This document shows, piece by piece, positions 1 to 64,000 of a DNA stretch of 64,000 nt; position 1 is the stretch's first letter, and each line of letters begins with the position of its first letter. Location: contig NZ_BDBD01000026.1 in assembly GCF_001612805.1 (NCBI RefSeq), positions 62,001 to 126,000 on the forward strand, read 5' to 3'. The translations under genes and the position numbers were made by a program. Origin of the DNA: Nocardia coubleae NBRC 108252 (GTDB taxonomy: Bacteria > Actinomycetota > Actinomycetes > Mycobacteriales > Mycobacteriaceae). The notes beneath the pieces were generated by a model. That model was not told the DNA's origin. It ran no database searches and saw nothing but the letters and a program-made list of their open reading frames with translations.

Positions 1-2215
1 TCGGGCTTGGCGCGGGCGGGATGATGATGATCGGTGCCGGATTGCGTGGTGTGTCGCTCGGTGGGTTGAGGATGTCGAAGCCACCACCGCCACCGCCGCC
101 ACCGCCACCGGATGAGGGCGGCGGGGCAGGTACCAGTGACCCGCTGCCGCCCAGCGGCGGAGTCGGGAATTCCTCCACGGGCGAACCGGCGAGCGCGGTG
201 TCCATCGTCTGCTTCCAGATGTCGGCGGGCAGCCCCGAACCCCAGATCGGGTTGCCGCGTCCATCGCGCAGCGGCTGCGGATGCTCGGTACCCACCCACA
301 CCGCCGTCGACAGCGACGGCGTGTACCCGACCATCCAGGCGTCCTTGTTGGCCCCGGTCTCACCCAACTGGGTCGTCCCCGTCTTGCTCGCCGACGGCCT
401 GCCCCCGGCCAGGCCGTGCCCGTTGGAGTAATTGGCGATCGGCTCCATCGCCCGCGTGGTCGCGTCGGCGATGGCCGGGCTGATGCGCTGCTCCGGCTCC
501 GGAAGTTGTTTGCCCCTGCGGGTTTCCGGCGGACCACGATCGAGCAGCACCTGACCGTTGCCGGTGGTCACCCGCTGCACGAAGTACGGCTGCCGGTACA
601 CCCCCGACGCGGCGAGCGTGGCATACGCCGACGCCATATCGATCGGTCGAACCAGGTACTGCCCCAACACGATTCCGTTGAGCGGTGGCTCGCCGTTCTC
701 GGTGAGCGTCTCGCCCTCGACACCCGGGATGTGCTCGGGGATGCCCGCGAGATGCGCGGCCTGGGCCACCGAGCGTGGACCGTCGGCCATCGTCATGGTG
801 AGCCGGTAGAAACTGGTGTTGAGGGACCGTTTCAGCGCCTCGGCCAGCGAACACCGTCCACACGAGTCGCCGTCCACATTCTTGATGGTCGTACCACGAT
901 CGGTGATAGGCGAACTGTCGATCGCCCGCGTCACCGGGATGCCCTGCATCTGGGCGGCGACGAGCGCGAAAACCTTGAAGGCCGAACCGGTTTGCAGCGG
1001 CGCCTGGGCGAAGTCGAATCCGGTGCCGTCCTCGCCGCCGTAGTAGGCGCGCACCGCACCGCTTCGCGGGTCGATCGACACTACGGCCGCCCGCAATTCC
1101 GGTGGCTGCCAGGAGGATCGGGCGCGCACGCTGTCGACGGCGCCCGCCTGCGCGACCGGATCGATGGTCGTGGTGATCTGCAGGGCGCCGGTATTGATGT
1201 CGGCGTCGGTGAGTCCGGCGGCGCGCAGTTCTCGCAGCACCATGGTGCGGATGTGGCCCTCGGGCCCCGATGCCTCGGGTTCGGTCGCCACGTCGTCGAG
1301 GGCGAGGATCGGCGGGAACACCGTCGCGTCACGGTCGCCCGGAGCGAGTACGCGCATCTCGACCATCCCGTCGAGCACGTACTGCCAGCGGGCGCGCAAC
1401 TGGTCGAAGTGGGTTTCCGGGTCGAGCACCGAGGGGGAACGGATCACCGCGGCCAGCACCGCGCCTTCGGCCAGAGTCAGTTCCGGCACCGGCTTACCGA
1501 AGTACGCCTTGGCCGCCGCCGCGATGCCGTAGGCGCCGCGACCGTAGTAGATGGTGTTCAGGTACGCGGCGAGGATCTCGTCCTTGCTCCACTGCCTCGA
1601 CATCTTCGCCGCGATGATGAGCTCGCGCATCTTGCGGGTGACGGTGCGTTCGGAACTCAGGAAGGCGTTCTTCACGTACTGCTGGGTGATCGTCGACCCG
1701 CCACCGGCGTTGTCGTGCCCGGCCAGGTTGTCCCGTGCCGCGCGCAGGAACCCGCTCGTGGAGTATCCGGCGTTGGTGTAGAAGGTGCGGTCCTCGGCCG
1801 CGAGCACCGCCTCCCGCACGTGCATGGGCACCTCGGTCAGCGGGATGGGAATCCGGTTGCCTTGCGGCGGAATGATTTTCGCCAGCACCGTTGTGCCGTC
1901 GGCGGCCAACACCGTCGCCGGTTGCTCGACGGCCACCTCGCCCGGTTCAGGGATCTCCGAGCTCCAGTACACCGCGAAGAACAGCAGCGCGGGCACACAC
2001 ACGAAGATCACGAACAGCGCGAAGACCAGCCGCCGGATCCGCTGCGCCCTGGTGCGTGGCGGGCGGGGTTCCGGGTCGTCGTCGCCCGCCAACCGGGCAG
2101 CCTGGGCCCGCCGGGCCGCACCCTTGCGCGGCTGCTGCTCGCGCAGAGGATCCCGGAAGCCTGCGATCGACGTATACGGCACGTCCTCGTCGGAACGCCC
2201 GCGCCTGCCGGCCAC
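1..2215 (-). CDS. ponA: Bifunctional class A penicillin-binding protein (glycosyltransferase/transpeptidase), 3' end off the window
   Basis: Builds peptidoglycan outside the membrane by polymerising lipid II glycans and cross-linking stem peptides. Read from an ATG at 2221, the protein shows a basic cytoplasmic N-terminus, one membrane segment (about residues 62-85), a GT51 glycosyltransferase domain (catalytic Glu in EDRTFY near 143, GGSTITQQ, KDEILAAYLNTIYYG) and a transpeptidase domain with SAFK (Ser near 413), SLN and KTG (Lys near 613). The tail is proline- and glycine-rich, as in mycobacterial PonA1. A GGGAGGAG site lies only 2-3 bases from that ATG but about 8 from a GTG two codons in, so the GTG is preferred. 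The frame is still open at base 1. It lies downstream of sugB on the same strand. Confidence 0.93.
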   Translation of the reverse strand, partial: MAGRRGRSDEDVPYTSIAGFRDPLREQQPRKGAARRAQAARLAGDDDPEPRPPRTRAQRIRRLVFALFVIFVCVPALLFFAVYWSSEIPEPGEVAVEQPATVLAADGTTVLAKIIPPQGNRIPIPLTEVPMHVREAVLAAEDRTFYTNAGYSTSGFLRAARDNLAGHDNAGGGSTITQQYVKNAFLSSERTVTRKMRELIIAAKMSRQWSKDEILAAYLNTIYYGRGAYGIAAAAKAYFGKPVPELTLAEGAVLAAVIRSPSVLDPETHFDQLRARWQYVLDGMVEMRVLAPGDRDATVFPPILALDDVATEPEASGPEGHIRTMVLRELRAAGLTDADINTGALQITTTIDPVAQAGAVDSVRARSSWQPPELRAAVVSIDPRSGAVRAYYGGEDGTGFDFAQAPLQTGSAFKVFALVAAQMQGIPVTRAIDSSPITDRGTTIKNVDGDSCGRCSLAEALKRSLNTSFYRLTMTMADGPRSVAQAAHLAGIPEHIPGVEGETLTENGEPPLNGIVLGQYLVRPIDMASAYATLAASGVYRQPYFVQRVTTGNGQVLLDRGPPETRRGKQLPEPEQRISPAIADATTRAMEPIANYSNGHGLAGGRPSASKTGTTQLGETGANKDAWMVGYTPSLSTAVWVGTEHPQPLRDGRGNPIWGSGLPADIWKQTMDTALAGSPVEEFPTPPLGGSGSLVPAPPPSSGGGGGGGGGGFDILNPPSDTPRNPAPIIIIPPAPSP

Positions 2216-2286
2216 GACCATCTCCTCCCGTCGGTGCAGGCGACTTTACCCGCCTGCACCGGCATAACCCGGGAGGAGCACGCCCG

Positions 2287-3186
2287 TCAGCTCTTCACGC
2301 CGCCCGCGGTGAGGCCGGAGATGATGCGGCGCTGGAAGATCAGCACCATGATCACCAGCGGCACGGTGACGATCACACCGGCCGCCATGATCGCCGCGTA
2401 CGGCTGGACCAGCGGGTCGTTGCCGGAGAAGCTCGCGATGGCGACCGTCACCGGCTTGGTCTGCTCACCGGAGAGCAATCGGGCGAGCAGATATTCGTTG
2501 ACCGAGGCGATGAACGCCAGGATCGCGGTGGTGAACACCGCGGGCGCCGCAAGCGGCAGCATGACCAACCGGAACGCCTGCAGCTTGCTCGCACCGTCGA
2601 TGCGCGCGGCTTCTTCGAGCTCCCACGGCAATTCGGCGAAGAACGACGCCAGGATGTACACCGTCATCGGCAGTACGAACGAGATGTTCGGGATGATCAT
2701 CGCCTGGTACTGGCCGATCCAGCCGAGGTCGGTGAACAGCTGGAACAGCGGCGTCACCAGCACGACGGCAGGGAACATCGACGCCGAAAGGATCAGCCCC
2801 GAAACCAGGTACTTGCCCGCGAAGGTCATCCGGGCGAGCGCGTACGCGGCGAGCACGCCGAGCAACAACGCGACCACCGTCGTCACCGAGCCGATGATCA
2901 CGCTGTTGAGCAGCGCCTTGCCGAAGTCGTTGCCGCGGCTGGTGTCGAAGGCGTTGCGGAAGTTCTCCAGCGTCATGTGGGTCGGCCACGGAGTGCTGTC
3001 GAAGGTGTGGGCCGGGTCGCGGAACGCGACAACGGCCATCCAGTAGAACGGTCCGAGCCCCCATACGAGCACGATCGCCACACCGAGGTACAGGCGAACG
3101 GTTCCGAGCCGTCTGCGCCACGAATCCGACTGTGTCGCAACAGGTTCGCGTTCGGCGGTGGGCTCTTTGGTCATCGAGATGCTCAT
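2287..3186 (-). CDS. sugB: Sugar ABC transporter permease, SugB-like
   Basis: Inner-membrane permease of an importer of the CUT1 (MalG/SugB) class. The 299-residue protein has six predicted membrane segments and the cytoplasmic EAA loop (EEAARIDGAS, about residue 195) that contacts the ATPase. Its start codon overlaps the sugA stop by one base (TGATG), implying translational coupling. Gene order lpqY-sugA-sugB matches the mycobacterial trehalose-recycling importer, so trehalose is the likely substrate by analogy; the sequence does not prove it. The ATPase partner is not adjacent: the best candidate is at 11513-12595. Confidence 0.88.
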   Translation of the reverse strand: MSISMTKEPTAEREPVATQSDSWRRRLGTVRLYLGVAIVLVWGLGPFYWMAVVAFRDPAHTFDSTPWPTHMTLENFRNAFDTSRGNDFGKALLNSVIIGSVTTVVALLLGVLAAYALARMTFAGKYLVSGLILSASMFPAVVLVTPLFQLFTDLGWIGQYQAMIIPNISFVLPMTVYILASFFAELPWELEEAARIDGASKLQAFRLVMLPLAAPAVFTTAILAFIASVNEYLLARLLSGEQTKPVTVAIASFSGNDPLVQPYAAIMAAGVIVTVPLVIMVLIFQRRIISGLTAGGVKS

Positions 3187-4163
3187 CAGTTCGCCTTCCG
3201 CTGCTCTTCCTGCGTGCGAACGGCGTTGGCGCCCAACACCTTCACCAGCAGGAACGCGATCGCGAACACCAGCACGAAGGTGATCGTCGACAGGGCGGCC
3301 GCGCTGTTGGGACCTTGGCGCACCTGGTCGACCACCAGGATCGACAGGGTGCTGGTGGCCGGGTTCGCGCCGGTCATGATCGCGGGCAGGTCGTACATGC
3401 GCAGCGCGTCCATGGTGCGGAACAGCACCGCGACCAGCAGTGCGGGCTTGAGCAGCGGCAGCGTGATGTGCACGAACCGCTGCCAGGCCGAGGCGCCGTC
3501 GACCTTGGCCGCCTCGTACACGTCGTTCGGGATCACCTGCAGCCCGGCCAGGATCAGCAGCGCCATGAACGGGGTGGTCTTCCACACGTCGGCCACGATC
3601 ACCGCGAACCTAGAAGCCCACACATCCGAGGTCCACAGGATCTCGGTGCCGAGCACCCGGTTCACCACGCCGTCGTACTGGAACATGAACTCCCACAGCC
3701 GCGCGGTGACAGCGGTGGGGATGGCCCACGGGATCAGCACCGCGGCCCGCAACAGCGCCCGGCCACGGAAGGTCTTGCCCATCACGATGGCCATGCCGAG
3801 GCCGAGGGTCGCCTCGATCGTCACGGTCACCACCGTGAAGAACAGGGTGACCCCGACCGCCGCCCAGAACTGCGACCCGAGCGTGCCGGTCGGGCACGAC
3901 ACCGTACCCATCAGCGAATTGCATTGCTGCAGTAGCCAATGGGTGTAGTTGTCGAAACCCGCGCTGCCGCCCTCGACGAACATTCCGGTGGCGGGGTCGA
4001 TGCCTGCGTCCTTGCGGAACGACATCCACAGCGCCTGGAACACCGGATAACCGATGACCACGGCCAGCGCCACCATCACCGGCGTCACGAACAGCCACGC
4101 CCGCCGTGATTGCCTCAGTTGCAGCGCTAGCCCGCGCTGCTTGGCTCCCGAAGGATCCGACAC
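3186..4163 (-). CDS. sugA: Sugar ABC transporter permease, SugA-like
   Basis: First permease of the same importer (MalF/SugA class), 325 residues. An N-terminal membrane segment (WLFVTPVMVALAVVIGYPV) is followed by a periplasmic loop of about 60 residues containing two cysteines, then five more segments and the EAA loop (YEAAKVDGASAWQRF). The start is a GTG with AGGAGAG about 10 bases upstream. It lies 45 bp after lpqY and overlaps sugB. The function (trehalose or a related disaccharide) is inferred from family and order. Confidence 0.88.
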   Translation of the reverse strand: MSDPSGAKQRGLALQLRQSRRAWLFVTPVMVALAVVIGYPVFQALWMSFRKDAGIDPATGMFVEGGSAGFDNYTHWLLQQCNSLMGTVSCPTGTLGSQFWAAVGVTLFFTVVTVTIEATLGLGMAIVMGKTFRGRALLRAAVLIPWAIPTAVTARLWEFMFQYDGVVNRVLGTEILWTSDVWASRFAVIVADVWKTTPFMALLILAGLQVIPNDVYEAAKVDGASAWQRFVHITLPLLKPALLVAVLFRTMDALRMYDLPAIMTGANPATSTLSILVVDQVRQGPNSAAALSTITFVLVFAIAFLLVKVLGANAVRTQEEQRKAN

Positions 4164-4208
4164 CGTTTCTACTCTCCTACGGTCTGGTCGGGTCCGCTGC
4201 GCGTACCG

Positions 4209-5486
4209 CTACGAACCAGCGGTCTCGATGCCCTTTTGCATGCCTGCGACTGCGTCGTCGACGGACTTCGTGCCGTTCAGGGCAGCATATGCGTTGTCCT
4301 GGATGGCCTTTGACACCGCCTCGTAGAACGGCGAGACCGGTCGCGGCACCGCGTTGGCGATCGACTCCTTCAGCGCGGGCAGGTACGGCATCTTCGCGAT
4401 CAGGGCCGGGTCGTCGTAGAGCGAGGTACGCACCGGCGGGAAGGCGCCCTGGGCGACGATCTGCTGTGCCTCTTCGCTGACCATGAAGCGAACGAAGTCG
4501 GCGGCGGTGGCCTTGTTCTTGGAGAACGCGCTGATCGCGACGTTGTAGCCGCCGAGGGTCGAGGCGCCGACATCGGTCTTGCCGGGCAGCGGTGCCACGC
4601 CGAAGCGGTCCTTCACCATCGAACCCTCGCCGTTGGCCTGGCCGTACAGATACGGCCAGGTGCGCAGGAACAGCAGCTTGCCCGACTCGAACGCGTTCGC
4701 GCTCTCGCCTTCCTTGAAGCTGATGGCCTCTTTGGGGATGTCGCCGCGCTGGTAGGCGTCGACCAGAACCTTCAGGCCCTCTTTGGATTCGGGACTGTTC
4801 ACGGTGGGGGTCTTGCCGTCGGCGCCGACGAAGCTACCGCCGTAGGCGTTGATGACCTCGGAGGTGTTCACGGTCAGGCCCTCGTAGGGGAACAGCTGAC
4901 CGGCGTAGCAGCCGATGTTGTTGTCGCGCGCGATCTGGCACTGGCCGAGCATCTCCGACCAGGTGCGCGGCGGGTTGGGCACCAGGTCCTTGCGGTAGTA
5001 CAGCAGGCCGCCGTTGGTGTTGCGCGGTGCCGCGTACAGCTTGCCGTTGTAGGTGGCGCTGGCAACGGTCGGCGCGAGCAGCGGCGCGGTGTCGATGGCG
5101 AAGCTGCCTTCGAGCGGCTGGATCCAGCCCTTGGCGGCGAACTCCGCGGTGTAGGGCACGTCGAGGGCGACCACGTCGTAGCCGTCCTGCTTCGAGCGGA
5201 AGTGCTCGGCCATGTCGTCGCGCTGCTGGTCGGCGTCGGCCGACTGCTCCTTGAACGTCACCTGCTCGTTCGGGTGCGCGGCGTTCCAGCGGTCGATGAG
5301 CTGCTTGACCATCCCGGTCTCGGAGACGTCCTTACCCTCGACGTAGGTGATCGGTCCACGCCCGGTCAGGTTCTGGTCGAGGGCGTTGCCGCCGTTGTCA
5401 CTCGAGCAGGCGCTGGCGAACGATGCGGTAAGCAACGCAATCGAGGCAGCAGCCATCGTCGCTCTGGGGACAAACTTCAAGGCCAT
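4209..5486 (-). CDS. lpqY: Sugar-binding lipoprotein of ABC importer, LpqY-like
   Basis: Extracellular solute-binding protein (family 1) that delivers sugar to SugA/SugB. The 425-residue product has a lipoprotein signal peptide with lipobox ASAC (Cys27), so it should be anchored to the outer face of the membrane. GGAG lies 8 bases before the chosen ATG. The body has the usual two-lobe features of the family (TSEVINAYGG, GGYNVAISAFSKNKATAADFVRFM). It leads an lpqY-sugA-sugB operon. Trehalose is the likely ligand by analogy with mycobacterial LpqY; another disaccharide cannot be excluded. Confidence 0.88.
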   Translation of the reverse strand: MALKFVPRATMAAASIALLTASFASACSSDNGGNALDQNLTGRGPITYVEGKDVSETGMVKQLIDRWNAAHPNEQVTFKEQSADADQQRDDMAEHFRSKQDGYDVVALDVPYTAEFAAKGWIQPLEGSFAIDTAPLLAPTVASATYNGKLYAAPRNTNGGLLYYRKDLVPNPPRTWSEMLGQCQIARDNNIGCYAGQLFPYEGLTVNTSEVINAYGGSFVGADGKTPTVNSPESKEGLKVLVDAYQRGDIPKEAISFKEGESANAFESGKLLFLRTWPYLYGQANGEGSMVKDRFGVAPLPGKTDVGASTLGGYNVAISAFSKNKATAADFVRFMVSEEAQQIVAQGAFPPVRTSLYDDPALIAKMPYLPALKESIANAVPRPVSPFYEAVSKAIQDNAYAALNGTKSVDDAVAGMQKGIETAGS

Positions 5487-5579
5487 CGCAGACACTCCAG
5501 GGTCGAGACAGTGAGCAGCAGCACAGTGCGTCGGTGCAGGGGCAAACATACAGGATTTGTGGCGGCGCGGGCGCCGCGT

Positions 5580-5707
5580 GTTCGCGGCCCCGCCGGTCCC
5601 GACGATCAGGTACCGTGGCTTGCTCCTTCGTCGCCTACGCCACGGCACCTGATCGTCGGGACGGCCGCGAACCGCCGCTGCGCGGCGATCCCTCCTCGAG
5701 GTCGGGA
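5580..5707. repeat. Long imperfect palindrome plus conserved tail (dispersed repeat, copy A)
   Basis: GTTCGCGGCC (5580-5589) pairs with GGCCGCGAAC (5663-5672). Inside it, a 23-base arm (5596-5618) pairs with 5640-5662 with one mismatch. The apex contains CTCCTTCGTCGCC. The right side continues as a small hairpin (CGCCGC-TGC-GCGGCG) and a CCTCCTCGAGGTCGGG tail. The block from GGCCGCGAAC to the tail recurs at about 44644-44688. It lies between lpqY and the DUF2786 gene. A cruciform or strong RNA hairpin is expected; its role is unknown. Confidence 0.85.
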
Positions 5708-5773
5708 TGTGGTGGCGGGTAGTGCGGTTATGCGTGCTGAAGTGTGTCGGTGTGGTGGCCTACCCTCGATCGA

Positions 5774-6604
5774 GTGACCATTGCATCGTCGGCGGGGCCG
5801 GACCGGATGCTCTCCCGGATCGGTGGTTTGCTGCGCAAGGCCGAGGCCACCGACAACGAGCACGAGGCCGAGGCGTTTCTCGCGGCCGCGCAACGGCTGG
5901 CGACGAAGTCGTCGATCGATCTGGCGGTGGCGCGCTCGCATGTGGCGCGGCGCGAGCGCAGGTCCACCCCGGTGCAGCGGATCATCCCGATCGGGGAGCC
6001 GGGGCGGAAGGGGCTGCGTACCTACGTGCAGCTGTTCGTCGCCATCGCCACGGCCAACGACGTGCGCTGCGATGTCGCGCGCACCTCCTCGCAGGTCTAC
6101 GCCTACGGTTTCGACGCCGATATCGACGCCTGCGAGGCGCTGTACGCGAGTCTGCTTGTGCAGATGGTGCGGGCCTCGGATCATTACATCAAGTCGGGTG
6201 CGTATCGCGAGGCCACGGTGGTGAAGGTGGTCACCGAGAAGCGGTTCGGCCGCACGGTGCGCCGCAAGGTGCAGGCCCCGGTCGCCGGTGTGACGGCGCG
6301 ACTGAATTTCCAGATGGCGTTCGCGGCGCGGATCGGCGCGCGACTGGCCGAGGTGAAGGCCGAGGTGGTCGCCGAGGAATCGGCGGTCGAGTCGACCGGA
6401 ACCGCACTCGCCCTGCGCGACAAGGAACTCGCCCTCACCGACTTCTACACCGCCACCTCGGAAGCGCGCGGCACCTGGCGCGGACCGCAGACCTCCACCG
6501 GCCATTCGGCCGCGGCCCGGCAGGCGGGCGACCGGGCGGGCCGCAACGCCCGCCTCGGCCCCTCCACCGAACTACCCGCCGCACGCGGCGAACTCACGGG
6601 ATGA
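5774..6604 (+). CDS. DUF2786 domain protein
   Basis: About 276 residues. The N-terminal part (MLSRIGGLLRKAEATDNEHE, then EAFLAAAQRLATK) is the DUF2786 domain, whose biochemical role is unknown. The rest is a mostly helical region with several basic stretches and a polar, probably disordered C-terminus. GTG 5774 is taken as the start; in-frame GTG codons at 5744 and 5750 are possible and no convincing ribosome site decides. It overlaps the next gene by four bases (ATGA), so the two are co-translated. The same two-family pairing is known in mycobacteria (Rv0184/Rv0185 type). Confidence 0.82.
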   Translation: MTIASSAGPDRMLSRIGGLLRKAEATDNEHEAEAFLAAAQRLATKSSIDLAVARSHVARRERRSTPVQRIIPIGEPGRKGLRTYVQLFVAIATANDVRCDVARTSSQVYAYGFDADIDACEALYASLLVQMVRASDHYIKSGAYREATVVKVVTEKRFGRTVRRKVQAPVAGVTARLNFQMAFAARIGARLAEVKAEVVAEESAVESTGTALALRDKELALTDFYTATSEARGTWRGPQTSTGHSAAARQAGDRAGRNARLGPSTELPAARGELTG

Positions 6605-7143
6605 ACCGCGAGCCCGACGATGTCTCCGGTCCGGCTCCACGACGCGACACCCAGCGGGCGCGGGTGTACGACGCCGAGCAGTTGGTGCGCGGTGTCTTCG
6701 ACCGCGCCGAGGAATTCGGGCATCGCACTGTCGATATCTACGGTTCGCAGGTGACCTTGCCCGTCGAGCGGCGATTCGCGTCGGTGGAATCGGTGCAGAG
6801 TTATGTCGACAAGGTGCTCGCACTGAATTGGGTTCGAGCCCAATGGGATCGGGCGGCGATTTCCGTGCGGGTCCGTGCGCGGGCGGGCACGGCTGCGGCA
6901 CACTACGAACGTGCCGCTGCCGTGCTGGCCGTCCCACTCCATACCGGCGCCACCGCGTGGGCGCTGCGCGAACTGGTTGTTCTGCACGAACTCGCCCATC
7001 ATTTGGCGCCGACCCCCGACGAAGTGTCGCACGGACCCGAATTCTGCACTCGCTATGCGGAATTGGCCGACGGCGTGATCGGTCCCGAAGCGGCTCTGCT
7101 GATCCGGGCGACATTCGCCGGTTGCGGAGTCCGCTTCGGGTGA
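6601..7143 (+). CDS. Putative HEXXH metallohydrolase (TIGR04338-like)
   Basis: A 180-residue soluble protein with a zinc-peptidase-like motif, HELAHH, followed about 14 residues on by HGPEF, the arrangement expected for two His and one acidic ligand. There is no signal peptide, so it should act in the cytoplasm. Its start overlaps the DUF2786 gene (ATGA). The combination matches a conserved actinobacterial pair; substrate and function are unknown. Proteolytic activity is inferred from the motif only. Confidence 0.8.
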   Translation: MNREPDDVSGPAPRRDTQRARVYDAEQLVRGVFDRAEEFGHRTVDIYGSQVTLPVERRFASVESVQSYVDKVLALNWVRAQWDRAAISVRVRARAGTAAAHYERAAAVLAVPLHTGATAWALRELVVLHELAHHLAPTPDEVSHGPEFCTRYAELADGVIGPEAALLIRATFAGCGVRFG

Positions 7144-7148
7144 GCCGC

Positions 7149-7394
7149 CTATCGGTTTCCGGTGCTGCCCGGGGCGCTACCGCGTCCGCCCGACCCCTGT
7201 CCGCCCGGGGCGGGAGAGGTGCAGGATTTGCTGTCTGTGCAGGGAGAACTGCTCGTCGAACCGCCACGCCCGCCCCCGCTCTGCGAGCCGTGAGCCGCGG
7301 CGTAACTCGTCTGCTCGAATGTCGCCGCGGCGGCCGCACCGGCCCCCATCAGGCTGAACGCGGCGATCATCGTGGCGGCAATTGCTGTCTTCAT
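7149..7394 (-). CDS. Small secreted Gly/Ser-rich peptide
   Basis: An 81-residue protein with a clear signal peptide (MKTAIAATMIAAFSLMGAGA, cleavage likely after an Ala run near residue 24). The mature part is short and disordered, rich in Gly, Ser and Pro, with two cysteines (PCTDSKSC) that could form a disulfide. AGGGG lies just upstream of the ATG. It converges on the HEXXH gene with only five bases between. No known family is recognised. Confidence 0.7.
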   Translation of the reverse strand: MKTAIAATMIAAFSLMGAGAAAAATFEQTSYAAAHGSQSGGGRGGSTSSSPCTDSKSCTSPAPGGQGSGGRGSAPGSTGNR

Positions 7395-7530
7395 TGTTTC
7401 CCCTTTGTTCTCGGCTACGAGTTGATCGTGCGGGAAGGGGACTAATGAATTCTCAACGGCCGCTTGTAGATAAGGCTCGAGGCTCCCGGCGCATGAGCAC
7501 CGGGACCTCGATTCGACGGGGTGTTGCCGA

Positions 7531-7953
7531 TCAGTCGTCGGCGACCTGGACGGCGACGTCGATATTGCCGCGGGTGGCGTTGGAGTAGGGGCACACCTGG
7601 TGCGCCTGGTCGGCCAGCTGCTGTGCTTCCTCGCGGGTGAGGTGGGGGAGGGTGACCTCGAGGGTGACGGCGAGCTGGAAGCCGCCCTTGTCGTTCGGGC
7701 CGATCGAAACCTGCGCGCCCACCGCCGAATCGGCGATATTCGCGCCTGCCTTCTTGCCGACCAGGCGCAGCGCGGAGTGGAAGCACGCGGCGTAACCGGC
7801 CGCGAACAGCTGCTCGGGGTTGGTGCCCGCGCCGTCGCCGCCCATTTCCTTCGGCGGGGCGAGCACCACGTCGAGCTTGCCGTCGGTGGTGCGGGCGGAG
7901 CCGGTGCGGCCTTCGCCGGTGGCAAGGGCTTCGGCGGTGTAGAGAACCTGCAT
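7531..7953 (-). CDS. ohr: Organic hydroperoxide resistance protein Ohr
   Basis: Thiol peroxidase of the OsmC/Ohr family that reduces organic and fatty-acid hydroperoxides in the cytoplasm. It has 140 residues, the normal size, and both reactive cysteines (Cys57 in AACFHS and Cys121 in VCPYSN). It lies eight bases after ohrR on the same strand, and the two form one operon whose only clear control site is the OhrR-type palindrome upstream of ohrR. Confidence 0.95.
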   Translation of the reverse strand: MQVLYTAEALATGEGRTGSARTTDGKLDVVLAPPKEMGGDGAGTNPEQLFAAGYAACFHSALRLVGKKAGANIADSAVGAQVSIGPNDKGGFQLAVTLEVTLPHLTREEAQQLADQAHQVCPYSNATRGNIDVAVQVADD

Positions 7954-7961
7954 GGGGAGTC

Positions 7962-8393
7962 TCATTTCTCGATGAGGGAATCGGTCAGTTTGCGGAGCAG
8001 AGTGCGGAGGGCGGCGGCTTCGTCGCCGGTCAGGCCCGCTGCTCGAGCCATTTCCGTGGGGATGGCGCAAGCTCGGGCGCGGACGGCCCGACCGTGCTCG
8101 GTGAGCACGATGTCGACGCGGCGTTCGTCGTCGGCCGCGCGTCTGCGCTGCACGAACCCGGTTGCTTCCAGTCGCTTGAGCAGTGGTGACAGGGTGCCGG
8201 AGTCGAGCTCGAGCGCCCTGCCGAGTTCGCCGACGCTGCGGCCGTCGCGTTCCCACAGCGCCAGCATCACCAGGTATTGCGGGTAGGTGAGTCCTAGTTG
8301 TTCCAGTTTCGGACGGTAGACCGCCGTCATCGCTCGCGAGGCCGCGTAGAGCGGGAAGCACAGCTGCTCGTCGAGGGTGAGTCCGTCGGTCAT
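7962..8393 (-). CDS. ohrR: Organic hydroperoxide sensor/repressor OhrR (MarR family)
   Basis: MarR-family winged-helix repressor, 143 residues. Cys12 (in [12 protein letters not shown]) matches the peroxide-sensing cysteine of OhrR, and the wing segment ([19 protein letters not shown]) is typical. An in-frame ATG seven codons upstream is possible, but it lies close to the operator. It should repress ohrR-ohr until its cysteine is oxidised by an organic peroxide. Confidence 0.93.
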
Positions 8394-8408
8394 GTTGGCA
8401 ACTGTAGC

Positions 8409-8425
8409 GCACAATTAAGTTGTGC
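8409..8425. promoter_or_regulatory. OhrR operator
   Basis: GCACAATTAAGTTGTGC is a near-perfect palindrome with six-base arms, 15 bases before the ohrR start. Its core (ACAATT-A-AGTTGT) fits the classical OhrR box TACAATTNAATTGTA. Autoregulation of ohrR-ohr follows directly. Confidence 0.8.
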
Positions 8426-8480
8426 ACAACTGAATAGTCGAGTGCTCTCCGGTCGGTGGTCGTACCGGTGTGGTCGGCGT

Positions 8481-9467
8481 CTACGAAACGGAGCCGGACG
8501 TCTGCGTGTCCTCTAGCAACGCGCGCACCCGCTCGTACCGTCGCAGCCACCACCGCACCCGCTCGGCATCCGGATGCCGGTATCGATCCATCGCCGCCGG
8601 CTCGGGCTCCGGCGCACTGGTCGGCACCGTCAACCACCCGTCGACCGGGCGCAGCGAGTCCGCGACCAGATCACCTTCGAACAGCGCGAGAGTGCCCAGA
8701 CCACAGGCGAATTCGAGATCCGGCAGCGTTCCGGCCAGAGCGATCTGGGCTGCCAGCCCCACACTCGTCTCCAGTGCTGACGACACCACCGTTGGCAGCC
8801 CCGCGGCCTCGGCAACCGCGAGCGCCCGCCGCACCCCACCGAGCGGCGTGCATTTGAGCACCGCCACATCCGCCGCCCCCGCCACCGCGACGCGCAGCGG
8901 ATCCTCCGCCCGCCGAATCGACTCGTCGGCCGCGATCGGCACCGAAACCCGCGCCCGCACCTCCGCGAGTTCCTCGATACTCCGGCACGGCTGCTCGACG
9001 TACTCCAATCCGCCCGCCGCCGAATCTATTTCCCGAATTCGCCGCACCGCCGTCTCGACATCCCACACCGCATTGGCATCGATCCGGACGGCGCCGGAAT
9101 CCCCGAGCGCCGCCCGCACCGCCGCCACCCGCGCCAGGTCCTCGGCTAGCGAATCAGGATGATCGGCGACCTTCACCTTCGCTGTCGCACATCCGGATTC
9201 ACGGACGATTCGTGCCGCACGCTCGGGATCTACGGCAGGCACGATGCAATTCACCGGTACCCGCTCCCGCACTGGCGCGGGCCACCCGATCGTCGCCTGC
9301 TCGACCGCGGTAGCCAACCACCCCGCCGCCTCCCGATCGTCGTACTCGGGAAACGCGCAGAACTCCCCCCACCCGTTTTCCCCCCGAATCAACATCCCCT
9401 CGCGCACGGTGATCCCCCGAAACCGCGTACGCAGCGGAATCGCATAAACGAAGGTCTCGAAGTCCAC
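8481..9467 (-). CDS. menC: o-Succinylbenzoate synthase
   Basis: Enolase-superfamily enzyme that dehydrates SHCHC to o-succinylbenzoate in menaquinone synthesis. The 328-residue protein keeps the KxK acid/base pair (Lys97, Lys99), the three metal ligands (Asp130, Glu158, Asp181) and the second catalytic lysine (Lys205 in LKCTPLGG). The start is GTG; an ATG five bases upstream is out of frame. No other men gene lies next to it. OSBS relatives can also act as N-acylamino-acid racemases. Confidence 0.9.
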   Translation of the reverse strand: MDFETFVYAIPLRTRFRGITVREGMLIRGENGWGEFCAFPEYDDREAAGWLATAVEQATIGWPAPVRERVPVNCIVPAVDPERAARIVRESGCATAKVKVADHPDSLAEDLARVAAVRAALGDSGAVRIDANAVWDVETAVRRIREIDSAAGGLEYVEQPCRSIEELAEVRARVSVPIAADESIRRAEDPLRVAVAGAADVAVLKCTPLGGVRRALAVAEAAGLPTVVSSALETSVGLAAQIALAGTLPDLEFACGLGTLALFEGDLVADSLRPVDGWLTVPTSAPEPEPAAMDRYRHPDAERVRWWLRRYERVRALLEDTQTSGSVS

Positions 9468-9624
9468 GCCATCACCCTAAGCGTTGCGCAGAATCGGACA
9501 GGGTGACCTGCGCTGCCTACTTGTCCGCCGGACCGTAGAAGTCAGGGCGCAGGCCAGACCACAGAAACGAGCGCGGTCGATACGTCGCGCCGGTGACGGG
9601 TCTCGACCGTAGCCGAGGACGACC

Positions 9625-9660
9625 GTCGGCGGCGGCATCCGCGTGGACACCGCCGCCGAC
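9625..9660 (-). terminator. GC-rich hairpin after the thiolase gene
   Basis: Eleven-base perfect arms (GTCGGCGGCGG and its complement, 9625-9635 and 9650-9660) with a 14-base loop, six bases after the thiolase stop. There is no T-run, as is common for actinobacterial terminators. Confidence 0.5.
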
Positions 9661-9665
9661 CGCAC

Positions 9666-10835
9666 TCACAATCTTTCGATGATGGTCGCGTTGGCGAGCC
9701 CGCCCGCTTCGCACATGGTCTGCAAGCCGTAACGCGCGCCACGCTGGTGGAGGGCATGGACCAGCGTTGTCATCAGCCGTGCCCCGGAGGCACCCAGCGG
9801 GTGGCCGATGGCGATGGCACCGCCGTTGACATTCACCTTGCTCAGGTCGGCGCCGGTTTCCTGCGCCCAGGCCAGGACGACGGGCGAGAACGCCTCGTTG
9901 ATCTCGATCAGATCGATGTCGGCCAGGTCGAGGCCCGCCCGGCGCAGCACTTTCTCGGTCGCGGGGATCACCGCGGTGAGCATGAGCAACGGGTCGTCGC
10001 CCGCGACGGCGAAGCTGTGCAGCCGGGCGAGTGGGCGCAGGCCGAGCTGCGCGGCCCGCTCGCCCGACATGATGAGCACGGCCGAACTGCCATCGCTGAC
10101 CTGGCTGGCGGAGGCGGCGGTGATCTCCCAGCCGATCTGCGGGAAGCGCGCCGCCATGGCCGGGTCGTAGTAGGCGGGCTTGAGCTTCGCCAGCGTTTCG
10201 AGTGTGGAGCCGACGCGAATGCCCTCGTCGGCGGACAGCCCGTTCAGCGGGGCGAGTTCGGCGGCGAAGAGCCCGTCTTTGGTTGCACGCGCGGCCTTTT
10301 CGTGGCTGCTCAACGCGAACTCGTCGAGCTGGGTGCGGCTCAGCCCCCACTTGGCGGCGATCAGCTCGGCGCTGATGCCCTGCGGGACCAGGTCCTCCGG
10401 ATACCGTTGCGCGAAGGCGACCCCGGACAGGTCGGCGGCCCCGAGCGCACTGGAACCCATCGGAACTCGCCCCATGGACTCGACGCCCGCCGCGACGACG
10501 ATGTCGTACGCGCCCGCGATCACGCCCTGCGCGGCGAAATGGATGGCCTGCTGGCTGCTTCCGCACTGCCGGTCGACGGTGGTCGCCGGCACCGACTCGG
10601 GGTATCCGGCGGCCAGTGCGGCCCGCCGGGTCATGTTCACGCCCTGCTCGCCGACCTGGGTGACGATGCCGCCGATCACGTCGTCGACCAGTGCCGGGTC
10701 GATGCCGCTGCGCTCGATCACCGCGCGCAGGCTGTGCGCGAGCAGGTCGACGGGATGGACGTCGTGGAGTGCGCCGTCGGGTTTGCCCCGCCCGATGGGG
10801 GTGCGTACCGCTTCGACGATGACCGCGTCTCGCAT
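9666..10835 (-). CDS. Acetyl-CoA acetyltransferase / 3-ketoacyl-CoA thiolase
   Basis: A 389-residue thiolase. The nucleophilic Cys91 (VDRQCGSSQQ), the NEAF loop (about 313-316), His345 (GHPLGASG) and Cys375 (CEAGGL) are all present, so it should be active, either joining two acetyl-CoA or cleaving 3-ketoacyl-CoA. GAGG lies about eight bases before the ATG. It stands alone and is divergent from an HxlR regulator. The paired palindrome between them suggests that the regulator controls it. Chain-length preference cannot be read from the sequence. Confidence 0.92.
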   Translation of the reverse strand: MRDAVIVEAVRTPIGRGKPDGALHDVHPVDLLAHSLRAVIERSGIDPALVDDVIGGIVTQVGEQGVNMTRRAALAAGYPESVPATTVDRQCGSSQQAIHFAAQGVIAGAYDIVVAAGVESMGRVPMGSSALGAADLSGVAFAQRYPEDLVPQGISAELIAAKWGLSRTQLDEFALSSHEKAARATKDGLFAAELAPLNGLSADEGIRVGSTLETLAKLKPAYYDPAMAARFPQIGWEITAASASQVSDGSSAVLIMSGERAAQLGLRPLARLHSFAVAGDDPLLMLTAVIPATEKVLRRAGLDLADIDLIEINEAFSPVVLAWAQETGADLSKVNVNGGAIAIGHPLGASGARLMTTLVHALHQRGARYGLQTMCEAGGLANATIIERL

Positions 10836-10850
10836 GGGAGTCCTCTTCCC

Positions 10851-10876
10851 TCTGGCTATATCAGACAATAGCCAGA
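10851..10876. promoter_or_regulatory. Inverted repeat between thiolase and HxlR genes
   Basis: TCTGGCTAT (10851-10859) and ATAGCCAGA (10868-10876) are perfect nine-base arms around an eight-base spacer, in the short divergent intergenic region. It is the likely operator for the HxlR regulator and would control both genes. Confidence 0.65.
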
Positions 10877-10918
10877 CTAGACGCTAACTATCATCTGCTC
10901 AAGTCAGGGAGGCGTATG

Positions 10919-11452
10919 ATGTCGGCTATGGCAGCGGTGATGGAAGGACCCTTGGCCGATCTGAGCAGGTGGGAGACCGAAGGCTGTTCGATCGCCAGAG
11001 CCATGGAGCTCATCGGCACCCGCTCGGCCGTCCTCATCCTGCGCGAGGCCTACTACGGCACCACCCGCTTCGACGGCTTCGCCCGCCGCGTCGGCATCAC
11101 CGACGCGGCGGCCGCGAGCCAACTCCGCAAACTCACCGCGGCGGGAATCCTGGAAAAGCGCCCCTACCAGGAGGAAGGCAAGCGCACCCGGCACGAGTAC
11201 GTCCTCACCCAGATGGGCAGGGACCTACTCCCGGTGGTCGTGGCGCTGTGGCAGTGGGGCGACACCTACCTCCAGCCGGGCCCGGCGCCACTGCTGCGCG
11301 TCGACACCGAAACCGGCGAGCCGGTGCGGGCTCGGCTCACCACCCCCGCCGGCACTCCGGTCGAACTCGAACAGCTCACGGTCCGCGTCAACCCGGACTA
11401 CCTGCGTGCCCGCAAGAAGGCAGGCCGACCGCCGAACGACACCGGTGCCTGA
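10919..11452 (+). CDS. HxlR-family transcriptional regulator
   Basis: About 177 residues with an HxlR winged helix (CSIARAMELIGTRSAVLILR, then FARRVGITDAAAASQLRKL) and an extended C-terminal part. AGGGAGG lies six bases before this ATG; an ATG three bases earlier is too close to it. It is divergent from the thiolase with a palindrome between them. The TetR-like name is ruled out by the HxlR signature. The signal it senses is unknown. Confidence 0.88.
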   Translation: MSAMAAVMEGPLADLSRWETEGCSIARAMELIGTRSAVLILREAYYGTTRFDGFARRVGITDAAAASQLRKLTAAGILEKRPYQEEGKRTRHEYVLTQMGRDLLPVVVALWQWGDTYLQPGPAPLLRVDTETGEPVRARLTTPAGTPVELEQLTVRVNPDYLRARKKAGRPPNDTGA

Positions 11453-11462
11453 TACGACGACA

Positions 11463-11489
11463 GCCGACCGCACCGATGATGCGGTCGGC
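11463..11489. terminator. Bidirectional hairpin between HxlR and sugC
   Basis: GCCGACCGCA (11463-11472) and its complement (11480-11489) form perfect ten-base arms between two convergent genes (stops at 11452 and 11513). Confidence 0.6.
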
Positions 11490-11512
11490 ATGTCAGGTCG
11501 TCGAGCGGCGGA

Positions 11513-12595
<1,083 letters not shown>

Positions 12596-12736
12596 GCGTA
12601 GATCATTCTTCCCATCCCGGCAGGAACGTGCCGGACGATCCGAGAACAGGGTCGGCTCGGATCGTAGCGGCCCGGTGCTCCGGACGTGCTGCGGTAGCCT
12701 CGGTCCCGGAGCCCACCGAGTACCGAGGAGCGCGGG

Positions 12737-13531
12737 ATGAGTCGTCCAGTTCGTATCGGAGTCCAGCTTCAGCCTCAGCACGCACCGGATTACGGGCTGA
12801 TTCGTGATGCGGTGTTGCGGGCCGAGGACGCCGGGGTGGACATCGTCTTCAACTGGGACCATTTCTATCCGCTCACCGGTGATCCGGCGGGCGCGCATTT
12901 CGAATGCTGGACCATGCTCGGCGCGTGGGCCGAGCAGACCGAGCGGGTCGAGTTCGGTGCGCTGGTCACCGGCGGCGGCTATCGCAATCCCGATCTGCTC
13001 GCCGATATGGCGCGCACGGTCGACCGGATCAGCGGCGGCCGGTTGATCCTCGGCATCGGTGCGGGCTGGTTCCAGCGCGACTACACCGAATACGGGTACG
13101 AATTCGGTACGGCCGGTAGCAGGCTGAACCTGTTGAAGGACAACATGTCCCGGCTCACCGCCCGCCTGCGCGTGCTCAGCCCGCCGCCGGTGCGTGATAT
13201 CCCGATCCTCATCGGTGGCGGCGGGGAGCGCAAAACGCTGCGCCTGGTCGCCGAGTACGCCGACATCTGGCATTCCTTCGTCGATGTGGACACGCTGGCG
13301 CACAAGAACAAGATCCTGGCCGAGCACGCGGCCGCCGTCGGCACCGACGAGAGCCGGATCGAACGGTCGGTGCAGTGGCAGGGCCGGGCACAGGCCGAAC
13401 AGTTGCGCGCGGCAGGTGTGAGCCTGTTCACCATCGGCGTCTCCGGACCCGACTACGACCTCGCCGAGGTGCGCCGCGCGATCGAGTGGCGCGACGAAGT
13501 GAACCCGGAATTACTGGAAGGCCTGGCGTAA
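12737..13531 (+). CDS. LLM-class F420-dependent oxidoreductase
   Basis: A 264-residue luciferase-like monooxygenase-fold protein. The N-terminal strand (RIGVQLQPQHAPDYG), the VTGGGYRNPDLLADMARTVD segment and GRLILGIGAGW, which line the cofactor pocket, fit the F420-binding branch common in mycobacteria and nocardiae. GAGGAG lies just upstream of the ATG. It appears to be a single gene. Substrate is unknown. Confidence 0.87.
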   Translation: MSRPVRIGVQLQPQHAPDYGLIRDAVLRAEDAGVDIVFNWDHFYPLTGDPAGAHFECWTMLGAWAEQTERVEFGALVTGGGYRNPDLLADMARTVDRISGGRLILGIGAGWFQRDYTEYGYEFGTAGSRLNLLKDNMSRLTARLRVLSPPPVRDIPILIGGGGERKTLRLVAEYADIWHSFVDVDTLAHKNKILAEHAAAVGTDESRIERSVQWQGRAQAEQLRAAGVSLFTIGVSGPDYDLAEVRRAIEWRDEVNPELLEGLA

Positions 13532-13610
13532 AATCTTTGACCTGCCCGGATGCACCACACCAGGCGCGGGTGGCGAGTGGGGACACGGGCGGGCATTAGG
13601 GTCTATCGGC

Positions 13611-15407
13611 ATGGCAGGTGTGCGTGCTGTGCGAACCCGGGCGCGGATTGCCGCGCTGTTGCTCCTCGTCGGCGTGGCCGCGACCGGATGTGGTGGCTCC
13701 GGTGGCGAGACGTCGACGGGTGACCTGTGCTCGCCTCCCGGCCAGAGCGCGGCGGCCGCGGCGCCGACCAACCTCGCCTCCTCCGAGACGGCGGGCACCG
13801 ACCGCTACACGACCCCGACCACGGTGCCGCTCGAGTCGATCGATACCAGCAAGCTCGGCCTGCTCAGTCCGGGCAAGCTCAGCGTCGGTACCCTCTCGGA
13901 CGCGCCGCCGAGCATCTGCGTGAACGGCCAGGGCACCTTCACCGGCTTCGACAACGAACTGCTGCGCGAGATCGGCGCGAAACTCGGTCTGCAGGTGGAG
14001 TTCTCGGGCACCGAGTTCGCCGGGCTGCTCGCCCAGGTGGCGGGCAAGCGCTTCGATGTCGGTTCGTCCAACATCACCACCACCGATGCCAGGCGCGAAC
14101 TCGTCGGCTTCACCAACGGCTACGACTTCGGCTATTTCTCGCTGGTCGTGCCGCAGGGTTCGGCGATCAAGGGGTTCGGTGACCTGAACGCCGGTTCGCG
14201 GATCGCCGTGGTGCAGGGCACCGTGCAGGACGAGTTCGTGGTGAACCAGCTGCGCCTGGACCCGGTGAAGTTCCCCGACTACAACACCGCGTACGCGAAT
14301 CTCAAATCCGGCCAGGTCGACGCCTGGGTCGCCCCGTCGGCGCAGGCCGAGGGCGCGATCAAACCGGGCGACGGAATCGTGGTGTCGGAGAACACCTTCA
14401 GCCTCGACAACTTCGTCGGCTATGCGGTGGCCAAGAACAACCAGCCGCTCATCGACGCCCTCAACGCGGGCTTGGACGCGGTGATCGCCGACGGCACCTA
14501 CGCGCGCCTGTACGCCGACTGGGTACCACGCGAGCTACCACCGGGCTGGAAGCCGGGCTCCAAAGCCGCACCGGCGCCGGAGCTTCCGGACTTCGCCGCC
14601 ATCGCCGCGAGCAAGCAGCCCGGCGAAGCCGAAGTGGCACAGCAGAAATCGACCATCCAGCAGTTGAAGGACACCTTCTTCGACTGGTCGCTGTACACCA
14701 AGGCCTTCCCCGACCTCATCAAGACGGGTCTGCCGAATACGCTGATCCTGGCCGTGGTTTCGGGTGTCCTCGGCACCGTGCTGGGCATGCTGCTCGCGGT
14801 GATGGGTATCTCGCGCACCCGCTGGTTGCGCTGGCCCGCACGCGTGTACACCGACATCTTCCGCGGTCTGCCCGCCGTGGTCATCATCCTGCTGATCGGG
14901 CTCGGAATCGGCCCGGTGGTTCGCAATGTCACCGGCGGCAACCCGTACTGGCTCGGCGCGGTGGCGTTGGCGCTGTTGGCGGCGGCGTACATCGGTGAGA
15001 TCTTCCGGTCCGGTATCCAGTCGGTGGAGCCGGGTCAGCTCGAGGCGGCCCGCGCGATCGGGTTCGGGTACCGCCAGGCGATGACCCTTGTCGTGATCCC
15101 GCAGGGCGTGCGCCGGGTGCTGCCCGCGCTGATGAACCAGTTCATCGCCCTCATCAAGGACTCCTCGCTCATCTACTTCCTCGGGTTGCTCGCCTCCCAG
15201 CGTGAGCTGTTCGCGGTCGGCCGCGACCTCAACGCCCAGACCGGCAACCTGTCCCCGCTGGTCGCGGCGGGTCTGATGTACCTGGTGCTGACCATCCCGC
15301 TCACCCACCTGGTGAACTACATCGACCGCCGGATGCGCACCGGAAAACCGGTTCCCCCGGTCGATCCGCTCGAACAGGCCGTCATCACGGAAGGCCGGGG
15401 CGCATGA
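13611..15407 (+). CDS. Polar amino-acid ABC importer: fused binding protein and permease (GlnP-type)
   Basis: A 598-residue fusion. The signal peptide ends in lipobox ATGC (Cys27). Residues about 85-315 form a family 3 solute-binding domain (VGTLSDAPPSICVNGQGTF, FTGFDNELLREIGAKLGL). A linker leads to a HisM/GlnP-type permease from about 365 (PNTLILAVVSGVLGTVLGM, then GQLEAARAIGFGYRQAM as the EAA loop). The binding domain would be tethered outside the cell and pass substrate to its own permease. glnQ follows 31 bp later. Glutamine or glutamate is the likely cargo. Confidence 0.9.
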   Translation: MAGVRAVRTRARIAALLLLVGVAATGCGGSGGETSTGDLCSPPGQSAAAAAPTNLASSETAGTDRYTTPTTVPLESIDTSKLGLLSPGKLSVGTLSDAPPSICVNGQGTFTGFDNELLREIGAKLGLQVEFSGTEFAGLLAQVAGKRFDVGSSNITTTDARRELVGFTNGYDFGYFSLVVPQGSAIKGFGDLNAGSRIAVVQGTVQDEFVVNQLRLDPVKFPDYNTAYANLKSGQVDAWVAPSAQAEGAIKPGDGIVVSENTFSLDNFVGYAVAKNNQPLIDALNAGLDAVIADGTYARLYADWVPRELPPGWKPGSKAAPAPELPDFAAIAASKQPGEAEVAQQKSTIQQLKDTFFDWSLYTKAFPDLIKTGLPNTLILAVVSGVLGTVLGMLLAVMGISRTRWLRWPARVYTDIFRGLPAVVIILLIGLGIGPVVRNVTGGNPYWLGAVALALLAAAYIGEIFRSGIQSVEPGQLEAARAIGFGYRQAMTLVVIPQGVRRVLPALMNQFIALIKDSSLIYFLGLLASQRELFAVGRDLNAQTGNLSPLVAAGLMYLVLTIPLTHLVNYIDRRMRTGKPVPPVDPLEQAVITEGRGA

Positions 15408-15438
15408 CCGCCCGCGCTTGCGAAGGAGTTACAGCTCG

Positions 15439-16164
15439 ATGAGTGCATCCCTGACCGGTACCGGCCTGCATCTGACGCTTGGCAACAACCACATCCTGCG
15501 CGGCGTCGACATCCACGTCGACGCGGGCCGGACCACCACCGTCATCGGGCCGTCCGGTTCCGGTAAGTCGACTCTGCTGCGGGTGCTCAACCGCCTGCAC
15601 GAACCCGATTCCGGCGACATCCTGCTCGACGGCGAATCGGTGCTGCGCGAGAACCCCGACCGGTTGCGTCAGCGCATCGGCATGGTGTTCCAGCAGTTCA
15701 ACCTGTTCCCGCACAAAACGGTCGCCGACAATATCGCCCTCGGGCCGCGCAAACTGCGCGGACTCTCGGTCGAGCAGGCGCGGGCACTCGCGGTGGAGCA
15801 GCTCGAGATCGTCGGCCTGGCCGACAAGGCCGACGCGCGACCCGGGTCGCTGTCGGGTGGACAGCAGCAGCGCGTCGCCATCGCTCGCGCCCTCGCCATG
15901 AAACCGGAACTGATGTTCTTCGACGAGGCCACCTCCGCGCTCGATCCCGAGCTGGTGAAGGGCGTGCTCGCGCTCATGGCCGACCTCGCCGCCGGCGGCA
16001 TGTCGATGATCGTGGTGACCCACGAGATGGGGTTCGCGCGCAGCGTCTCCGACAGCGTGGTGTTCATGGACCAGGGCCAGGTCGTGGAGACCGGTGCGCC
16101 CGCCGAACTGTTCGACGACGCCAAAACGCCGCGTCTGCGCCGCTTCCTCGATCAGGTCCTCTGA
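15439..16164 (+). CDS. glnQ: Polar amino-acid ABC importer ATPase (GlnQ-type)
   Basis: A 241-residue ATPase with Walker A GPSGSGKST (37-45), Q-loop FQQFNLFPHKT, signature LSGGQQQR, Walker B LMFFDEATSALD and switch His in VTHEMGF. The start is ATG 15439 with AAGGAG about ten bases upstream. It forms an operon with the binding protein-permease fusion, giving a complete two-gene importer. Confidence 0.93.
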   Translation: MSASLTGTGLHLTLGNNHILRGVDIHVDAGRTTTVIGPSGSGKSTLLRVLNRLHEPDSGDILLDGESVLRENPDRLRQRIGMVFQQFNLFPHKTVADNIALGPRKLRGLSVEQARALAVEQLEIVGLADKADARPGSLSGGQQQRVAIARALAMKPELMFFDEATSALDPELVKGVLALMADLAAGGMSMIVVTHEMGFARSVSDSVVFMDQGQVVETGAPAELFDDAKTPRLRRFLDQVL

Positions 16165-16249
16165 CCAGCTAGGAAGGGCTCGCAGCAACGCATGCGCAAC
16201 TGCTAATGTCGGAAGAGTTGCAAGCTCGATTCGATCCGGAGGAGAGCAG

Positions 16250-16546
16250 ATGACCACCGCGCACGCCGAACATCCGCAGCACACCCACGTCCACGGCCCC
16301 ACCTGCGGGCACGTCGCCGTCCCCCACCAGGACCACGTCGACTACGTCCACGACGGGCACTTACACCGCGAGCACGAGGGCCACTTCGACGAGTGTGAAC
16401 CCTCGTCCCACGTCGCCTGCTCCAACCACGACCACGTCCACGGCCCCGGCTGCGGGCACGTCGCCGTCCCGCACAACGACCACGTCGACTACATCCACGA
16501 CGGCCACCGCCACGCACCCCACGACGGGCACTACGACGACCACTGA
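16250..16546 (+). CDS. Histidine-rich putative metal-binding protein with tandem duplication
   Basis: A 98-residue soluble protein in which 26 residues are His, plus four Cys and many Asp/Glu. Two copies of a unit of about 25 residues (HVHGP.CGHVAVPH.DHVDY, then HDGH.H) are joined by a Cys-containing linker (ECEPSSHVAC). GGAGGAG precedes the ATG. The composition points to Zn, Ni or Cu storage or chaperoning. It lacks a signal peptide and membrane segments. It follows glnQ by 85 bp, but a shared function is doubtful. Confidence 0.8.
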   Translation: MTTAHAEHPQHTHVHGPTCGHVAVPHQDHVDYVHDGHLHREHEGHFDECEPSSHVACSNHDHVHGPGCGHVAVPHNDHVDYIHDGHRHAPHDGHYDDH

Positions 16547-16722
16547 CCGCTCACGCCCCCGGCCCTTGGCAGGCGGTCGTGTCGCTGGAACTGGTGACCA
16601 GGCAGAAGCCGAGGACGAAGGGCAGCAGGAGCCACTGCGGGTCTTCGAGGATGTCGCTGAAAGCGAGGGCGGCTGAGCCGAGGACATCGCCGTCGAGGCC
16701 CGTCGCGGCCTGTGCAGGCTCG

Positions 16723-17970
16723 TCAATCGGTGACAGTGGCGAAGGCTGACCACAGGAGCGGGGAGTTCTCGGGGGACGGGGTGGTTTGCCATGCTGCGAG
16801 CTGGGTTCGTTGCCAGTCCAGGATCGTCGTCACCGGGGTGGGGGAGTCGTGGGCGGTGTCGACGGCTCGGATGGCGGATTGGAGTGGGTGGCCGGTTGTC
16901 GCTGTGAGGGTGTGGAAGGCGTGGTCGGTGGGGAGTGGCCAGCGGGTGGCGGTGACGAGTTCGGCGCCTGCCGACAGGGCTGCGGTTGTCAGGCCGAGGG
17001 CCTCGGTGAAGCGCAGGTCGCCACCGCTTTCGCAGGCGATGAGCGCTACCCGGCTCGGCATCGGCCACAGGTCGCGGCCGGGGACCGGTGCGGGGTCGAG
17101 GGTGTAGGTGCCGAGCAGCAGGTCCTTGGCCGACAGCGGGCGGTGTGAGCGGGTCGGCGCCGCGAAACCGCGGGTGTCGGTGGTGCACGTCAGGTGCAGT
17201 TGCGCGTGCTCGCTTTCCCCGGACTCCGGTGCGGGCGCGGTGACATGCCCGACGTAGATCAGGCGGCTCGCGCCCGCGCGGAGTGCGTCGGACAGCCAGT
17301 CGCGGTCCAGATCGGTGCGCCGGAACAGTTCCACCGGATCGGCGACCGTGGGCACGATGCGGTCACCGTAGGTACTGAAGTGTTGCGCCACAATGGAATC
17401 CGCACTCGGGCGGCCGAGCACGGACCCGAGCTCGGAGTCCGCGCGGAAACCGGGAACTCGCGGATCCAGCACCGCCACCACCGGCAGGTCCCGAGTCTCG
17501 CTCCAGCGCCGCACCATTCGATCTGGCGCCCTAACCGCCGACACCGGCGCCAGCAGGCTCACATCGGCGATATCGAGCAGCCGGATCGCCGGATCGGGCG
17601 CGATGATCTCCCACGGAACCTGGGCGAGCCGAGGCGACGGCTGAATCCGCAGATGCGGCCGGATGCCCCGCTGCGACAGTTCGTACAGTTGCACTGCCAG
17701 CCCGTATGGGAGCAGTGCCCGCGACAATGCCTGCGCCAGTGCGTTTTCCGCCTCGGGATCGACCAGTGCGCCCTCGGTCATCACCCGGCTCAACTCGTCC
17801 GGGCGGCTGGGATCAGGCACAGCGGCGGCCAGCTGTCGCAACACCGCACGCACATCATCACGAGGCAGCATGGCCACCCCGCGCGCCGAGGTGTCGTCGA
17901 CCCACCGCCAGGACACATACACGTCGCCCGCGTCGGCCATCCGGATCAGCGCGGTCGGTTGTTCCGTCAC
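16723..17970 (-). CDS. CHAT-domain caspase-like peptidase
   Basis: A 415-residue protein ending in a CHAT (caspase/separase-type) peptidase domain. The dyad is visible: His242 in LIYVGHVT and Cys313 in VALIACESGG. The downstream segment GAELVTATRWPLPTDHAF matches the family's conserved Trp-containing strand. The N-terminal 110 residues are a separate, unrecognised region. The start is GTG, overlapping the TPR stop by four bases (GTGA). It is the last gene of a four-gene operon. Known CHAT proteins are proteases switched on by partner proteins, often TPR, in defence or cell death; that role here is inference. Confidence 0.85.
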   Translation of the reverse strand: MTEQPTALIRMADAGDVYVSWRWVDDTSARGVAMLPRDDVRAVLRQLAAAVPDPSRPDELSRVMTEGALVDPEAENALAQALSRALLPYGLAVQLYELSQRGIRPHLRIQPSPRLAQVPWEIIAPDPAIRLLDIADVSLLAPVSAVRAPDRMVRRWSETRDLPVVAVLDPRVPGFRADSELGSVLGRPSADSIVAQHFSTYGDRIVPTVADPVELFRRTDLDRDWLSDALRAGASRLIYVGHVTAPAPESGESEHAQLHLTCTTDTRGFAAPTRSHRPLSAKDLLLGTYTLDPAPVPGRDLWPMPSRVALIACESGGDLRFTEALGLTTAALSAGAELVTATRWPLPTDHAFHTLTATTGHPLQSAIRAVDTAHDSPTPVTTILDWQRTQLAAWQTTPSPENSPLLWSAFATVTD

Positions 17971-19478
17971 AGCGCGATCACCCGGTGGTCGCGGATCAGG
18001 CGCCCATACCGCTGCTCGGCGTGGGAAATGTAGTCCGACAGCAGGATTCGACCGCGATCAGAGAGGCGTGGTGGTGGGGCGATGCGGATTCCCGCTGCGG
18101 CGGCTACGTCGGCGAGGGCCGTACCCAGGTGTAGAGCGGGGGCCGAGTCGTCGGAGGCCGGTGGGTCGAGCAGCTCGAATTCGAGGGTGGCCGAGCGTGG
18201 TTCGATCACCGACTCGACATCGAGGGCTGTTCCCGCACAACGGCTGTCGATAAGGTCCGCGACCAACTGCCCGTCGCCGGTGCGGGCCGCGCACTGAAAG
18301 GCCAGGCGCATGGCGGGTTCGGCGACCGTGCGGTGCCAGTGTTCGCGCTGGTTCCCGTTGGGCAGAGTGTGGCGAACCGCATCGATAGCCAGCGCGGCGG
18401 GGACCGCGAGGGTGAGCGCGCGCGACAATGTGGCCGGATCGGGATGAGCGTCGGCCGCGATCGTCCGGTGCAGCAATTCGGCGTGCCAGTAGTCGAGCTG
18501 GGCGCAGTGCATTCCGAGACCGTGTTCGGCGTAGACCTCGAACGACATCGCGAGCAGTTCCTCCGCGAGGGCGAGGTCGTCCTCGGCGGCGGCGACCGTT
18601 GCCAGCCGCAACCGCACATCCGCCGCGTCGAGGACCGCACCGGCCTTGTCGAAACGGTCGAGCGCATGCCGATATCGGGTCCGCGCGGTGTCGAAGTCGC
18701 CCCTGCTTTCGGCCAGGTAGCCGTAGGTTTTCGCGCCGATACCCGCGCGATGCTCCAGCTCGGCTCCCTCGAAGAATCCCTGGCTGGCCCCCAACGGTTC
18801 CTCGGCATCGTCGTAGCGGCCCGACCGCACGAACATGATGGCCAGGTTCTGCTGGGTTTCGGCCACGGCCGCGGCATCGCCCGCCGCCTCGAATGCGGCC
18901 AGCGCCTGCCTCGCGAAATCGACGGCCAGTTCACGTCGGCCGATCTCGAACGACGCGGCCGCCAGATTCATCAACGGATGACCGATCAGCTCGGGCGCCA
19001 ACCGGCGGGTCACGTCGAGCGACTCGGCGGCGAGCTCATGGGCCCGCGCCCACTGCTGGCGGTGCAGTGCGACCGCCGTCAGCGAGAGCAGGCAGGCCAC
19101 CGGCAACAGGCCTTGGTCGGTGCCGTCGGCGAGCAGCGACCGGGCCTCTTCCAGCGTTTCCTGGGCGGAATCGAGCTCACCCAGATGCTGGTAGGCCTGC
19201 GAAAGATTGACCAGCGCGGCCGGTCGTTGACGAGCCGCGTCGGCGGGCAGCACGGCAAGCGCGGTCCGCATCAGGCCCACCGACCGCCGATGTTCACCCA
19301 GCTCGTCGGCCATGCTCGCCGCATTGATCAGCGCCGCGCTGCGCAGTCGGGGCGGCGCGTCCTGCGCGGCGCGCTCGAAGATCTCCAGTGCTCCGAGCAC
19401 GTCACCACGCTGGTAGGCCGCGTAGCCCGCGGCGAGCTGGTCGTCGTCGCCGTCCGATGTTCTACCGGTCGCTGCCAT
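17967..19478 (-). CDS. Tetratricopeptide-repeat protein, partner of CHAT peptidase
   Basis: A 503-residue all-helical protein. Repeated TPR units span about residues 14-340 (for example AAGYAAYQRGDVLGALEIF, LVNLSQAYQHLGELDSAQ, LAESRGDFDTARTRYRHAL). A further helical segment contains a single DSRCAG motif, and the C-terminus is basic. AAGGAG lies before the ATG. It ends inside the CHAT start (GTGA), so the two should be made in equal amounts, consistent with a TPR scaffold or sensor that holds the protease. No DNA-binding or ATPase domain is seen. Confidence 0.85.
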   Translation of the reverse strand: MAATGRTSDGDDDQLAAGYAAYQRGDVLGALEIFERAAQDAPPRLRSAALINAASMADELGEHRRSVGLMRTALAVLPADAARQRPAALVNLSQAYQHLGELDSAQETLEEARSLLADGTDQGLLPVACLLSLTAVALHRQQWARAHELAAESLDVTRRLAPELIGHPLMNLAAASFEIGRRELAVDFARQALAAFEAAGDAAAVAETQQNLAIMFVRSGRYDDAEEPLGASQGFFEGAELEHRAGIGAKTYGYLAESRGDFDTARTRYRHALDRFDKAGAVLDAADVRLRLATVAAAEDDLALAEELLAMSFEVYAEHGLGMHCAQLDYWHAELLHRTIAADAHPDPATLSRALTLAVPAALAIDAVRHTLPNGNQREHWHRTVAEPAMRLAFQCAARTGDGQLVADLIDSRCAGTALDVESVIEPRSATLEFELLDPPASDDSAPALHLGTALADVAAAAGIRIAPPPRLSDRGRILLSDYISHAEQRYGRLIRDHRVIAL

Positions 19479-19526
19479 CGCATCGGCTCCTTGTCGTCCG
19501 GGCGCGCTCGGTGATCCGTGCGCGCA

Positions 19527-20594
19527 TCAGAAGTCGTCATCGGATTCGGCGGCTGCGGATTCGGCGGCCAACAGCTGGTCACCCGCCTGTCCGGTGAGTC
19601 GGCTGCGGGCGAAGTCGCGGATGCGCGCACGCATGGCCGACTCGTCGGGATATGTGATGGCAGGGCCGACACCGGGGACGAAAACCGAGAGAGTGGTGAA
19701 GGTTTCGACGCTCTCGGCCAGCTGTATCTCCGCCGACCAGCTGTCCGTCCGCAGCTGCAGCTCGGCGGTGGCGGCGGCCTCGGTTCCGTTGTCCACATCG
19801 AGGCGGACATGGGGGCGAAGGTGCTCGGGCACGTGGAGTGGGCAGTCCGGCGCAGCAACGACGGTGACCCGTGCCGTCGACATTCCCGAGGACCGGGAGA
19901 CCGTCCAGGACAGCGCATCGGCGCCCGCGTCGAGAATCCCGGGTGGGCATCGCCGCCAGTCCCAGTCACCGCTCCCATGTGCGACGATCAACCCGTCGCC
20001 GGGCTGTTTCCCGCCTGCTGCCAACGCGTAATCATCGGCGCGAGCGGAGGATTCGACAACAGGGCGACCTCGGAGGGAGCTCGACTCGAGGCCTGCGGTT
20101 CGACGAGAACTCAGCTCAGAGATCAACCCCTCGGCATCACCTGGAGTGAACTCGGGCAACTCCGAATCTGCGAGCGCCATTTCGCACATCTCACTGAGCT
20201 GCCCGATTTCCTCGTCCAGTGAGAGATGATCGAGAGCTGGAATACCGTCGACAGTTGACGCAGGCCACCATCGAGAAGCCCAGTGTGCGTACGCAAGTCG
20301 CCGCAAGGCGGCAGCCAGCTCAGGCCGAACCGATTCAGCGGCGATTTCGCCGTCCACCCCGTCTGCCACTGCGAGCGCGACATTCTCCCCATAGACCGCC
20401 CACAGCCACTCCTGCGCGGCTTCGCGATCGTCGATCACAGCAGCAGGCAGCTGCCGATCATCGAGCACGCTCCAGCTGAGGTGCCCACCAACGACTTCGA
20501 GGACCATCGCGTCCAAGGGAGCCAGGGTGTCGGTGACCAGCGGAGTTTCATCAGGAGCGATGGTCAGCAGACCATCGGAGCTGAGCCGAATCAT
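19527..20594 (-). CDS. Uncharacterised protein of the CHAT-TPR operon (355 aa)
   Basis: Not recognised. The N-terminal half (1-155) is mixed alpha/beta with a Trp-rich stretch (WASRWWPAS). A low-complexity linker (about 159-200) leads to a beta-rich half (205-330) with regularly spaced strands (ARVTVVAAPD, HLRPHVRLDVDNGTE). The tail is acidic and ends ESDDDF. There is no signal peptide or membrane segment. The ATG overlaps the upstream stop (TGATG), and 48 bp separate it from the TPR gene. Its fixed place in the operon suggests that it is a regulator, target sensor or substrate of the CHAT peptidase; this is inference. Confidence 0.75.
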   Translation of the reverse strand: MIRLSSDGLLTIAPDETPLVTDTLAPLDAMVLEVVGGHLSWSVLDDRQLPAAVIDDREAAQEWLWAVYGENVALAVADGVDGEIAAESVRPELAAALRRLAYAHWASRWWPASTVDGIPALDHLSLDEEIGQLSEMCEMALADSELPEFTPGDAEGLISELSSRRTAGLESSSLRGRPVVESSARADDYALAAGGKQPGDGLIVAHGSGDWDWRRCPPGILDAGADALSWTVSRSSGMSTARVTVVAAPDCPLHVPEHLRPHVRLDVDNGTEAAATAELQLRTDSWSAEIQLAESVETFTTLSVFVPGVGPAITYPDESAMRARIRDFARSRLTGQAGDQLLAAESAAAESDDDF

Positions 20595-22111
20595 CAACTG
20601 GCCCTCGCTTCCTCGACGTCGTCCATGGCCACGGTGAGCGCCTGCTTCACTCGCGTCCGATGGTCGAGCATCACCGACCGCGCGACCCCGTCGAGCAGAT
20701 CCCACAGCTCGACCGGATCGAACACCGCCAGCTCCCGAACGTCACGTCCGTGCAACCGAACCCACAGTCTGCGCAGGTAGGGCCGCCACGGTGTCCGCAG
20801 CTCAGCGGCGACCACCGCCAGCGGTCCGCTCACCGCCTCACCGAGGTGCACCGAGTAGCGCCGCGCTTGCAGGACGTACGCTTCCCGCCGCCATCGCGCG
20901 TTCACCACCGCGTGCGCCCGCGACCCGAGGCCGGGCTCACCGGCGTCCGCCCGCTGTCCTCTCGAGTCGCACTGCGCAGCGCCGACAGGAACCCGCACCC
21001 CCACGCCGCTCTTCGCCGAAGGTGTAGTGCCGGTATGTAGTCCCGCTTCCGGCCCATCCTGCTCCGATTCCGCAGATCGTTCGCTGCGGTCTCCACGAGC
21101 GCCGGACAACTCCGTCGCGACCAGGTCCCGCGCCGGAGGTACCGCATCCAACGGTGAAAGCCCCAGGGCCAGTTCGCAACCAGCCGCCGCAGTCACGCGA
21201 AGAGACTCGTCGAGCAACCCCCACGGCGAACAACTCCGGTTCACCTCGGTGCTCACCAACGTCGGCAGGTCGGGCAGATCGGTCCGGTCGATGCTGCCCT
21301 GCAGAACGGTGAAGACACGTTCGTAGATGCTCCGGTCGAACGGGAGCGCGAGGGTGGCGGTCGAGGCGGCGGCGCCGACGGCGGGGCGTGGCGGGCACTC
21401 GTGCACGGTCAGGCCCAGGTCGTCGGCTCCGTACCTTGGATGCGCGCGCCACAGTGCGATGCCCCGGTGGGTGCCCACCTTGTCCTCGATCAACTCGTCG
21501 AGCAGCGGCCCGGCGTCGGCGGGGTCGCCCTCGCGGGCCAAAGTGCTCGCGTCGAGTAGTTCAGTCAGCTCGGAGGCGAGGTCGCGCGCACCGGAGTTCG
21601 CCAATGGCCGTGTGCGCCAAGCGGAATCGATGAGCGTTGTCAGCTCGGCAAGCCGGTTCGGTTCGGTCACCAGGTTTTTCAGCGCCGTCGTGGTGCGCCC
21701 GCCCGTTCCCTCGTGTACCTCGCGCAGCACCGCGGCGGCACGCTCGCGGGCATCCGCTCCCGGTTCGCCGTGCAGAGTCGCCAGCTCGAAGCATCGCTGG
21801 AAGTACAGATCCTGCGCGTTGCCCTCGGTGATCCGTAAGGCGCGCCGCGCCTGTTTGAGGACGGTGAACCAGCTCGCGCACGCCCGCAGCGCATCGGAAC
21901 GCGCGAGTACCAGGGAGGTCAGCAAGGTGACGCCGTCGGCGTCGAGAACGCTGCCCGCGCACAGCGGATGCTGCACCGGCCGGATCACCAGCGGATCGAG
22001 GATCAGCTTCACGGTGCGCCGCAACGGCGCACCCTGTGGTCCGCTCAAGGCGTCGACACCGTCGAGCCCGCGCCACACCTCGTCGAGCACCATGGCGCGG
22101 GGTCTTCGCAT
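20594..22111 (-). CDS. Uncharacterised first gene of the CHAT-TPR operon (505 aa)
   Basis: Not recognised. Residues 1-330 are a mostly helical, presumably folded region containing segments such as NAQDLYFQRCFELATLHGEP and SIYERVFTVLQGSID. Residues about 333-398 are a charged, glycine-rich disordered linker. Residues 400-505 form a basic helical C-terminus (WRPYLRRLWVRLHGRD, VFDPVELWDLLDGVARS). No signal peptide or catalytic motif is visible. ATG 22111 or ATG 22093 could be the start; neither has a strong ribosome site. Translation is coupled to the next gene (TGATG). It may sense or be cleaved by the downstream CHAT system; this is inference. Confidence 0.72.
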   Translation of the reverse strand: MRRPRAMVLDEVWRGLDGVDALSGPQGAPLRRTVKLILDPLVIRPVQHPLCAGSVLDADGVTLLTSLVLARSDALRACASWFTVLKQARRALRITEGNAQDLYFQRCFELATLHGEPGADARERAAAVLREVHEGTGGRTTTALKNLVTEPNRLAELTTLIDSAWRTRPLANSGARDLASELTELLDASTLAREGDPADAGPLLDELIEDKVGTHRGIALWRAHPRYGADDLGLTVHECPPRPAVGAAASTATLALPFDRSIYERVFTVLQGSIDRTDLPDLPTLVSTEVNRSCSPWGLLDESLRVTAAAGCELALGLSPLDAVPPARDLVATELSGARGDRSERSAESEQDGPEAGLHTGTTPSAKSGVGVRVPVGAAQCDSRGQRADAGEPGLGSRAHAVVNARWRREAYVLQARRYSVHLGEAVSGPLAVVAAELRTPWRPYLRRLWVRLHGRDVRELAVFDPVELWDLLDGVARSVMLDHRTRVKQALTVAMDDVEEARAS

Positions 22112-22240
22112 TCGACCAGGGTAACCGCAGGTCAGCCGACTGTCCGAGGGAAAACTTGGGATCGGTAGGCGGCGCACGATTTCTACCTTTCTCTCAACGG
22201 GTTCACCGACCCGCTCACACCGAGAGAGAACGGAAACACC

Positions 22241-22753
22241 ATGAACACCAAGCTGATCGCCACCCTCGCCGCCGCCTCCGCCGCGACCGCCCTGTTCGTC
22301 ACCGGCTGCAGCGACACCGGCAGCTCCACCAGCACCCCGTCGAGCACCGCCGCCCCCGTGCCGGCCGCGGGCAAGTCCACCGCCAGCGTCGACGGCAAGG
22401 AACTGACCGCGAAGTTCGACACCACCTGCGCCAAGCAGGCCGGAACCCTGGCACTGGCCCTCACCGACACGGCCAACGCCACCTACGGCAGCCTCTCGGT
22501 GAGCGCGACGCTGGCAGGCGAAACGGTGCAGGCCGTCGCCATCGCGGGCAGCCAGGGCGGATCGAGCGGCATGCCGTACGCCGTGGGCTACGGCAACGGC
22601 CAGCCCGGCGGCTCGGCCACCCTCGCCAAGGACGGCAACACCTTCCGCGTCACCGGCGAGGGCGTCGGCGCCCCCGACATGACCAACCCGCTGGCCGGCC
22701 CGTCGACGGTGAAGTTCGACATCACCTTCGCCTGCTCCACCATCGTCGGCTGA
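22241..22753 (+). CDS. lpqH: LpqH-family (19 kDa antigen) lipoprotein
   Basis: A 170-residue secreted lipoprotein. The lipobox VTGC gives Cys23, followed by a Ser/Thr/Pro-rich stalk and a domain with a conserved cysteine pair (TTCAKQ and FACST) that can form a disulfide, as in the mycobacterial 19 kDa antigen family. It is surface-exposed and its function is not settled. It is divergent from the CHAT operon, with 129 bp of shared upstream DNA. Confidence 0.85.
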   Translation: MNTKLIATLAAASAATALFVTGCSDTGSSTSTPSSTAAPVPAAGKSTASVDGKELTAKFDTTCAKQAGTLALALTDTANATYGSLSVSATLAGETVQAVAIAGSQGGSSGMPYAVGYGNGQPGGSATLAKDGNTFRVTGEGVGAPDMTNPLAGPSTVKFDITFACSTIVG

Positions 22754-22800
22754 CCTGACCCCCTGATCGCGATCCGGTCGCATCCATCCCGAGGAGAATC

Positions 22801-23601
22801 ATGAAATCCAAGCTGCGTGCGGCCGCGGTCGCCTTCGGAATCCTGGCCATCGGCTACTACCTCTACTACGGCCTCACCTACACGCCCGACGAATTCACCG
22901 GCACCATGCTCGGCTGGGTCGGCCCGCAGATGGCGTTGCCCATCATCGCGCTGACGATCGTGCCGATGGTCTTCGCCTTCACCGGCGACGGCATCTTCGA
23001 GGCCTTCACCGGTCACAACAGCTCGGAGTTCCGCAGCGGTGAGATCGGTATCGGCACCATCACCTCGTTCCGCCAGACCGGGGTGTCGGTCAACGACCAG
23101 CCGCAGGTGCGGATCGAATTCCGCGTCGAAGGCGCCGACGGCAAGACCTTCGACTCCCACGCGAAGATGATCGTGCCGCTCACCGAACTGGCCCTGCTGC
23201 GCCCCGGCGTGGTCCTGCCGGTGCGATACCTGCCCGGCCGCACCGACAAGGTGGAGGTCGACCGCTCCGGCGACGCAGGCGCCGCCCAGCGCGCCATGAA
23301 CGAATCGCTCATCCGCAAGGGCATCACCACCCGCGACAAGCTCGACATCGCCGAACGCGGCATCGCCGCCCAGGCGGTGGTCCGCAGCCTCGATGTGCCC
23401 GGTCGCATCCGCGGCGGCTACACCGAGGTGGTGCTCGGGCTGGTCGTCACCCGCCCCGACGGCAGCACCTTCCAGACCGGCGCCGAGAAGTACCTGCCAC
23501 CGACCGCGATCGGATCGGTGCAGGTGGGACGCATCATCGGCGTCCACTACCTGCCCGGCGACGAACAGGAGGTGGTGATCTCACTGCCCATCAACGCCTG
23601 A
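22801..23601 (+). CDS. Membrane protein with duplicated DUF3592-like beta domain
   Basis: A 266-residue protein with two membrane segments (about 7-25 and 38-60), then two similar beta domains: residues about 80-155 (GTITSFRQTGVSVNDQPQV, LRPGVVLPVRYLPG) and about 190-262 (AVVRSLDVPGRIRGGYTEV, VGRIIGVHYLPGDE). The repeated LPVRYLPG/GVHYLPG motif marks the duplication. CGAGGAGA precedes the ATG. It lies 47 bp after lpqH and probably shares its transcript. Function is unknown. Confidence 0.75.
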   Translation: MKSKLRAAAVAFGILAIGYYLYYGLTYTPDEFTGTMLGWVGPQMALPIIALTIVPMVFAFTGDGIFEAFTGHNSSEFRSGEIGIGTITSFRQTGVSVNDQPQVRIEFRVEGADGKTFDSHAKMIVPLTELALLRPGVVLPVRYLPGRTDKVEVDRSGDAGAAQRAMNESLIRKGITTRDKLDIAERGIAAQAVVRSLDVPGRIRGGYTEVVLGLVVTRPDGSTFQTGAEKYLPPTAIGSVQVGRIIGVHYLPGDEQEVVISLPINA

Positions 23602-23611
23602 CCCACCACCC

Positions 23612-23643
23612 ACTCGGCGCGTGCTGCCCACGCGCCGAGTTTT
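23612..23643 (+). terminator. Rho-independent terminator after the lpqH operon
   Basis: Twelve-base perfect arms (ACTCGGCGCGTG at 23612-23623 and its complement at 23629-23640), a five-base loop and a TTTT tail, 10 bp after the stop at 23601. Confidence 0.85.
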
Positions 23644-23724
23644 GGTCGTGCGTTCACCTTCACGTTCCCGACGCCTCGCCTGCGCTGCCTACCGTGCCGG
23701 AAACCGCACTAATCAGGAGTAATC

Positions 23725-25773
23725 GTGAGTCTGAAACCGCTCGCCCTTTTCGTCACCCACGACGGTCAGTCGTCACGCTCGGCCATCACCTGCGAATACA
23801 AGTGTGGCAACGCCTGCTTCCACGAGGTCCCCAACACCTCCGACGGCGAGTACTTCGGTGACATCGTCGCCCGCCTGAACCGTCGCGGACTCATCAAGGG
23901 CGGTGCCGCGGCGGTGCTCGCCGTCGGCGCCGCGAGCATGCTCGCCGCCTGTGGCGACGACAGCTCCGACACCGGTTCGACTGGTTCGCCCGGCACCGGC
24001 ACCGGCTTCACGCCCGTCGCGCCGAACAAGGAAGACGCCGTCGTCGTCCCCGAGGGCTACGAGCAGTCGGTGCTGATCCGCTGGGGTGACGCGGTGATCG
24101 AGGGCGCGCCCGCCTTCGACTTCGAGAAGCAGACCCCGGCCGCCGCCGCTCAGCAGTTCGGCTACAACTGCGACTTCGCCGGTCTGCTGCCCATCGAGGG
24201 TGAGGCCGACAAGTACGTGCTGGTCGTGAGCCACGAGTACAGCACCGAGCCGATGATGTTCCGCGGCTACAACAAGGACGCGCCGACCCGCGAGCAGTTC
24301 GAGATCGCCCTCGCCTCGCACGGCCTGAGCGTTGTCGAGGTGCACGGGCAGGCCGGATCGGGTCAGCTGAAGCCGGTGTTCGGCAAGTACAACCGCCGCA
24401 TCACCGCGACCACCGAGTTCGAGGTGCGTGGTCCGGCCGCCGGTAGCGCGCTGCTGAAGACCAAGGCCGACCCGACCGGTACCAAGGTGCTCGGCACGTT
24501 GAACAACTGTTCCGGTGGTGTAACCCCTTGGGGCACGGTGCTTTCCGGTGAAGAGAACTTCAACCAGTACTTCGGCAACGCCGAGAAGGTGACCGACGCC
24601 GACGTTGCCAAGAAGCTGAAGCGCTACGGCATCGAGGGCGGCGCGTCGGAGCGTCGCTGGGAGAACTTCGACCCGCGCTTCGACCTCACCCAGGAACTCA
24701 ACGAGGTCAACCGCTTCGGTTACGTCGTCGAGGTGAACCCGTGGGATGCGTCCTCGGCGCCGGTGAAGCACACCGCGCTCGGCCGCTTCAAGCACGAGGC
24801 CGCCACCATCCACGTCACCGCCGACGGCAGCGTCGTCGCCTACAGCGGTGACGACGAGCGCTTCGACTACATGTACAAGTTCGTCTCCGCCAAGAAGGTG
24901 CAGCCGGGCGTCGGCGCGTCGAGCATGCGCCACAACATGACCATCCTCGACGAGGGCACCCTCTACGTCGCCAAGCTCACCGGCGACCACGCCGCCGAGA
25001 TCGACGGTTCCGGCAAGGTCCCCAACGGCGGTTTCACCGGTAAGGGCGAGTGGATCCGCCTGCTCGAGACCGGCGCCGACGGCAAGGGCAAGTCGTTCGT
25101 CGACGGCATGTCGGCCGAAGAGGTCGCCGTGTTCACCCGCCTGGCCGGCGACAAGGTCGGCGCGACCAAGATGGACCGCCCCGAGGACTTCGAGACCAAC
25201 CCGAAGACCGGCAAGGTGTACGTGGCGCTGACCAACAACACCAAGCGCGGCGAGGAAGGCAAGCCGGGCCCCGACGAGGCCAACCCGCGCAAGCTGAACA
25301 AGAACGGCCAGGTCCTCGAGCTCACCGACAACCACACCGGCACCGAGTTCACCTGGACCCTGCTGCTGGTCTGCGGTGACCCCGCCGCCGCCGACACCTA
25401 CTTCAGCGGCTTCGACAAGTCCAAGGTCAGCCCCATCTCCTGCCCCGACAACCTGGCCTTCGACCCCTACGGCAACCTGTGGATCTCCACCGACGGCAAC
25501 GCCCTGAAGTCCAACGACGGCCTGTTCGCCGTGGTCCTCGACGGCCCCAACCGCGGTGAGACCAAACAGTTCCTCACCGTCCCCCGCGGCGGCGAGACCT
25601 GCGGCCCGATCATCACCGAGAAGCAGGTCATCGTCTCCGTCCAGCACCCCGGCGAGTCCGACGACGCCACCGTCGACAAGCCCCTGTCGAACTGGCCCGA
25701 CTGCGGCACCACCCAACCCCGCCCGTCGGTCGCGGTGGTCTGGAAGAAGAACGGCGGTCGCATCGGCGTCTGA
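23725..25773 (+). CDS. PhoX-family (DUF839) phosphatase, Tat-exported
   Basis: A 682-residue PhoX-type alkaline phosphatase-like protein. The family's long N-terminal extension with KCGNAC and VPNTS precedes a twin-arginine signal (Arg53-Arg54 in LNRRGLIKGG); LAAC (Cys76) could also be a lipobox. The mature part has family segments such as NCSGGVTPWGTVLSGEENF, FKHEAATIH and CPDNLAFDPYGNLWISTDG. PhoX enzymes use Ca and Fe and release phosphate from organic esters outside the cell. The start is GTG with CAGGAG upstream. A terminator follows at 25801. Confidence 0.9.
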   Translation: MSLKPLALFVTHDGQSSRSAITCEYKCGNACFHEVPNTSDGEYFGDIVARLNRRGLIKGGAAAVLAVGAASMLAACGDDSSDTGSTGSPGTGTGFTPVAPNKEDAVVVPEGYEQSVLIRWGDAVIEGAPAFDFEKQTPAAAAQQFGYNCDFAGLLPIEGEADKYVLVVSHEYSTEPMMFRGYNKDAPTREQFEIALASHGLSVVEVHGQAGSGQLKPVFGKYNRRITATTEFEVRGPAAGSALLKTKADPTGTKVLGTLNNCSGGVTPWGTVLSGEENFNQYFGNAEKVTDADVAKKLKRYGIEGGASERRWENFDPRFDLTQELNEVNRFGYVVEVNPWDASSAPVKHTALGRFKHEAATIHVTADGSVVAYSGDDERFDYMYKFVSAKKVQPGVGASSMRHNMTILDEGTLYVAKLTGDHAAEIDGSGKVPNGGFTGKGEWIRLLETGADGKGKSFVDGMSAEEVAVFTRLAGDKVGATKMDRPEDFETNPKTGKVYVALTNNTKRGEEGKPGPDEANPRKLNKNGQVLELTDNHTGTEFTWTLLLVCGDPAAADTYFSGFDKSKVSPISCPDNLAFDPYGNLWISTDGNALKSNDGLFAVVLDGPNRGETKQFLTVPRGGETCGPIITEKQVIVSVQHPGESDDATVDKPLSNWPDCGTTQPRPSVAVVWKKNGGRIGV

Positions 25774-25800
25774 CCTCCGCCGACACCCGATCTGCTGACG

Positions 25801-25832
25801 AAGCCGCTACCCGACTGGGCGGGTAGCGGCTT
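25801..25832 (+). terminator. Rho-independent terminator after the PhoX gene
   Basis: Thirteen-base perfect arms (AAGCCGCTACCCG at 25801-25813 and its complement at 25820-25832), a six-base loop, then TTTGTC. Confidence 0.88.
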
Positions 25833-25910
25833 TGTCATGTCATCGGCGCCGGATCAGGATTCGTCGGTGGGTGGACGTATGTTGGGGCGCACGGCGGCGA
25901 TGGGAGTGGT

Positions 25911-26582
25911 GTGAAGGTGGGTAGGCGGGTGCGGTTCGAGCCAGGGGTGGCGGTGCTCGGGGAATTGCGACCTGCGGTTTCGCCCGATGATGATCCGGTC
26001 GGGGAACGCGAGGTGTCCGGGGTCGAGTATCGGGACATCGATTTCGCCGATGCGCAAGTGTACGGGTTCGGTGCCGAGGGGTGCCGGTTCGTGAGTGTGC
26101 GGTTTCCGACTTTGTTGCGGCAGACCACTATTGCGGAATCGGAATTGCAGGTGTGCGATCTGGCGAATGTGCAGGCCGACGATTCCTCGATGTTCGAAAG
26201 TGTGGTCGGCAACGGCCGGATCACCGGGTTGTCCTGGACCGCAGGGGTTTTGCGTGACGTGCTCGTGGAGTCGACGCGAGCCGACATGGCGTCGTTCGCC
26301 GAATCCCGTTTGAGCAAGGTTGTTTTCCGGGACTGCGATCTGCGCCAGGCCGATTTCCAGCGCACCGACTTCCGCAATGTGCGCTTCGAACGCTGCAATC
26401 TCGCGGGTGCCCGGTTCACCGGAGCCCGCATCCAGCAGAACCTTCGTTTCGAAGACTGCGATCTCACCGGCATCTACGGGGTCACGGCATTGCGCGGGGC
26501 GACGATCCAGGGCGGTGACCTCGAAACACTGGCCGCCACACTGGCCCGTGAACTGGGCATCACGGTGGAGCTCGGAAGTTAG
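25911..26582 (+). CDS. Pentapeptide-repeat protein
   Basis: A 223-residue protein whose middle and C-terminal parts consist of A(D/N)LXX-type pentapeptide repeats (for example DCDLRQADFQRTDFRNVRF, then CNLAGARFTGARI), which fold as a right-handed quadrilateral beta helix. GTG 25911 is the start, with GGGAG just upstream. Some such proteins mimic DNA and protect gyrase from quinolones, but nothing in this sequence fixes that role. It is a single gene. Confidence 0.85.
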   Translation: MKVGRRVRFEPGVAVLGELRPAVSPDDDPVGEREVSGVEYRDIDFADAQVYGFGAEGCRFVSVRFPTLLRQTTIAESELQVCDLANVQADDSSMFESVVGNGRITGLSWTAGVLRDVLVESTRADMASFAESRLSKVVFRDCDLRQADFQRTDFRNVRFERCNLAGARFTGARIQQNLRFEDCDLTGIYGVTALRGATIQGGDLETLAATLARELGITVELGS

Positions 26583-26662
26583 CCCAGCCTGTCGCCGACA
26601 ATGGGCCTTCGACCTGTACGGTCGCCTGCGGCGCGAGGCGGGTATGCCGGAATACTTGCGGC

Positions 26663-26866
26663 ATGTCTGAGGTGACAACGCTCGAGGTTCCCAAGGCGGT
26701 CCATGACCGGTTGTGGGCGTTCGCAGTCGCTCGCGGCCTCACGGCGGCACAGGCGATCGACGTGTTGATCGATGCGGCGGACGCCCGGCCGAAACCAACG
26801 ATCGGGGGATATCGCAGTAACGATCCCTTGTCCGCTGAGGAGATCGATAAGGAACTCGGCGTTTGA
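26663..26866 (+). CDS. Small ribbon-helix-helix-like antitoxin candidate (67 aa)
   Basis: A 67-residue protein. The N-terminal part (TLEVPKAVHDRLWAFAVARG, then TAAQAIDVLIDA) resembles the ribbon-helix-helix DNA-binding fold of VapB/CopG antitoxins. The C-terminus (SNDPLSAEEIDKELGV) would be the toxin-binding tail. No toxin gene follows. It converges with another antitoxin-like gene, with seven bases between. No strong ribosome site is visible. The start is chosen as the only ATG that fits. Confidence 0.6.
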   Translation: MSEVTTLEVPKAVHDRLWAFAVARGLTAAQAIDVLIDAADARPKPTIGGYRSNDPLSAEEIDKELGV

Positions 26867-26873
26867 CGGCGAT

Positions 26874-27122
26874 TCACTTCATGTTCGGTAGATGTCGCGT
26901 GACAATCTCGCCGCGCGCCAGCTCCGCATCGGAGGCAATCAAGCGCCCGACCGTTTCCGGGTCGGACAGAATCTCGATCGTTTCCTCCATCGACGCGAGG
27001 TCGTCGACGGCCATCAACACTGCTGCAGGCTCGCCGTGCACAGTGATCGTCACCCGTTCGTGCTGGCCGCGAACCCGAGCGACCAGCTCCGAGAGCGTTG
27101 CTTTCGCTTCAGCCAGCTTCAT
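26874..27122 (-). CDS. Phd/YefM-type antitoxin, orphan
   Basis: An 82-residue protein with the Phd/YefM N-terminal fold: KLAEAKATLSELVARV, HERVTITVHGEPAAVLMAVDDL. The C-terminal tail is acidic and flexible, as needed to neutralise a toxin. No RelE/ParE/Doc-type toxin gene lies beside it. It follows the GgH gene by 32 bp on the same strand and may be read through from there. Confidence 0.72.
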   Translation of the reverse strand: MKLAEAKATLSELVARVRGQHERVTITVHGEPAAVLMAVDDLASMEETIEILSDPETVGRLIASDAELARGEIVTRHLPNMK

Positions 27123-27154
27123 AGTCGCAAGTCCATAATCCGCGTCGATGCAAG

Positions 27155-28495
27155 CTAGCCCAACCAGTCGAGGACCGAGGCGGCCGTCCAGGACTGTTGC
27201 ATGCTGCCGAGCGGGGCGCCGGTGAAGGGCTCGTAGTACTCGGCGAAGCTGCCGTCGGCGGCTTGGCGGAGGCCTTCGGCGCGCAGGAGGTAGGCGCGTT
27301 CGGCCCAGCCTCGGCGGGCGAACGCCCAGGAGAACAGCCAGCTCATGACCGGCCAGACGGGGCCGCGCCAGTATTCGCGGGGGCGGAAGTCCTTGGCGAC
27401 GGGGGAAGTCGACGGTGGCAGGGCGTAGCGCAGGTCGGGGTGGCCGCAGAAGCGTGGGCCCTCGAAGGTGTTGAGCAGGGCGCGTTCGGCGGGCCGGGAC
27501 AGGCCGCCCGAGATCAGCGGCGCGAACATGGCCAGCGTCTCGGTGTTGATCCACCGGCCCAACCGCACGTCGTAATCCTTTGCGGCACCGGTCCGTTCGT
27601 CGGCCGTGGCCGCCACGCCCTTGCGGAAGCGTGCCGCCCAGCCGTGCAGTTCACGCACATCGGAATGCGGTTGCTTGTACTCCTCGCCGATATCGGCGAG
27701 CACTTCGCAGGCCAGCGCGAAGATCGCGGAGACGAACACGTCCTCCACGGCGAAACTCATCACCGAGGTGAGCTGGAAGTCGTCGTAGTTGGCGCGCCGC
27801 ATCTGTTCGACCAGCCACAGGTACCGGTCGTACTCCCGGTCGCTCGGTCGTTGGGTCGGGTCGGAGATGATGGCCGTGTCGGCTCGGCGATACGGCGGAA
27901 GATCAACGCCGGGAACGACATTGGCGTAGGCGCGGTCCCAGCGTGGCGAGTTGTCCATGCCGGATTCCCACCCGTGGTACAGCGTGATCCGGCCGTTCTC
28001 CTTGGGGTCGCGCGCATGGGCGAGCCACCGGTGCCAGCGCACCAGATCCGGCCACCGCCGATTCAGGAACTCCTGCGCCACCGCCCGCGTGGAACGCCCG
28101 TGCCTGCGCGAATGGTCGAGAATGCGCTGCACGGCGATGGCATGGACGGGCGGCTGGGTGATGCCGGAGGTGTCGGGTCCCTCGGGGGCGTTGGCGGCCA
28201 GCCTGCGGCACTCCCAACGCGCGGGCCCGGGGAAATACCCGTCGACACCGTTGGCGAACACGATGTGCGGGATCATCCCGTTCTTCCACTGCGCCGACAG
28301 CAGCGTGTCGAGTTCGACGACCGCCCGCTCCACGCTCAACGGCGCGAGCCCGACCGCGACGAACGCCGCGTCCCAGCTCCACATGTGCGGATACAGGCGC
28401 GGCGCGGCACTGGTCATGGTGCCCAGGTCGTTGCCGCGCAGGAGGTAGGCGGCGCGTGCCGCGAGCTGCGTGGGGGTGAAACCCGGGTCGGTCAT
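27155..28495 (-). CDS. Glucosylglycerate hydrolase (GH63)
   Basis: A 446-residue cytoplasmic (alpha/alpha)6-barrel hydrolase. Length and motifs match the mycobacterial glucosylglycerate hydrolase: MWSWDAAFVAVGL, GWESGMDNSPRWD with catalytic Asp near 181, and AEYYEPFTG with catalytic Glu near 419. It would split 2-O-glucosylglycerate, a compatible solute made under nitrogen stress, into glucose and glycerate. Mannosylglycerate is an alternative substrate. A glycerate kinase gene is present at 44783-45907. Confidence 0.87.
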   Translation of the reverse strand: MTDPGFTPTQLAARAAYLLRGNDLGTMTSAAPRLYPHMWSWDAAFVAVGLAPLSVERAVVELDTLLSAQWKNGMIPHIVFANGVDGYFPGPARWECRRLAANAPEGPDTSGITQPPVHAIAVQRILDHSRRHGRSTRAVAQEFLNRRWPDLVRWHRWLAHARDPKENGRITLYHGWESGMDNSPRWDRAYANVVPGVDLPPYRRADTAIISDPTQRPSDREYDRYLWLVEQMRRANYDDFQLTSVMSFAVEDVFVSAIFALACEVLADIGEEYKQPHSDVRELHGWAARFRKGVAATADERTGAAKDYDVRLGRWINTETLAMFAPLISGGLSRPAERALLNTFEGPRFCGHPDLRYALPPSTSPVAKDFRPREYWRGPVWPVMSWLFSWAFARRGWAERAYLLRAEGLRQAADGSFAEYYEPFTGAPLGSMQQSWTAASVLDWLG

Positions 28496-28549
28496 CTCCC
28501 TATTCTGCGGCGGAGCAGCACCGATGGCATCCCGACATGACTGTGACGA

Positions 28550-29095
28550 TCAGTACCCGGTCTCGCGGGTGACATTCTGCGACGCCGTGCCGACCGAGCT
28601 GAGCATGGTGGTGATGCACAACCCGAGCACCAGGTTGATGACCGCCGTCGCGATCTTGGCCTCGATATCGGCGACGAAGGTGAACGGCAGGATCACCGCC
28701 ACGGCCGTGAGCAACAGGCAGATCCAGGTGAAGAACGTCATCGGACTAGGCATCGCCAGCAGCAGCACCATCAGCAGCGCGGTGGCCAGCAGGGCGGCAC
28801 CCGCGGCGGCGACGGCATACGACGTGGTGGAAACGGTGCCGTAGGCGCCCGCACCTTCCGGGGAGAGGATCGCGATGCCGAGCACACCGCGCACGAGCAT
28901 GATCGCGACGACCGCGAGCAGCGCGGCGACGACGGCCGTCCCGATGCCGCCCGCCCACAGCTTGCCCACATTCACCTTGGGCTCCTGGGGTTCGCCCGGC
29001 TGCGGGGCGTACTGGCCCTGGCCGTAGTGCGGCTGGCCCTGCTGCTGCGGATACTGCGGGTCCGAGGGTCCGTAGTTGTACCGGGGATCGGTCAT
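28550..29095 (-). CDS. DUF6069-type membrane protein
   Basis: A 181-residue protein. The N-terminal 40 residues are disordered and rich in Pro, Gln, Tyr and Gly. Four membrane segments follow (about 50-75, 90-112, 118-140, 148-170), the last region ending in a short polar tail. The arrangement matches a common actinobacterial membrane family without known function. It stands upstream of the GgH gene on the same strand, 54 bp apart. Confidence 0.75.
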   Translation of the reverse strand: MTDPRYNYGPSDPQYPQQQGQPHYGQGQYAPQPGEPQEPKVNVGKLWAGGIGTAVVAALLAVVAIMLVRGVLGIAILSPEGAGAYGTVSTTSYAVAAAGAALLATALLMVLLLAMPSPMTFFTWICLLLTAVAVILPFTFVADIEAKIATAVINLVLGLCITTMLSSVGTASQNVTRETGY

Positions 29096-29180
29096 AGTGC
29101 GACGGTACTAGTGCACGCCGACATCCGCCCGAGGAACGCACAGGTGTCGGCATCCGTACGCCGGATTAGCGTGGGGACCT

Positions 29181-29870
29181 ATGACGGTGACAAGTACTCC
29201 CGCCCCGATTGCCCTCATCACCGGCGCGAGCCGCGGCCTCGGCGCCGCCATCGCGCGCGACCTCGCCCCGACCTACGATCTGCTGCTCGGCGCCCGCTCC
29301 GCCGACTCGCTCATCCCGATCCTGGACGAGCTGCCGGGTGCGACCGGTTGGCCGGTGCCGCTCACCGACTATCCGGCTGTCGCCGAGGCCGCCGCACGCA
29401 TCGAGCGGCTCGATGTGCTCGTACACAACGCGGGCATCGCCGACCTCGGCACCGTCGCCGAATCCTCGCTCGACCAGTGGCGCAACACCCTCGAGGTGAA
29501 TCTGATCGCCGTCGCCGAGCTCACCAGGCTGCTGCTTCCCGCGCTGCGCGCCGCGAACGGGCATGTGGTGCTGATCAATTCGGGCGCGGGGCTGCGGGCC
29601 AACGCGGGCTGGGGTTCGTACGCGGCGAGCAAGTTCGGGTTGCGGGCCTTCGCGGACGCGTTGCGGCTGGAGGAGCCGCAGTTGCGCGTCACCTCGATAT
29701 TCCCCGGTCGCATCGATACGGATATGCAGCAGGCGATAGTGGCCGAGGAGGGGCGTGAGTATCGGCCCGAGGAATTTCTCACCGCCGAAACGGTGGCGCG
29801 AGCGGTGCGAAACGCCGTCGACACTCCGCGCGACGCGCATCCGACGGAGATCGTTCTTCGCCCGCGCTGA
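29181..29870 (+). CDS. Short-chain dehydrogenase/reductase
   Basis: A 229-residue classical SDR with the NAD(P)-binding motif TGASRGLG (14-21), the NAG motif (83-85), catalytic Ser134, Tyr147 and Lys151 (YAASK). The Arg in the first motif favours NADPH. It is a single gene, divergent from the DUF6069 protein. Substrate is unknown. Confidence 0.88.
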   Translation: MTVTSTPAPIALITGASRGLGAAIARDLAPTYDLLLGARSADSLIPILDELPGATGWPVPLTDYPAVAEAAARIERLDVLVHNAGIADLGTVAESSLDQWRNTLEVNLIAVAELTRLLLPALRAANGHVVLINSGAGLRANAGWGSYAASKFGLRAFADALRLEEPQLRVTSIFPGRIDTDMQQAIVAEEGREYRPEEFLTAETVARAVRNAVDTPRDAHPTEIVLRPR

Positions 29871-29895
29871 CGGTGACATAGCGGCTGGCGCCGCG

Positions 29896-29987
29896 GTTCT
29901 CGGCGCTTGACTCCGCCTCTTCCCTCCCTCCGGGCGCCCCTTCGTCGCATCTTCCGGTCAGTCCAGAGTCGGAGGCGCGCCGAGAAC
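29896..29987. repeat. Long palindromic intergenic element
   Basis: GTTCTCGGCGC (29896-29906) pairs perfectly with GCGCCGAGAAC (29977-29987) around a 70-base interior containing CCCCTTCGTCGC. The interior shares CCTTCGTCGC with the apex of the palindrome at 5580-5672. It follows the SDR stop by 25 bases and may end its transcript. Confidence 0.6.
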
Positions 29988-30107
29988 ACGACAGGGTTCG
30001 CGTAGGTGTTCGTCCCAAAGTAGTTCCTGGTTCTTCTCTTCGAGGGAATCTCGGGCTACCGTCCCGCTGAGCTGTGCCGATCGCATCCGGTCATGAGGAG
30101 GAGTGGA

Positions 30108-30911
30108 GTGGACAGACGTCGAATGCTGACCTTGCTCGCCGCGGGGACGGTCGGGGCACTGGCCGGTTGTGCCAGCGCGGGTGGCGAGACCGCGCCCGTC
30201 GGTGAGGCGGTCGTGCCGGTCCCACCGCCGCCCGCACCGACGCCGAAGCAACCGGTGCTGCCCCCGCCGCCGGGTGGTCCGAAGTCGATCATCGGCGCCG
30301 AGACGATCACCGCCCTGCCCGGTCAGGGCTCGAGCATGGCCCTCACCGTCGACGACGGCGCGAGCCCGGAGGTGGTCGGCGCCTACATCAAATGGGCCCA
30401 GGACACCGGCGCCCGCTTCACCTTCTTCGTCACCGGTTCGTTCGAGGCCTGGACCATCCACCGCGATGCCCTACGCCCGCTGGTCGACTCGGGCCAGATC
30501 CAGCTGGGCAATCACACCTGGAGCCACGAGGCACTCACCAAGATCGGCACCGACGGGGTCGTCGACCAGCTGAGCCGCACGAAAACCTTCCTGCGCAACA
30601 ACTTCGGTGTCGACGGCACCCCGTACTACCGTCCGCCCTTCGGCTACCACAACGCCACGGTCGACAAGATCGCCGCCGACCTCGGTTACACCGTGCCGAC
30701 CATGTGGTACGGCTCCCTGTCCGACTCCGGTCTCATCACCGAGGAGTACCTGATGGAATGCGCCCGAAAGTATTTCGCCGCGCAGACCATCATCATCGGC
30801 CACGCCAACTTCCCGCCGGTCACCCACTGCTACGGACAACTCGTCGACATCATCCGCGAGCGCAACCTGTCGCTGGTCACGCTGAACGACGTCCTGGAAG
30901 TCCGCAGCTGA
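30108..30911 (+). CDS. Polysaccharide deacetylase (NodB domain) lipoprotein
   Basis: Carbohydrate esterase family 4 protein, 267 residues from GTG 30108. AGGAGG lies about six bases upstream; an earlier in-frame ATG (30093) overlaps that site and is rejected. The signal peptide (RRRMLTLLAAG) has a lipobox LAGC (Cys21) and a possible twin Arg. A Pro-rich stalk precedes the NodB domain, which keeps TVDDG, HTWSH and RPPFGYHN, so the metal site and catalytic Asp look intact. It likely removes acetyl groups from peptidoglycan or another cell-wall glycan. Confidence 0.88.
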   Translation: MDRRRMLTLLAAGTVGALAGCASAGGETAPVGEAVVPVPPPPAPTPKQPVLPPPPGGPKSIIGAETITALPGQGSSMALTVDDGASPEVVGAYIKWAQDTGARFTFFVTGSFEAWTIHRDALRPLVDSGQIQLGNHTWSHEALTKIGTDGVVDQLSRTKTFLRNNFGVDGTPYYRPPFGYHNATVDKIAADLGYTVPTMWYGSLSDSGLITEEYLMECARKYFAAQTIIIGHANFPPVTHCYGQLVDIIRERNLSLVTLNDVLEVRS

Positions 30912-31009
30912 TGGGCGTGTTCCGGTGGACCTGGTTTCGCACGAACATGGGTAACTCGCCGGGAACGGGCTAACCCGCCACTGCACAAAAGCTTGCCGCG
31001 TCCCCGACT

Positions 31010-31045
31010 CTCCCCGGGCCTGAGTCTGGCCAAAAACCCGGGGAG
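31010..31045. terminator. Hairpin between deacetylase and leuS
   Basis: CTCCCCGGG (31010-31018) pairs with CCCGGGGAG (31037-31045). It lies between two convergent genes, five bases after the leuS stop on the minus strand. There is no T-run on the plus side. Confidence 0.45.
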
Positions 31046-31049
31046 GCGG

Positions 31050-33893
31050 TCACAGTACGATGTTGACCATCTTGCCGGGCACGACGATCACCTTGCGAGG
31101 AGCCGCGCCCTCGAGCAGCGCCACGACCTTCTCGTCGGCCAGCGCTGCCGCCTCGATCGCGGCCGGGTCGGCGTCGGCGGGCACCTGGATCCGGCTGCGC
31201 ACCTTGCCCTTCACCTGAATCGGGTACTCCACCGAATCAGCCACGAGCAGCGCCGGATCGGCGGTCGGGAACGGGCCGTGGGCTAGGGAAGTGTTGTGGC
31301 CCAGCCGCTCCCACAGTTCCTCGGCGATGTGAGGAGCCAGCGGAGCGAGCATCAAGACCAGGGGTTCCACGGCCGCGCGCGGTGCGCCGTCGGGGTAGTT
31401 CTTGGTCAGGTGGTTGGTCAGCTCGATCAGCTTCGCGCCCGCCGTGTTGTCGCGCAGGGCGGCCAGATCCTCGTCGACACCGGCGATGGTCCGGTGCACC
31501 AGCCGCAGCGTCTCGTCGGACGGTGCGGCATCGGTGGCCTTCACCGCGCCGGTTTCCTCGTCGACCACCAGTCGCCACACCCGCTGCAGGAAGCGGTGCG
31601 CGCCGACGACGTCCTTGGTCGCCCACGGACGTGAGGTGTCCAGCGGTCCCATCGACATCTCGTAGAACCGGAAGGTGTCGGCGCCGTACAGGTCGCACAT
31701 CTCGTCGGGGGAGATGGCGTTCTTCAGCGACTTGCCGATCTTGCCGTATTCCTGGGTGACCTCGATCTCGGCACCGTCGGGACCGGTCCAGAAGAACTTC
31801 GAGTCACGCTCCACCACCTCGGCGGCGGGCACGTACGCACCACGCTCGTCGGTGTAGGCGTAGCCCTGCACGTAACCCTGGTTGTAAAGGCGGCGGTAGG
31901 GCTCGCTGCTCGACACATCGCCCAGGTCGAACAGCACTTTCTGCCAGAACCGCGCGTAGAGCAGGTGCAGCACCGCGTGCTCCACACCGCCGACGTACAG
32001 GTCGACACCACCCGGGTCGTTCGGGCCGTGCTTGTCGGTGCGCGGGCCGAGCCAGTACTTCTCGTTCTCCTCGGCGCAGAACGTCTCGGTATTGGTCGGG
32101 TCGGCATAGCGCAGCTGGTACCAGGAGCTACCCGCCCAGTTGGGCATGACATTGGTGTCGCGGCGGTACTGCTTGGGGCCGTCGCCCAGGTCGAGTTCCA
32201 CGTTCACCCAGTCGGTGGCCTTGGCCAGCGGCGGGGACGGCTCGGAGTTCGCGTCGTCGGGATCGAAGGTGACCGGCGCGAAGTCCTCCATCTCCGGAAG
32301 TTCCACGGGCAGCATGGATTCCGGCAGGGCGTGTGCGACACCGTCGGCGTCGTAGACGATGGGGAACGGCTCACCCCAGTACCGCTGACGGGCGAACAGC
32401 CAGTCGCGCAGCTTGTACTGGATCTTCCCGGTGCCGTGGCCCTCGGCCTCCAGGCGACCGATCATGGCCGCCTTCGCCTCGTCGACCGAAAGTCCGTTCA
32501 GGAAGCCGGAATTCACCAGCTCGCCCTCACCCGACCAGGCCGCCTCGGTGATGTCGCCGCCGGAGATCACCTCGACGATCGGCAGGCCGAGGGTGGAGGC
32601 GAAGTCCCAGTCGCGCTGGTCGTGGCCGGGCACCGCCATGATGGCGCCGGTGCCGTAGCCGCTCAGCACGTAGTCGGCGATGAAGATCGGCACCTGGCTG
32701 CCGTCGGCGGGGTTGGTGGCGTAGGAGCCGAGGAAGACGCCGGTCTTCTCCTTGTTCTCCTGCCGCTCCAGATCCGACTTGGCCGCGATCGACTTCCGGT
32801 ACGCCGCAACGGCTTCCGCCGGGGTGGCGCTGTCGTTGGTCCAGCGGGCGTCGGTGTCGGCGGGCCAGGCGGCGGCGGTCAGCTTGTCGACCAGCTCGTG
32901 CTCCGGCGCGAGCACCACGTAGGTGGCGCCGAACAGGGTGTCGGGCCGGGTCGTGAACACCTCGATCGTCTCGCCCTCGGGGGCGTCGAAACGCACCTGC
33001 GCACCGCGCGAACGCCCGATCCAGTTGCGCTGCATGGACTTCACGTTGTCGGGCCAGTCCAGCTCGTCCAGGTCGTCGACGAGGCGGTCGGCGTAGGCGG
33101 TGATCCGCATCATCCACTGCCACATGCGCTTACGGAACACGGGGAAGTTGCCGCGTTCGCTTCGCCCCTCGGCGGTGACCTCTTCGTTGGACAGCACCGT
33201 GCCGAGGCCGGGGCACCAGTTGACGATCGAATCCGACTGGTAGACCAGGCGATACGAGTCCAGCAGGGCCGCACGCTCGGTGGCGCTCAGCGATGCCCAG
33301 TCGCCCTCGGGCACCGGACGCGCACCGCCGGCGAACTGCTCTTCCAGCTCGGCGATCGGCCGGGCGCGACCGGCCTCCTGGTCGTACCAGGCGTTGTAGA
33401 TGCGCAGGAAGATCCACTGCGTCCACCGGTAGTACTCGGGATCGGTGGTGGCGAAGGAGCGACGCGGGTCGTGGCCGAGGCCGAGCCGGTCCAGCTGACG
33501 CTGCATCGTCGCGATGTTCGACTCGGTGGTGACGCGCGGGTGCGCACCGGTCTGCACGGCGTACTGCTCGGCGGGCAGGCCGAAGGCGTCGTAGCCGAGC
33601 GCGTGCAGCACATTGCGCCCGCGCATGCGGTGGTAGCGGCCGAACACGTCGGTGGCGATGTAGCCGAGCGGGTGGCCCACGTGCAGGCCCGCGCCCGACG
33701 GGAACGGGAACATGTCCTGGATGAACAGCTTGTCGTCGGGGGTGTCGCCCGCGAGCGGCCCGACCGGGTTGGGCGCGTTGAAGGTGCCGCGTTCGGCCCA
33801 GGTGCGCTGCCAGCGCTGTTCGATACGCCCCGCCAGCTCGGCGTTGTACCGGTGCTGAGGTACGTCACTCTCGGTCGCACGAGTGTCCTGCAC
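31050..33893 (-). CDS. leuS: Leucyl-tRNA synthetase
   Basis: Charges tRNA-Leu with leucine. The 947-residue class I synthetase has the HIGH motif as HVGH near the N-terminus, a large CP1 editing domain in the middle, the KMSKS motif as KIGKS (in [10 protein letters not shown]) and a C-terminal anticodon-binding domain. GTG 33893 is chosen because AAGGCGGG precedes it and because the protein then aligns with mycobacterial LeuS; an ATG 13 codons upstream is possible. It is a single essential gene. Confidence 0.97.
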
Positions 33894-34062
33894 GGTCCCG
33901 CCTTCTTGTTCTCGCCGATCAGGGGTAAACATCGTCTAACAGGGTAGAACGTCGTAGCGAATTCATTTCCGAAGGGCTGCGCAGCGAGGCGCGCTGTGCG
34001 GCGGGTCACCTCGGCGGGGAGCACCGGATCGGTACTCGACAAGGGTGCGCTAGCCTGCATGA

Positions 34063-34470
34063 ATGGTCGTCGTCGCTCTTCTGCTCTTCGCGCTGGCCGC
34101 GGTCGCCATCACGACCGGTGTGCTCGGGCTGCTCGGCAAGTTGCCCCGCAATCGTTTCCTCGGTGTCACCACCGAGGCGGCCCTGCACAGCGACGACAAT
34201 TTCCGCATCGCCAACCGCATCGCCGCCCCCACCTCCGTCGGCGCCGGCGCCCTGCTGTTCGCCGGCGGCCTCGTGGTCCTGGTGGCGGGCGGTTTCGCCG
34301 CCCTCGGCGTAGCTGCCGCCGTCGCCGTGATCGCCATCTTCACCCTCGGCGCAGGCGCGAACGCCGCCGCCCGCACGGTAGAACCACTCCTGCCCCCCGC
34401 CCCGGTCGGCGGCTGTGGCTCCTCCTGCGGCAGCTGCTCCCTCCGCGACACCTGCGCCCCCGCCAACTGA
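34063..34470 (+). CDS. SdpI-family membrane protein with Cys-rich tail
   Basis: A 135-residue protein with three membrane segments (about 2-22, 62-80, 82-102). The loop after the first segment, LPRNRFLGVTTEAALHSDDN, carries the SdpI/YhfL signature. The C-terminus has four close cysteines (GGCGSSCGSCSLRDTC), unusual for the family, which could bind metal or form disulfides. SdpI of Bacillus gives immunity to the SDP killing peptide; that function is not established here. It is the first of three small membrane-protein genes in a row. Confidence 0.75.
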   Translation: MVVVALLLFALAAVAITTGVLGLLGKLPRNRFLGVTTEAALHSDDNFRIANRIAAPTSVGAGALLFAGGLVVLVAGGFAALGVAAAVAVIAIFTLGAGANAAARTVEPLLPPAPVGGCGSSCGSCSLRDTCAPAN

Positions 34471-34529
34471 TTCCTGGTCCCGCCGCCGCCCTTCCGGTAC
34501 AACGGAAGTAGGTACTTACCGGGGGGTTC

Positions 34530-34844
34530 ATGATGATTTTCGGAGTGGTGGTTCTCGTAGCGTTCGGTGGCGTGGTCGCCGTCAGCTTCATTCCTTGGCT
34601 CGGCATCGCCTTGTTCGTGCTCGCGGGGGTGCTGTTCGTCGTCGGCATCGTGCAGAGCAGGCGTGAGCGGGTCCTGTTGACGAAGCCGCAGGCTCGTCGT
34701 GCCGGCGCGGCGGGTGCCACTGGTGGCGGTTGGTCGGCGGCGGGATTCTTCGACTGGGGCGGTGGCGGCGGTGGTCACTCCGGAGATGGCGGCGGCGGTG
34801 GTGGCGGCTGCGGCGGCGGTGGTGGCTGCGGCGGCGGCAGCTGA
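34530..34844 (+). CDS. Small membrane protein with Gly/Cys-rich tail
   Basis: A 104-residue protein with two N-terminal membrane segments (about 3-20 and 24-42), a basic stretch (QSRRERVLLTKPQARR) and a tail almost entirely of glycine with a His and two Cys (GGGCGGGGGCGGGS). A G-rich site precedes a double ATG (34530 or 34533). The membrane anchor plus Gly/Cys tail resembles the architecture of actinobacterial TIGR04222-type proteins. Function is unknown. Confidence 0.65.
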   Translation: MMIFGVVVLVAFGGVVAVSFIPWLGIALFVLAGVLFVVGIVQSRRERVLLTKPQARRAGAAGATGGGWSAAGFFDWGGGGGGHSGDGGGGGGGCGGGGGCGGGS

Positions 34845-34895
34845 CCGGGTGGCGCTGCTAGTTCGCGGTAAGTGAATCGCAAGGTGGCGCACCTA

Positions 34896-34925
34896 GATTC
34901 GGGATCGAGAGGCAGATCCCGAATC
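34896..34925. promoter_or_regulatory. Perfect inverted repeat directly before a ribosome site
   Basis: GATTCGGGATC (34896-34906) and GATCCCGAATC (34915-34925) are perfect 11-base arms around an eight-base loop. The right arm abuts AGGAGG of the next gene. It is either an operator or an mRNA hairpin that affects translation. Confidence 0.65.
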
Positions 34926-34935
34926 AGGAGGAGCC

Positions 34936-35289
34936 ATGAGTTTTGTCGATCTCGTCGGCACGGTTCTCAGTGTTGGCGTCGCCGTACTGGTTGTGGCGAT
35001 GGTGGTGTTCGTTCCGCTGGCCATTCTCGCCGCGATCCTGCAGGCGGCGCTCGATTCGGGATCTCGGCAGTCTCCGCAGTACCGGCCGGGCCCGCGTCAG
35101 CGCCGGAATCGGAACGACCGCTGGTCCAGTGGTAGCGACTGGACCTACAACGGCGGTTATGCGGGTGGCTCGTCCAGCAGCTGGTCGGACGGCGGCGGTT
35201 CGTCGAGCAGCTGTGACTCCGGTTCGAGCTCGTCGAGCAGCTGCGGCGGGGGCAGCAGTAGCAGTTGCGGTGGGGGCGGCAGCTGCTGA
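34936..35289 (+). CDS. Small membrane protein with Ser/Gly/Cys-rich tail
   Basis: A 117-residue protein with one long N-terminal membrane segment (about 8-38), a basic middle (RPGPRQRRNRNDRW) and a tail dominated by Ser and Gly with four Cys, ending SSSSCGGGGSC. AGGAGGAG is an unusually strong ribosome site. Layout parallels the two preceding genes. It ends two bases before the cupin gene on the other strand. Function is unknown. Confidence 0.7.
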   Translation: MSFVDLVGTVLSVGVAVLVVAMVVFVPLAILAAILQAALDSGSRQSPQYRPGPRQRRNRNDRWSSGSDWTYNGGYAGGSSSSWSDGGGSSSSCDSGSSSSSSCGGGSSSSCGGGGSC

Positions 35290-35291
35290 AA

Positions 35292-35675
35292 TCAGCCGCC
35301 CGACGGCGGTGGCACCTGACGCGACAGCGGCGCACCCGCCGGGTTCACGTAGAGCACGAGGATGCGGACCTCGGTGGTCCCGTTGTTGCGGGCGACGTGG
35401 GCGTTGTCCGGCCCGCTCGGCTCGCGGAACAGCCGGAACCGGCGATATTCGGCGGGTCCGCGAGCAAGGTAGGGATGGTCGAGCACACCGCGGGTGACCA
35501 GCACGAACAATGTTCCGTCGTGGAAATGCCAGCCGCTGGTGCCGCCGGGAACGATACGGGTGCGGCGGACGACGATGTCGCGGCCCGCCAGCCGCAGGCG
35601 CAGCAGCGTACGGCTGGCGGTGCCGACCGCCGGAGCCGGGTTGGCGACGAACTCTCGGGTGCACCTGCGGATCAT
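35292..35675 (-). CDS. Cupin-domain protein, last gene of biosynthetic cassette
   Basis: A 127-residue single-cupin protein. The first motif is present (GGTSGWHFHDGTLFVLVTRG, His-x-His), and the second is weaker (PDNAHVARNNGTTEV, one His). Such proteins are small metal-dependent oxygenases, isomerases or cyclases. Its ATG overlaps the aminotransferase stop by four bases (ATGA). The protein probably modifies the cassette product; the reaction is unknown. Confidence 0.8.
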   Translation of the reverse strand: MIRRCTREFVANPAPAVGTASRTLLRLRLAGRDIVVRRTRIVPGGTSGWHFHDGTLFVLVTRGVLDHPYLARGPAEYRRFRLFREPSGPDNAHVARNNGTTEVRILVLYVNPAGAPLSRQVPPPSGG

Positions 35676-36721
35676 GTCGTCATGAAACCACCTCCGCGCA
35701 GCCAGGCGAGGGCAGCGTGCACGGCGCGTCCCGCGGCCGGATCGCCTACCGCGATGCGGGCGCTGCCGTCGGGATAGGCCTTGGCTTTGATCCCGGCCCG
35801 GCGCAGCGCCGTCGCCACGCCGGGGCCCGGCAGGTACAGGAAGTTCGCGTGACTTTCCGGAATGTCGAAACCGCATGCCCGCAACGACAAGCGCAACACA
35901 TCGCGTTCCCGATTGATGCGCTCCACCCGCTCGCGCAATTCCTCGCCTGCCGCGTAGGCGGCCCGCACGGCGGCGACCGAGGCGGTGGCGACCCCGAACG
36001 GCAACTGCTGCGCGCGGACCCGCTCGATGAGCGCACCGCGCCCGACGCAGTAGCCGATACGCAGCCCCGCCAGCCCGTACGCCTTGGAGAACGTGCGAAG
36101 GACGAGCACGTTCGGATGCCGGGCCAGCAGAGCATGCAGATCGAGCCGATCGCCCGCCGCGAGGAATTCGACGTAGGCCTCGTCGAGCAGCACCGGCACC
36201 CGCTGCGGCACCGCCGCGACGAACTTGCGAACGGCGCCCGCGTCGAGCACCGTCCCGGTCGGATTGTGCGGCCTGCACAGCACTACGAGCGCCGTCCGCC
36301 GGTTCACCGCGCGTCGCATGGCGGTGAGGTCCTGGTTGCCGGACAGATCGAGTGGCACCGGGACGACCGTCATCCCGGCCATCTCCGCCATGATCGGATA
36401 CCCGTCGAATGTCGGTGTGCCCGTGACGAGTTCACCGCCACCCAGGGCGCGCATCACCTGCATCGCGACCCCGGTGGCCCCGGCGCCGACCACCACGTCC
36501 GCGGAGGAGACACCGAGGTGCGTGGCGATGATTCGGGGCAGTTCCTGCGGCAGAAACTCGGGGTACCGATTGGCTTGGGCGAGAGTCTCTTTCACTGCGG
36601 CGAGAACAGAGGGTAAAGGCGGAAAAGGGTTCTCGCTGAGGCCGAGGTCGAACGCGGTCGGTGCCGGTGCGCTGCCGAACCGCTGCGACGGGATGGTCGG
36701 CTCGACCAACCGCACACTCAT
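35672..36721 (-). CDS. HisC-like PLP-dependent aminotransferase
   Basis: A 349-residue fold type I PLP enzyme close to histidinol-phosphate/aromatic aminotransferases. The family motifs are NPFPP, GAGATG (phosphate cup), RPHNPTG (Asn153), LDEAYVEF (Asp180) and TFSKAYGLAGLRIGY with PLP Lys213. There are ATGA overlaps with both neighbours. As no his genes are near, it more likely aminates a ketone made by the upstream KAS III-like or ThDP enzyme. A CobD-like decarboxylase is an alternative. Confidence 0.85.
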   Translation of the reverse strand: MSVRLVEPTIPSQRFGSAPAPTAFDLGLSENPFPPLPSVLAAVKETLAQANRYPEFLPQELPRIIATHLGVSSADVVVGAGATGVAMQVMRALGGGELVTGTPTFDGYPIMAEMAGMTVVPVPLDLSGNQDLTAMRRAVNRRTALVVLCRPHNPTGTVLDAGAVRKFVAAVPQRVPVLLDEAYVEFLAAGDRLDLHALLARHPNVLVLRTFSKAYGLAGLRIGYCVGRGALIERVRAQQLPFGVATASVAAVRAAYAAGEELRERVERINRERDVLRLSLRACGFDIPESHANFLYLPGPGVATALRRAGIKAKAYPDGSARIAVGDPAAGRAVHAALAWLRGGGFMTT

Positions 36722-37737
36722 CGCGCCGCGCCCCAGCGCACGGCCGCGGCACCGGCGAAGTCACCCGCGTGCGCGAATGCCGACAGCAGCACAACCGAAC
36801 CGTTGCGCAATCGTCCGGCCTGGTTCTCCACGTCGAGCGTTACGGGAATGCCTGCGGCGAAGAGGTTTCCGCACCGGTCGAAGGTGTCCGGATGACGGTC
36901 GGCGGGCAATTCCAGCGCGTCGTGCCAATTGCGCAGGAACAGCCGATTGGGCTGATTGGTGACGAAGGTATCGATATCGCGGCTCTTCACCCCGATCCGA
37001 TCACACACCGCGAGCGCCACTTCCGGAACGAGCCGGTTGCCACGCGCGAACACCTTGGTGATCTTCGATTCGGAGAAACTCACGCACCCCTGGCCCTCAC
37101 CCGGTTCCCAGTACTTGCGGGTGCCGTTGGTGGTGAAGTCCATATCGCCCGCGAATTCGGGGTAGGTGCGGCATTCGATATCCAGAATCGGCGCCGAATC
37201 ATCCTTGCGCAGCAGACCGATTCCGCAACCGTCGCCGGGCACCGGGGCCTGGGCGAGTTTGCGGATGTCGGGCTGGGTGAACACCGGGCCCGCGCAATTC
37301 TGGGCCGCGACGATCAGCGCCGTCTTCGCGTCGCTCGTCGCCATCATCATGCGCGCCATCGCCATCATGTGCACGAAGGCCGCGCAGCCGCTGTTGTGTA
37401 CGTCGAGCACCTGCGAGGGGCGCGCACCGAGCCTGCGGGCCAGCTCGGGTGCGGCGCCGAGCACCGGATTGTCGGGCAGCTGGGTGTGGGTGATGATGAT
37501 GTCGATCTCGGCGGCGAGGTCGGCGCCGTGGCGTTCGCGCAGCACGTCGAAGGCGCGTTCGGCCATGTCGACGGCGGTTTCGTCGCGCCCCACATGGTGG
37601 CGCCCGGTGGGCGAACGGAACATCACGTTCTTGGCCATCCGCTCCGAGCGGGAGAACTGGGTGAAGTATTCGGTCGGCACCGGGTCACCGGGCAGGTAAC
37701 TCGCGACATCGACCAGACTCACTGACGGCATACTCAC
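36718..37737 (-). CDS. KAS III (FabH)-like enzyme lacking the catalytic His
   Basis: About 339 residues, thiolase fold. The nucleophilic Cys is present in VHNSGCAAFVH (Cys118), and the Asn of the triad in DRCGNLFAAGIP. The position that is His in FabH (HQAN) is Asn here: VTNQPN (Asn261). Without that His, decarboxylative condensation should be impaired, so acyl transfer or another C-C/C-O/C-N coupling is possible. GTG 37737 is chosen because GGAG lies eight bases upstream and it overlaps the previous stop (GTGA); ATG 37731 is also possible. Confidence 0.85.
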   Translation of the reverse strand: MSMPSVSLVDVASYLPGDPVPTEYFTQFSRSERMAKNVMFRSPTGRHHVGRDETAVDMAERAFDVLRERHGADLAAEIDIIITHTQLPDNPVLGAAPELARRLGARPSQVLDVHNSGCAAFVHMMAMARMMMATSDAKTALIVAAQNCAGPVFTQPDIRKLAQAPVPGDGCGIGLLRKDDSAPILDIECRTYPEFAGDMDFTTNGTRKYWEPGEGQGCVSFSESKITKVFARGNRLVPEVALAVCDRIGVKSRDIDTFVTNQPNRLFLRNWHDALELPADRHPDTFDRCGNLFAAGIPVTLDVENQAGRLRNGSVVLLSAFAHAGDFAGAAAVRWGAAR

Positions 37738-38393
37738 TGCATCCACTCCGGCTTGATCGGCAGCCCGTTGGCCGCGCGGTATTCACAAATGGCCTTGAGG
37801 TTGTCCAGCTCCAGCTGGTGACCGGCGGAGAACATGTCCCAGAAATCGCCGACCCACACCGGCCGCTTCGGCGGCGCGGTCTCGGGATAACCGTTCTCGT
37901 CGTAGAAAGGGTGTTTGCAGTTCACCCACAGCACCACCGAACCGGGCTTGTGGAACACCACTTGCGCGTCGACCACCCGCATCAGGTAGATCATCCACAG
38001 GTGTTCGGACTGGTCCCAGGCACAGTGATAGTCGACGGTCATCGCGTCGGAATGGGCGACGGTGCGGGTGAAACACTTGGTCTCGTCACCGAGCCGGTCG
38101 TAGGAAAGCCACAGCCCCGGTTCGTCGGTTTCGGTGAATCCGCGCAGGCTGTAGGTCCATTCCTCGAGCGAACGGGTGTCGGCGAGATATTCGAAGACCT
38201 CGCGGGGCGGTGCGTCGATATAGGTCTGGACCGGGCAGTAGTCACCGAAGATCTGGTCGTGCGGGTACACCGAACGCAGCATGTCCATGATGATCGGGGT
38301 CGTCGCCTCCCGGTCCGAGTTCTCGATGCGCAGCACGCCGGGCACCGTCTGGCCGGGAATGTCGCTGAGTGCGGGCAGGGCACTAGTTGTCAC
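37734..38393 (-). CDS. SRPBCC (START/Bet v1-like) cyclase/aromatase-type protein
   Basis: A 219-residue protein with an SRPBCC helix-grip fold region (CPVQTYIDAPPREVFEYLAD near residues 52-71, then a run of beta strands and a long C-terminal helix). These proteins bind hydrophobic ligands in a cavity; in polyketide pathways they act as cyclases or aromatases. The start is GTG with AGGAG about seven bases upstream. It is the second gene of the cassette, 17 bp after the ThDP gene and overlapping the KAS III-like gene. Confidence 0.78.
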   Translation of the reverse strand: MTTSALPALSDIPGQTVPGVLRIENSDREATTPIIMDMLRSVYPHDQIFGDYCPVQTYIDAPPREVFEYLADTRSLEEWTYSLRGFTETDEPGLWLSYDRLGDETKCFTRTVAHSDAMTVDYHCAWDQSEHLWMIYLMRVVDAQVVFHKPGSVVLWVNCKHPFYDENGYPETAPPKRPVWVGDFWDMFSAGHQLELDNLKAICEYRAANGLPIKPEWMQ

Positions 38394-38410
38394 GGTGTTC
38401 TCCTCGTTGG

Positions 38411-40234
38411 TCAGGAAAGGAAGGGCAGAAACGGCGGGATTTCGTCGGGGTCGCAAAGGATTTCGACGAAGGACGGACCGTCGGTGGTGAGGCAGCGGCG
38501 CAGGGTCGCGTCGAGTTCGGTGGGGTCGTCGACGGTGTGGGCGGGTAATCCGGGGAACATGGCGGCGATGCCCGCCCCGAGACGTGTGGTGCGGAAACGG
38601 TTGAAGCTGTATCGATCTCGGTAATAGATCTGTTCACGGGTGACGCACATGGCGTGCGCGTTGTTGTTGAACACCACGAAGGTGATCGGCAGGTCGTATT
38701 CGACGGCGGTGTGGATCTCCATGCCGTGCATGAAGAACGACCCGTCGCCGGCGATCACGACGGTGCGGTGGGCGGCACCGCGGGCGAACGCCGAACCGAT
38801 TCCGGCGCCGAACGCGTAACCCATGCCACCCATGCCGAGCGCGACGACGAATCGTCCACCCTCGGGCACCCGTAGGTAATGCACCACCGAGGCGCCGGTG
38901 TTACCCGCGTCGGCGAAAATGTCGGCGCCCTCGGGCAGTTCGCGCTGAACCGCCTCTACGACTGTGCGGTAGCGCAGGCCGGGGCCGTCGGCGGCCGGAA
39001 CGGACATGAGGGTGAGGTCGGTGTTGTGCGGTTCGGTGCGTGTGGTTACGGCTGAGTCGTGGTCGACCACGGGGTGGTGTCGCTCGGGATGCAGGACGGT
39101 CAGCGCCGTCGCGAGGTCGGTGCTGGTCGCGTGCGTGGCGGGCAGGTAGGGGGTCAGCGCTCCGACGCTGAGCAGGGGTAGCCCGGCGAGGGCGTCGTCG
39201 AGGCCCGCGCGGGCGGTGACCGGGAGGCGGGTGCCGACCAGCAGGCAGGCACTCGCCGATTCGAGCGCATCGAGCAGGTCGGCGTGACCCATGCTGCCCG
39301 CGACACCGCAGAAGCTGGGGCCGGTGTTGGAATACACGTCCTTCGCGTCCGGTGCCACACCGATCGAGGCATCGAGTGCCTCGACCAGTTCAGCGAGTTC
39401 GGTCCGGGCATCATCGCGGGCGACCTGATCGCCCGCGATGACCACGACCTTTCCCAACCTGCGGGCGGCGGCGAGCTGAGTGGCGACCTCGGCAAGGGTG
39501 CTGTCGATCGAGACGAGCTCGGCCAGTGCGTTGTGCTCGTACTCGGCGCCGACCGAGGTGACGGACTCGGCAAGCGCGCCCGGCTCGTCTATGGCGGCGA
39601 CCTCGGCAAGGGCGCTGTGCTGGTGGATGGCCGAGGTGGTCGGTCCGGTGACTGCCCGGCCGCCGGTCGCGGGCCGTTGACCATTGCTGCGTGCCGCGAT
39701 CAGATCCGGCATCATCTGCTGCTGAATATCCTTGGGTAGCAACAACACCGCAGGGCCACCGGACTCGGCTGCCGCGATTGCCTCGGCGAGTTGCCCGGGC
39801 ACCTGCGCCGGTTCGGTGACCCGCGCGCAGTATCGGCTCACGGTCGCGAACAACGCTGCCGCGTCGAGAGATTCGGCCAGTCCGCTGGAATCCTGGAACG
39901 CGCCGCGGCCTTCCAGGCTCGTCGGCGGCTGACCGACCAGCGCGAGTACCGGCACCCGCGATGCGAACGACTCCGCCAGCCCGGCAACCAGATTCACCGC
40001 GCCACCACCGGACGTGGCTGCGACGACCCCGAGCCCGCCGGTGGTGCGCGCGTACCCGTCGGCCATGGTCGCCGCCGAGAACTCGTGTTTGGCGATGATC
40101 CCGGCCGGGTGGCCGCCCGCGTCGAAGATCGCGTCGTAGAGGTCTTCGATATTGGCGCCGTCGACGCCGAAGATCTGGCCGATGCCCCGGTCGGCCACCG
40201 CTCGCACCAGGTAGTCCACCACTCGGTCCGGCAT
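38411..40234 (-). CDS. ThDP-dependent enzyme (acetolactate synthase/decarboxylase family)
   Basis: A 607-residue protein with the three-domain layout of the family: N-terminal PYR domain with the catalytic Glu51 (KHEFSAATMADGYAR), a central domain, and a C-terminal PP domain with the ThDP/Mg motif GDGSFF...FVVFNNNAHAM. It would decarboxylate a 2-oxoacid and may add the acyl anion to a second carbonyl. The stretch about residues 205-255 has repeated ALAE units not expected in the family. AAGGAG precedes the ATG. It leads the five-gene cassette. Confidence 0.87.
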   Translation of the reverse strand: MPDRVVDYLVRAVADRGIGQIFGVDGANIEDLYDAIFDAGGHPAGIIAKHEFSAATMADGYARTTGGLGVVAATSGGGAVNLVAGLAESFASRVPVLALVGQPPTSLEGRGAFQDSSGLAESLDAAALFATVSRYCARVTEPAQVPGQLAEAIAAAESGGPAVLLLPKDIQQQMMPDLIAARSNGQRPATGGRAVTGPTTSAIHQHSALAEVAAIDEPGALAESVTSVGAEYEHNALAELVSIDSTLAEVATQLAAARRLGKVVVIAGDQVARDDARTELAELVEALDASIGVAPDAKDVYSNTGPSFCGVAGSMGHADLLDALESASACLLVGTRLPVTARAGLDDALAGLPLLSVGALTPYLPATHATSTDLATALTVLHPERHHPVVDHDSAVTTRTEPHNTDLTLMSVPAADGPGLRYRTVVEAVQRELPEGADIFADAGNTGASVVHYLRVPEGGRFVVALGMGGMGYAFGAGIGSAFARGAAHRTVVIAGDGSFFMHGMEIHTAVEYDLPITFVVFNNNAHAMCVTREQIYYRDRYSFNRFRTTRLGAGIAAMFPGLPAHTVDDPTELDATLRRCLTTDGPSFVEILCDPDEIPPFLPFLS

Positions 40235-40350
40235 CGGCACTCCTTCTCCGCCATGCGAAACGCGGCGGTGACCACCGCCGTCACCTCGGATTACGTGGCA
40301 CGCCGACGCCGAGTTCAGAGGGTGGGCGAATACCAACCCTTGTGTGTACG

Positions 40351-40366
40351 TATACATCTATGTATA
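40351..40366. promoter_or_regulatory. AT-rich palindrome before the EXLDI gene
   Basis: TATACAT-CT-ATGTATA is a perfect seven-base inverted repeat eight bases before the EXLDI start, strikingly AT-rich for this genome and preceded by GTACG. It is a likely autoregulatory operator, and may also act on the divergent ThDP cassette (start 40234). Confidence 0.7.
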
Positions 40367-40374
40367 TTGAGTTC

Positions 40375-40899
40375 ATGCCCAACAAGACGATCTACGTATC
40401 CGACGACGATCTGCCGGTGTTCCAGCGGGCACAGGAGCTCGTCGGCGGGAACCTATCCAGCACGGTGGTCAGCGCGCTGCGCAAGCTCATCGAGTCGGAG
40501 GAGGGTCGTGCGGCCGGGTTCGACGAGGTCGTCCTGAGGGTCGGTCGCGACGGCGTGCGACAGGTGCGGTTCCAGGGCGTTCTACTGGGCGAGTGGCGCG
40601 ATATGACCGACAAGCGGACGCTGCACCAGCAGGTGTATCGCAGCCGCAAGGGCAAGTTCGTGCTCGCCACTCACACCGCGAAGTGGAAGGACTACCCGTC
40701 CGACGACCTCGGTGACCTGAAGGACTGGAAGAACTGGCGGCGCCTGCTCGGCATCGGCGAGCAGGCCACTGACTGGGGCGACTACGAGTACGAGATCCTC
40801 GACGATCTGAAAGACCTGAAGGACCGCATCCCCGACAACCTGTACCGCAAGGTCGAAGAGGTCACCGCGCACCCGCGCATCGAAGACCTCGACATCTAG
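40375..40899 (+). CDS. EXLDI protein (putative DNA-binding regulator of ABC exporter)
   Basis: A 174-residue protein starting MPNKTIYVSDDDLPVFQRAQ and ending in the hallmark EDLDI (TIGR04342, EXLDI family). The N-terminal 45 residues look like a ribbon-helix-helix DNA-binding unit; the rest is charged. A perfect palindrome lies eight bases before the start. It is followed by an ABC exporter, the usual neighbour of this family, so it is probably the exporter's regulator. That is inference from context. Confidence 0.85.
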   Translation: MPNKTIYVSDDDLPVFQRAQELVGGNLSSTVVSALRKLIESEEGRAAGFDEVVLRVGRDGVRQVRFQGVLLGEWRDMTDKRTLHQQVYRSRKGKFVLATHTAKWKDYPSDDLGDLKDWKNWRRLLGIGEQATDWGDYEYEILDDLKDLKDRIPDNLYRKVEEVTAHPRIEDLDI

Positions 40900-41005
40900 C
40901 GCACCACAACAACTCTCACCGACACCGCGGCCCCGAGGGGGGCGGTGTGGCTAAAACATGCACCTATTCGCACCAATGAATGCAATCTTCTGGAAAGGGA
41001 CGACC

Positions 41006-41962
41006 ATGGTTCACCCGGCCATCACCGCCCGCGGCCTGCGTAAGGCGTACGGCGAGCACACAGTTCTCGACGGCATCGACCTCACCGTCGCCGAGGGCAC
41101 GATCTTCTCCCTGCTCGGCCCCAACGGCGCGGGCAAGACCACCACCGTGCAGATCCTCACCACCCTGATCGGCGCCGACGACGGCGAGATCCGGGTCGGT
41201 GGCCACGACGTTCGCACCTCGGTCGACGACGTGCGGGAACTCATCGGCGTGACGGGCCAGTTCGCCGCCGTCGACGAGTTGCTCACCGGCCGCGAGAATC
41301 TCGAACTCATGGGCGCCCTGAACCACCTCCCGAAGCGGGAGATCCGCAGTCTTGCCACCGAACTGCTGGAACGGTTCGACCTCGTCGAGGCCGCCGACAA
41401 GCCGGCGAGCACCTACTCCGGCGGGATGACCCGCAGGCTCGACCTGGCCATGACCCTCGTCGGCGACCCGCGCATCATCTTCCTCGACGAACCGACCACC
41501 GGCCTCGACCCGCGCAGCCGCCGGTCCATCTGGGACATCATCCGCACGCTCGTCGACGACCTCGGCGTCACCGTCTTCCTCACCACCCAGTACCTGGAGG
41601 AAGCCGACCAGCTGGCCGACCGCATCGCGGTGCTCGATCAGGGCCGCATCGTCGCCGAAGGCACCGCGGCCGAACTCAAACGACTCATTCCCGGCGGACA
41701 CATCCGCATCGACTTCGCCGACCGTGCCCGCCTCGACGCGGCGCGCTTCGCCCTCGGTTCCTCGGCGCAGGTGCTCGAAGGCAGCGACGGCCTCACGCTC
41801 GCCGTGCCGGGCGACGGCGGCGTGCGTTCGCTGCGCGCGGTGCTCGATGTGCTCGACGCCAATCGGATCGAGGCGGGCGGCATCTCGGTGCACACTCCGA
41901 ACCTCGACGACGTATTCCTCACCCTCACCGGCAAGCCGACCACTCAGGAGACCGTGCGATGA
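41006..41962 (+). CDS. ABC exporter ATPase, DrrA-like
   Basis: A 318-residue ATPase with Walker A GPNGAGKTT (38-46), signature YSGGMTRRLDLA, Walker B RIIFLDEPTTGLDPRS and the C-terminal extension of the DrrA (daunorubicin resistance) branch. GAAAGGGA lies upstream of ATG 41006. It overlaps the permease by four bases (ATGA). With the permease it forms a two-gene drug or natural-product exporter beside the biosynthetic cassette. Confidence 0.92.
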   Translation: MVHPAITARGLRKAYGEHTVLDGIDLTVAEGTIFSLLGPNGAGKTTTVQILTTLIGADDGEIRVGGHDVRTSVDDVRELIGVTGQFAAVDELLTGRENLELMGALNHLPKREIRSLATELLERFDLVEAADKPASTYSGGMTRRLDLAMTLVGDPRIIFLDEPTTGLDPRSRRSIWDIIRTLVDDLGVTVFLTTQYLEEADQLADRIAVLDQGRIVAEGTAAELKRLIPGGHIRIDFADRARLDAARFALGSSAQVLEGSDGLTLAVPGDGGVRSLRAVLDVLDANRIEAGGISVHTPNLDDVFLTLTGKPTTQETVR

Positions 41963-42741
41963 CCACCCAGACCGTCCGGCGCGATCACACGTTCGCCGAC
42001 ACGATGACGATGTTGCGCCGCAACATCACCCACGCCAAGCGCTATCCGAGCATGACGTTCAGCATCATCATCATGCCGATCGTGCTGCTGCTCGTATTCA
42101 ACTACGTGTTCGGCGGTGCGCTCGAAAAGTCGTCCGGCGGTGAGTACATCGACTATCTGGCACCGGGCATGCTCTTGCTGCTACCCGCCTACATGACGGT
42201 GTCGGTGGCGGTCTCGATCGCCACCGACGCCAGCAAGGGCATCGTGAACCGCTTTCGGGTGATGGCGATTTCGCAATCCTCGATGCTCACCGGCCATGTG
42301 CTCGGCGCACTCATCCAAGCGATGGCGGGTATCACGGTGATGACCGCTGTGGCGCTGCTCATCGGGTTCCGGCCCAACGCCAACGCTTTGGAATGGGTGG
42401 CGGCCTTCGGGTTGCTCGCGCTGGTGACCTTCGCCTTCGTCTGGCTCGCCATCGCACTCGGCCTGCTGTCGCCGAACGCCGAAAGCGCCAGCAACGCACC
42501 GTTTCCCATCGTGATGATGCCGTTCCTCGGCAGCGGCCTGGTCGCCACCGACACCATGCCGGTCGGCCTGCGTCAGTTCGCCGAGTACCAGCCTTTCACC
42601 CCCATCACCGAAACCCTGCGCGGACTGCTGATGGGCACCGAGATCGGGGTGAACGGCTGGGTGTCGCTGGCCTGGTGCGCGGTGATCGCCGGTGGCGGGT
42701 TCCTCTGGTCGAAGTCGATCTTCCGCAAGCAAACCCGCTGA
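41959..42741 (+). CDS. ABC-2 type exporter permease, DrrB-like
   Basis: A 260-residue permease with six membrane segments and the ABC-2 signature region (MPFLGSGLVATDTMPVGLRQFAEYQPFTP). The N-terminal helix (ADTMTMLRRNITHAKRYPSM) is typical of DrrB. It is translated together with the ATPase. A terminator lies 12 bp after the stop, so the EXLDI-ATPase-permease unit ends here. Confidence 0.9.
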   Translation: MTTQTVRRDHTFADTMTMLRRNITHAKRYPSMTFSIIIMPIVLLLVFNYVFGGALEKSSGGEYIDYLAPGMLLLLPAYMTVSVAVSIATDASKGIVNRFRVMAISQSSMLTGHVLGALIQAMAGITVMTAVALLIGFRPNANALEWVAAFGLLALVTFAFVWLAIALGLLSPNAESASNAPFPIVMMPFLGSGLVATDTMPVGLRQFAEYQPFTPITETLRGLLMGTEIGVNGWVSLAWCAVIAGGGFLWSKSIFRKQTR

Positions 42742-42752
42742 GAGACAGCAAG

Positions 42753-42786
42753 ATCCGGCCACCTCGCCAGGGGTGGCCGGATTTTC
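42753..42786. terminator. Terminator after exporter operon
   Basis: ATCCGGCCACC (42753-42763) pairs perfectly with GGTGGCCGGAT (42772-42782), then TTTTC. It sits between convergent genes and overlaps the yqgE stop codon. Confidence 0.85.
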
Positions 42787-43423
42787 AGTTGCGTTCCAGT
42801 TCGATCGGGTGTGTGGCCAGCAGCGACAGCGGCAGCGGCTGACGCCGCAACACTCCTGCCCACAGGTCGTGGCGATCGGTCGCGACCGGGTCCGACGGCA
42901 ATGCCGACACCACCACCCAGTCGTCGTTGTCGAGTTCACCCTCGAGCTGACCCATCGACCAGCCCGCGTACCCGGCGAACACGCGAATGCCCTCCACCAG
43001 CGGGGCGATCTCGTCGGGATCGGCGTCCAGGTCCACGAGCACCACGCGACCGTCCACCCGGCGCAGCCCGCGCACCTCGCCGATCTCGGCGCCGACCCGG
43101 AGCACGCCGAGGCACAGCGCGGCGTCGCGTTTCACCGGTCCACCGATGTAGAGCTCGGCCGGCTCGGCCACCAGGTCGGCCCACAGCGGCAGCACATCGC
43201 GCACCGGGGTCTCGCTCGGGCGGTTGAGCACCACGCCGAGACTGCCCGCGTCGTTGTGCTCGATGACGTACACGACTGTCCGCCGAAAAGTAGGTTCTAC
43301 CAGGTCGATCGCGGACACCAGCAGGTTACCGGCACGGATGCGGGCACCGAGCTGTCCGCGCCGTCGGTCGTCGCCGTGCCCGTCGCGAGTCCGGCGTTCG
43401 TCCGGGTCGTCTCCGCGTGCCAC
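42785..43423 (-). CDS. YqgE/AlgH family protein (DUF179)
   Basis: A 212-residue protein matching mycobacterial Rv0038 along its length: GNLLVSAIDLVEPTFRRTVV, EHNDAGSLGVVLNRPSE, YIGGPVKRDAALCLGVLR, GYAGWSMGQLEGEL, and the C-terminal LRRQPLPLSLLATHPI. Function is unsettled. GTG 43423 gives a length like that of relatives. It is divergent from the acyltransferase gene. Confidence 0.9.
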   Translation of the reverse strand: MARGDDPDERRTRDGHGDDRRRGQLGARIRAGNLLVSAIDLVEPTFRRTVVYVIEHNDAGSLGVVLNRPSETPVRDVLPLWADLVAEPAELYIGGPVKRDAALCLGVLRVGAEIGEVRGLRRVDGRVVLVDLDADPDEIAPLVEGIRVFAGYAGWSMGQLEGELDNDDWVVVSALPSDPVATDRHDLWAGVLRRQPLPLSLLATHPIELERN

Positions 43424-43528
43424 CGGCCCATCATCGCATTGGATCGGGGTCCCGCGCTTCCCTCGACCCGGGGAGAGCCGGAAATATCTCGCCCCGACCG
43501 GCCCGGCGCTGCCCGGTAGGGTCGCGGC

Positions 43529-44290
43529 ATGCACACGCCCGAAGTCCTGCTCGACGACAGCGACGCCGTGTACGACTACTACCTGCGACATCGGCAGAAC
43601 CGCTGGAAGGCGCTGGCCTCTTACGCGGTGCTCGCCCGGCGATTCCGGCCGAGGATCAGCTACGCCGAGGGCGCCAAGGCGCAGGTCGCCGCGCTGGTGC
43701 GCGGCAAGCGGCCGATCATCTACGCCATCAACCACCTGTCGACGAGTGATCCGTACACCGTCGCCGCCGCGGCCTGGCGGTCCCCGCTGCGCGCCAAGAT
43801 CGGCCGGGTACGTGTGCTGGCCAAGGACGAACTGTTCGCCGATCCCGAACAGCGCCGCAAGGTCGACATGATGGGCGGGATCCCGGTGTTCCGGGGCAAG
43901 GACCACGGCATTCGCGCGGTGAACGCGGCAGGTCAGCGCATGATGGACGTGTGCGCCCAGCGCCTCGCCGACGGCGATCACCTCGCGGTCTTCCCCGAGG
44001 GCACGTGCAACCTCGTCGACCACAAAACGGTGCAGCCGGTCGGCAGCGGCATCGGGCACATCGCCTTCCGCGCCGCCAAACTCGGGGCCCCGCCCGCCCT
44101 CGTCGCCATCGGCCTGAGTTACGGGCCACGCCCCGCCGACGCGATCGAACCCGGCGCCGACGAGGTGGTGTCGTCGAGCTTCTACTTCCGAACGCCCGTG
44201 CTGGAGCTACCCGCGCGACCTGGCGATATCGCCCGCCTTGTCAAGGACGAACTGCAAGCCGCCGTCGACGGCGCCGTCGCCAACTACTGA
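43529..44290 (+). CDS. PlsC-type 1-acylglycerol-3-phosphate acyltransferase-like protein
   Basis: A 253-residue glycerolipid acyltransferase. The NHx4D motif (NHLSTSD, His69 and Asp74), a substrate motif around GGIPVFRGKD, and FPEGT (155-159) are intact. It should add an acyl chain to lysophosphatidate or a similar acceptor at the membrane. It converges with the GNAT gene, overlapping its end by seven bases. Confidence 0.87.
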   Translation: MHTPEVLLDDSDAVYDYYLRHRQNRWKALASYAVLARRFRPRISYAEGAKAQVAALVRGKRPIIYAINHLSTSDPYTVAAAAWRSPLRAKIGRVRVLAKDELFADPEQRRKVDMMGGIPVFRGKDHGIRAVNAAGQRMMDVCAQRLADGDHLAVFPEGTCNLVDHKTVQPVGSGIGHIAFRAAKLGAPPALVAIGLSYGPRPADAIEPGADEVVSSSFYFRTPVLELPARPGDIARLVKDELQAAVDGAVANY

Positions 44291-44595
44291 GGCAGCCCGA
44301 ACATCTCCCTGGCCCCCTGTGGGACCAGGGAGATGTAGCGAGGGTTTTCGGTGATGAAGTGCAGCACCATCGAACACATCGGCAGGATCTCGAACCCTTC
44401 CTTGCGGCTGGTCGTCAGCGCGGACTCGACCAGCGTGTTCCCCAACCCGCGACCCTGGAATTCCGGGTAGATCTCGGTGTGGACGAGGGCGCGTTCGGCA
44501 CCGGTGTCCTGGTATTCGATATAGCCGGCGGGGGTACCGTCGGAGATGAGTTCGAACCGCTCCAGCGCGGTATTTTCGCGGACCTCGGTCGCCAT
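44284..44595 (-). CDS. GNAT acetyltransferase, COG2388 type
   Basis: A 103-residue minimal GNAT-fold protein. Segments AGYIEYQDTG, ALVHTEIYPEFQGRGLGNTL (acetyl-CoA pyrophosphate loop QGRGLG), EGFEILPMCSMV and ENPRYISLV are typical of the small COG2388/NATD1-like family. Substrate is unknown. Its last seven bases overlap those of the acyltransferase gene on the other strand. Confidence 0.85.
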   Translation of the reverse strand: MATEVRENTALERFELISDGTPAGYIEYQDTGAERALVHTEIYPEFQGRGLGNTLVESALTTSRKEGFEILPMCSMVLHFITENPRYISLVPQGAREMFGLPQ

Positions 44596-44637
44596 GGGTA
44601 GAAGCTACAGTGTTTGTTGGAGCGCTGGCGCGCTCGA

Positions 44638-44688
44638 GTTCGCGGCCGCGAACCGCCGCTTCGCGGCGTCCCCTCCTCGAGGTCGGGG
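44638..44688. repeat. Dispersed palindromic repeat, copy B
   Basis: GTTCGCGGCCGCGAAC is a perfect 16-base palindrome (44638-44653), then a hairpin CGCCGC-TTC-GCGGCG and CCTCCTCGAGGTCGGG. From GGCCGCGAAC on, about 45 bases match 5663-5707 with very few differences. The central 83-base insert of copy A is absent. It lies between the GNAT and glycerate kinase genes. Confidence 0.85.
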
Positions 44689-44782
44689 AGTGCGGGGCCG
44701 GGAAGGCGGGGTGGTGCGTTCTCGCGCAGTGGGGTTGTCGAAGACGGTGGCGGGTTCGCAGGTTTGCCCGGAGAATGTCGGG

Positions 44783-45907
44783 ATGAATGGTCCTCGAGTG
44801 GTGCTTGCCCCTGACAAGTTCAAGGGTTCGCTGACCGCGCCCGAGGTGGCGGCCGCGTTGGGGGTGGGGATCAGGCGCCGGGCGCCAGGGGCCGATGTGC
44901 GGGCGGTGCCGGTGGCCGACGGTGGGGACGGGATGGTCGAGGCCTTCGCGGCGGCCGGGTGGCAGCGGGTCGAGATCGACGCGCCGGGGCCGACGGGTGA
45001 GCCTTCGCGGGCGGTGTACGCGATGCGCGACGAGACCGCGGTGGTGGAGCTGGCCGCGGCGGTCGGGTTGGTGAAACTGCCCGGTGGCAGGCTCGCGCCG
45101 TTGCGCGCCGACACCTTCGGTCTCGGCGTCGTGGTGGCGCACGCGCTGGACGCGGGGGCGCGCGAGATCGTGCTCGGGCTCGGTGGAAGTGCCTCGACCG
45201 ATGGTGGATCGGGTCTGCTGCGGGCACTCGGCCTGCGCCTGCTCGACGAGAACAACGACGAGCTGGACGGCACCGCGATGGATGTCGTCACCCTGCTGAG
45301 CCGGGTGGCGGCCGTCGACCGGGCCGGCCTGCATCCCGCTGTCGCGCGGGCACGGTTCACCCTCGCCTGCGATGTCGACAACCCGCTGCTCGGCCCGGCC
45401 GGTGCGGTGGCGGTGTACTCGCCGCAGAAGGGCGCCGACCGGCACATGATGGTGAAACTCGAAGCGGCACTCACCCATTGGGCTGCCATCCTGGGCACCG
45501 GCTATGCCGAGATCGGGGGCGCGGGCGCGGCGGGCGGCACCGGTTTCGGGGCGCTGGCCGTCCTCGGCGCCGAGGTGCGCAGCGGCATCGACGTGTTGCT
45601 CGAGCTGCTCGAGTTCACCGCGCTGGTCGAGGGGGCGACGCTGGTGGTGACGGGTGAAGGGTCGCTCGATCACCAGAGCATGCACGGCAAGGCGCCAGTG
45701 GGTGTCGCGGCGGCGGCCAACGCGGCGCGGGTGCCGGTGGTGGCGGCGGTGGGTCGAACGATGCTGTCGCCGGGCGAGATTCGCGCCGCCGGGTTCGCCG
45801 CCTGCTATCCGCTCAGCGAACTGGAACCCGACGCGGCGCGGTCGATGCTGACCGCCGGGAAACTACTCGAGCGCATCGGCGAGCGCATCGCCCGCGAACA
45901 CCTGTAG
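44783..45907 (+). CDS. glxK: Glycerate kinase (GlxK/GarK type)
   Basis: A 374-residue class II glycerate kinase. Diagnostic segments are the N-terminal VLAPDKFKGSLTAPEVA, VPVADGGDGMVEA, LGLGGSASTDGGSG, DVDNPLLGPAGAV and GEGSLDHQSMHGK. It phosphorylates glycerate to 2- or 3-phosphoglycerate, feeding glycolysis. Glycerate could come from glucosylglycerate hydrolysis (gene at 27155-28495). The start is ATG 44783, about 95 bp after the palindromic repeat. Confidence 0.92.
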   Translation: MNGPRVVLAPDKFKGSLTAPEVAAALGVGIRRRAPGADVRAVPVADGGDGMVEAFAAAGWQRVEIDAPGPTGEPSRAVYAMRDETAVVELAAAVGLVKLPGGRLAPLRADTFGLGVVVAHALDAGAREIVLGLGGSASTDGGSGLLRALGLRLLDENNDELDGTAMDVVTLLSRVAAVDRAGLHPAVARARFTLACDVDNPLLGPAGAVAVYSPQKGADRHMMVKLEAALTHWAAILGTGYAEIGGAGAAGGTGFGALAVLGAEVRSGIDVLLELLEFTALVEGATLVVTGEGSLDHQSMHGKAPVGVAAAANAARVPVVAAVGRTMLSPGEIRAAGFAACYPLSELEPDAARSMLTAGKLLERIGERIAREHL

Positions 45908-45912
45908 CCCTG

Positions 45913-46239
45913 TCACACCAGCACGGCGCGATGCCGGTCGCCCCACGCCTCGAGTGGGGCGAGCGCGTCGCGCAACGTTTCGCCGAGCGGGGTCAGCGAG
46001 TATTCGACGCGCGGCGGGATCTCCGGGAAGATCTCGCGACGCACCACCCCGGCCGCCTCGAGATGGCGCAAGTTCTCGGTGAGCACCTTCTCGCTCACCC
46101 CGTCGAGCAGCCGCCGGATGTTCCCGAATCGCTGCGGCCCTTCGCCGAGCACCCACATCAGGTGCAGTTTCCATTTGCCACCGACCACGTCGATAGCCAG
46201 GCTCATGCCACACACCTGGTGATCTGCGTCACTGCTCAT
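45913..46239 (-). CDS. HxlR-family transcriptional regulator
   Basis: A 108-residue single-domain HxlR winged-helix protein (CGMSLAIDVVGGKWKLHLMW, RFGNIRRLLDGVSEKVLTENL, YSLTPLGETL). The N-terminal Cys is the position used for redox or electrophile sensing in several HxlR proteins. It is divergent from the imine-reductase-like gene and likely controls it. It converges with glxK. Confidence 0.9.
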   Translation of the reverse strand: MSSDADHQVCGMSLAIDVVGGKWKLHLMWVLGEGPQRFGNIRRLLDGVSEKVLTENLRHLEAAGVVRREIFPEIPPRVEYSLTPLGETLRDALAPLEAWGDRHRAVLV

Positions 46240-46269
46240 CGTCTGCGCACCCTTCTGACCGTATTTCGA

Positions 46270-46279
46270 ACCTATAGGT
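46270..46279. promoter_or_regulatory. Palindrome between HxlR and imine-reductase-like gene
   Basis: ACCTATAGGT is a perfect ten-base palindrome, AT-rich against its surroundings, 31 bases before the HxlR start in the divergent region. It is a candidate HxlR operator. Confidence 0.5.
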
Positions 46280-46383
46280 AAGCAACCGCACTGCGACGTG
46301 CGGTCTTCCCGCGCGCTGCCGACGCCGACACCATGGAAACCGGCGCCGAACCAATCCGTATCGAAAAAGCGAAGGGCTACACC

Positions 46384-47253
46384 ATGAGTACCCGATCAGT
46401 TTCCGTTCTCGGCCTGGGCCCGATGGGTCAGTCCATGGTCAAGGCCTTCCTCGAGGCGGGCGTCGAGGTGACCGTGTGGAACCGCAGCACCGCCAAGGTC
46501 GACGCCATGGTCGCCCTCGGCGCCAAGCGGGCCGAGACCGTCGCCGAGGCGCTCGACGCCAACGAGGTGTCGGTGCTCAGCCTCACCCATTACGACGCCA
46601 TGTACGACGTGCTCGGCCAGGCGGTCGACCACCTGCCCGGCAAGGTGATCGCCAACCTGTCCTCCGATTCGCCGGAGAAGGCGCGGGCGGGTGCCAAGTG
46701 GGTGCGTGAGCGCGGCGCCGAGTTCTTCTCGGGTGGGGTGATGTCGGCGGGCGACAATATCGCCCATCCCGCGTCCTACATCTTCTACAGCGGCCCCAAG
46801 GCGGTGTTCGACGCGCACGCCGACCTGCTGCGCCCGCTGAGCCCGCAGGAGTACCTCGGCGCCGACGACGGCCTGGCGCAGGTCTTCTACCAGGCGTTGC
46901 TGGTGATCTTCCACCCCTGGCTGCTCGCCTTCGACCAGGCCACCGCCGTGATCTCGAAGTCCGGTCACAACATCGCCCAGTTCGTTCCGTTCGCGGTCCG
47001 CGCCAGCGAGGCGTTCCCGTACTTCATGGAGCAGTTCTCGGTGGCGAACCAGAACGGCGGCTGGGCCGACCTGGCCAGTCTGAAGATGATGGACGCCGGC
47101 GCGCAGCACATCATCGACGCCAGCGAGGAAGTCGGTGTCGACGCCGCGTTCTCGCACCTGGCGCAGTCGTTCTGGCGCAAGGCCATCGCGGCCACCGAGG
47201 CAGCGGGCAAGCCTGTGTCGACCTATGAGCTGATGCGCGGCGAGAACTCCTGA
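46384..47253 (+). CDS. NAD(P)-dependent imine-reductase-like oxidoreductase
   Basis: A 289-residue beta-hydroxyacid dehydrogenase-superfamily protein. The Rossmann motif GLGPMG (10-15) is followed by WNRS, whose Arg/Ser favour NADP. The C-terminal helical domain (YQALLVIFHPWLLAFDQATA) resembles actinobacterial imine reductases rather than 3-hydroxyisobutyrate dehydrogenases. The start is ATG 46384; an earlier in-frame ATG 17 codons upstream lacks support. It is probably controlled by the divergent HxlR regulator. Confidence 0.85.
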   Translation: MSTRSVSVLGLGPMGQSMVKAFLEAGVEVTVWNRSTAKVDAMVALGAKRAETVAEALDANEVSVLSLTHYDAMYDVLGQAVDHLPGKVIANLSSDSPEKARAGAKWVRERGAEFFSGGVMSAGDNIAHPASYIFYSGPKAVFDAHADLLRPLSPQEYLGADDGLAQVFYQALLVIFHPWLLAFDQATAVISKSGHNIAQFVPFAVRASEAFPYFMEQFSVANQNGGWADLASLKMMDAGAQHIIDASEEVGVDAAFSHLAQSFWRKAIAATEAAGKPVSTYELMRGENS

Positions 47254-47264
47254 GGCAGCGGCGA

Positions 47265-47291
47265 AACCGTCCGACGTGGGGTCGGACGGTT
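47265..47291. terminator. Bidirectional hairpin terminator
   Basis: AACCGTCCGAC (47265-47275) and GTCGGACGGTT (47281-47291) are perfect 11-base arms with a five-base loop, between two convergent genes (stops at 47253 and 47300). Confidence 0.75.
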
Positions 47292-47299
47292 CGCTCGTT

Positions 47300-47536
47300 C
47301 TAGGCCGTTCCGGTGCCGAGCCGGGGGAAGGGCTCGGTGGAGAACACCACCTCCACGGCTACCTCGAAATAGGCCGCGATGCGCAGCGCCAGGTGCAGGC
47401 TCGGGCTGTATTCGCCGCGTTCGAGGTAGCCGATGGTCTGGTAGTGCACGCCGAGTGCTTCGGCGAGGTCCCGCCGGGAGATGCCACGCTCGGCGCGCAA
47501 CATCGCGATGCGGTTGTAGATGACCTCAGAAGGCAC
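47300..47536 (-). CDS. Small XRE-type helix-turn-helix regulator
   Basis: A 78-residue protein made of one HTH_3 domain (YNRIAMLRAERGISRRDLAE, HYQTIGYLERGEYSPSL) with a short hydrophobic C-terminus. GTG 47536 overlaps the end of the permease reading frame by 11 bases. As third gene of the ABC exporter operon, it probably represses that operon; the palindrome at 49312-49331 is the candidate site. Confidence 0.87.
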   Translation of the reverse strand: MPSEVIYNRIAMLRAERGISRRDLAEALGVHYQTIGYLERGEYSPSLHLALRIAAYFEVAVEVVFSTEPFPRLGTGTA

Positions 47537-48364
47537 GCTGCATCGCCTTTTCCCGTCGCGTCGCCATGGTGGCACCCGATTCGTGCTGGGCCATCCGCCG
47601 CAGCACGAGGGGTGCGAGGGCCAGGCCGACGACAGCCCAGATACCGAGTACCGCAACTGTTTCCAGATGCCGCCAGGACTGGTCTAGTTCGATGCCGACG
47701 GCCTCAGCCGGCAGAAGCGCCGAGCGCATGCCGAGGGCGAGCCAGTACATCGGGAACAGCTGGCCGAGCACCTGCAACCAGCCGGGCAGTGCGGTGATCG
47801 GGTAGAAGACGCCGGAGATCGCGATCAGGCCCATCAGCGGGATGGTCAACAGGAAGGCCGTCCTCGTGTCGAGCACGCTGCCGAGGATGGCGCCGATCGG
47901 CAGCACGGCCAGCAGGCCGAGCGCGAGCACCCACGCGAAGGTCGCCACCGCGCCGGGTCCGCTCAGCGACGAGCCGCCGATGATCGCCATTCCCACACCG
48001 AGCACGATAACCACCTGCGCCACCACCGCCCCCGTGGTGCTCACGATTTTGCCGACGAAGTAGCCGACCATGCCCTTGGGCACCGCCTTGGCCCGCAGCA
48101 GCGTGCCGTCCTCGCGGTCGAGCACCAGCACATTGAGGATGGCGTACATCCCGTTGAAGGCGATGATGCTGCCGAGCAGGCCGGGTACTGCCAGTTCGGC
48201 GATACCGAGCCCGGTGTCGTCGTATGTGCGGTCGCGGAGCAGGAACAGCACTCCGAGAGTGATTGCCGGGGTGAGGAATGACCGATCAGATCGGGTGCGT
48301 TGGTGTAGACCTGTCGCAGTTCGATCAGGCCGCGGGCGAAACCGGCGCGCAGAGCGGTGTTCAT
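47526..48364 (-). pseudogene. ABC-2 exporter permease interrupted by a one-base frameshift
   Basis: The ATG at 48364 (overlapping the ATPase stop, ATGA) opens MNTALRAGFARGLIELRQ and runs to about residue 29 (PDLIGH), then leaves frame. The remaining five membrane segments, from FLTPAITLGVLFLLRDRT to the stop at 47526, are intact in another frame. One missing T in GGTCATTCCTC (near 48277-48279) accounts exactly: restoring it gives a 279-residue permease. This is either a real inactivating mutation, a programmed slip or a sequence error in a short T run. Partner ATPase and regulator are intact. Confidence 0.8.
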
Positions 48365-49281
48365 CGGGTCACCTCCGTGAGGGCGTGGACGGTCTCGCCG
48401 GACTCGGCGCGCCGGACCAAGGCCATATAGGTGTCTTCCAGCGAGGCGCGGCGCACCTCGAGGTCGGCGATGTCGGCACCGTGCTGGGTGAACAGCTCGT
48501 GCACGAACTTGGTGGACTCGGTGGTGGTGTGCACGAACCGTTGATCGTCGACGGTCCAGCTCACCTGCGCTTCCCCCGCGATCGAGCGGGCGAGCGCGTC
48601 GGGTGACCCGTCGGCGATCACCCGCCCACCGGCCAGGATCAGGATGCGGTCGGCCAGCTTCTCCGCCTCGTCCAGATCGTGGGTGGTGAGCAGCACCGTG
48701 GTGTTCTCCAGATCGGCGAGCCGGTGCACCAGGTCGTGGAAATCGCGCCGAGCGGCCGGGTCGAAACCGGCCGTCGGTTCGTCCATGAACAGCAGTTCCG
48801 GCCTGCCGACGATGGCGATCGCGACATCGAGCCTGCGCCGCTGCCCACCCGAGAGGGTGGCGATCTTGGCGTCGGCCTGCTCGGTGAGCCCAACCAGATC
48901 GATGAGCTCGTCTGTGTCCCAAGGCCGTTGGACCGTGGCCGTGGCGTAGGGGCGATAGTAGGTTCCGAGGTGTCGAAGTAGTTCGCGCACATGCCATTTC
49001 GCGTGGTCGCGCCAGGACTGCAACACCACCCCCACCCTGGCGCGCCAGTGTTCGTCACCGTGTTCGGGATCGGCCCCCAGCACATCGACCCGACCGGCCG
49101 ACCTCCTGCGGAACCCCTCGAGGATCTCGATCGTGGTGGTTTTGCCCGCGCCGTTCGGCCCGAGCATGACGAGCACCTCCCCGCGCGTGGCCTGAAATGT
49201 CACATCGTGCAGCACATCCGCCTCGTCGTAGCGCATCCGCAACCGCTGGACGTCGAGAACGACGCCGTTACTCGAAGCCAT
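48361..49281 (-). CDS. ABC exporter ATPase
   Basis: A 306-residue ABC-2 ATPase: Walker A GPNGAGKTT (41-49), signature LSGGQRRRLDVA, Walker B ELLFMDEPTAGFDP, switch His in TTHDLDEAEKLAD, then a C-terminal domain of about 80 residues. It leads an operon of ATPase, (frameshifted) permease and XRE regulator. Export of a drug or lipid is likely, but no substrate can be named. Upstream is a CTACAT-type palindrome. Confidence 0.92.
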   Translation of the reverse strand: MASSNGVVLDVQRLRMRYDEADVLHDVTFQATRGEVLVMLGPNGAGKTTTIEILEGFRRRSAGRVDVLGADPEHGDEHWRARVGVVLQSWRDHAKWHVRELLRHLGTYYRPYATATVQRPWDTDELIDLVGLTEQADAKIATLSGGQRRRLDVAIAIVGRPELLFMDEPTAGFDPAARRDFHDLVHRLADLENTTVLLTTHDLDEAEKLADRILILAGGRVIADGSPDALARSIAGEAQVSWTVDDQRFVHTTTESTKFVHELFTQHGADIADLEVRRASLEDTYMALVRRAESGETVHALTEVTR

Positions 49282-49311
49282 GATTCCTCCCAGTCATCGA
49301 CCTTCGATGAG

Positions 49312-49331
49312 ATGTAGCATAGGTACTACAT
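49312..49331. promoter_or_regulatory. Inverted repeat upstream of ABC exporter operon
   Basis: ATGTAG (49312-49317) and CTACAT (49326-49331) with an eight-base spacer, about 30 bases before the ATPase start. It is an AT-rich candidate operator for the XRE regulator of the same operon. Confidence 0.55.
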
Positions 49332-49413
49332 TCCATCGTGGCAATGCTTTCGCGAAATCGGGCAAATCGGATCTCGATGCTCGCTCCTGATCGATGGCTG
49401 ACATGCTTGGGGC

Positions 49414-49860
49414 ATGGAGAACGCGAGTCGCTACCTGGCTCCCTCGGGTATCGAGGCGACACTGCTCGGAGTCGTCAATTGGCTGCCGAGACTTGGCATC
49501 AGCATGATGGGTTCACGGCTGCTCGCCGTGCGCGGCCGCACCAGCGGCGAATGGCGCACCACCATGGTGAACGTGCTCACCGATGCCGACGGCACGCGTT
49601 ACCTGGTCGCGCCGCGCGGCCACACCCAGTGGGTGCGCAATCTGCGCGTCGCGGGTGGGGGCGAACTGCGACTCGGCCGCAAGGCCGAAACCTTCTCGGC
49701 CACCGAGGTTCCCGATGCGGACAAGGTGCCGGTACTGCGCCTCTACCTGAAGAAATTCGGCTGGGAGGTCGGCGCCTTCTTCGAGGGCGTCGGCAAGGAT
49801 TCGACCGACGAGGAACTCGCCGCGATCGCGCCGGGATTCCCCGTCTTCCGCCTGGCCTAG
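49414..49860 (+). CDS. Deazaflavin (F420)-dependent nitroreductase-family protein
   Basis: A 148-residue split-barrel protein of the Ddn/FDOR-A family: [41 protein letters not shown], then a C-terminal helix and FPVFRL. The family uses reduced F420 to reduce quinones or nitro compounds at the membrane. No substrate can be assigned. Its stop overlaps that of aroQ on the opposite strand. Confidence 0.88.
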
Positions 49861-50309
49861 ACCCGCGTACTCAGGAACTCGATCGCCGCCGCGTAACCCT
49901 GGATGCCGAGTCCGGCGATGACGGCGGTGGCGATGGGGGAGACGAAGGAGTGGTGCCGGAATTCCTCGCGGGCATGCACATTGCTGATGTGCACCTCGAC
50001 GATCGGGACCTCCGGGATCACCAGGGCATCGCGCAGGGCGACCGAAGTATGGGTGAGGCCACCGGGATTCACGACGATGGCCGACTCGACGCCGCGCGCC
50101 TGATGGATCCGATCGATCAGGGCGCCTTCGTGATTGGACTGGAAGGCCACCACCTCGCGCCCGAAGCGGGCCGCCGTGCGCTCGCAAAGGGCGACCACGT
50201 CGTCGAGGGTGTCCGAACCGTAGATCTGTGGTTGACGGGTGCCGAGCATGTTCAGGTTCGGCCCGTTCAGCACGAGAATCGGACCGGTGGCCTGCACGGA
50301 CGTCTCCAT
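49857..50309 (-). CDS. aroQ: Type II 3-dehydroquinate dehydratase
   Basis: A 150-residue shikimate-pathway enzyme that converts 3-dehydroquinate to 3-dehydroshikimate. It has the N-terminal [18 protein letters not shown] with catalytic Tyr30 and Arg25, [31 protein letters not shown], and [17 protein letters not shown] with the catalytic His. It stands apart from other aro genes. Confidence 0.96.
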
Positions 50310-50392
50310 GCGTCGAGCCTAACCCGTGGCCCCGGCCTCGGGTCGTCGCACCGTCGTCGGGTCGAACGTTCCGTGTGCCGGGGCCGCCGAAC

Positions 50393-50959
50393 TCAGAGGC
50401 CGGTAGGGCCTTCCGCGCGTAGGTCGTCCACTTTGCGCATGGCTTCGCGCAATTCGGCCAACCAGCTCTCGGCGTGCTTGCCCGCCAGCTTCACCGTCCA
50501 GGCCAGCGCGTCGGCGCGGGAACGGGCGACGCCCGCGTCGATCAGGGTGTCGAGCACCTGGCGTTCGGGCTGGCGCAGGCGCGTCATCACGGGAACGGCC
50601 AAGTGCGTGAACAGGATTCGTTCACCGTTCACCCGCACGCCCCAGGCGACACTCCGCCCGTAGCGGCGCTGAGCCTCGTCGGCGATGCGCATGCGCGCCG
50701 GGCGGGTCGACTCGCGGAAGCGGGCGAGCGCGCCCTCGCGGGTCGCCGCCGAGGCGGGTGCGTCCGCGTCGCCGGGATCGGGGAGTTCGCCGACGACGAC
50801 GATCTCGTCGCGGTCGATCTCGAGTTCGGGCGGGCCGGTGAACCAGTCGGCGGGCAATCGCCCGGCGAACCAGTCGGCGGCGTCGGCCGCGTCGGGGAGG
50901 TCGGCCTGTTGCCAGCCGCCGGGACGGCCGAATCCGCGTTCGCGATGGGCGTTGCGCAT
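50393..50959 (-). CDS. Conserved actinobacterial protein of unknown function
   Basis: A 188-residue soluble protein. The N-terminal part has ADWFAGRLPADWFTGPPELE and an acidic DRDEIVVVGELPDPGDAD segment. The C-terminal part (PERQVLDTLIDAGVARSRAD, AWTVKLAGKHAESWLAELRE) has the helix pattern of a ribbon-helix-helix-type dimeric DNA binder, and this is the best guess for its role. ATG 50959 has CAGG about eight bases upstream; GTG 50968 is an alternative. Confidence 0.72.
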   Translation of the reverse strand: MRNAHRERGFGRPGGWQQADLPDAADAADWFAGRLPADWFTGPPELEIDRDEIVVVGELPDPGDADAPASAATREGALARFRESTRPARMRIADEAQRRYGRSVAWGVRVNGERILFTHLAVPVMTRLRQPERQVLDTLIDAGVARSRADALAWTVKLAGKHAESWLAELREAMRKVDDLRAEGPTGL

Positions 50960-51345
50960 GATGATCACCTGCTGTCGGAGAGTGCATGTGTTGCAGTGAT
51001 TACAAGATTACGCCGAAATTCGGGTGCGCGATTGTGCCGTGGGTGAACGCGAAATCGGACGGCCGGTGGCGCGCGATTGGTTGTCGGTGCCGATGGGTAC
51101 CCTCGCTGTGAATCGCCAGACGATGCGAGATACTCACAAGTGCGTGGGCCTGCCGGTACGGTAAGCGCGCCAGTTGTTGCCACTGGCAGGGCGAGGTTCG
51201 AAATCACCCCCTCACGGGGTCGGAGTTCGGGCACAATCGATGTGCTGAGGTCGGATAGCGTCCCGTTTACCGGGGCATCGGAGACGGGTCAACTTCCGGT
51301 ACGGTTGTTTTGTTACCGGAGTGGCAAGAGTGAAGAGTGGGCGAT
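50960..51345. other. Intergenic stretch without a supported gene
   Basis: These 386 bases separate the divergent gene at 50959 from the PBP lipoprotein. Open frames here are short and run into coding DNA in a wrong frame. The stretch must hold the promoters for both neighbours. Only short palindromes (GGGTACCC near 51096) are visible; no RNA gene or repeat was found. Confidence 0.5.
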
Positions 51346-53025
51346 ATGGATGTGTGGGGATCCCGCCGCTTTCGCGTCCGGGGCGCAATGGCGATCGCGG
51401 GGGTTGCGACCCTCGCCATGGCACTGTGCTCGTGCGGCGTGGGTGGGAAGACGAGTGAGTCCGAGACCGTGGTCCAGCGGTTCACCGAGCTGCTCGACAA
51501 ACAGGACTACACCAAAGCCGCCGACCTGACCTCCTACCCGGCCGCCGCTTCGGCAACCATCAAGCAAATGTTCGAGGGGCTGCAGTCGGGCACCGTCGAC
51601 TACGAGAAGACCCAGGTCATCGACCTCGACGCGCAGTCGGCCATTTTCAGCATGGACGTGGCCTGGAACTTCGGCGAGAACAAGGACTGGAGCTACACGC
51701 TGCAGGGCACCGTCCGCAAGCTCGCCATCGGCTGGCGGATCACCTGGGACCCCGCCGTGGTGATGCCGCAGCTGGCGAACAACCGCACCGTGAAGCTGGT
51801 GCGAACCACGGCCAAGCCGCCGCCGCGCGTGATCGACCTGGCGGGCGAGCCGCTGATGACCGAACAGATCATCAATGTCATCAAGATCGACCCCGCCCGC
51901 ACCGGCGACCTCGTCGCCTCAACCAACGCACTGGCCGAGGCCATCGAACCCGTCGCCCCGCTCATCACCGGGCCCTACCTGATGGAGCAGCTCGCTGCCT
52001 CGCAGGGCAAGCCGGTGGTCGCGGTGAATCTGCGCGAGGGCGATTTCGCCATTCTCGAGCCGAGGATGGCCAAGGTGCCCGGCGTGGTGATGGAAAAGCA
52101 GCCCAAGCTGATCTCCGCCGACCGCCGCACCTGGTCGCCGATGCTCGACTCGCTGCGCGAGGTGTGGAAGGCCAGCCTGGAGGCCACGGCCGGCTGGGGC
52201 GTGCAGATCTTCGAGGCCGACGGACGGTTCGTCAACCAGGTGGCCGGGTACCAGGGCCCCGCCGGTCCCGACATCGCCGCGACCATGGACCAGCGCCTGC
52301 AGCGGGCCGCCGAGGACGCGGTGGTCAGCGTCGGCACGCCCGCCTCGGTGGTGGCGATCCAGCCGTCGACCGGTGCGGTCGTCGCGGTGGCGCAGAACAG
52401 TTACGCCACCGAGAAGGGGCCCATCGCGTTCACCGGGCTGTTCCCGGCGGGCGGCACCATGGAACTGTTCCGCGCGGTCGCCGCCGCGACGAAGAACAAA
52501 GCCCCGCAGGATGTTTCGGTGCAGGAAGCCGCGGAGGCCGCGGCCGCGCTCGGCGTGGGTGTCGACTTCAAGGTGGCCGGGCTCGACGAGGTCACGGGTC
52601 GGATCGCCGCGCCCGGGCGCAGCACCGAACAGGTGCGTCAGGGCGCCGGATCCGATGCGGTGCTGGCCAGCCCGTTCGGCATGGCGCTCGCCGCCGCCGC
52701 CATCGCACGTGGCGAGGTGGCCGCGCCGATGATCGAGGCGGGCAAGCCGGGCAAGGTCGACAACCCGATCCCGGCCCTGCCCCAACCCGCCGTCGACCGG
52801 TTGCGCGCGATGATGCACGAGGGCATCAACAAGCCGGAAACCGCCGCGCTGCGTGGGTTCCGCGACGTCACCGCGTTCGCCGCGACCGGCGGATCCGACG
52901 GCTGGCTGCTCGCCACGATGGGCGACCTGGCGTTCGCGGTCCACATCGCCGACGTCGACAGCGGCGACGCCACCTCCCGCCTGGCGTCCGTCCTCCTGAA
53001 GTCCCTGGCCACCCCTGACGCTTGA
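51346..53025 (+). CDS. Penicillin-binding lipoprotein (MecA_N + transpeptidase fold) with lost active site
   Basis: A 559-residue lipoprotein (lipobox LCSC, Cys30) with an NTF2-like MecA_N domain (about 37-150), a PBP dimerisation region and a transpeptidase-fold domain (about 305-555), as in mycobacterial Rv2864c. The active site is gone: the SxxK position reads GTME (370-373 in FPAGGTMELF), the SxN loop is missing and KTG reads ATG (513-515). Structural segments around them survive (GSDAVLASPFGMALAAAAIA, DGWLLATMGDLAFAVHI). It is probably a non-enzymatic scaffold or regulator of cell-wall synthesis. Confidence 0.88.
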   Translation: MDVWGSRRFRVRGAMAIAGVATLAMALCSCGVGGKTSESETVVQRFTELLDKQDYTKAADLTSYPAAASATIKQMFEGLQSGTVDYEKTQVIDLDAQSAIFSMDVAWNFGENKDWSYTLQGTVRKLAIGWRITWDPAVVMPQLANNRTVKLVRTTAKPPPRVIDLAGEPLMTEQIINVIKIDPARTGDLVASTNALAEAIEPVAPLITGPYLMEQLAASQGKPVVAVNLREGDFAILEPRMAKVPGVVMEKQPKLISADRRTWSPMLDSLREVWKASLEATAGWGVQIFEADGRFVNQVAGYQGPAGPDIAATMDQRLQRAAEDAVVSVGTPASVVAIQPSTGAVVAVAQNSYATEKGPIAFTGLFPAGGTMELFRAVAAATKNKAPQDVSVQEAAEAAAALGVGVDFKVAGLDEVTGRIAAPGRSTEQVRQGAGSDAVLASPFGMALAAAAIARGEVAAPMIEAGKPGKVDNPIPALPQPAVDRLRAMMHEGINKPETAALRGFRDVTAFAATGGSDGWLLATMGDLAFAVHIADVDSGDATSRLASVLLKSLATPDA

Positions 53026-53050
53026 GAAGCGCACAACTAGTCTGCTGAGT

Positions 53051-53407
53051 GTGAAGAGATTCGCGCCTGCTGCTGTCGACTTGCTGCTCGTGATCGTTTT
53101 TTGTGCGATCGGGCGGCGTAGTCATGACGAGGATGTGCTTGCCGGGCTGGTGAAGACGGTGTGGCCGTTCGCGGTCGGGCTTCTCGTCGGGTGGGGGATC
53201 GCCTGGGCCGTCGCACGGGGGAGGCGGTTCGATCCGGCGGCGCTGTGGCCGAGTGGGGTGGTGATCTGGGGGTCGACGCTGGTCGGTGGGATGGTGTTGC
53301 GGGCCGTGAGTGGGCAGGGGACCGCGGTGAGCTTCATGATCGTGGCGGCCTCGGTGCTCGCGCTGTTCCTGCTCGGGTGGCGGGCGGCTGTGCGCGCGCT
53401 GCGCTAG
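53051..53407 (+). CDS. DUF3054 membrane protein
   Basis: A 118-residue protein with four membrane segments and the family start VDLLLVIVFCAIGRRSHDED and GWGIAWAV. GTG 53051 is 25 bases after the PBP lipoprotein stop, so the two may be cotranscribed. The stop overlaps that of the opposite gene. Function is unknown. Confidence 0.85.
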   Translation: MKRFAPAAVDLLLVIVFCAIGRRSHDEDVLAGLVKTVWPFAVGLLVGWGIAWAVARGRRFDPAALWPSGVVIWGSTLVGGMVLRAVSGQGTAVSFMIVAASVLALFLLGWRAAVRALR

Positions 53408-54489
53408 ATCCGGCGCTGTTTGAACTCGGCTTCGTATTCCTCGTCGTCGGCCTGCTTGGTGCGGAACAGGAACGCGAAGACGATCCAGCCGACGATCGCG
53501 ACCAGGATGAAACTCACGAACCGGTACACGAACGCGGCGGCGACCGCCTGCGCGGCCGGCAGGCCCGCACCGGCGGTGAGACCGTAGATCAAGGTGGCGT
53601 CCACGTAGACGATGCCGCCGGGCGCGAACGGAATCGAACCCACCGCCTTGCCCGCGGCGAACGCGATGAGCAGACCCGACAGCTTGGGATCGGCACCCAC
53701 CGCGTAACACGCCGCACCGAGACAGGCCACGTCGGCGAACCGGTGCACCAGCGCCCACACCCCGACCAGCGCGCCGTCACGTTTGCCCAGGTCGACCGAT
53801 TCCAGTTGCGCCCGGATCTCGGCCAGCTTGGGGATGCCGTGGTCGGCGGGCTTCTTCCGTAATCGGTTCACCAGCGCGAGCACCTTGCGCAGCATCGCCT
53901 CGAGCGTGCCCGGATGCCTGGCCAGATAGGAGCCCGCCACCAGCACCGCACCCAGCAGCACCAGGGTGGCAATGAGTTTCACGCCGATGCCCTGGCCGAC
54001 GAGGGCAGCGCCGGCGATACCGAGCAGCGCGAGCCCGGCGGCGGCGACCACACCGGAGAACACCAGCTGCCACGACGCCACGATCGGGCTCGCACCCCAG
54101 CGCCGGGTCTGGCGGTAGGTGAAGGCGGTGGAGAACACCTGGCCCGCGGGCAGGGTCAGCGACATGGCGGTGGCGCCGTACACCACCGACACCGACTTGC
54201 CCTGGCTCACGTCGACCCCGCCCGCGTACAGCAGCTGCTTCTGCACCCGCCCGAACCCGCTCATGGATACGGCCTGGGCGAACACGCACAGCAGCACCCA
54301 GCCCCAGTGGATCTCGGTGAGCGTGCGCCACGATTCGTGCAGCCGGGGCCACAGGTACACGCCCTCGCCGACCAGCAGCGCGAGCAGGATCGCGCCGAGT
54401 ACCCATTTCACCCAGCGAAAACGGTTCTCTCGGCGCGCGACGGGATGCGCGGCGGGATCGCCTGCTAGGTCGCCGTCGGCCGTCACCAT
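53404..54489 (-). CDS. YbhN/UPF0104-type membrane protein (LPG synthase TM-like)
   Basis: A 361-residue integral membrane protein with about eight membrane segments and the features of the flippase-like region of lysylphosphatidylglycerol synthases (VSMSGFGRVQKQLLYAGG, TLPAGQVFSTAFTYRQTRRW, SIPFAPGGIVYVDATLIYGL). No tRNA-dependent transferase domain is attached, so it is not a full MprF. A role in lipid translocation is inferred. The start is an ATG one base after the stop of the cyclase gene upstream, so the two are probably cotranscribed. Confidence 0.86.
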   Translation of the reverse strand: MVTADGDLAGDPAAHPVARRENRFRWVKWVLGAILLALLVGEGVYLWPRLHESWRTLTEIHWGWVLLCVFAQAVSMSGFGRVQKQLLYAGGVDVSQGKSVSVVYGATAMSLTLPAGQVFSTAFTYRQTRRWGASPIVASWQLVFSGVVAAAGLALLGIAGAALVGQGIGVKLIATLVLLGAVLVAGSYLARHPGTLEAMLRKVLALVNRLRKKPADHGIPKLAEIRAQLESVDLGKRDGALVGVWALVHRFADVACLGAACYAVGADPKLSGLLIAFAAGKAVGSIPFAPGGIVYVDATLIYGLTAGAGLPAAQAVAAAFVYRFVSFILVAIVGWIVFAFLFRTKQADDEEYEAEFKQRRI

Positions 54490-54490
54490 G

Positions 54491-56044
54491 TCAGCCTAGC
54501 GAACGCGACTGTTCTCCCTGGTCCACGCCGGGCGTGGCCGCCACCGGTTTCGGCCAGGCCAGGCGGGTTTTTCTGCGTCTGCCACGCAGCTGGACCTCGT
54601 CGCCGGTCTCCCAATGGTCTTGCTCGCTTTCCGAGGCGAAGTACAGCGCGCTACCCGAAGCGAGAACGCGGCCGTGGTGCTCTTTGGCCAGTTCGGTGAG
54701 TCGCGACGCCTCGTTGACGGGGTCGCCGATCACGGTGTATTCGAAACGATTCGCCGCGCCGATATTGCCCGCGACCGCCAGTCCCGCCGACACGCCGATG
54801 CCGACGTCGAGAGTGGTCACTTCCCGCAGCGCTTCACGCAGCTCACGGGCAGCGGCCAGGGCGGCGGTCGGCGCGTCGGGGCGGTCGAGCGGTGCGCCGA
54901 AGATGGCGAGGGCGGCGTCGCCGACGAACTTGTTGACGAAGCCGTGGTGGCGGTCGATCACGTCGACGACCACCCGGAAGAACTCGTTGAGCAGGCTCAC
55001 CACCTCGGTGGGCGGACGTTCGGCCGCGGCCGCGGTCGACCCGACCATGTCGACGAAAAGCACCGCGACGAAGCGGGTCTCACCGCCGAGTTCGGTCCCG
55101 TAGTCCAGCGCGCGCTGCGCGACTTCCTCACCGACGTGCTGACCGAACAGTTCCTGCAGCTTGCGGCGTTTGGCCGCCTCTTCCATCATCCGGTTGAAAC
55201 CGACCTGCAGCAGGCCGATCTCGCTACCGTCGTAGACCTCCACCTGCACGTCACGCGCGCCCGCCTGCACCCTGTTGATGGCTTGGGACAGCTGGCGAAC
55301 AGGGTCGGAGATGGACGATCCGGTGAGCATCGACAGCGCGAGCGCCTGCAGGATCACCACGCCGCACAGCAGCAGGATGGAGATGGCGAGCGACTTCGCC
55401 GAGAACTTCACATCCGAGGAGATCTGGGTGACGCACAGCAGCACGATCGCGATGGTCGGCGCGAAGGTGCCCATTCCCCAGGTCATCGCCATGCGCGTAC
55501 CGACACCGGGGGTGAGGGTGTGGTCGAAGGTGCCCTCGGTGAGCGCCTCGGCCGCGACCGGGCGCAGAATGCGTTCGCCGAGCATGTAGGTGAAGCCGAA
55601 CACGATGGTGGCGGCCATACATTCGGTGACGATCACCGCGCCGGCCAGCTCCGGCGATTCGGCGATGATGAGCGCGGCGAGGATGGCGCCGCCGATGATC
55701 CACAGGACCAGGTGCACGATCGACTGCCGCAACGGCACGTGCAGCGCCGCCATCTGTTCCCGCCTGCTCGGCGGACCACCTCGCATCTGCCAGCGCATCA
55801 CCGGGCGCAACATGATGGCGGCGGCGATGATGCTGAGCACCGCGGCGGCACCGAACACGACGAGCGGGGCGAGCAGACCCGCTTCGCGCACGCCACCCTG
55901 ATGACCCTCGGGAACCGGCAGGCCGTACTGGATGAACGCCCAGACCAGCACCGCGCCGAAGGCATTGGCCAGCAGTACCGAGGTCAGATACAGCGGCCAG
56001 CGCGTTCGCATGGTCTGTTTGACCGCTTCCAGAGGCGCCGACAC
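54491..56044 (-). CDS. Membrane-bound class III adenylate cyclase with HAMP domain
   Basis: A 517-residue protein, mycobacterial Rv3645-like. Six membrane segments (about 20-240) are followed by a HAMP domain (about 240-295) and a class III catalytic domain (about 322-480). Metal ligands Asp332 (FVDMVGST) and Asp376 (VGDAALAIFG), adenine-selecting Lys372 and Asp441 (VIGDPVN), Asn444 and Arg448 are all present, so it should make cAMP. The start is GTG 56044, only 39 bp from the divergent AI-2E gene. HAMP presence suggests signal-dependent control. Confidence 0.9.
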   Translation of the reverse strand: MSAPLEAVKQTMRTRWPLYLTSVLLANAFGAVLVWAFIQYGLPVPEGHQGGVREAGLLAPLVVFGAAAVLSIIAAAIMLRPVMRWQMRGGPPSRREQMAALHVPLRQSIVHLVLWIIGGAILAALIIAESPELAGAVIVTECMAATIVFGFTYMLGERILRPVAAEALTEGTFDHTLTPGVGTRMAMTWGMGTFAPTIAIVLLCVTQISSDVKFSAKSLAISILLLCGVVILQALALSMLTGSSISDPVRQLSQAINRVQAGARDVQVEVYDGSEIGLLQVGFNRMMEEAAKRRKLQELFGQHVGEEVAQRALDYGTELGGETRFVAVLFVDMVGSTAAAAERPPTEVVSLLNEFFRVVVDVIDRHHGFVNKFVGDAALAIFGAPLDRPDAPTAALAAARELREALREVTTLDVGIGVSAGLAVAGNIGAANRFEYTVIGDPVNEASRLTELAKEHHGRVLASGSALYFASESEQDHWETGDEVQLRGRRRKTRLAWPKPVAATPGVDQGEQSRSLG

Positions 56045-56083
56045 GACAACCAATCTAGCGTTGCGACCGATAGGCTCTCTCGG

Positions 56084-57322
56084 GTGACCGTCCAGAAGCC
56101 GGATTCCGGGCCCGCGTCCACGCCGTGGCGTTCCGACGCAGAGGCAGTACATCCGCTGGTCCGTAAAACGGCCGCGTGGTGCTGGCGGTTGCTGATCATC
56201 TTCGCGGCGCTGATCGCGCTGGGGATGATCGTGCAGAAGTTCGCGACGGTCGTTATCCCGCTGGCCATCGCGCTGCTCGCGGCCGCGCTGCTCGCGCCGC
56301 TGGTCGACTGGATGCAGCGGGTCGGGATTCCGCGCGCGATCGGCGTGTCGGTGGCGCTGATCGGGTCGATCGGGTTGCTCGCCGGAATCATGACCTTCGT
56401 CGTCGAACAGTTCGTCGACGGTGTGCCCGCGTTGTCCAACGAGGTCACCAACAGCGTGCACAAGGTGCAGGACTGGCTCATCAACGGGCCGGCGCACCTG
56501 AGCGACCAGCAGATCCGCAGCGCGGGCGACACCATCGTGCGCACCATCCAGGACAATCGCGAAAGCCTCACCAGCGGCGCGCTCACCACCGCAACGACCA
56601 TCGGTCACATCCTCACCGGTGCGTTCCTGATCCTGTTCATCCTGATCTTCTTCCTCTACGGCGGCGATCAGATCTGGAACTTCATCACCCGGGTGGTACC
56701 CACCGCGCATCGCGAAAAGGTCCGCACCGCAGGCGAACTCGGCTTCGGCACACTCGTCGGTTTCGTGCGGGCCACCGTGGTCGTTGCCGGTGTCGACGCG
56801 ATCGGCATCGGGGCGGGGCTGGCGATTCTGCACGTTCCGCTGGCGCTGCCGTTGGCGTCACTGGTGTTCATCAGCGCGTTCATCCCGATCATCGGCGCGG
56901 TCGTGGCCGGGTTCGTCGCGGTGTTCATCGCGCTGGTCACCAAGGGTTTCGTCACCGCGTTGATCGTGCTCGGCATCATCATCGCGGTGATGCAGCTGGA
57001 AGGGCATGTGCTGCAACCGTTGCTGCTCGGGCGCGCCGTGAGCATCCATCCGCTGGCGGTGGTGCTGGCGATCACCGCGGGCCTTGTCGTCGGCGGGATC
57101 GCGGGCGCGCTGCTGGCCGTGCCGCTGATCGCGGTGGGCAACACCGCGATTCGCTATCTGCTGGCGGACACTCCCGACGAGGCGTACGGCGAGCTCGCCG
57201 GTGCCAGGGACGGCGGCCTGTTCGACGCCGAACCCGACAAACCCGAGCCGGGCCGATTCGACGTGACCGCGCGGTTGCGCAAGGCGACAGACGAGTCCGG
57301 CGATGCGGACCCACACAGCTGA
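56084..57322 (+). CDS. AI-2E (TqsA/PerM) family transporter
   Basis: A 412-residue membrane protein with the family's seven to eight membrane segments, including LLAAALLAPLVDWMQRVGIP, FIPIIGAVVAGFVAVFIALV and QLEGHVLQPLLLGRAVSIHP. The C-terminal 60 residues are cytoplasmic and charged. GTG 56084 is the start. It overlaps the histidine kinase gene by 20 bases and is thus tied to the two-component pair. Substrates of this family in actinobacteria are unknown. Confidence 0.9.
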   Translation: MTVQKPDSGPASTPWRSDAEAVHPLVRKTAAWCWRLLIIFAALIALGMIVQKFATVVIPLAIALLAAALLAPLVDWMQRVGIPRAIGVSVALIGSIGLLAGIMTFVVEQFVDGVPALSNEVTNSVHKVQDWLINGPAHLSDQQIRSAGDTIVRTIQDNRESLTSGALTTATTIGHILTGAFLILFILIFFLYGGDQIWNFITRVVPTAHREKVRTAGELGFGTLVGFVRATVVVAGVDAIGIGAGLAILHVPLALPLASLVFISAFIPIIGAVVAGFVAVFIALVTKGFVTALIVLGIIIAVMQLEGHVLQPLLLGRAVSIHPLAVVLAITAGLVVGGIAGALLAVPLIAVGNTAIRYLLADTPDEAYGELAGARDGGLFDAEPDKPEPGRFDVTARLRKATDESGDADPHS

Positions 57323-58484
57323 GCTGAGCTCGGCCGACGCGGCGACCGCGCCCCTGTGGCGGGCCGCCCAGGCATTCCGGCTGGTCACGTTGCTGTACGC
57401 GATCGGCCAGCAGATCGCGTCGGTGCCCTACTACCAGCATCCACGGCTGAGCTGGGTGCTGATCGCGCTGATGGCGATCTGGTCGGGTACCTCGGCCTTG
57501 TTGTTGTCGCAGTGGTATTTCCCGGAGGCGACCAGCCGGATTCGCGGGTGGGTCGTCGTCGGCGACCAGGTGGTGACGGTGCTGCTGATCGCCTCCACCC
57601 GGCTCGTCGCCGACTACGACTGGTATCACGGGCATCAGACCCTGCCGACCACGCTGTGGATCGCCAACTCGGTGATCTCGATGGCGATTCTGCGTGGACC
57701 CGTCGCGGGAGTCGTTGCCGGGCTCGTGATGTCGGCCGTTGTGGTGACCGTGCGTGACCAGTGGGGTCAGGACGTGTGGGGTGATGCGACCGCGCCCGTG
57801 CTGGTGTCGGTGGGGTTGGCGCTCGGATTGGCGGCCAATACGGCGCGGCGTGCGCAGGGGCAGCTCGAACGGGCGCTGCGGATCACCGCCGCCGCGCAGG
57901 AACGCGAGCGCTTGGCGCGTGAAGTGCACGACGGAGTGCTGCAGGTGCTCGCCTACATCAAACGGCGCGGCGGCGAGATAGGCGGGGCGGCAAGCGAACT
58001 CGCGCAGCGGGCGGGCGAGCAGGAGGTGGCGCTCCGGGTGTTGCTCTCCGAGCAGGGTGACCGGGCCGATTCCGGCGCGGCCGAGGTCGACCTGCGGCCG
58101 TTGCTCACCGCACACGCCACACCGAAGGTTTCGGTGGCCACACCCGGCGACCCGGTGCTCGTCGGAAGGATTGTCGCCCAGGAGATCTCGGCTGCGGTGG
58201 CGACGGCGCTGTCGAATGTCGAGTTGCATGCCGGCGCGGCGGCGAAAGCCTATGTGCTGCTGGAGGACACCGGTGACATGCTGGTGGTGAGCGTGCGTGA
58301 CGACGGTGTCGGCATCGCACCGGGCAGGCTGGCCGAAGCCGCTGCCGAAGGGCGGATGGGTGTTTCGCGCTCGATCGTCGGGCGCATCTCGGCGCTCGGC
58401 GGCACCGCCGAACTGCTGAGCGAGGACTTCGGCACCGAATGGGAATTCCGGATCCCGCGCCACACGGCGCACCGAGCGAGCTAG
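57303..58484 (+). CDS. MacS/NarL-class sensor histidine kinase
   Basis: A 393-residue kinase. Four to five N-terminal membrane segments (about 25-175) form the input region. A HisKA_3-type dimerisation helix carries the phospho-acceptor His209 (ERLAREVHDGVLQVLAY). The HATPase domain has the N-box (TALSNVELHA) and VRDDGVGI. It signals to the adjacent response regulator eight bases downstream. The input may be membrane stress or the AI-2E protein, its overlapping neighbour; this is inference. Confidence 0.9.
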   Translation: MRTHTAELSSADAATAPLWRAAQAFRLVTLLYAIGQQIASVPYYQHPRLSWVLIALMAIWSGTSALLLSQWYFPEATSRIRGWVVVGDQVVTVLLIASTRLVADYDWYHGHQTLPTTLWIANSVISMAILRGPVAGVVAGLVMSAVVVTVRDQWGQDVWGDATAPVLVSVGLALGLAANTARRAQGQLERALRITAAAQERERLAREVHDGVLQVLAYIKRRGGEIGGAASELAQRAGEQEVALRVLLSEQGDRADSGAAEVDLRPLLTAHATPKVSVATPGDPVLVGRIVAQEISAAVATALSNVELHAGAAAKAYVLLEDTGDMLVVSVRDDGVGIAPGRLAEAAAEGRMGVSRSIVGRISALGGTAELLSEDFGTEWEFRIPRHTAHRAS

Positions 58485-58492
58485 GAGCAGCG

Positions 58493-59143
58493 ATGGGCGA
58501 CATCAGCGTGATGGTGGTCGACGACCATCCGATGTGGCGCGAGGGCGTGTCGCGCGACCTCACCGAAGCCGGGTTCACCGTGGCCGCCACCGCCGACGGG
58601 GTCGGCACCGCCACCCGCCGCGCCGCCGCCGTGCAACCCGACGTGGTGCTGATGGACATGCAGCTCACCGACGGCAACGGGGCGACCGCCACCGCCGAAG
58701 TGCTGCGCGTATCGCCGCACAGCCGGGTGCTGGTGCTCTCCGCATCGGACGAACGCGACGACGTGCTCGAGGCGATCAAAGCCGGGGCCAGCGGGTATCT
58801 GGTGAAGAGCGCGTCGGCCGCCGAACTCATCGACGCGGTGCGCGCTACCGCCGCCGGTCAGCCGGTGTTCACGCCCGGCCTGGCCGGGGTGGTGCTCGGC
58901 GAGTACCGGCGCATGGCCACCGCACCCGCCGAACCCGATCAACCACACCGGCCGTCGCTGACCGAACGCGAGACCGAGGTGCTGCGGATGGTCGCCAAAG
59001 GGCTGTCCGCCAAGCAGATCGCCGCGCGGCTCAACCTTTCGCACCGCACCGTCGAGAACCATGTGCAGGCCACGCTGCGCAAACTTCAGCTCGCCAACCG
59101 GGTGGAACTCACCCGGTACGCCATCGAACAGGGCCTCGAGTAG
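58493..59143 (+). CDS. NarL/LuxR-family response regulator
   Basis: A 216-residue regulator. The receiver domain has the acidic pair Asp10-Asp11, phospho-acceptor Asp55 (VVLMDMQLTDG) and the switch Lys in YLVKSAS. The C-terminal LuxR HTH is LTERETEVLRMVAKGLSAKQ, then LNLSHRTVENHV. TAGGAG lies before the ATG. It forms an operon with the kinase and AI-2E genes. Confidence 0.94.
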   Translation: MGDISVMVVDDHPMWREGVSRDLTEAGFTVAATADGVGTATRRAAAVQPDVVLMDMQLTDGNGATATAEVLRVSPHSRVLVLSASDERDDVLEAIKAGASGYLVKSASAAELIDAVRATAAGQPVFTPGLAGVVLGEYRRMATAPAEPDQPHRPSLTERETEVLRMVAKGLSAKQIAARLNLSHRTVENHVQATLRKLQLANRVELTRYAIEQGLE

Positions 59144-59203
59144 GACACGGAATTGGGGGTTTGCCCTGATGCGCTGGTCGGTGTTCCTGGCTAGCCTCGA
59201 AAC

Positions 59204-59887
59204 ATGGGTGGTCCCGATTCCCTCTTCGCTCCCAGCGCCTTCGTCCCCGGCACGCCGACGGCCGGCCCGGTCGGCGACCGCGACCTGCGCGTCTCCGATT
59301 CCGAACGCGAACACGTCGGCCAGCTGCTACAGCGCGCCGTCGGCCTCGGCATGCTGTCGCTGGGCGAGTTCACCGAGCGGATGGACACCGCGCTCGCCGC
59401 CAAGACGCGCGGCGAACTGAACGCCGTCCTCGTCGACCTGCCCGGCATGCGAGTCGCGGGCGCGCCCCAACCGGCCGCCATGCCCAAACCCCGCCACACC
59501 CCGGTACCGGGCGGCACCAACCCGGCCGTCATCCGCAGCAGGCTGTCCAGCGTGCAGCGGCGCGGGCCGTGGCAGGTGCCGCCGAGACTGCACCTCAACG
59601 GCCTGATGTCCGGGGTGACCCTCGACTTCACCTCGGCCGTGATGCAGACCCAGGTCGTCGAAATCCAGGTCGACGACTACTGCACGAGCCTCACCCTGCT
59701 CGTCCCCGCCGCCGCGACCGTCGACCTCAACGGCCTCACCCTCATCGGCTCCAGCGCCAACAACCGCGTCCGCACCGGCCCACCCATCGGCCCACTGCAC
59801 CTGGTGGTCCACGGCCGCGTCCGCTTCGGCTCCGTCACCGCCAAGTACCCCTTGATGGTGCAATGGCGCCGCTTCCTCGGCCAATGA
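59204..59887 (+). CDS. DUF1707 (SHOCT-like) protein
   Basis: A 227-residue soluble protein. The N-terminal DUF1707 domain (RDLRVSDSEREHVGQLLQRA, LSLGEFTERMDTALAAKTRG) resembles short SHOCT oligomerisation modules. The C-terminal half is beta-rich and similar to the adhesin-like part found in such proteins (VTLDFTSAVMQTQVVEIQVD). It follows the two-component genes by 60 bp and a terminator follows it. Function is unknown. Confidence 0.85.
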   Translation: MGGPDSLFAPSAFVPGTPTAGPVGDRDLRVSDSEREHVGQLLQRAVGLGMLSLGEFTERMDTALAAKTRGELNAVLVDLPGMRVAGAPQPAAMPKPRHTPVPGGTNPAVIRSRLSSVQRRGPWQVPPRLHLNGLMSGVTLDFTSAVMQTQVVEIQVDDYCTSLTLLVPAAATVDLNGLTLIGSSANNRVRTGPPIGPLHLVVHGRVRFGSVTAKYPLMVQWRRFLGQ

Positions 59888-59897
59888 TCAGGTAGGA

Positions 59898-59922
59898 AGA
59901 ACCACCCCACCCGGGTGGTTCT
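59898..59922 (+). terminator. Rho-independent terminator after DUF1707 gene
   Basis: AGAACCACCC (59898-59907) pairs perfectly with GGGTGGTTCT (59913-59922) over a five-base loop, 11 bases after the stop. Confidence 0.8.
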
Positions 59923-59961
59923 ACTCATGCCCGGCGGCCGGGGTACGCGGACGATGGGTTC

Positions 59962-62340
59962 ATGAACGCCATCGATCCTGTGCTGGTCGCACGCCTGTCT
60001 GACGAACTGACGACCCTCGGGGTGCGGTTGGGCCGTGTCGGGGCGGATCTGGGTGTTCTGCGTGAACAGTTGACCCTGCCTGGGCAGTCGCCGACTTGTG
60101 CCGGGCGATCGACTGGTACGCAGGCCGGCGTGGCGTCGGGTGGACGGGAATCCGCCGGGTGGTTGCTCGCGCAGGCTCGTTTGACGGCGGCTCGTGGTGG
60201 GCCGTCGAGGGAGAGCGAGGTTCGGCCGGGTTCTGGTACCGGCGATGGTGCCGATCGGGCTGGGTGGGGCGCGGTAGGCCATCCGGCCGGGCAAGGGCAC
60301 GGAGGGTGGGAGAACGCCGCCGGAGGTCTGCCGGCGCAAGATCCGTCGAGCCCCGGTGGGTCCGCCGTCGGATCCAGCCCGCCTGAATCGGGGGCCGGTG
60401 CGATCGTGTCTGCGTCGGCTGGTTCGGCGTCATCCGGATCTGCAGGACAGGGCGCGGGGATACCCGGGTTTGCCGTGCAGGGCAATGTGGCGTCCGGGTC
60501 TGCGGTGCCGGGGCATGGGGTGGCTGGTTCCCCGTCGCCCTGGGATTCGGTGGCGAGCGGGGCCGAGGCGGCTGGATTTCCAGCGCCAGGGCTTGCTGTG
60601 CGAGGGTCGGCGACGGGTTATGTACCTGGGACGGGGACGCACATCCAGTCGCCGCACGGTGCTTGGACAGGTTGGGGGCCGGGCTTCGGGCAGCGTGGGC
60701 CGGTGGGGGCAGGGCGGGCGCCGGCAGAACCTCAGGTTGCGTGGTGGCAGCGGGAAGGGGTGATTGCTCGGGTGTTGGCGGTGGCTGGGGCCGGGGTCAC
60801 CTTGATCGGGGTGTTGATGTTGTTGGTGCTGGCGGCTCAGGCGGGGTTCTTCGGGCCGGTGGCGAGAGTTGTTGCGGGTGGGGTGTTTTCGGTGGCGCTG
60901 GTCGGTGTGGGCTGCCGGGTGATGGGCCGAGCCGGTGGGCGGGTCGGTGGATTGGCATTGGTTTCCACCGGTATCGCGGGGCTGTATCTGGATGTTGTTG
61001 CGGTGACCGGCTTTTACCGCTGGGTGCCGGGTGGGGTCGGGCTCGCGGTGGCGTTGATCGTGGCGCTGGTGGGGCTCGGGTTGGCGATGCGGTGGCAGTC
61101 GCAGCCGTTGGCGGTGGGGGTTGTGGTCGGGGCGGCGGTGTTGTCGCCCGCGGTGGCGAGTGAGTTGATGCTGCTCGCGTTTCTCGTGGTGTTGCAGGCG
61201 GCCGGGGTGCCGGTGCAGTTGCGGCGGGACTGGCCGGTGCTGCATGTGGCACGCACCCTGCCGGTGGTACTGGCCGCGCTCGGGTTGATCGCCGTGAGCG
61301 GCTTCGACGCGGGAATTGCAGGGGAGGAGGCAGCGCAGCGGCAAGGGCTGCTGATGGCGGCGATCGCGGGTGCGGTGGTCGGAATCGTCGGTGCTCTGCT
61401 GACGGTGCGGCGTCGCGCCGGGGACATCACCGCCAGTGTGACCATCGCCCTCACCGCACTGCCGGTGCTCGCCGCTGCGCCGCTGTTCGACCGAGCGGTT
61501 TCCGCGTCCATCACCGGCGTGCTGGCCTGCGTGCTCCTCGCGGTGGCCGCGACCGGATTGCGACCGGAAATGACTGTGCGGCTGAATATCCCACGTCACA
61601 CGGCTCTGGTGTCGGCGCTCACCGGTGCGGTTGCGCTGCTGCAGACCTGCATCACGGCGACGGGTGACAATCCGCATTTCCTGCCGACCGCGCTGTTCAC
61701 GGTCGCGCTCGCGTTCCTCGGTGTCGCCGTAGTCGGCCGAAACCGGGTTTGCGCAGTTCTCGGTGTTGCCTTCGCCCTGCTCGGCGGACTGGTGCTCTTC
61801 GCGATCGCCGACCCGGAAACCCTTGCGGCACAAAGCCTCGCGATCCGGCATCTCGACGGTGCAACGGTGCTCGCCGCACTGCTCGGCCTCGGCACCGCCG
61901 CGATGGTCGCCTGGGCCGTGCGGCGACTGCCCGGCGGAAACGACGCGCTCATCACCGGAACGTGGGTCGCCGTCAGCCTCACCAGTCTCTACTTCGTCCT
62001 GGTCGCGACGGTTTCGACGGGTGTAGCCCTCAGCGGCACACAGGGTTTCCTCATCGGCCACAGCATCGCGACCATCATCTGGATGGCAGCCGCGACCACT
62101 GCCCTCTTCGTCGGCCTGCGCAACCTCCGCACCGCCCCCGCCGTCGCCAAAGTGTGCCTGGCGTCCGGCCTCCTGGTGGTCGCGGCGGCCCTCGCCAAAC
62201 TCTTCCTCTTCGACCTGGCCACCCTCTCCGGCCTCATCCGCGTCGCGGCCTTCCTCGCAGTCGGCACCCTCCTACTCCTCACCGGCACCCGCTACGCCCA
62301 AGCCTTCGCCACCCCCGACCACACCGATTCGAAGCCCTGA
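59962..62340 (+). CDS. DUF2339 multi-pass membrane protein with long disordered N-terminus
   Basis: A 792-residue protein. A short N-terminal helix (SDELTTLGVRLGRVGADLGV) precedes about 220 residues of low-complexity Gly/Ser/Ala/Pro sequence. The rest (from about 265) has some 15 or more membrane segments, with the DUF2339 start WWQREGVIARVLAVAGAGVT and the glycine-rich repeat pattern of the family. Gly-rich N-terminal lengths vary widely between relatives. It is a single gene, with hairpins on both sides. Function is unknown. Confidence 0.85.
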   Translation: MNAIDPVLVARLSDELTTLGVRLGRVGADLGVLREQLTLPGQSPTCAGRSTGTQAGVASGGRESAGWLLAQARLTAARGGPSRESEVRPGSGTGDGADRAGWGAVGHPAGQGHGGWENAAGGLPAQDPSSPGGSAVGSSPPESGAGAIVSASAGSASSGSAGQGAGIPGFAVQGNVASGSAVPGHGVAGSPSPWDSVASGAEAAGFPAPGLAVRGSATGYVPGTGTHIQSPHGAWTGWGPGFGQRGPVGAGRAPAEPQVAWWQREGVIARVLAVAGAGVTLIGVLMLLVLAAQAGFFGPVARVVAGGVFSVALVGVGCRVMGRAGGRVGGLALVSTGIAGLYLDVVAVTGFYRWVPGGVGLAVALIVALVGLGLAMRWQSQPLAVGVVVGAAVLSPAVASELMLLAFLVVLQAAGVPVQLRRDWPVLHVARTLPVVLAALGLIAVSGFDAGIAGEEAAQRQGLLMAAIAGAVVGIVGALLTVRRRAGDITASVTIALTALPVLAAAPLFDRAVSASITGVLACVLLAVAATGLRPEMTVRLNIPRHTALVSALTGAVALLQTCITATGDNPHFLPTALFTVALAFLGVAVVGRNRVCAVLGVAFALLGGLVLFAIADPETLAAQSLAIRHLDGATVLAALLGLGTAAMVAWAVRRLPGGNDALITGTWVAVSLTSLYFVLVATVSTGVALSGTQGFLIGHSIATIIWMAAATTALFVGLRNLRTAPAVAKVCLASGLLVVAAALAKLFLFDLATLSGLIRVAAFLAVGTLLLLTGTRYAQAFATPDHTDSKP

Positions 62341-62433
62341 CCCCGTCGAACCCACCCCTACCGCGCTCCCAACCACGCGAGATCATCCAGCGAGCCAGTC
62401 GGCGTCGGACCATGAGGATGTGCTGAGGAGACG

Positions 62434-62474
62434 ACTCCGGCCACGGTGATCCCCGGAGGGGCCGTGGCCGGAGT
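62434..62474. terminator. Bidirectional hairpin between convergent genes
   Basis: ACTCCGGCCACGG (62434-62446) pairs perfectly with CCGTGGCCGGAGT (62462-62474), followed by TCTTGT. It lies between the DUF2339 stop and the Pro-rich gene stop at 62490. Confidence 0.8.
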
Positions 62475-62489
62475 TCTTGTCGGAGGGGC

Positions 62490-64000
62490 TTACGGAGTCT
62501 CGTCGTTGCGGCGGCGGAGCAGTTCGTTGACGCTCACCGTGCGGCCGTCGTCGCCGTGGTGGCGGCCCTCGTCGACCGGAGTGCTGCCGCGGCGGGAGGA
62601 ACGCAGTTGCGCCATCCAGTTCTCGATCTCCGTGCGGGTGTCCGCCTGGGGGTCGTCCTCGGGCGTTGCCGTCGAGCCGTTTTCCGAGGAGGCGGCGCCG
62701 TTCGTATCCGGGGCGGGCGGTGAAGACGGCTCTGCCGCATCGGAATTCGGGATCGGCGTGAATCCGGGCGGCGCTTGCCATCCGCCTGCCGTCCGCGGGC
62801 TTTCGCCGGTCGCGTGACCACCGGTGGCACCCTGATCGCCTGCCTCGTCGGCTGCGGTGAAGGGTGCGGTTTCGGGGTCGTCGTCGGCGGGGGACACCGG
62901 GTCGGCCGGACGGGATTCCGGCGACGTGGTCTCCGGGGCAGACACCGGAGTGAATCCGGGCGGTGCGACTTGAGGACGCAGAACGTTCGGCGTGCGGCTC
63001 GTATCCGATTGCACGGCAGTCTGTTCGCGGGCGGCAGGGTCCTGCGGCGTGCGGCTCTCGGTCGATTGTGCGTTGTCCGGGGAACCTATTTGCGCGGACC
63101 GCCGCGCATTGTCGATCGACGCCCACATCGACGAGGCACCGGCCGACATCGGCGGTTCCGCTCCCTCGGCGGTCGGCGCATCACCCGGGACACCGTCGGT
63201 CCACGGGAGTTGCTGTGGGTCGACGGGAACTGGAGTGCCGAAGACATTCTGGGCAACCGGGGTCTGCGGTTGCGCGTCGCGCTCCTCTGGTGCGGGGCAG
63301 CGCATCGGAAGATCCGGGAATTCCGGGAGATCGGACGCCGGCTCGGCGGCCTGCTGCGCATCCGCGCGGTGGGCACCGGGAGTCGCGGTCAGGTCGGGTT
63401 GGGGCGGAACGAAACCTTGCGGACGTGAGTCCGGTTCGCGCGCAGCATCTTCCGTAGCGGTTGGGCTGATCCGGTCAGCGGCGGGTGCCTGCGGTTCCGG
63501 TGCATCCTGCGATGCGCGACCCGACTCCTCCTCGCCGGTTCGCGGGAGCGGAGTGAACCCGTTGAAGGTTCCACCCGCCGGGAAGTCGGAAGGACGCGAC
63601 ACCGGACGCGGCGTCGGTGGGTGCACGATGCTGGGCGGTGGCGTCACCGGAGGCGGCGTGTTCACGATGCCCGATGGCGGTGTCACCGGAGGCGGCGTGT
63701 TCACAATGCTCGGCGACGGCGTCACCGGGCGCGGCGTATCGGTGCTCGGCCGAGCGGGCGCGACGATGCTCGGTCGGGATTCCGGTGTGTCCCCGGGGAA
63801 TTCACCACCGACAGGCGTGCCGGGCGTCGAGATGCGGGGCGTCGTCGGGCTGTATCCCGCAGGCGGCTTGACCCGCTCCGAACCGCGCGGCGCGGACTCG
63901 TTGCCCCGGGAATCGGGCAGGTCGAGACCGCCGATCACACCATCGACGGGGCCTGCCACATCGGCCGGTCCGGAACCGCCGATTACACCGTCGACACCGA
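62490..64000 (-). CDS. Proline-rich repeat protein, 5' end off the window
   Basis: The frame is open to the right edge, so the N-terminus is missing; an internal GTG at 63959 is unlikely to be the true start. The visible 500 or so residues are disordered: a VDGVIGG repeat at the edge, a (P)PPVTPPxSIVNTP repeat region (about 63600-63770), and three copies of PPGFTP(V/I)-type motifs. The C-terminus ends in a charged segment (ENWMAQLRSSRRGS, VSVNELLRRRNDE). There is no catalytic domain. It is possibly an envelope or scaffold protein. Confidence 0.7.
   Translation of the reverse strand, partial: GVDGVIGGSGPADVAGPVDGVIGGLDLPDSRGNESAPRGSERVKPPAGYSPTTPRISTPGTPVGGEFPGDTPESRPSIVAPARPSTDTPRPVTPSPSIVNTPPPVTPPSGIVNTPPPVTPPPSIVHPPTPRPVSRPSDFPAGGTFNGFTPLPRTGEEESGRASQDAPEPQAPAADRISPTATEDAAREPDSRPQGFVPPQPDLTATPGAHRADAQQAAEPASDLPEFPDLPMRCPAPEERDAQPQTPVAQNVFGTPVPVDPQQLPWTDGVPGDAPTAEGAEPPMSAGASSMWASIDNARRSAQIGSPDNAQSTESRTPQDPAAREQTAVQSDTSRTPNVLRPQVAPPGFTPVSAPETTSPESRPADPVSPADDDPETAPFTAADEAGDQGATGGHATGESPRTAGGWQAPPGFTPIPNSDAAEPSSPPAPDTNGAASSENGSTATPEDDPQADTRTEIENWMAQLRSSRRGSTPVDEGRHHGDDGRTVSVNELLRRRNDETP

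Follow-up and report, generated by a model that had tools for sequence, protein, structure and literature searches.

A co-inherited six-gene cassette centred on a CHAT peptidase and a TPR protein, with two orphan partner families and an LpqH-type lipoprotein, in Nocardia and Mycobacterium

Introduction

CHAT-type proteases are found encoded beside their presumed substrates, the bacterial gasdermins, and a CHAT gene with unfamiliar neighbours raises the question of which proteins it works with and to what end. Such a gene lies in Nocardia coubleae NBRC 108252, whose genome is close to that of N. ignorata, within a 64,000-nucleotide stretch of contig NZ_BDBD01000026.1 (positions 62,001 to 126,000, forward strand; hereafter the window). 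The first-pass annotation of the window described a four-gene operon, read it as a sense-and-cleave system possibly serving defence, and made this reading depend on the conservation of the companion genes. Here we follow the operon across Nocardia and a class-wide sample of genomes, describe the unit in which it is inherited, and weigh the functions that this unit may have.

Results

The four core genes are all on the minus strand of the window and have the lengths originally given for them: gene 1 (20594-22111, 505 aa) and gene 2 (19527-20594, 355 aa), the former representing an orphan all-alpha family and the latter a second orphan family, a TPR protein (17967-19478, 503 aa; Pfam TPR_12, 1e-19) that is the likely partner of the peptidase, and the CHAT caspase-like peptidase itself (16723-17970, 415 aa; Pfam PF12770, 2e-11). 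Their three junctions (TGATG, 48 bp and GTGA) each match those first proposed, and the CHAT and TPR identities both stand above the Pfam cut-offs. With respect to the nearest relative, dN/dS was 0.13-0.34 across the four genes, which indicates that they are under purifying selection, and hydrophobicity analysis detected zero membrane segments in their products.

The CHAT protein scored 44.2 bits against PF12770 (cut-off 24), its residues 77-412 covering positions 2-286 of the 289 of the profile. The putative catalytic residues, His242 (codon at 17245-17247, minus strand) and Cys313 (17032-17034, minus strand), had been reported as intact and are indeed invariant in 27 of 27 Nocardia orthologues and in all 22 members of a cross-genus set; Cys313 aligns with the cysteine of other CHAT domains, those of CATRA systems included, while His242 was assigned from its position after a hydrophobic strand and not placed by alignment. 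By score and by these residues the protein is a member of the PF12770 peptidase family and a putative protease. TPR and CHAT are separate ORFs in the window and an in-frame fusion in three Nocardia species (L052/L164, L173 and L179), which supports a physical complex of the two proteins. In a Rhodococcus opacus record (L157, 13879-16563) about 2.7 kb lie between the TPR and CHAT genes. Three Nocardia genomes carry second, more distant CHAT genes (L055, 6496-9403; L056, 9806-11296; L057, 9939-11540), that of L055 adjoining a TPR gene; no gene 1 or gene 2 was recognisable in their neighbourhood, and they are possibly sister systems with other partners.

The first two proteins had been said to match no known family, and this holds after searches with profiles and structures: Pfam, NCBIfam and PADLOC returned no family for either, the 28 orthologues scanned singly against Pfam gave nothing credible, and sequence searches of the PDB with deep profiles were empty or insignificant. 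Gene 1 orthologues share 56-94% identity inside Nocardia and about 37-54% outside. The protein consists of two conserved helical regions connected by a hypervariable linker (residues 316-398; 20918-21166, minus strand), and a fold search of its low-confidence model (65.2) against the PDB gave no match. The linker ranges from 19 to 231 aa over 70 loci, has a pLDDT mostly below 50, and shows a dN/dS of 0.89 vs. 0.14 for the remainder of the gene in comparison with a close relative; it is a candidate for an exposed or cleavable segment. A frameshift at about 20900-21150 was considered and rejected, since the region is hypervariable genus-wide and the closest relative stays in frame through in-frame indels.

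Gene 2 gave an AlphaFold2 model with a mean pLDDT of 79.9, in which an alpha/beta N-terminal part, a beta-sandwich C-terminal part and a short terminal helix are predicted; this structure had no significant match among PDB folds. The protein ends in a conserved tail, LAE.xAAA...D-F-COOH (19530-19565, minus strand; Mycobacterium version FLAEILAAESDY), whose terminal DF was found in 28 of 28 Nocardia sequences and in 76 of 79 genome loci, and which in Mycobacterium has a similar form closed by a terminal Y (13/13 loci). Docking peptides typically have C-terminal tails of this kind, and acidic C-termini are known ligands of TPR domains, so that the tail of gene 2 may be a docking element. The L183 and g60 loci encode a gene 2 product without the conserved tail, and docking of this kind would therefore not be universal.

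A CHAT orthologue over most of the length was present in 28 of 36 Nocardia genomes, with a contig-end fragment in one more, and every orthologous locus of the genus had the order gene 1-gene 2-TPR-CHAT. Among 297 genomes of the class sample, gene 1 was detected in 22, the CHAT subfamily of this cassette in 23, and both in 21. The lone genome with gene 1 only holds a short remnant; as to the two with CHAT only, one holds a half-length remnant and the other has a divergent gene 1 and gene 2 beside CHAT. The decayed genes lie at L202 (G180; gene 1 fragment, 9704-10342, in a region also containing glnA-like and lipA-like genes) and at L247 (G077; half-length CHAT, 9395-9955). In a distant family, L246 (G296, 2462-15014) combines CHAT with a divergent gene 1 and gene 2, a TPR gene on the opposite strand and an extra gene of 381 aa; immediately past these lies the gene for a 1449-aa FtsK/FHA ATPase.

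All 17 complete class-sample loci outside Nocardia contain the four genes in one of two orders. The order gene 1-gene 2-TPR-CHAT is shared by Nocardia, Rhodococcus, Antrihabitans and the g42 and g60 loci; Rhodococcus and Antrihabitans also appear among the named records with cassette genes, the Rhodococcus species R. jostii and R. opacus both being carriers. In 13 of 13 Mycobacterium loci TPR-CHAT comes before a gap that is followed by gene 1-gene 2, the genus (g23 in our sample) being taken as Mycobacterium because its loci encode a PPE-family protein and a 19-kDa lipoprotein antigen. Because only the arrangement of the two pairs changes, gene 1-gene 2 and TPR-CHAT behave as modules that stay together. 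The four-gene core was also found on a 1.27-Mb linear plasmid of Streptomyces. The companions are thus conserved beside CHAT and TPR as a unit in several genera, as the first-pass annotation had required.

The inherited unit is larger than the core. Divergent from the operon lie a fifth gene (22241-22753, plus strand), coding for an LpqH-type 19-kDa lipoprotein (Pfam Myco_19_kDa, PF05481; 81.1 bits, cut-off 23), which is a member of the LpqH/19-kDa family, and a sixth, O6 (22801-23601, plus strand), coding for a membrane protein of 266 aa with a hydrophobic N-terminal segment and without a Pfam family. In 34 Nocardia genomes the lipoprotein was present in exactly the 27 CHAT-positive ones and absent from the seven CHAT-negative ones, and O6 was present in 26 of the 27 and in none of the seven; these genomes are related and the seven negatives may reflect few losses, so the counts do not amount to 34 independent tests of co-occurrence. 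All seven negatives keep the outer flank genes, except for PhoX in G022. Two of them (G019 and G012) show a clean empty site, the ABC-ATPase gene all but adjoining PhoX at the place taken up in the window by about 7.5 kb with the six genes, and in three others (G018, G029 and G013) unrelated genes occupy the site, which in Nocardia may be one of gene exchange. In three Nocardia genomes (L264, L265 and L266) the site holds, among others, an MFS-like transporter and a regulator-like gene. A short His-rich ORF (16250-16546) that lies between the cassette and the ABC-ATPase gene is not counted as a cassette gene, since similar ORFs flank the cassette-free sites L266 and L268.

The lipoprotein gene adjoins the operon both in the Nocardia loci and in 13 of 13 Mycobacterium loci. 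By their flanks on either side the Mycobacterium loci form three groups that have nothing in common with one another, and the lipoprotein, being kept at these three unrelated positions, travels with the operon. In Mycobacterium, 12 of 13 loci carry an O6 homologue, whole or partial, in the interval that separates CHAT from gene 1, several of the copies being fragments; in L183 O6 is divergent and lies beside gene 1. The g42 and g60 loci yielded no lipoprotein gene, and the L184 and g60 loci no O6, so neither is essential to the core. That the two are chance neighbours was rejected on the three Mycobacterium positions, the joint loss in Nocardia and the empty sites that keep their flanks. The six genes are one co-inherited cassette, gained and lost together and kept together after rearrangement: the proposed operon stands as a conserved unit of four genes, and its limits have to be widened to take in the divergent lipoprotein and O6.

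Upstream of the lipoprotein gene lies a promoter-like element, TTGGGATCGGTAG (22156-22168, plus strand), whose core GGGATCGGTAG recurs at this place in 13 of 13 Mycobacterium loci, where TTTGGGATCGGTAGC is the typical form, and in 11 of 12 aligned Nocardia loci. The cassette copy of the exact TTGGGATCGGTAG is the sole one in five of the genomes checked; one further copy occurs in the window's genome and six in G062, and these other copies (L251, L255, L257, L259 and L261-L263) lie mostly shortly before genes for secreted or membrane proteins. This suggests a promoter element of an envelope-related gene set, that is, an undescribed regulon. On the other side, a putative -10 element, TACCCT (TAACCT in relatives; 22118-22123, minus strand), stands six bases before the ATG of gene 1 and is conserved in 12 aligned Nocardia intergenic regions; from this position we infer that gene 1 may be transcribed leaderless. 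In Mycobacterium the lipoprotein and TPR genes have a strong hairpin between them, together with what looks like a start of its own, and the two genes may therefore belong to separate transcripts.

The expected setting in a defence island was not borne out. The ten flanking ORFs encode transporters, PhoX, a luciferase-like monooxygenase, a glycosidase-type protein and proteins without assignment; PADLOC returned generic ABC-ATPase matches and one weak oxidoreductase match for them, hence no defence genes, and zero matches for the four core proteins. Cassette copies were not found in phages or viral contigs. A defence role is possible, and it gains no positive support here.

Discussion

The reading of the operon as a sense-and-cleave system is a reasonable hypothesis. 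As the best explanation of the whole cassette we propose, tentatively and with less than even confidence, an envelope-coupled TPR/CHAT protease switch of six genes. At rest, the TPR and CHAT proteins would be joined in a single inactive complex, to which gene 2 would bind by the conserved C-terminal tail, most likely in a TPR groove or at the active site; gene 1, as the substrate or effector, would be cut in its hypervariable linker upon activation of the complex. Through the lipoprotein and O6 the system would have its input or its output at the cell envelope, and the trigger would for this reason probably be an envelope event, be it damage, phage adsorption or injection, or stress, with growth arrest, death or an envelope response as the outcome.

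The same genes could serve as an anti-phage or abortive-infection system, in which case TPR, gene 1 or gene 2 would sense a phage trigger and so activate CHAT, the cleavage of a toxin or of an essential protein would stop growth, and the lipoprotein and O6 would act as sensors of adsorption or injection, or as surface blockers. In favour of this, proteins of the CHAT-TPR kind act as effectors of defence in other settings (Craspase; PMC9729208; PMC10028731), the cassette comes and goes as a block, leaving a clean site, and changes position, and its core sits on a Streptomyces linear plasmid. A prevalence of about 80% at one fixed position in Nocardia, together with the flanks, the PADLOC results and the viral searches described above, speaks against this role, and we consider it a real but somewhat unlikely rival. 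If the protease instead regulated the lipoprotein or other envelope proteins routinely, as part of envelope maintenance or lipoprotein handling, the strict co-inheritance with the lipoprotein and O6, the purifying selection on the core genes and the preference of the promoter-like element for secreted and membrane proteins would be explained; the core, however, occurs without the lipoprotein in other families and its four proteins have no membrane segment by hydrophobicity, which makes this account improbable.

It could also be asked whether the cassette belongs, as a divergent form, to the CATRA ternary conflict systems (CATRA-N, PF20269; CATRA-C, PF20270; CATASP, PF20271; PMC8195603), gene 1 or gene 2 then being a CATRA protein that has escaped recognition, given that in the CATRA loci of actinomycetes, too, a TPR-CHAT protein occurs beside dedicated partners. 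Membership was rejected by hhalign profile comparison with CATRA-N and CATRA-C proteins from the class genomes, which gave non-significant probabilities of 1.3% and 0.2%; moreover, CATRA-N is absent from the window's genome, Pfam detected no CATASP in the cassette and the scanned flanking proteins, and no glycosyltransferase effector was found. We regard this origin as very improbable, and retain the envelope-coupled switch as the preferred reading.

A more specific form of the preferred switch, which we deem rather unlikely as a whole, is that Mycobacteriaceae possess an undescribed envelope surveillance system, in which an LpqH-family surface lipoprotein and a membrane protein would work with a cytosolic caspase-like protease complex and with proteins of two new families, the cleaved effector being one of these. 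Were it true, the LpqH-family lipoprotein would gain a working partner system. The cassette brings two protein families and a defined unit of six genes to the few bacterial caspase-like protease systems, in a host group that includes Mycobacterium, and a family of lipoproteins familiar chiefly for its antigenic role is now linked to a protease module, which makes its purpose experimentally approachable. Related species that cleanly have or lack the unit as a whole offer ready-made natural comparisons.

With respect to known systems, Craspase (type III-E CRISPR), in which TPR-CHAT (Csx29) acts with Cas7-11 on the substrate Csx30, resembles the cassette in its TPR and CHAT protease. Cleavage splits Csx30 in two at a site that is not conserved (PMC11106740), and the proposed cleavable, variable linker of gene 1 recalls this by analogy only; on the other hand, no Cas family occurs in the ten ORFs flanking the cassette and the partner genes are unrelated by the searches made. 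The gasdermin-linked proteases share the layout of a CHAT-type protease beside a presumed substrate, but genes 1 and 2 have no gasdermin family match and the fold search with gene 2 was insignificant. Both systems have only their CHAT (and TPR) parts in common with the cassette. The fifth gene belongs to the LpqH/19-kDa family (PF05481), as does its Mycobacterium copy, with the difference that here the lipoprotein is genetically tied to a CHAT protease module. Our literature searches found no paper linking the two, and no description of the cassette, of the promoter-like element or of a mycobacterial CHAT/TPR system. The nearest known layout is that of CATRA, likewise an actinomycete locus with a TPR-CHAT protein and dedicated partner proteins, yet by sequence profiles the cassette fails the test of the defining domains: its genes 1 and 2 are not CATRA-N, CATRA-C or CATASP, it is without the GT4 effector, its TPR and CHAT proteins are usually separate, and it is tied to a lipoprotein and a membrane protein. 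We see in the cassette a system built on CHAT and TPR, to which new partners and an envelope arm are attached.
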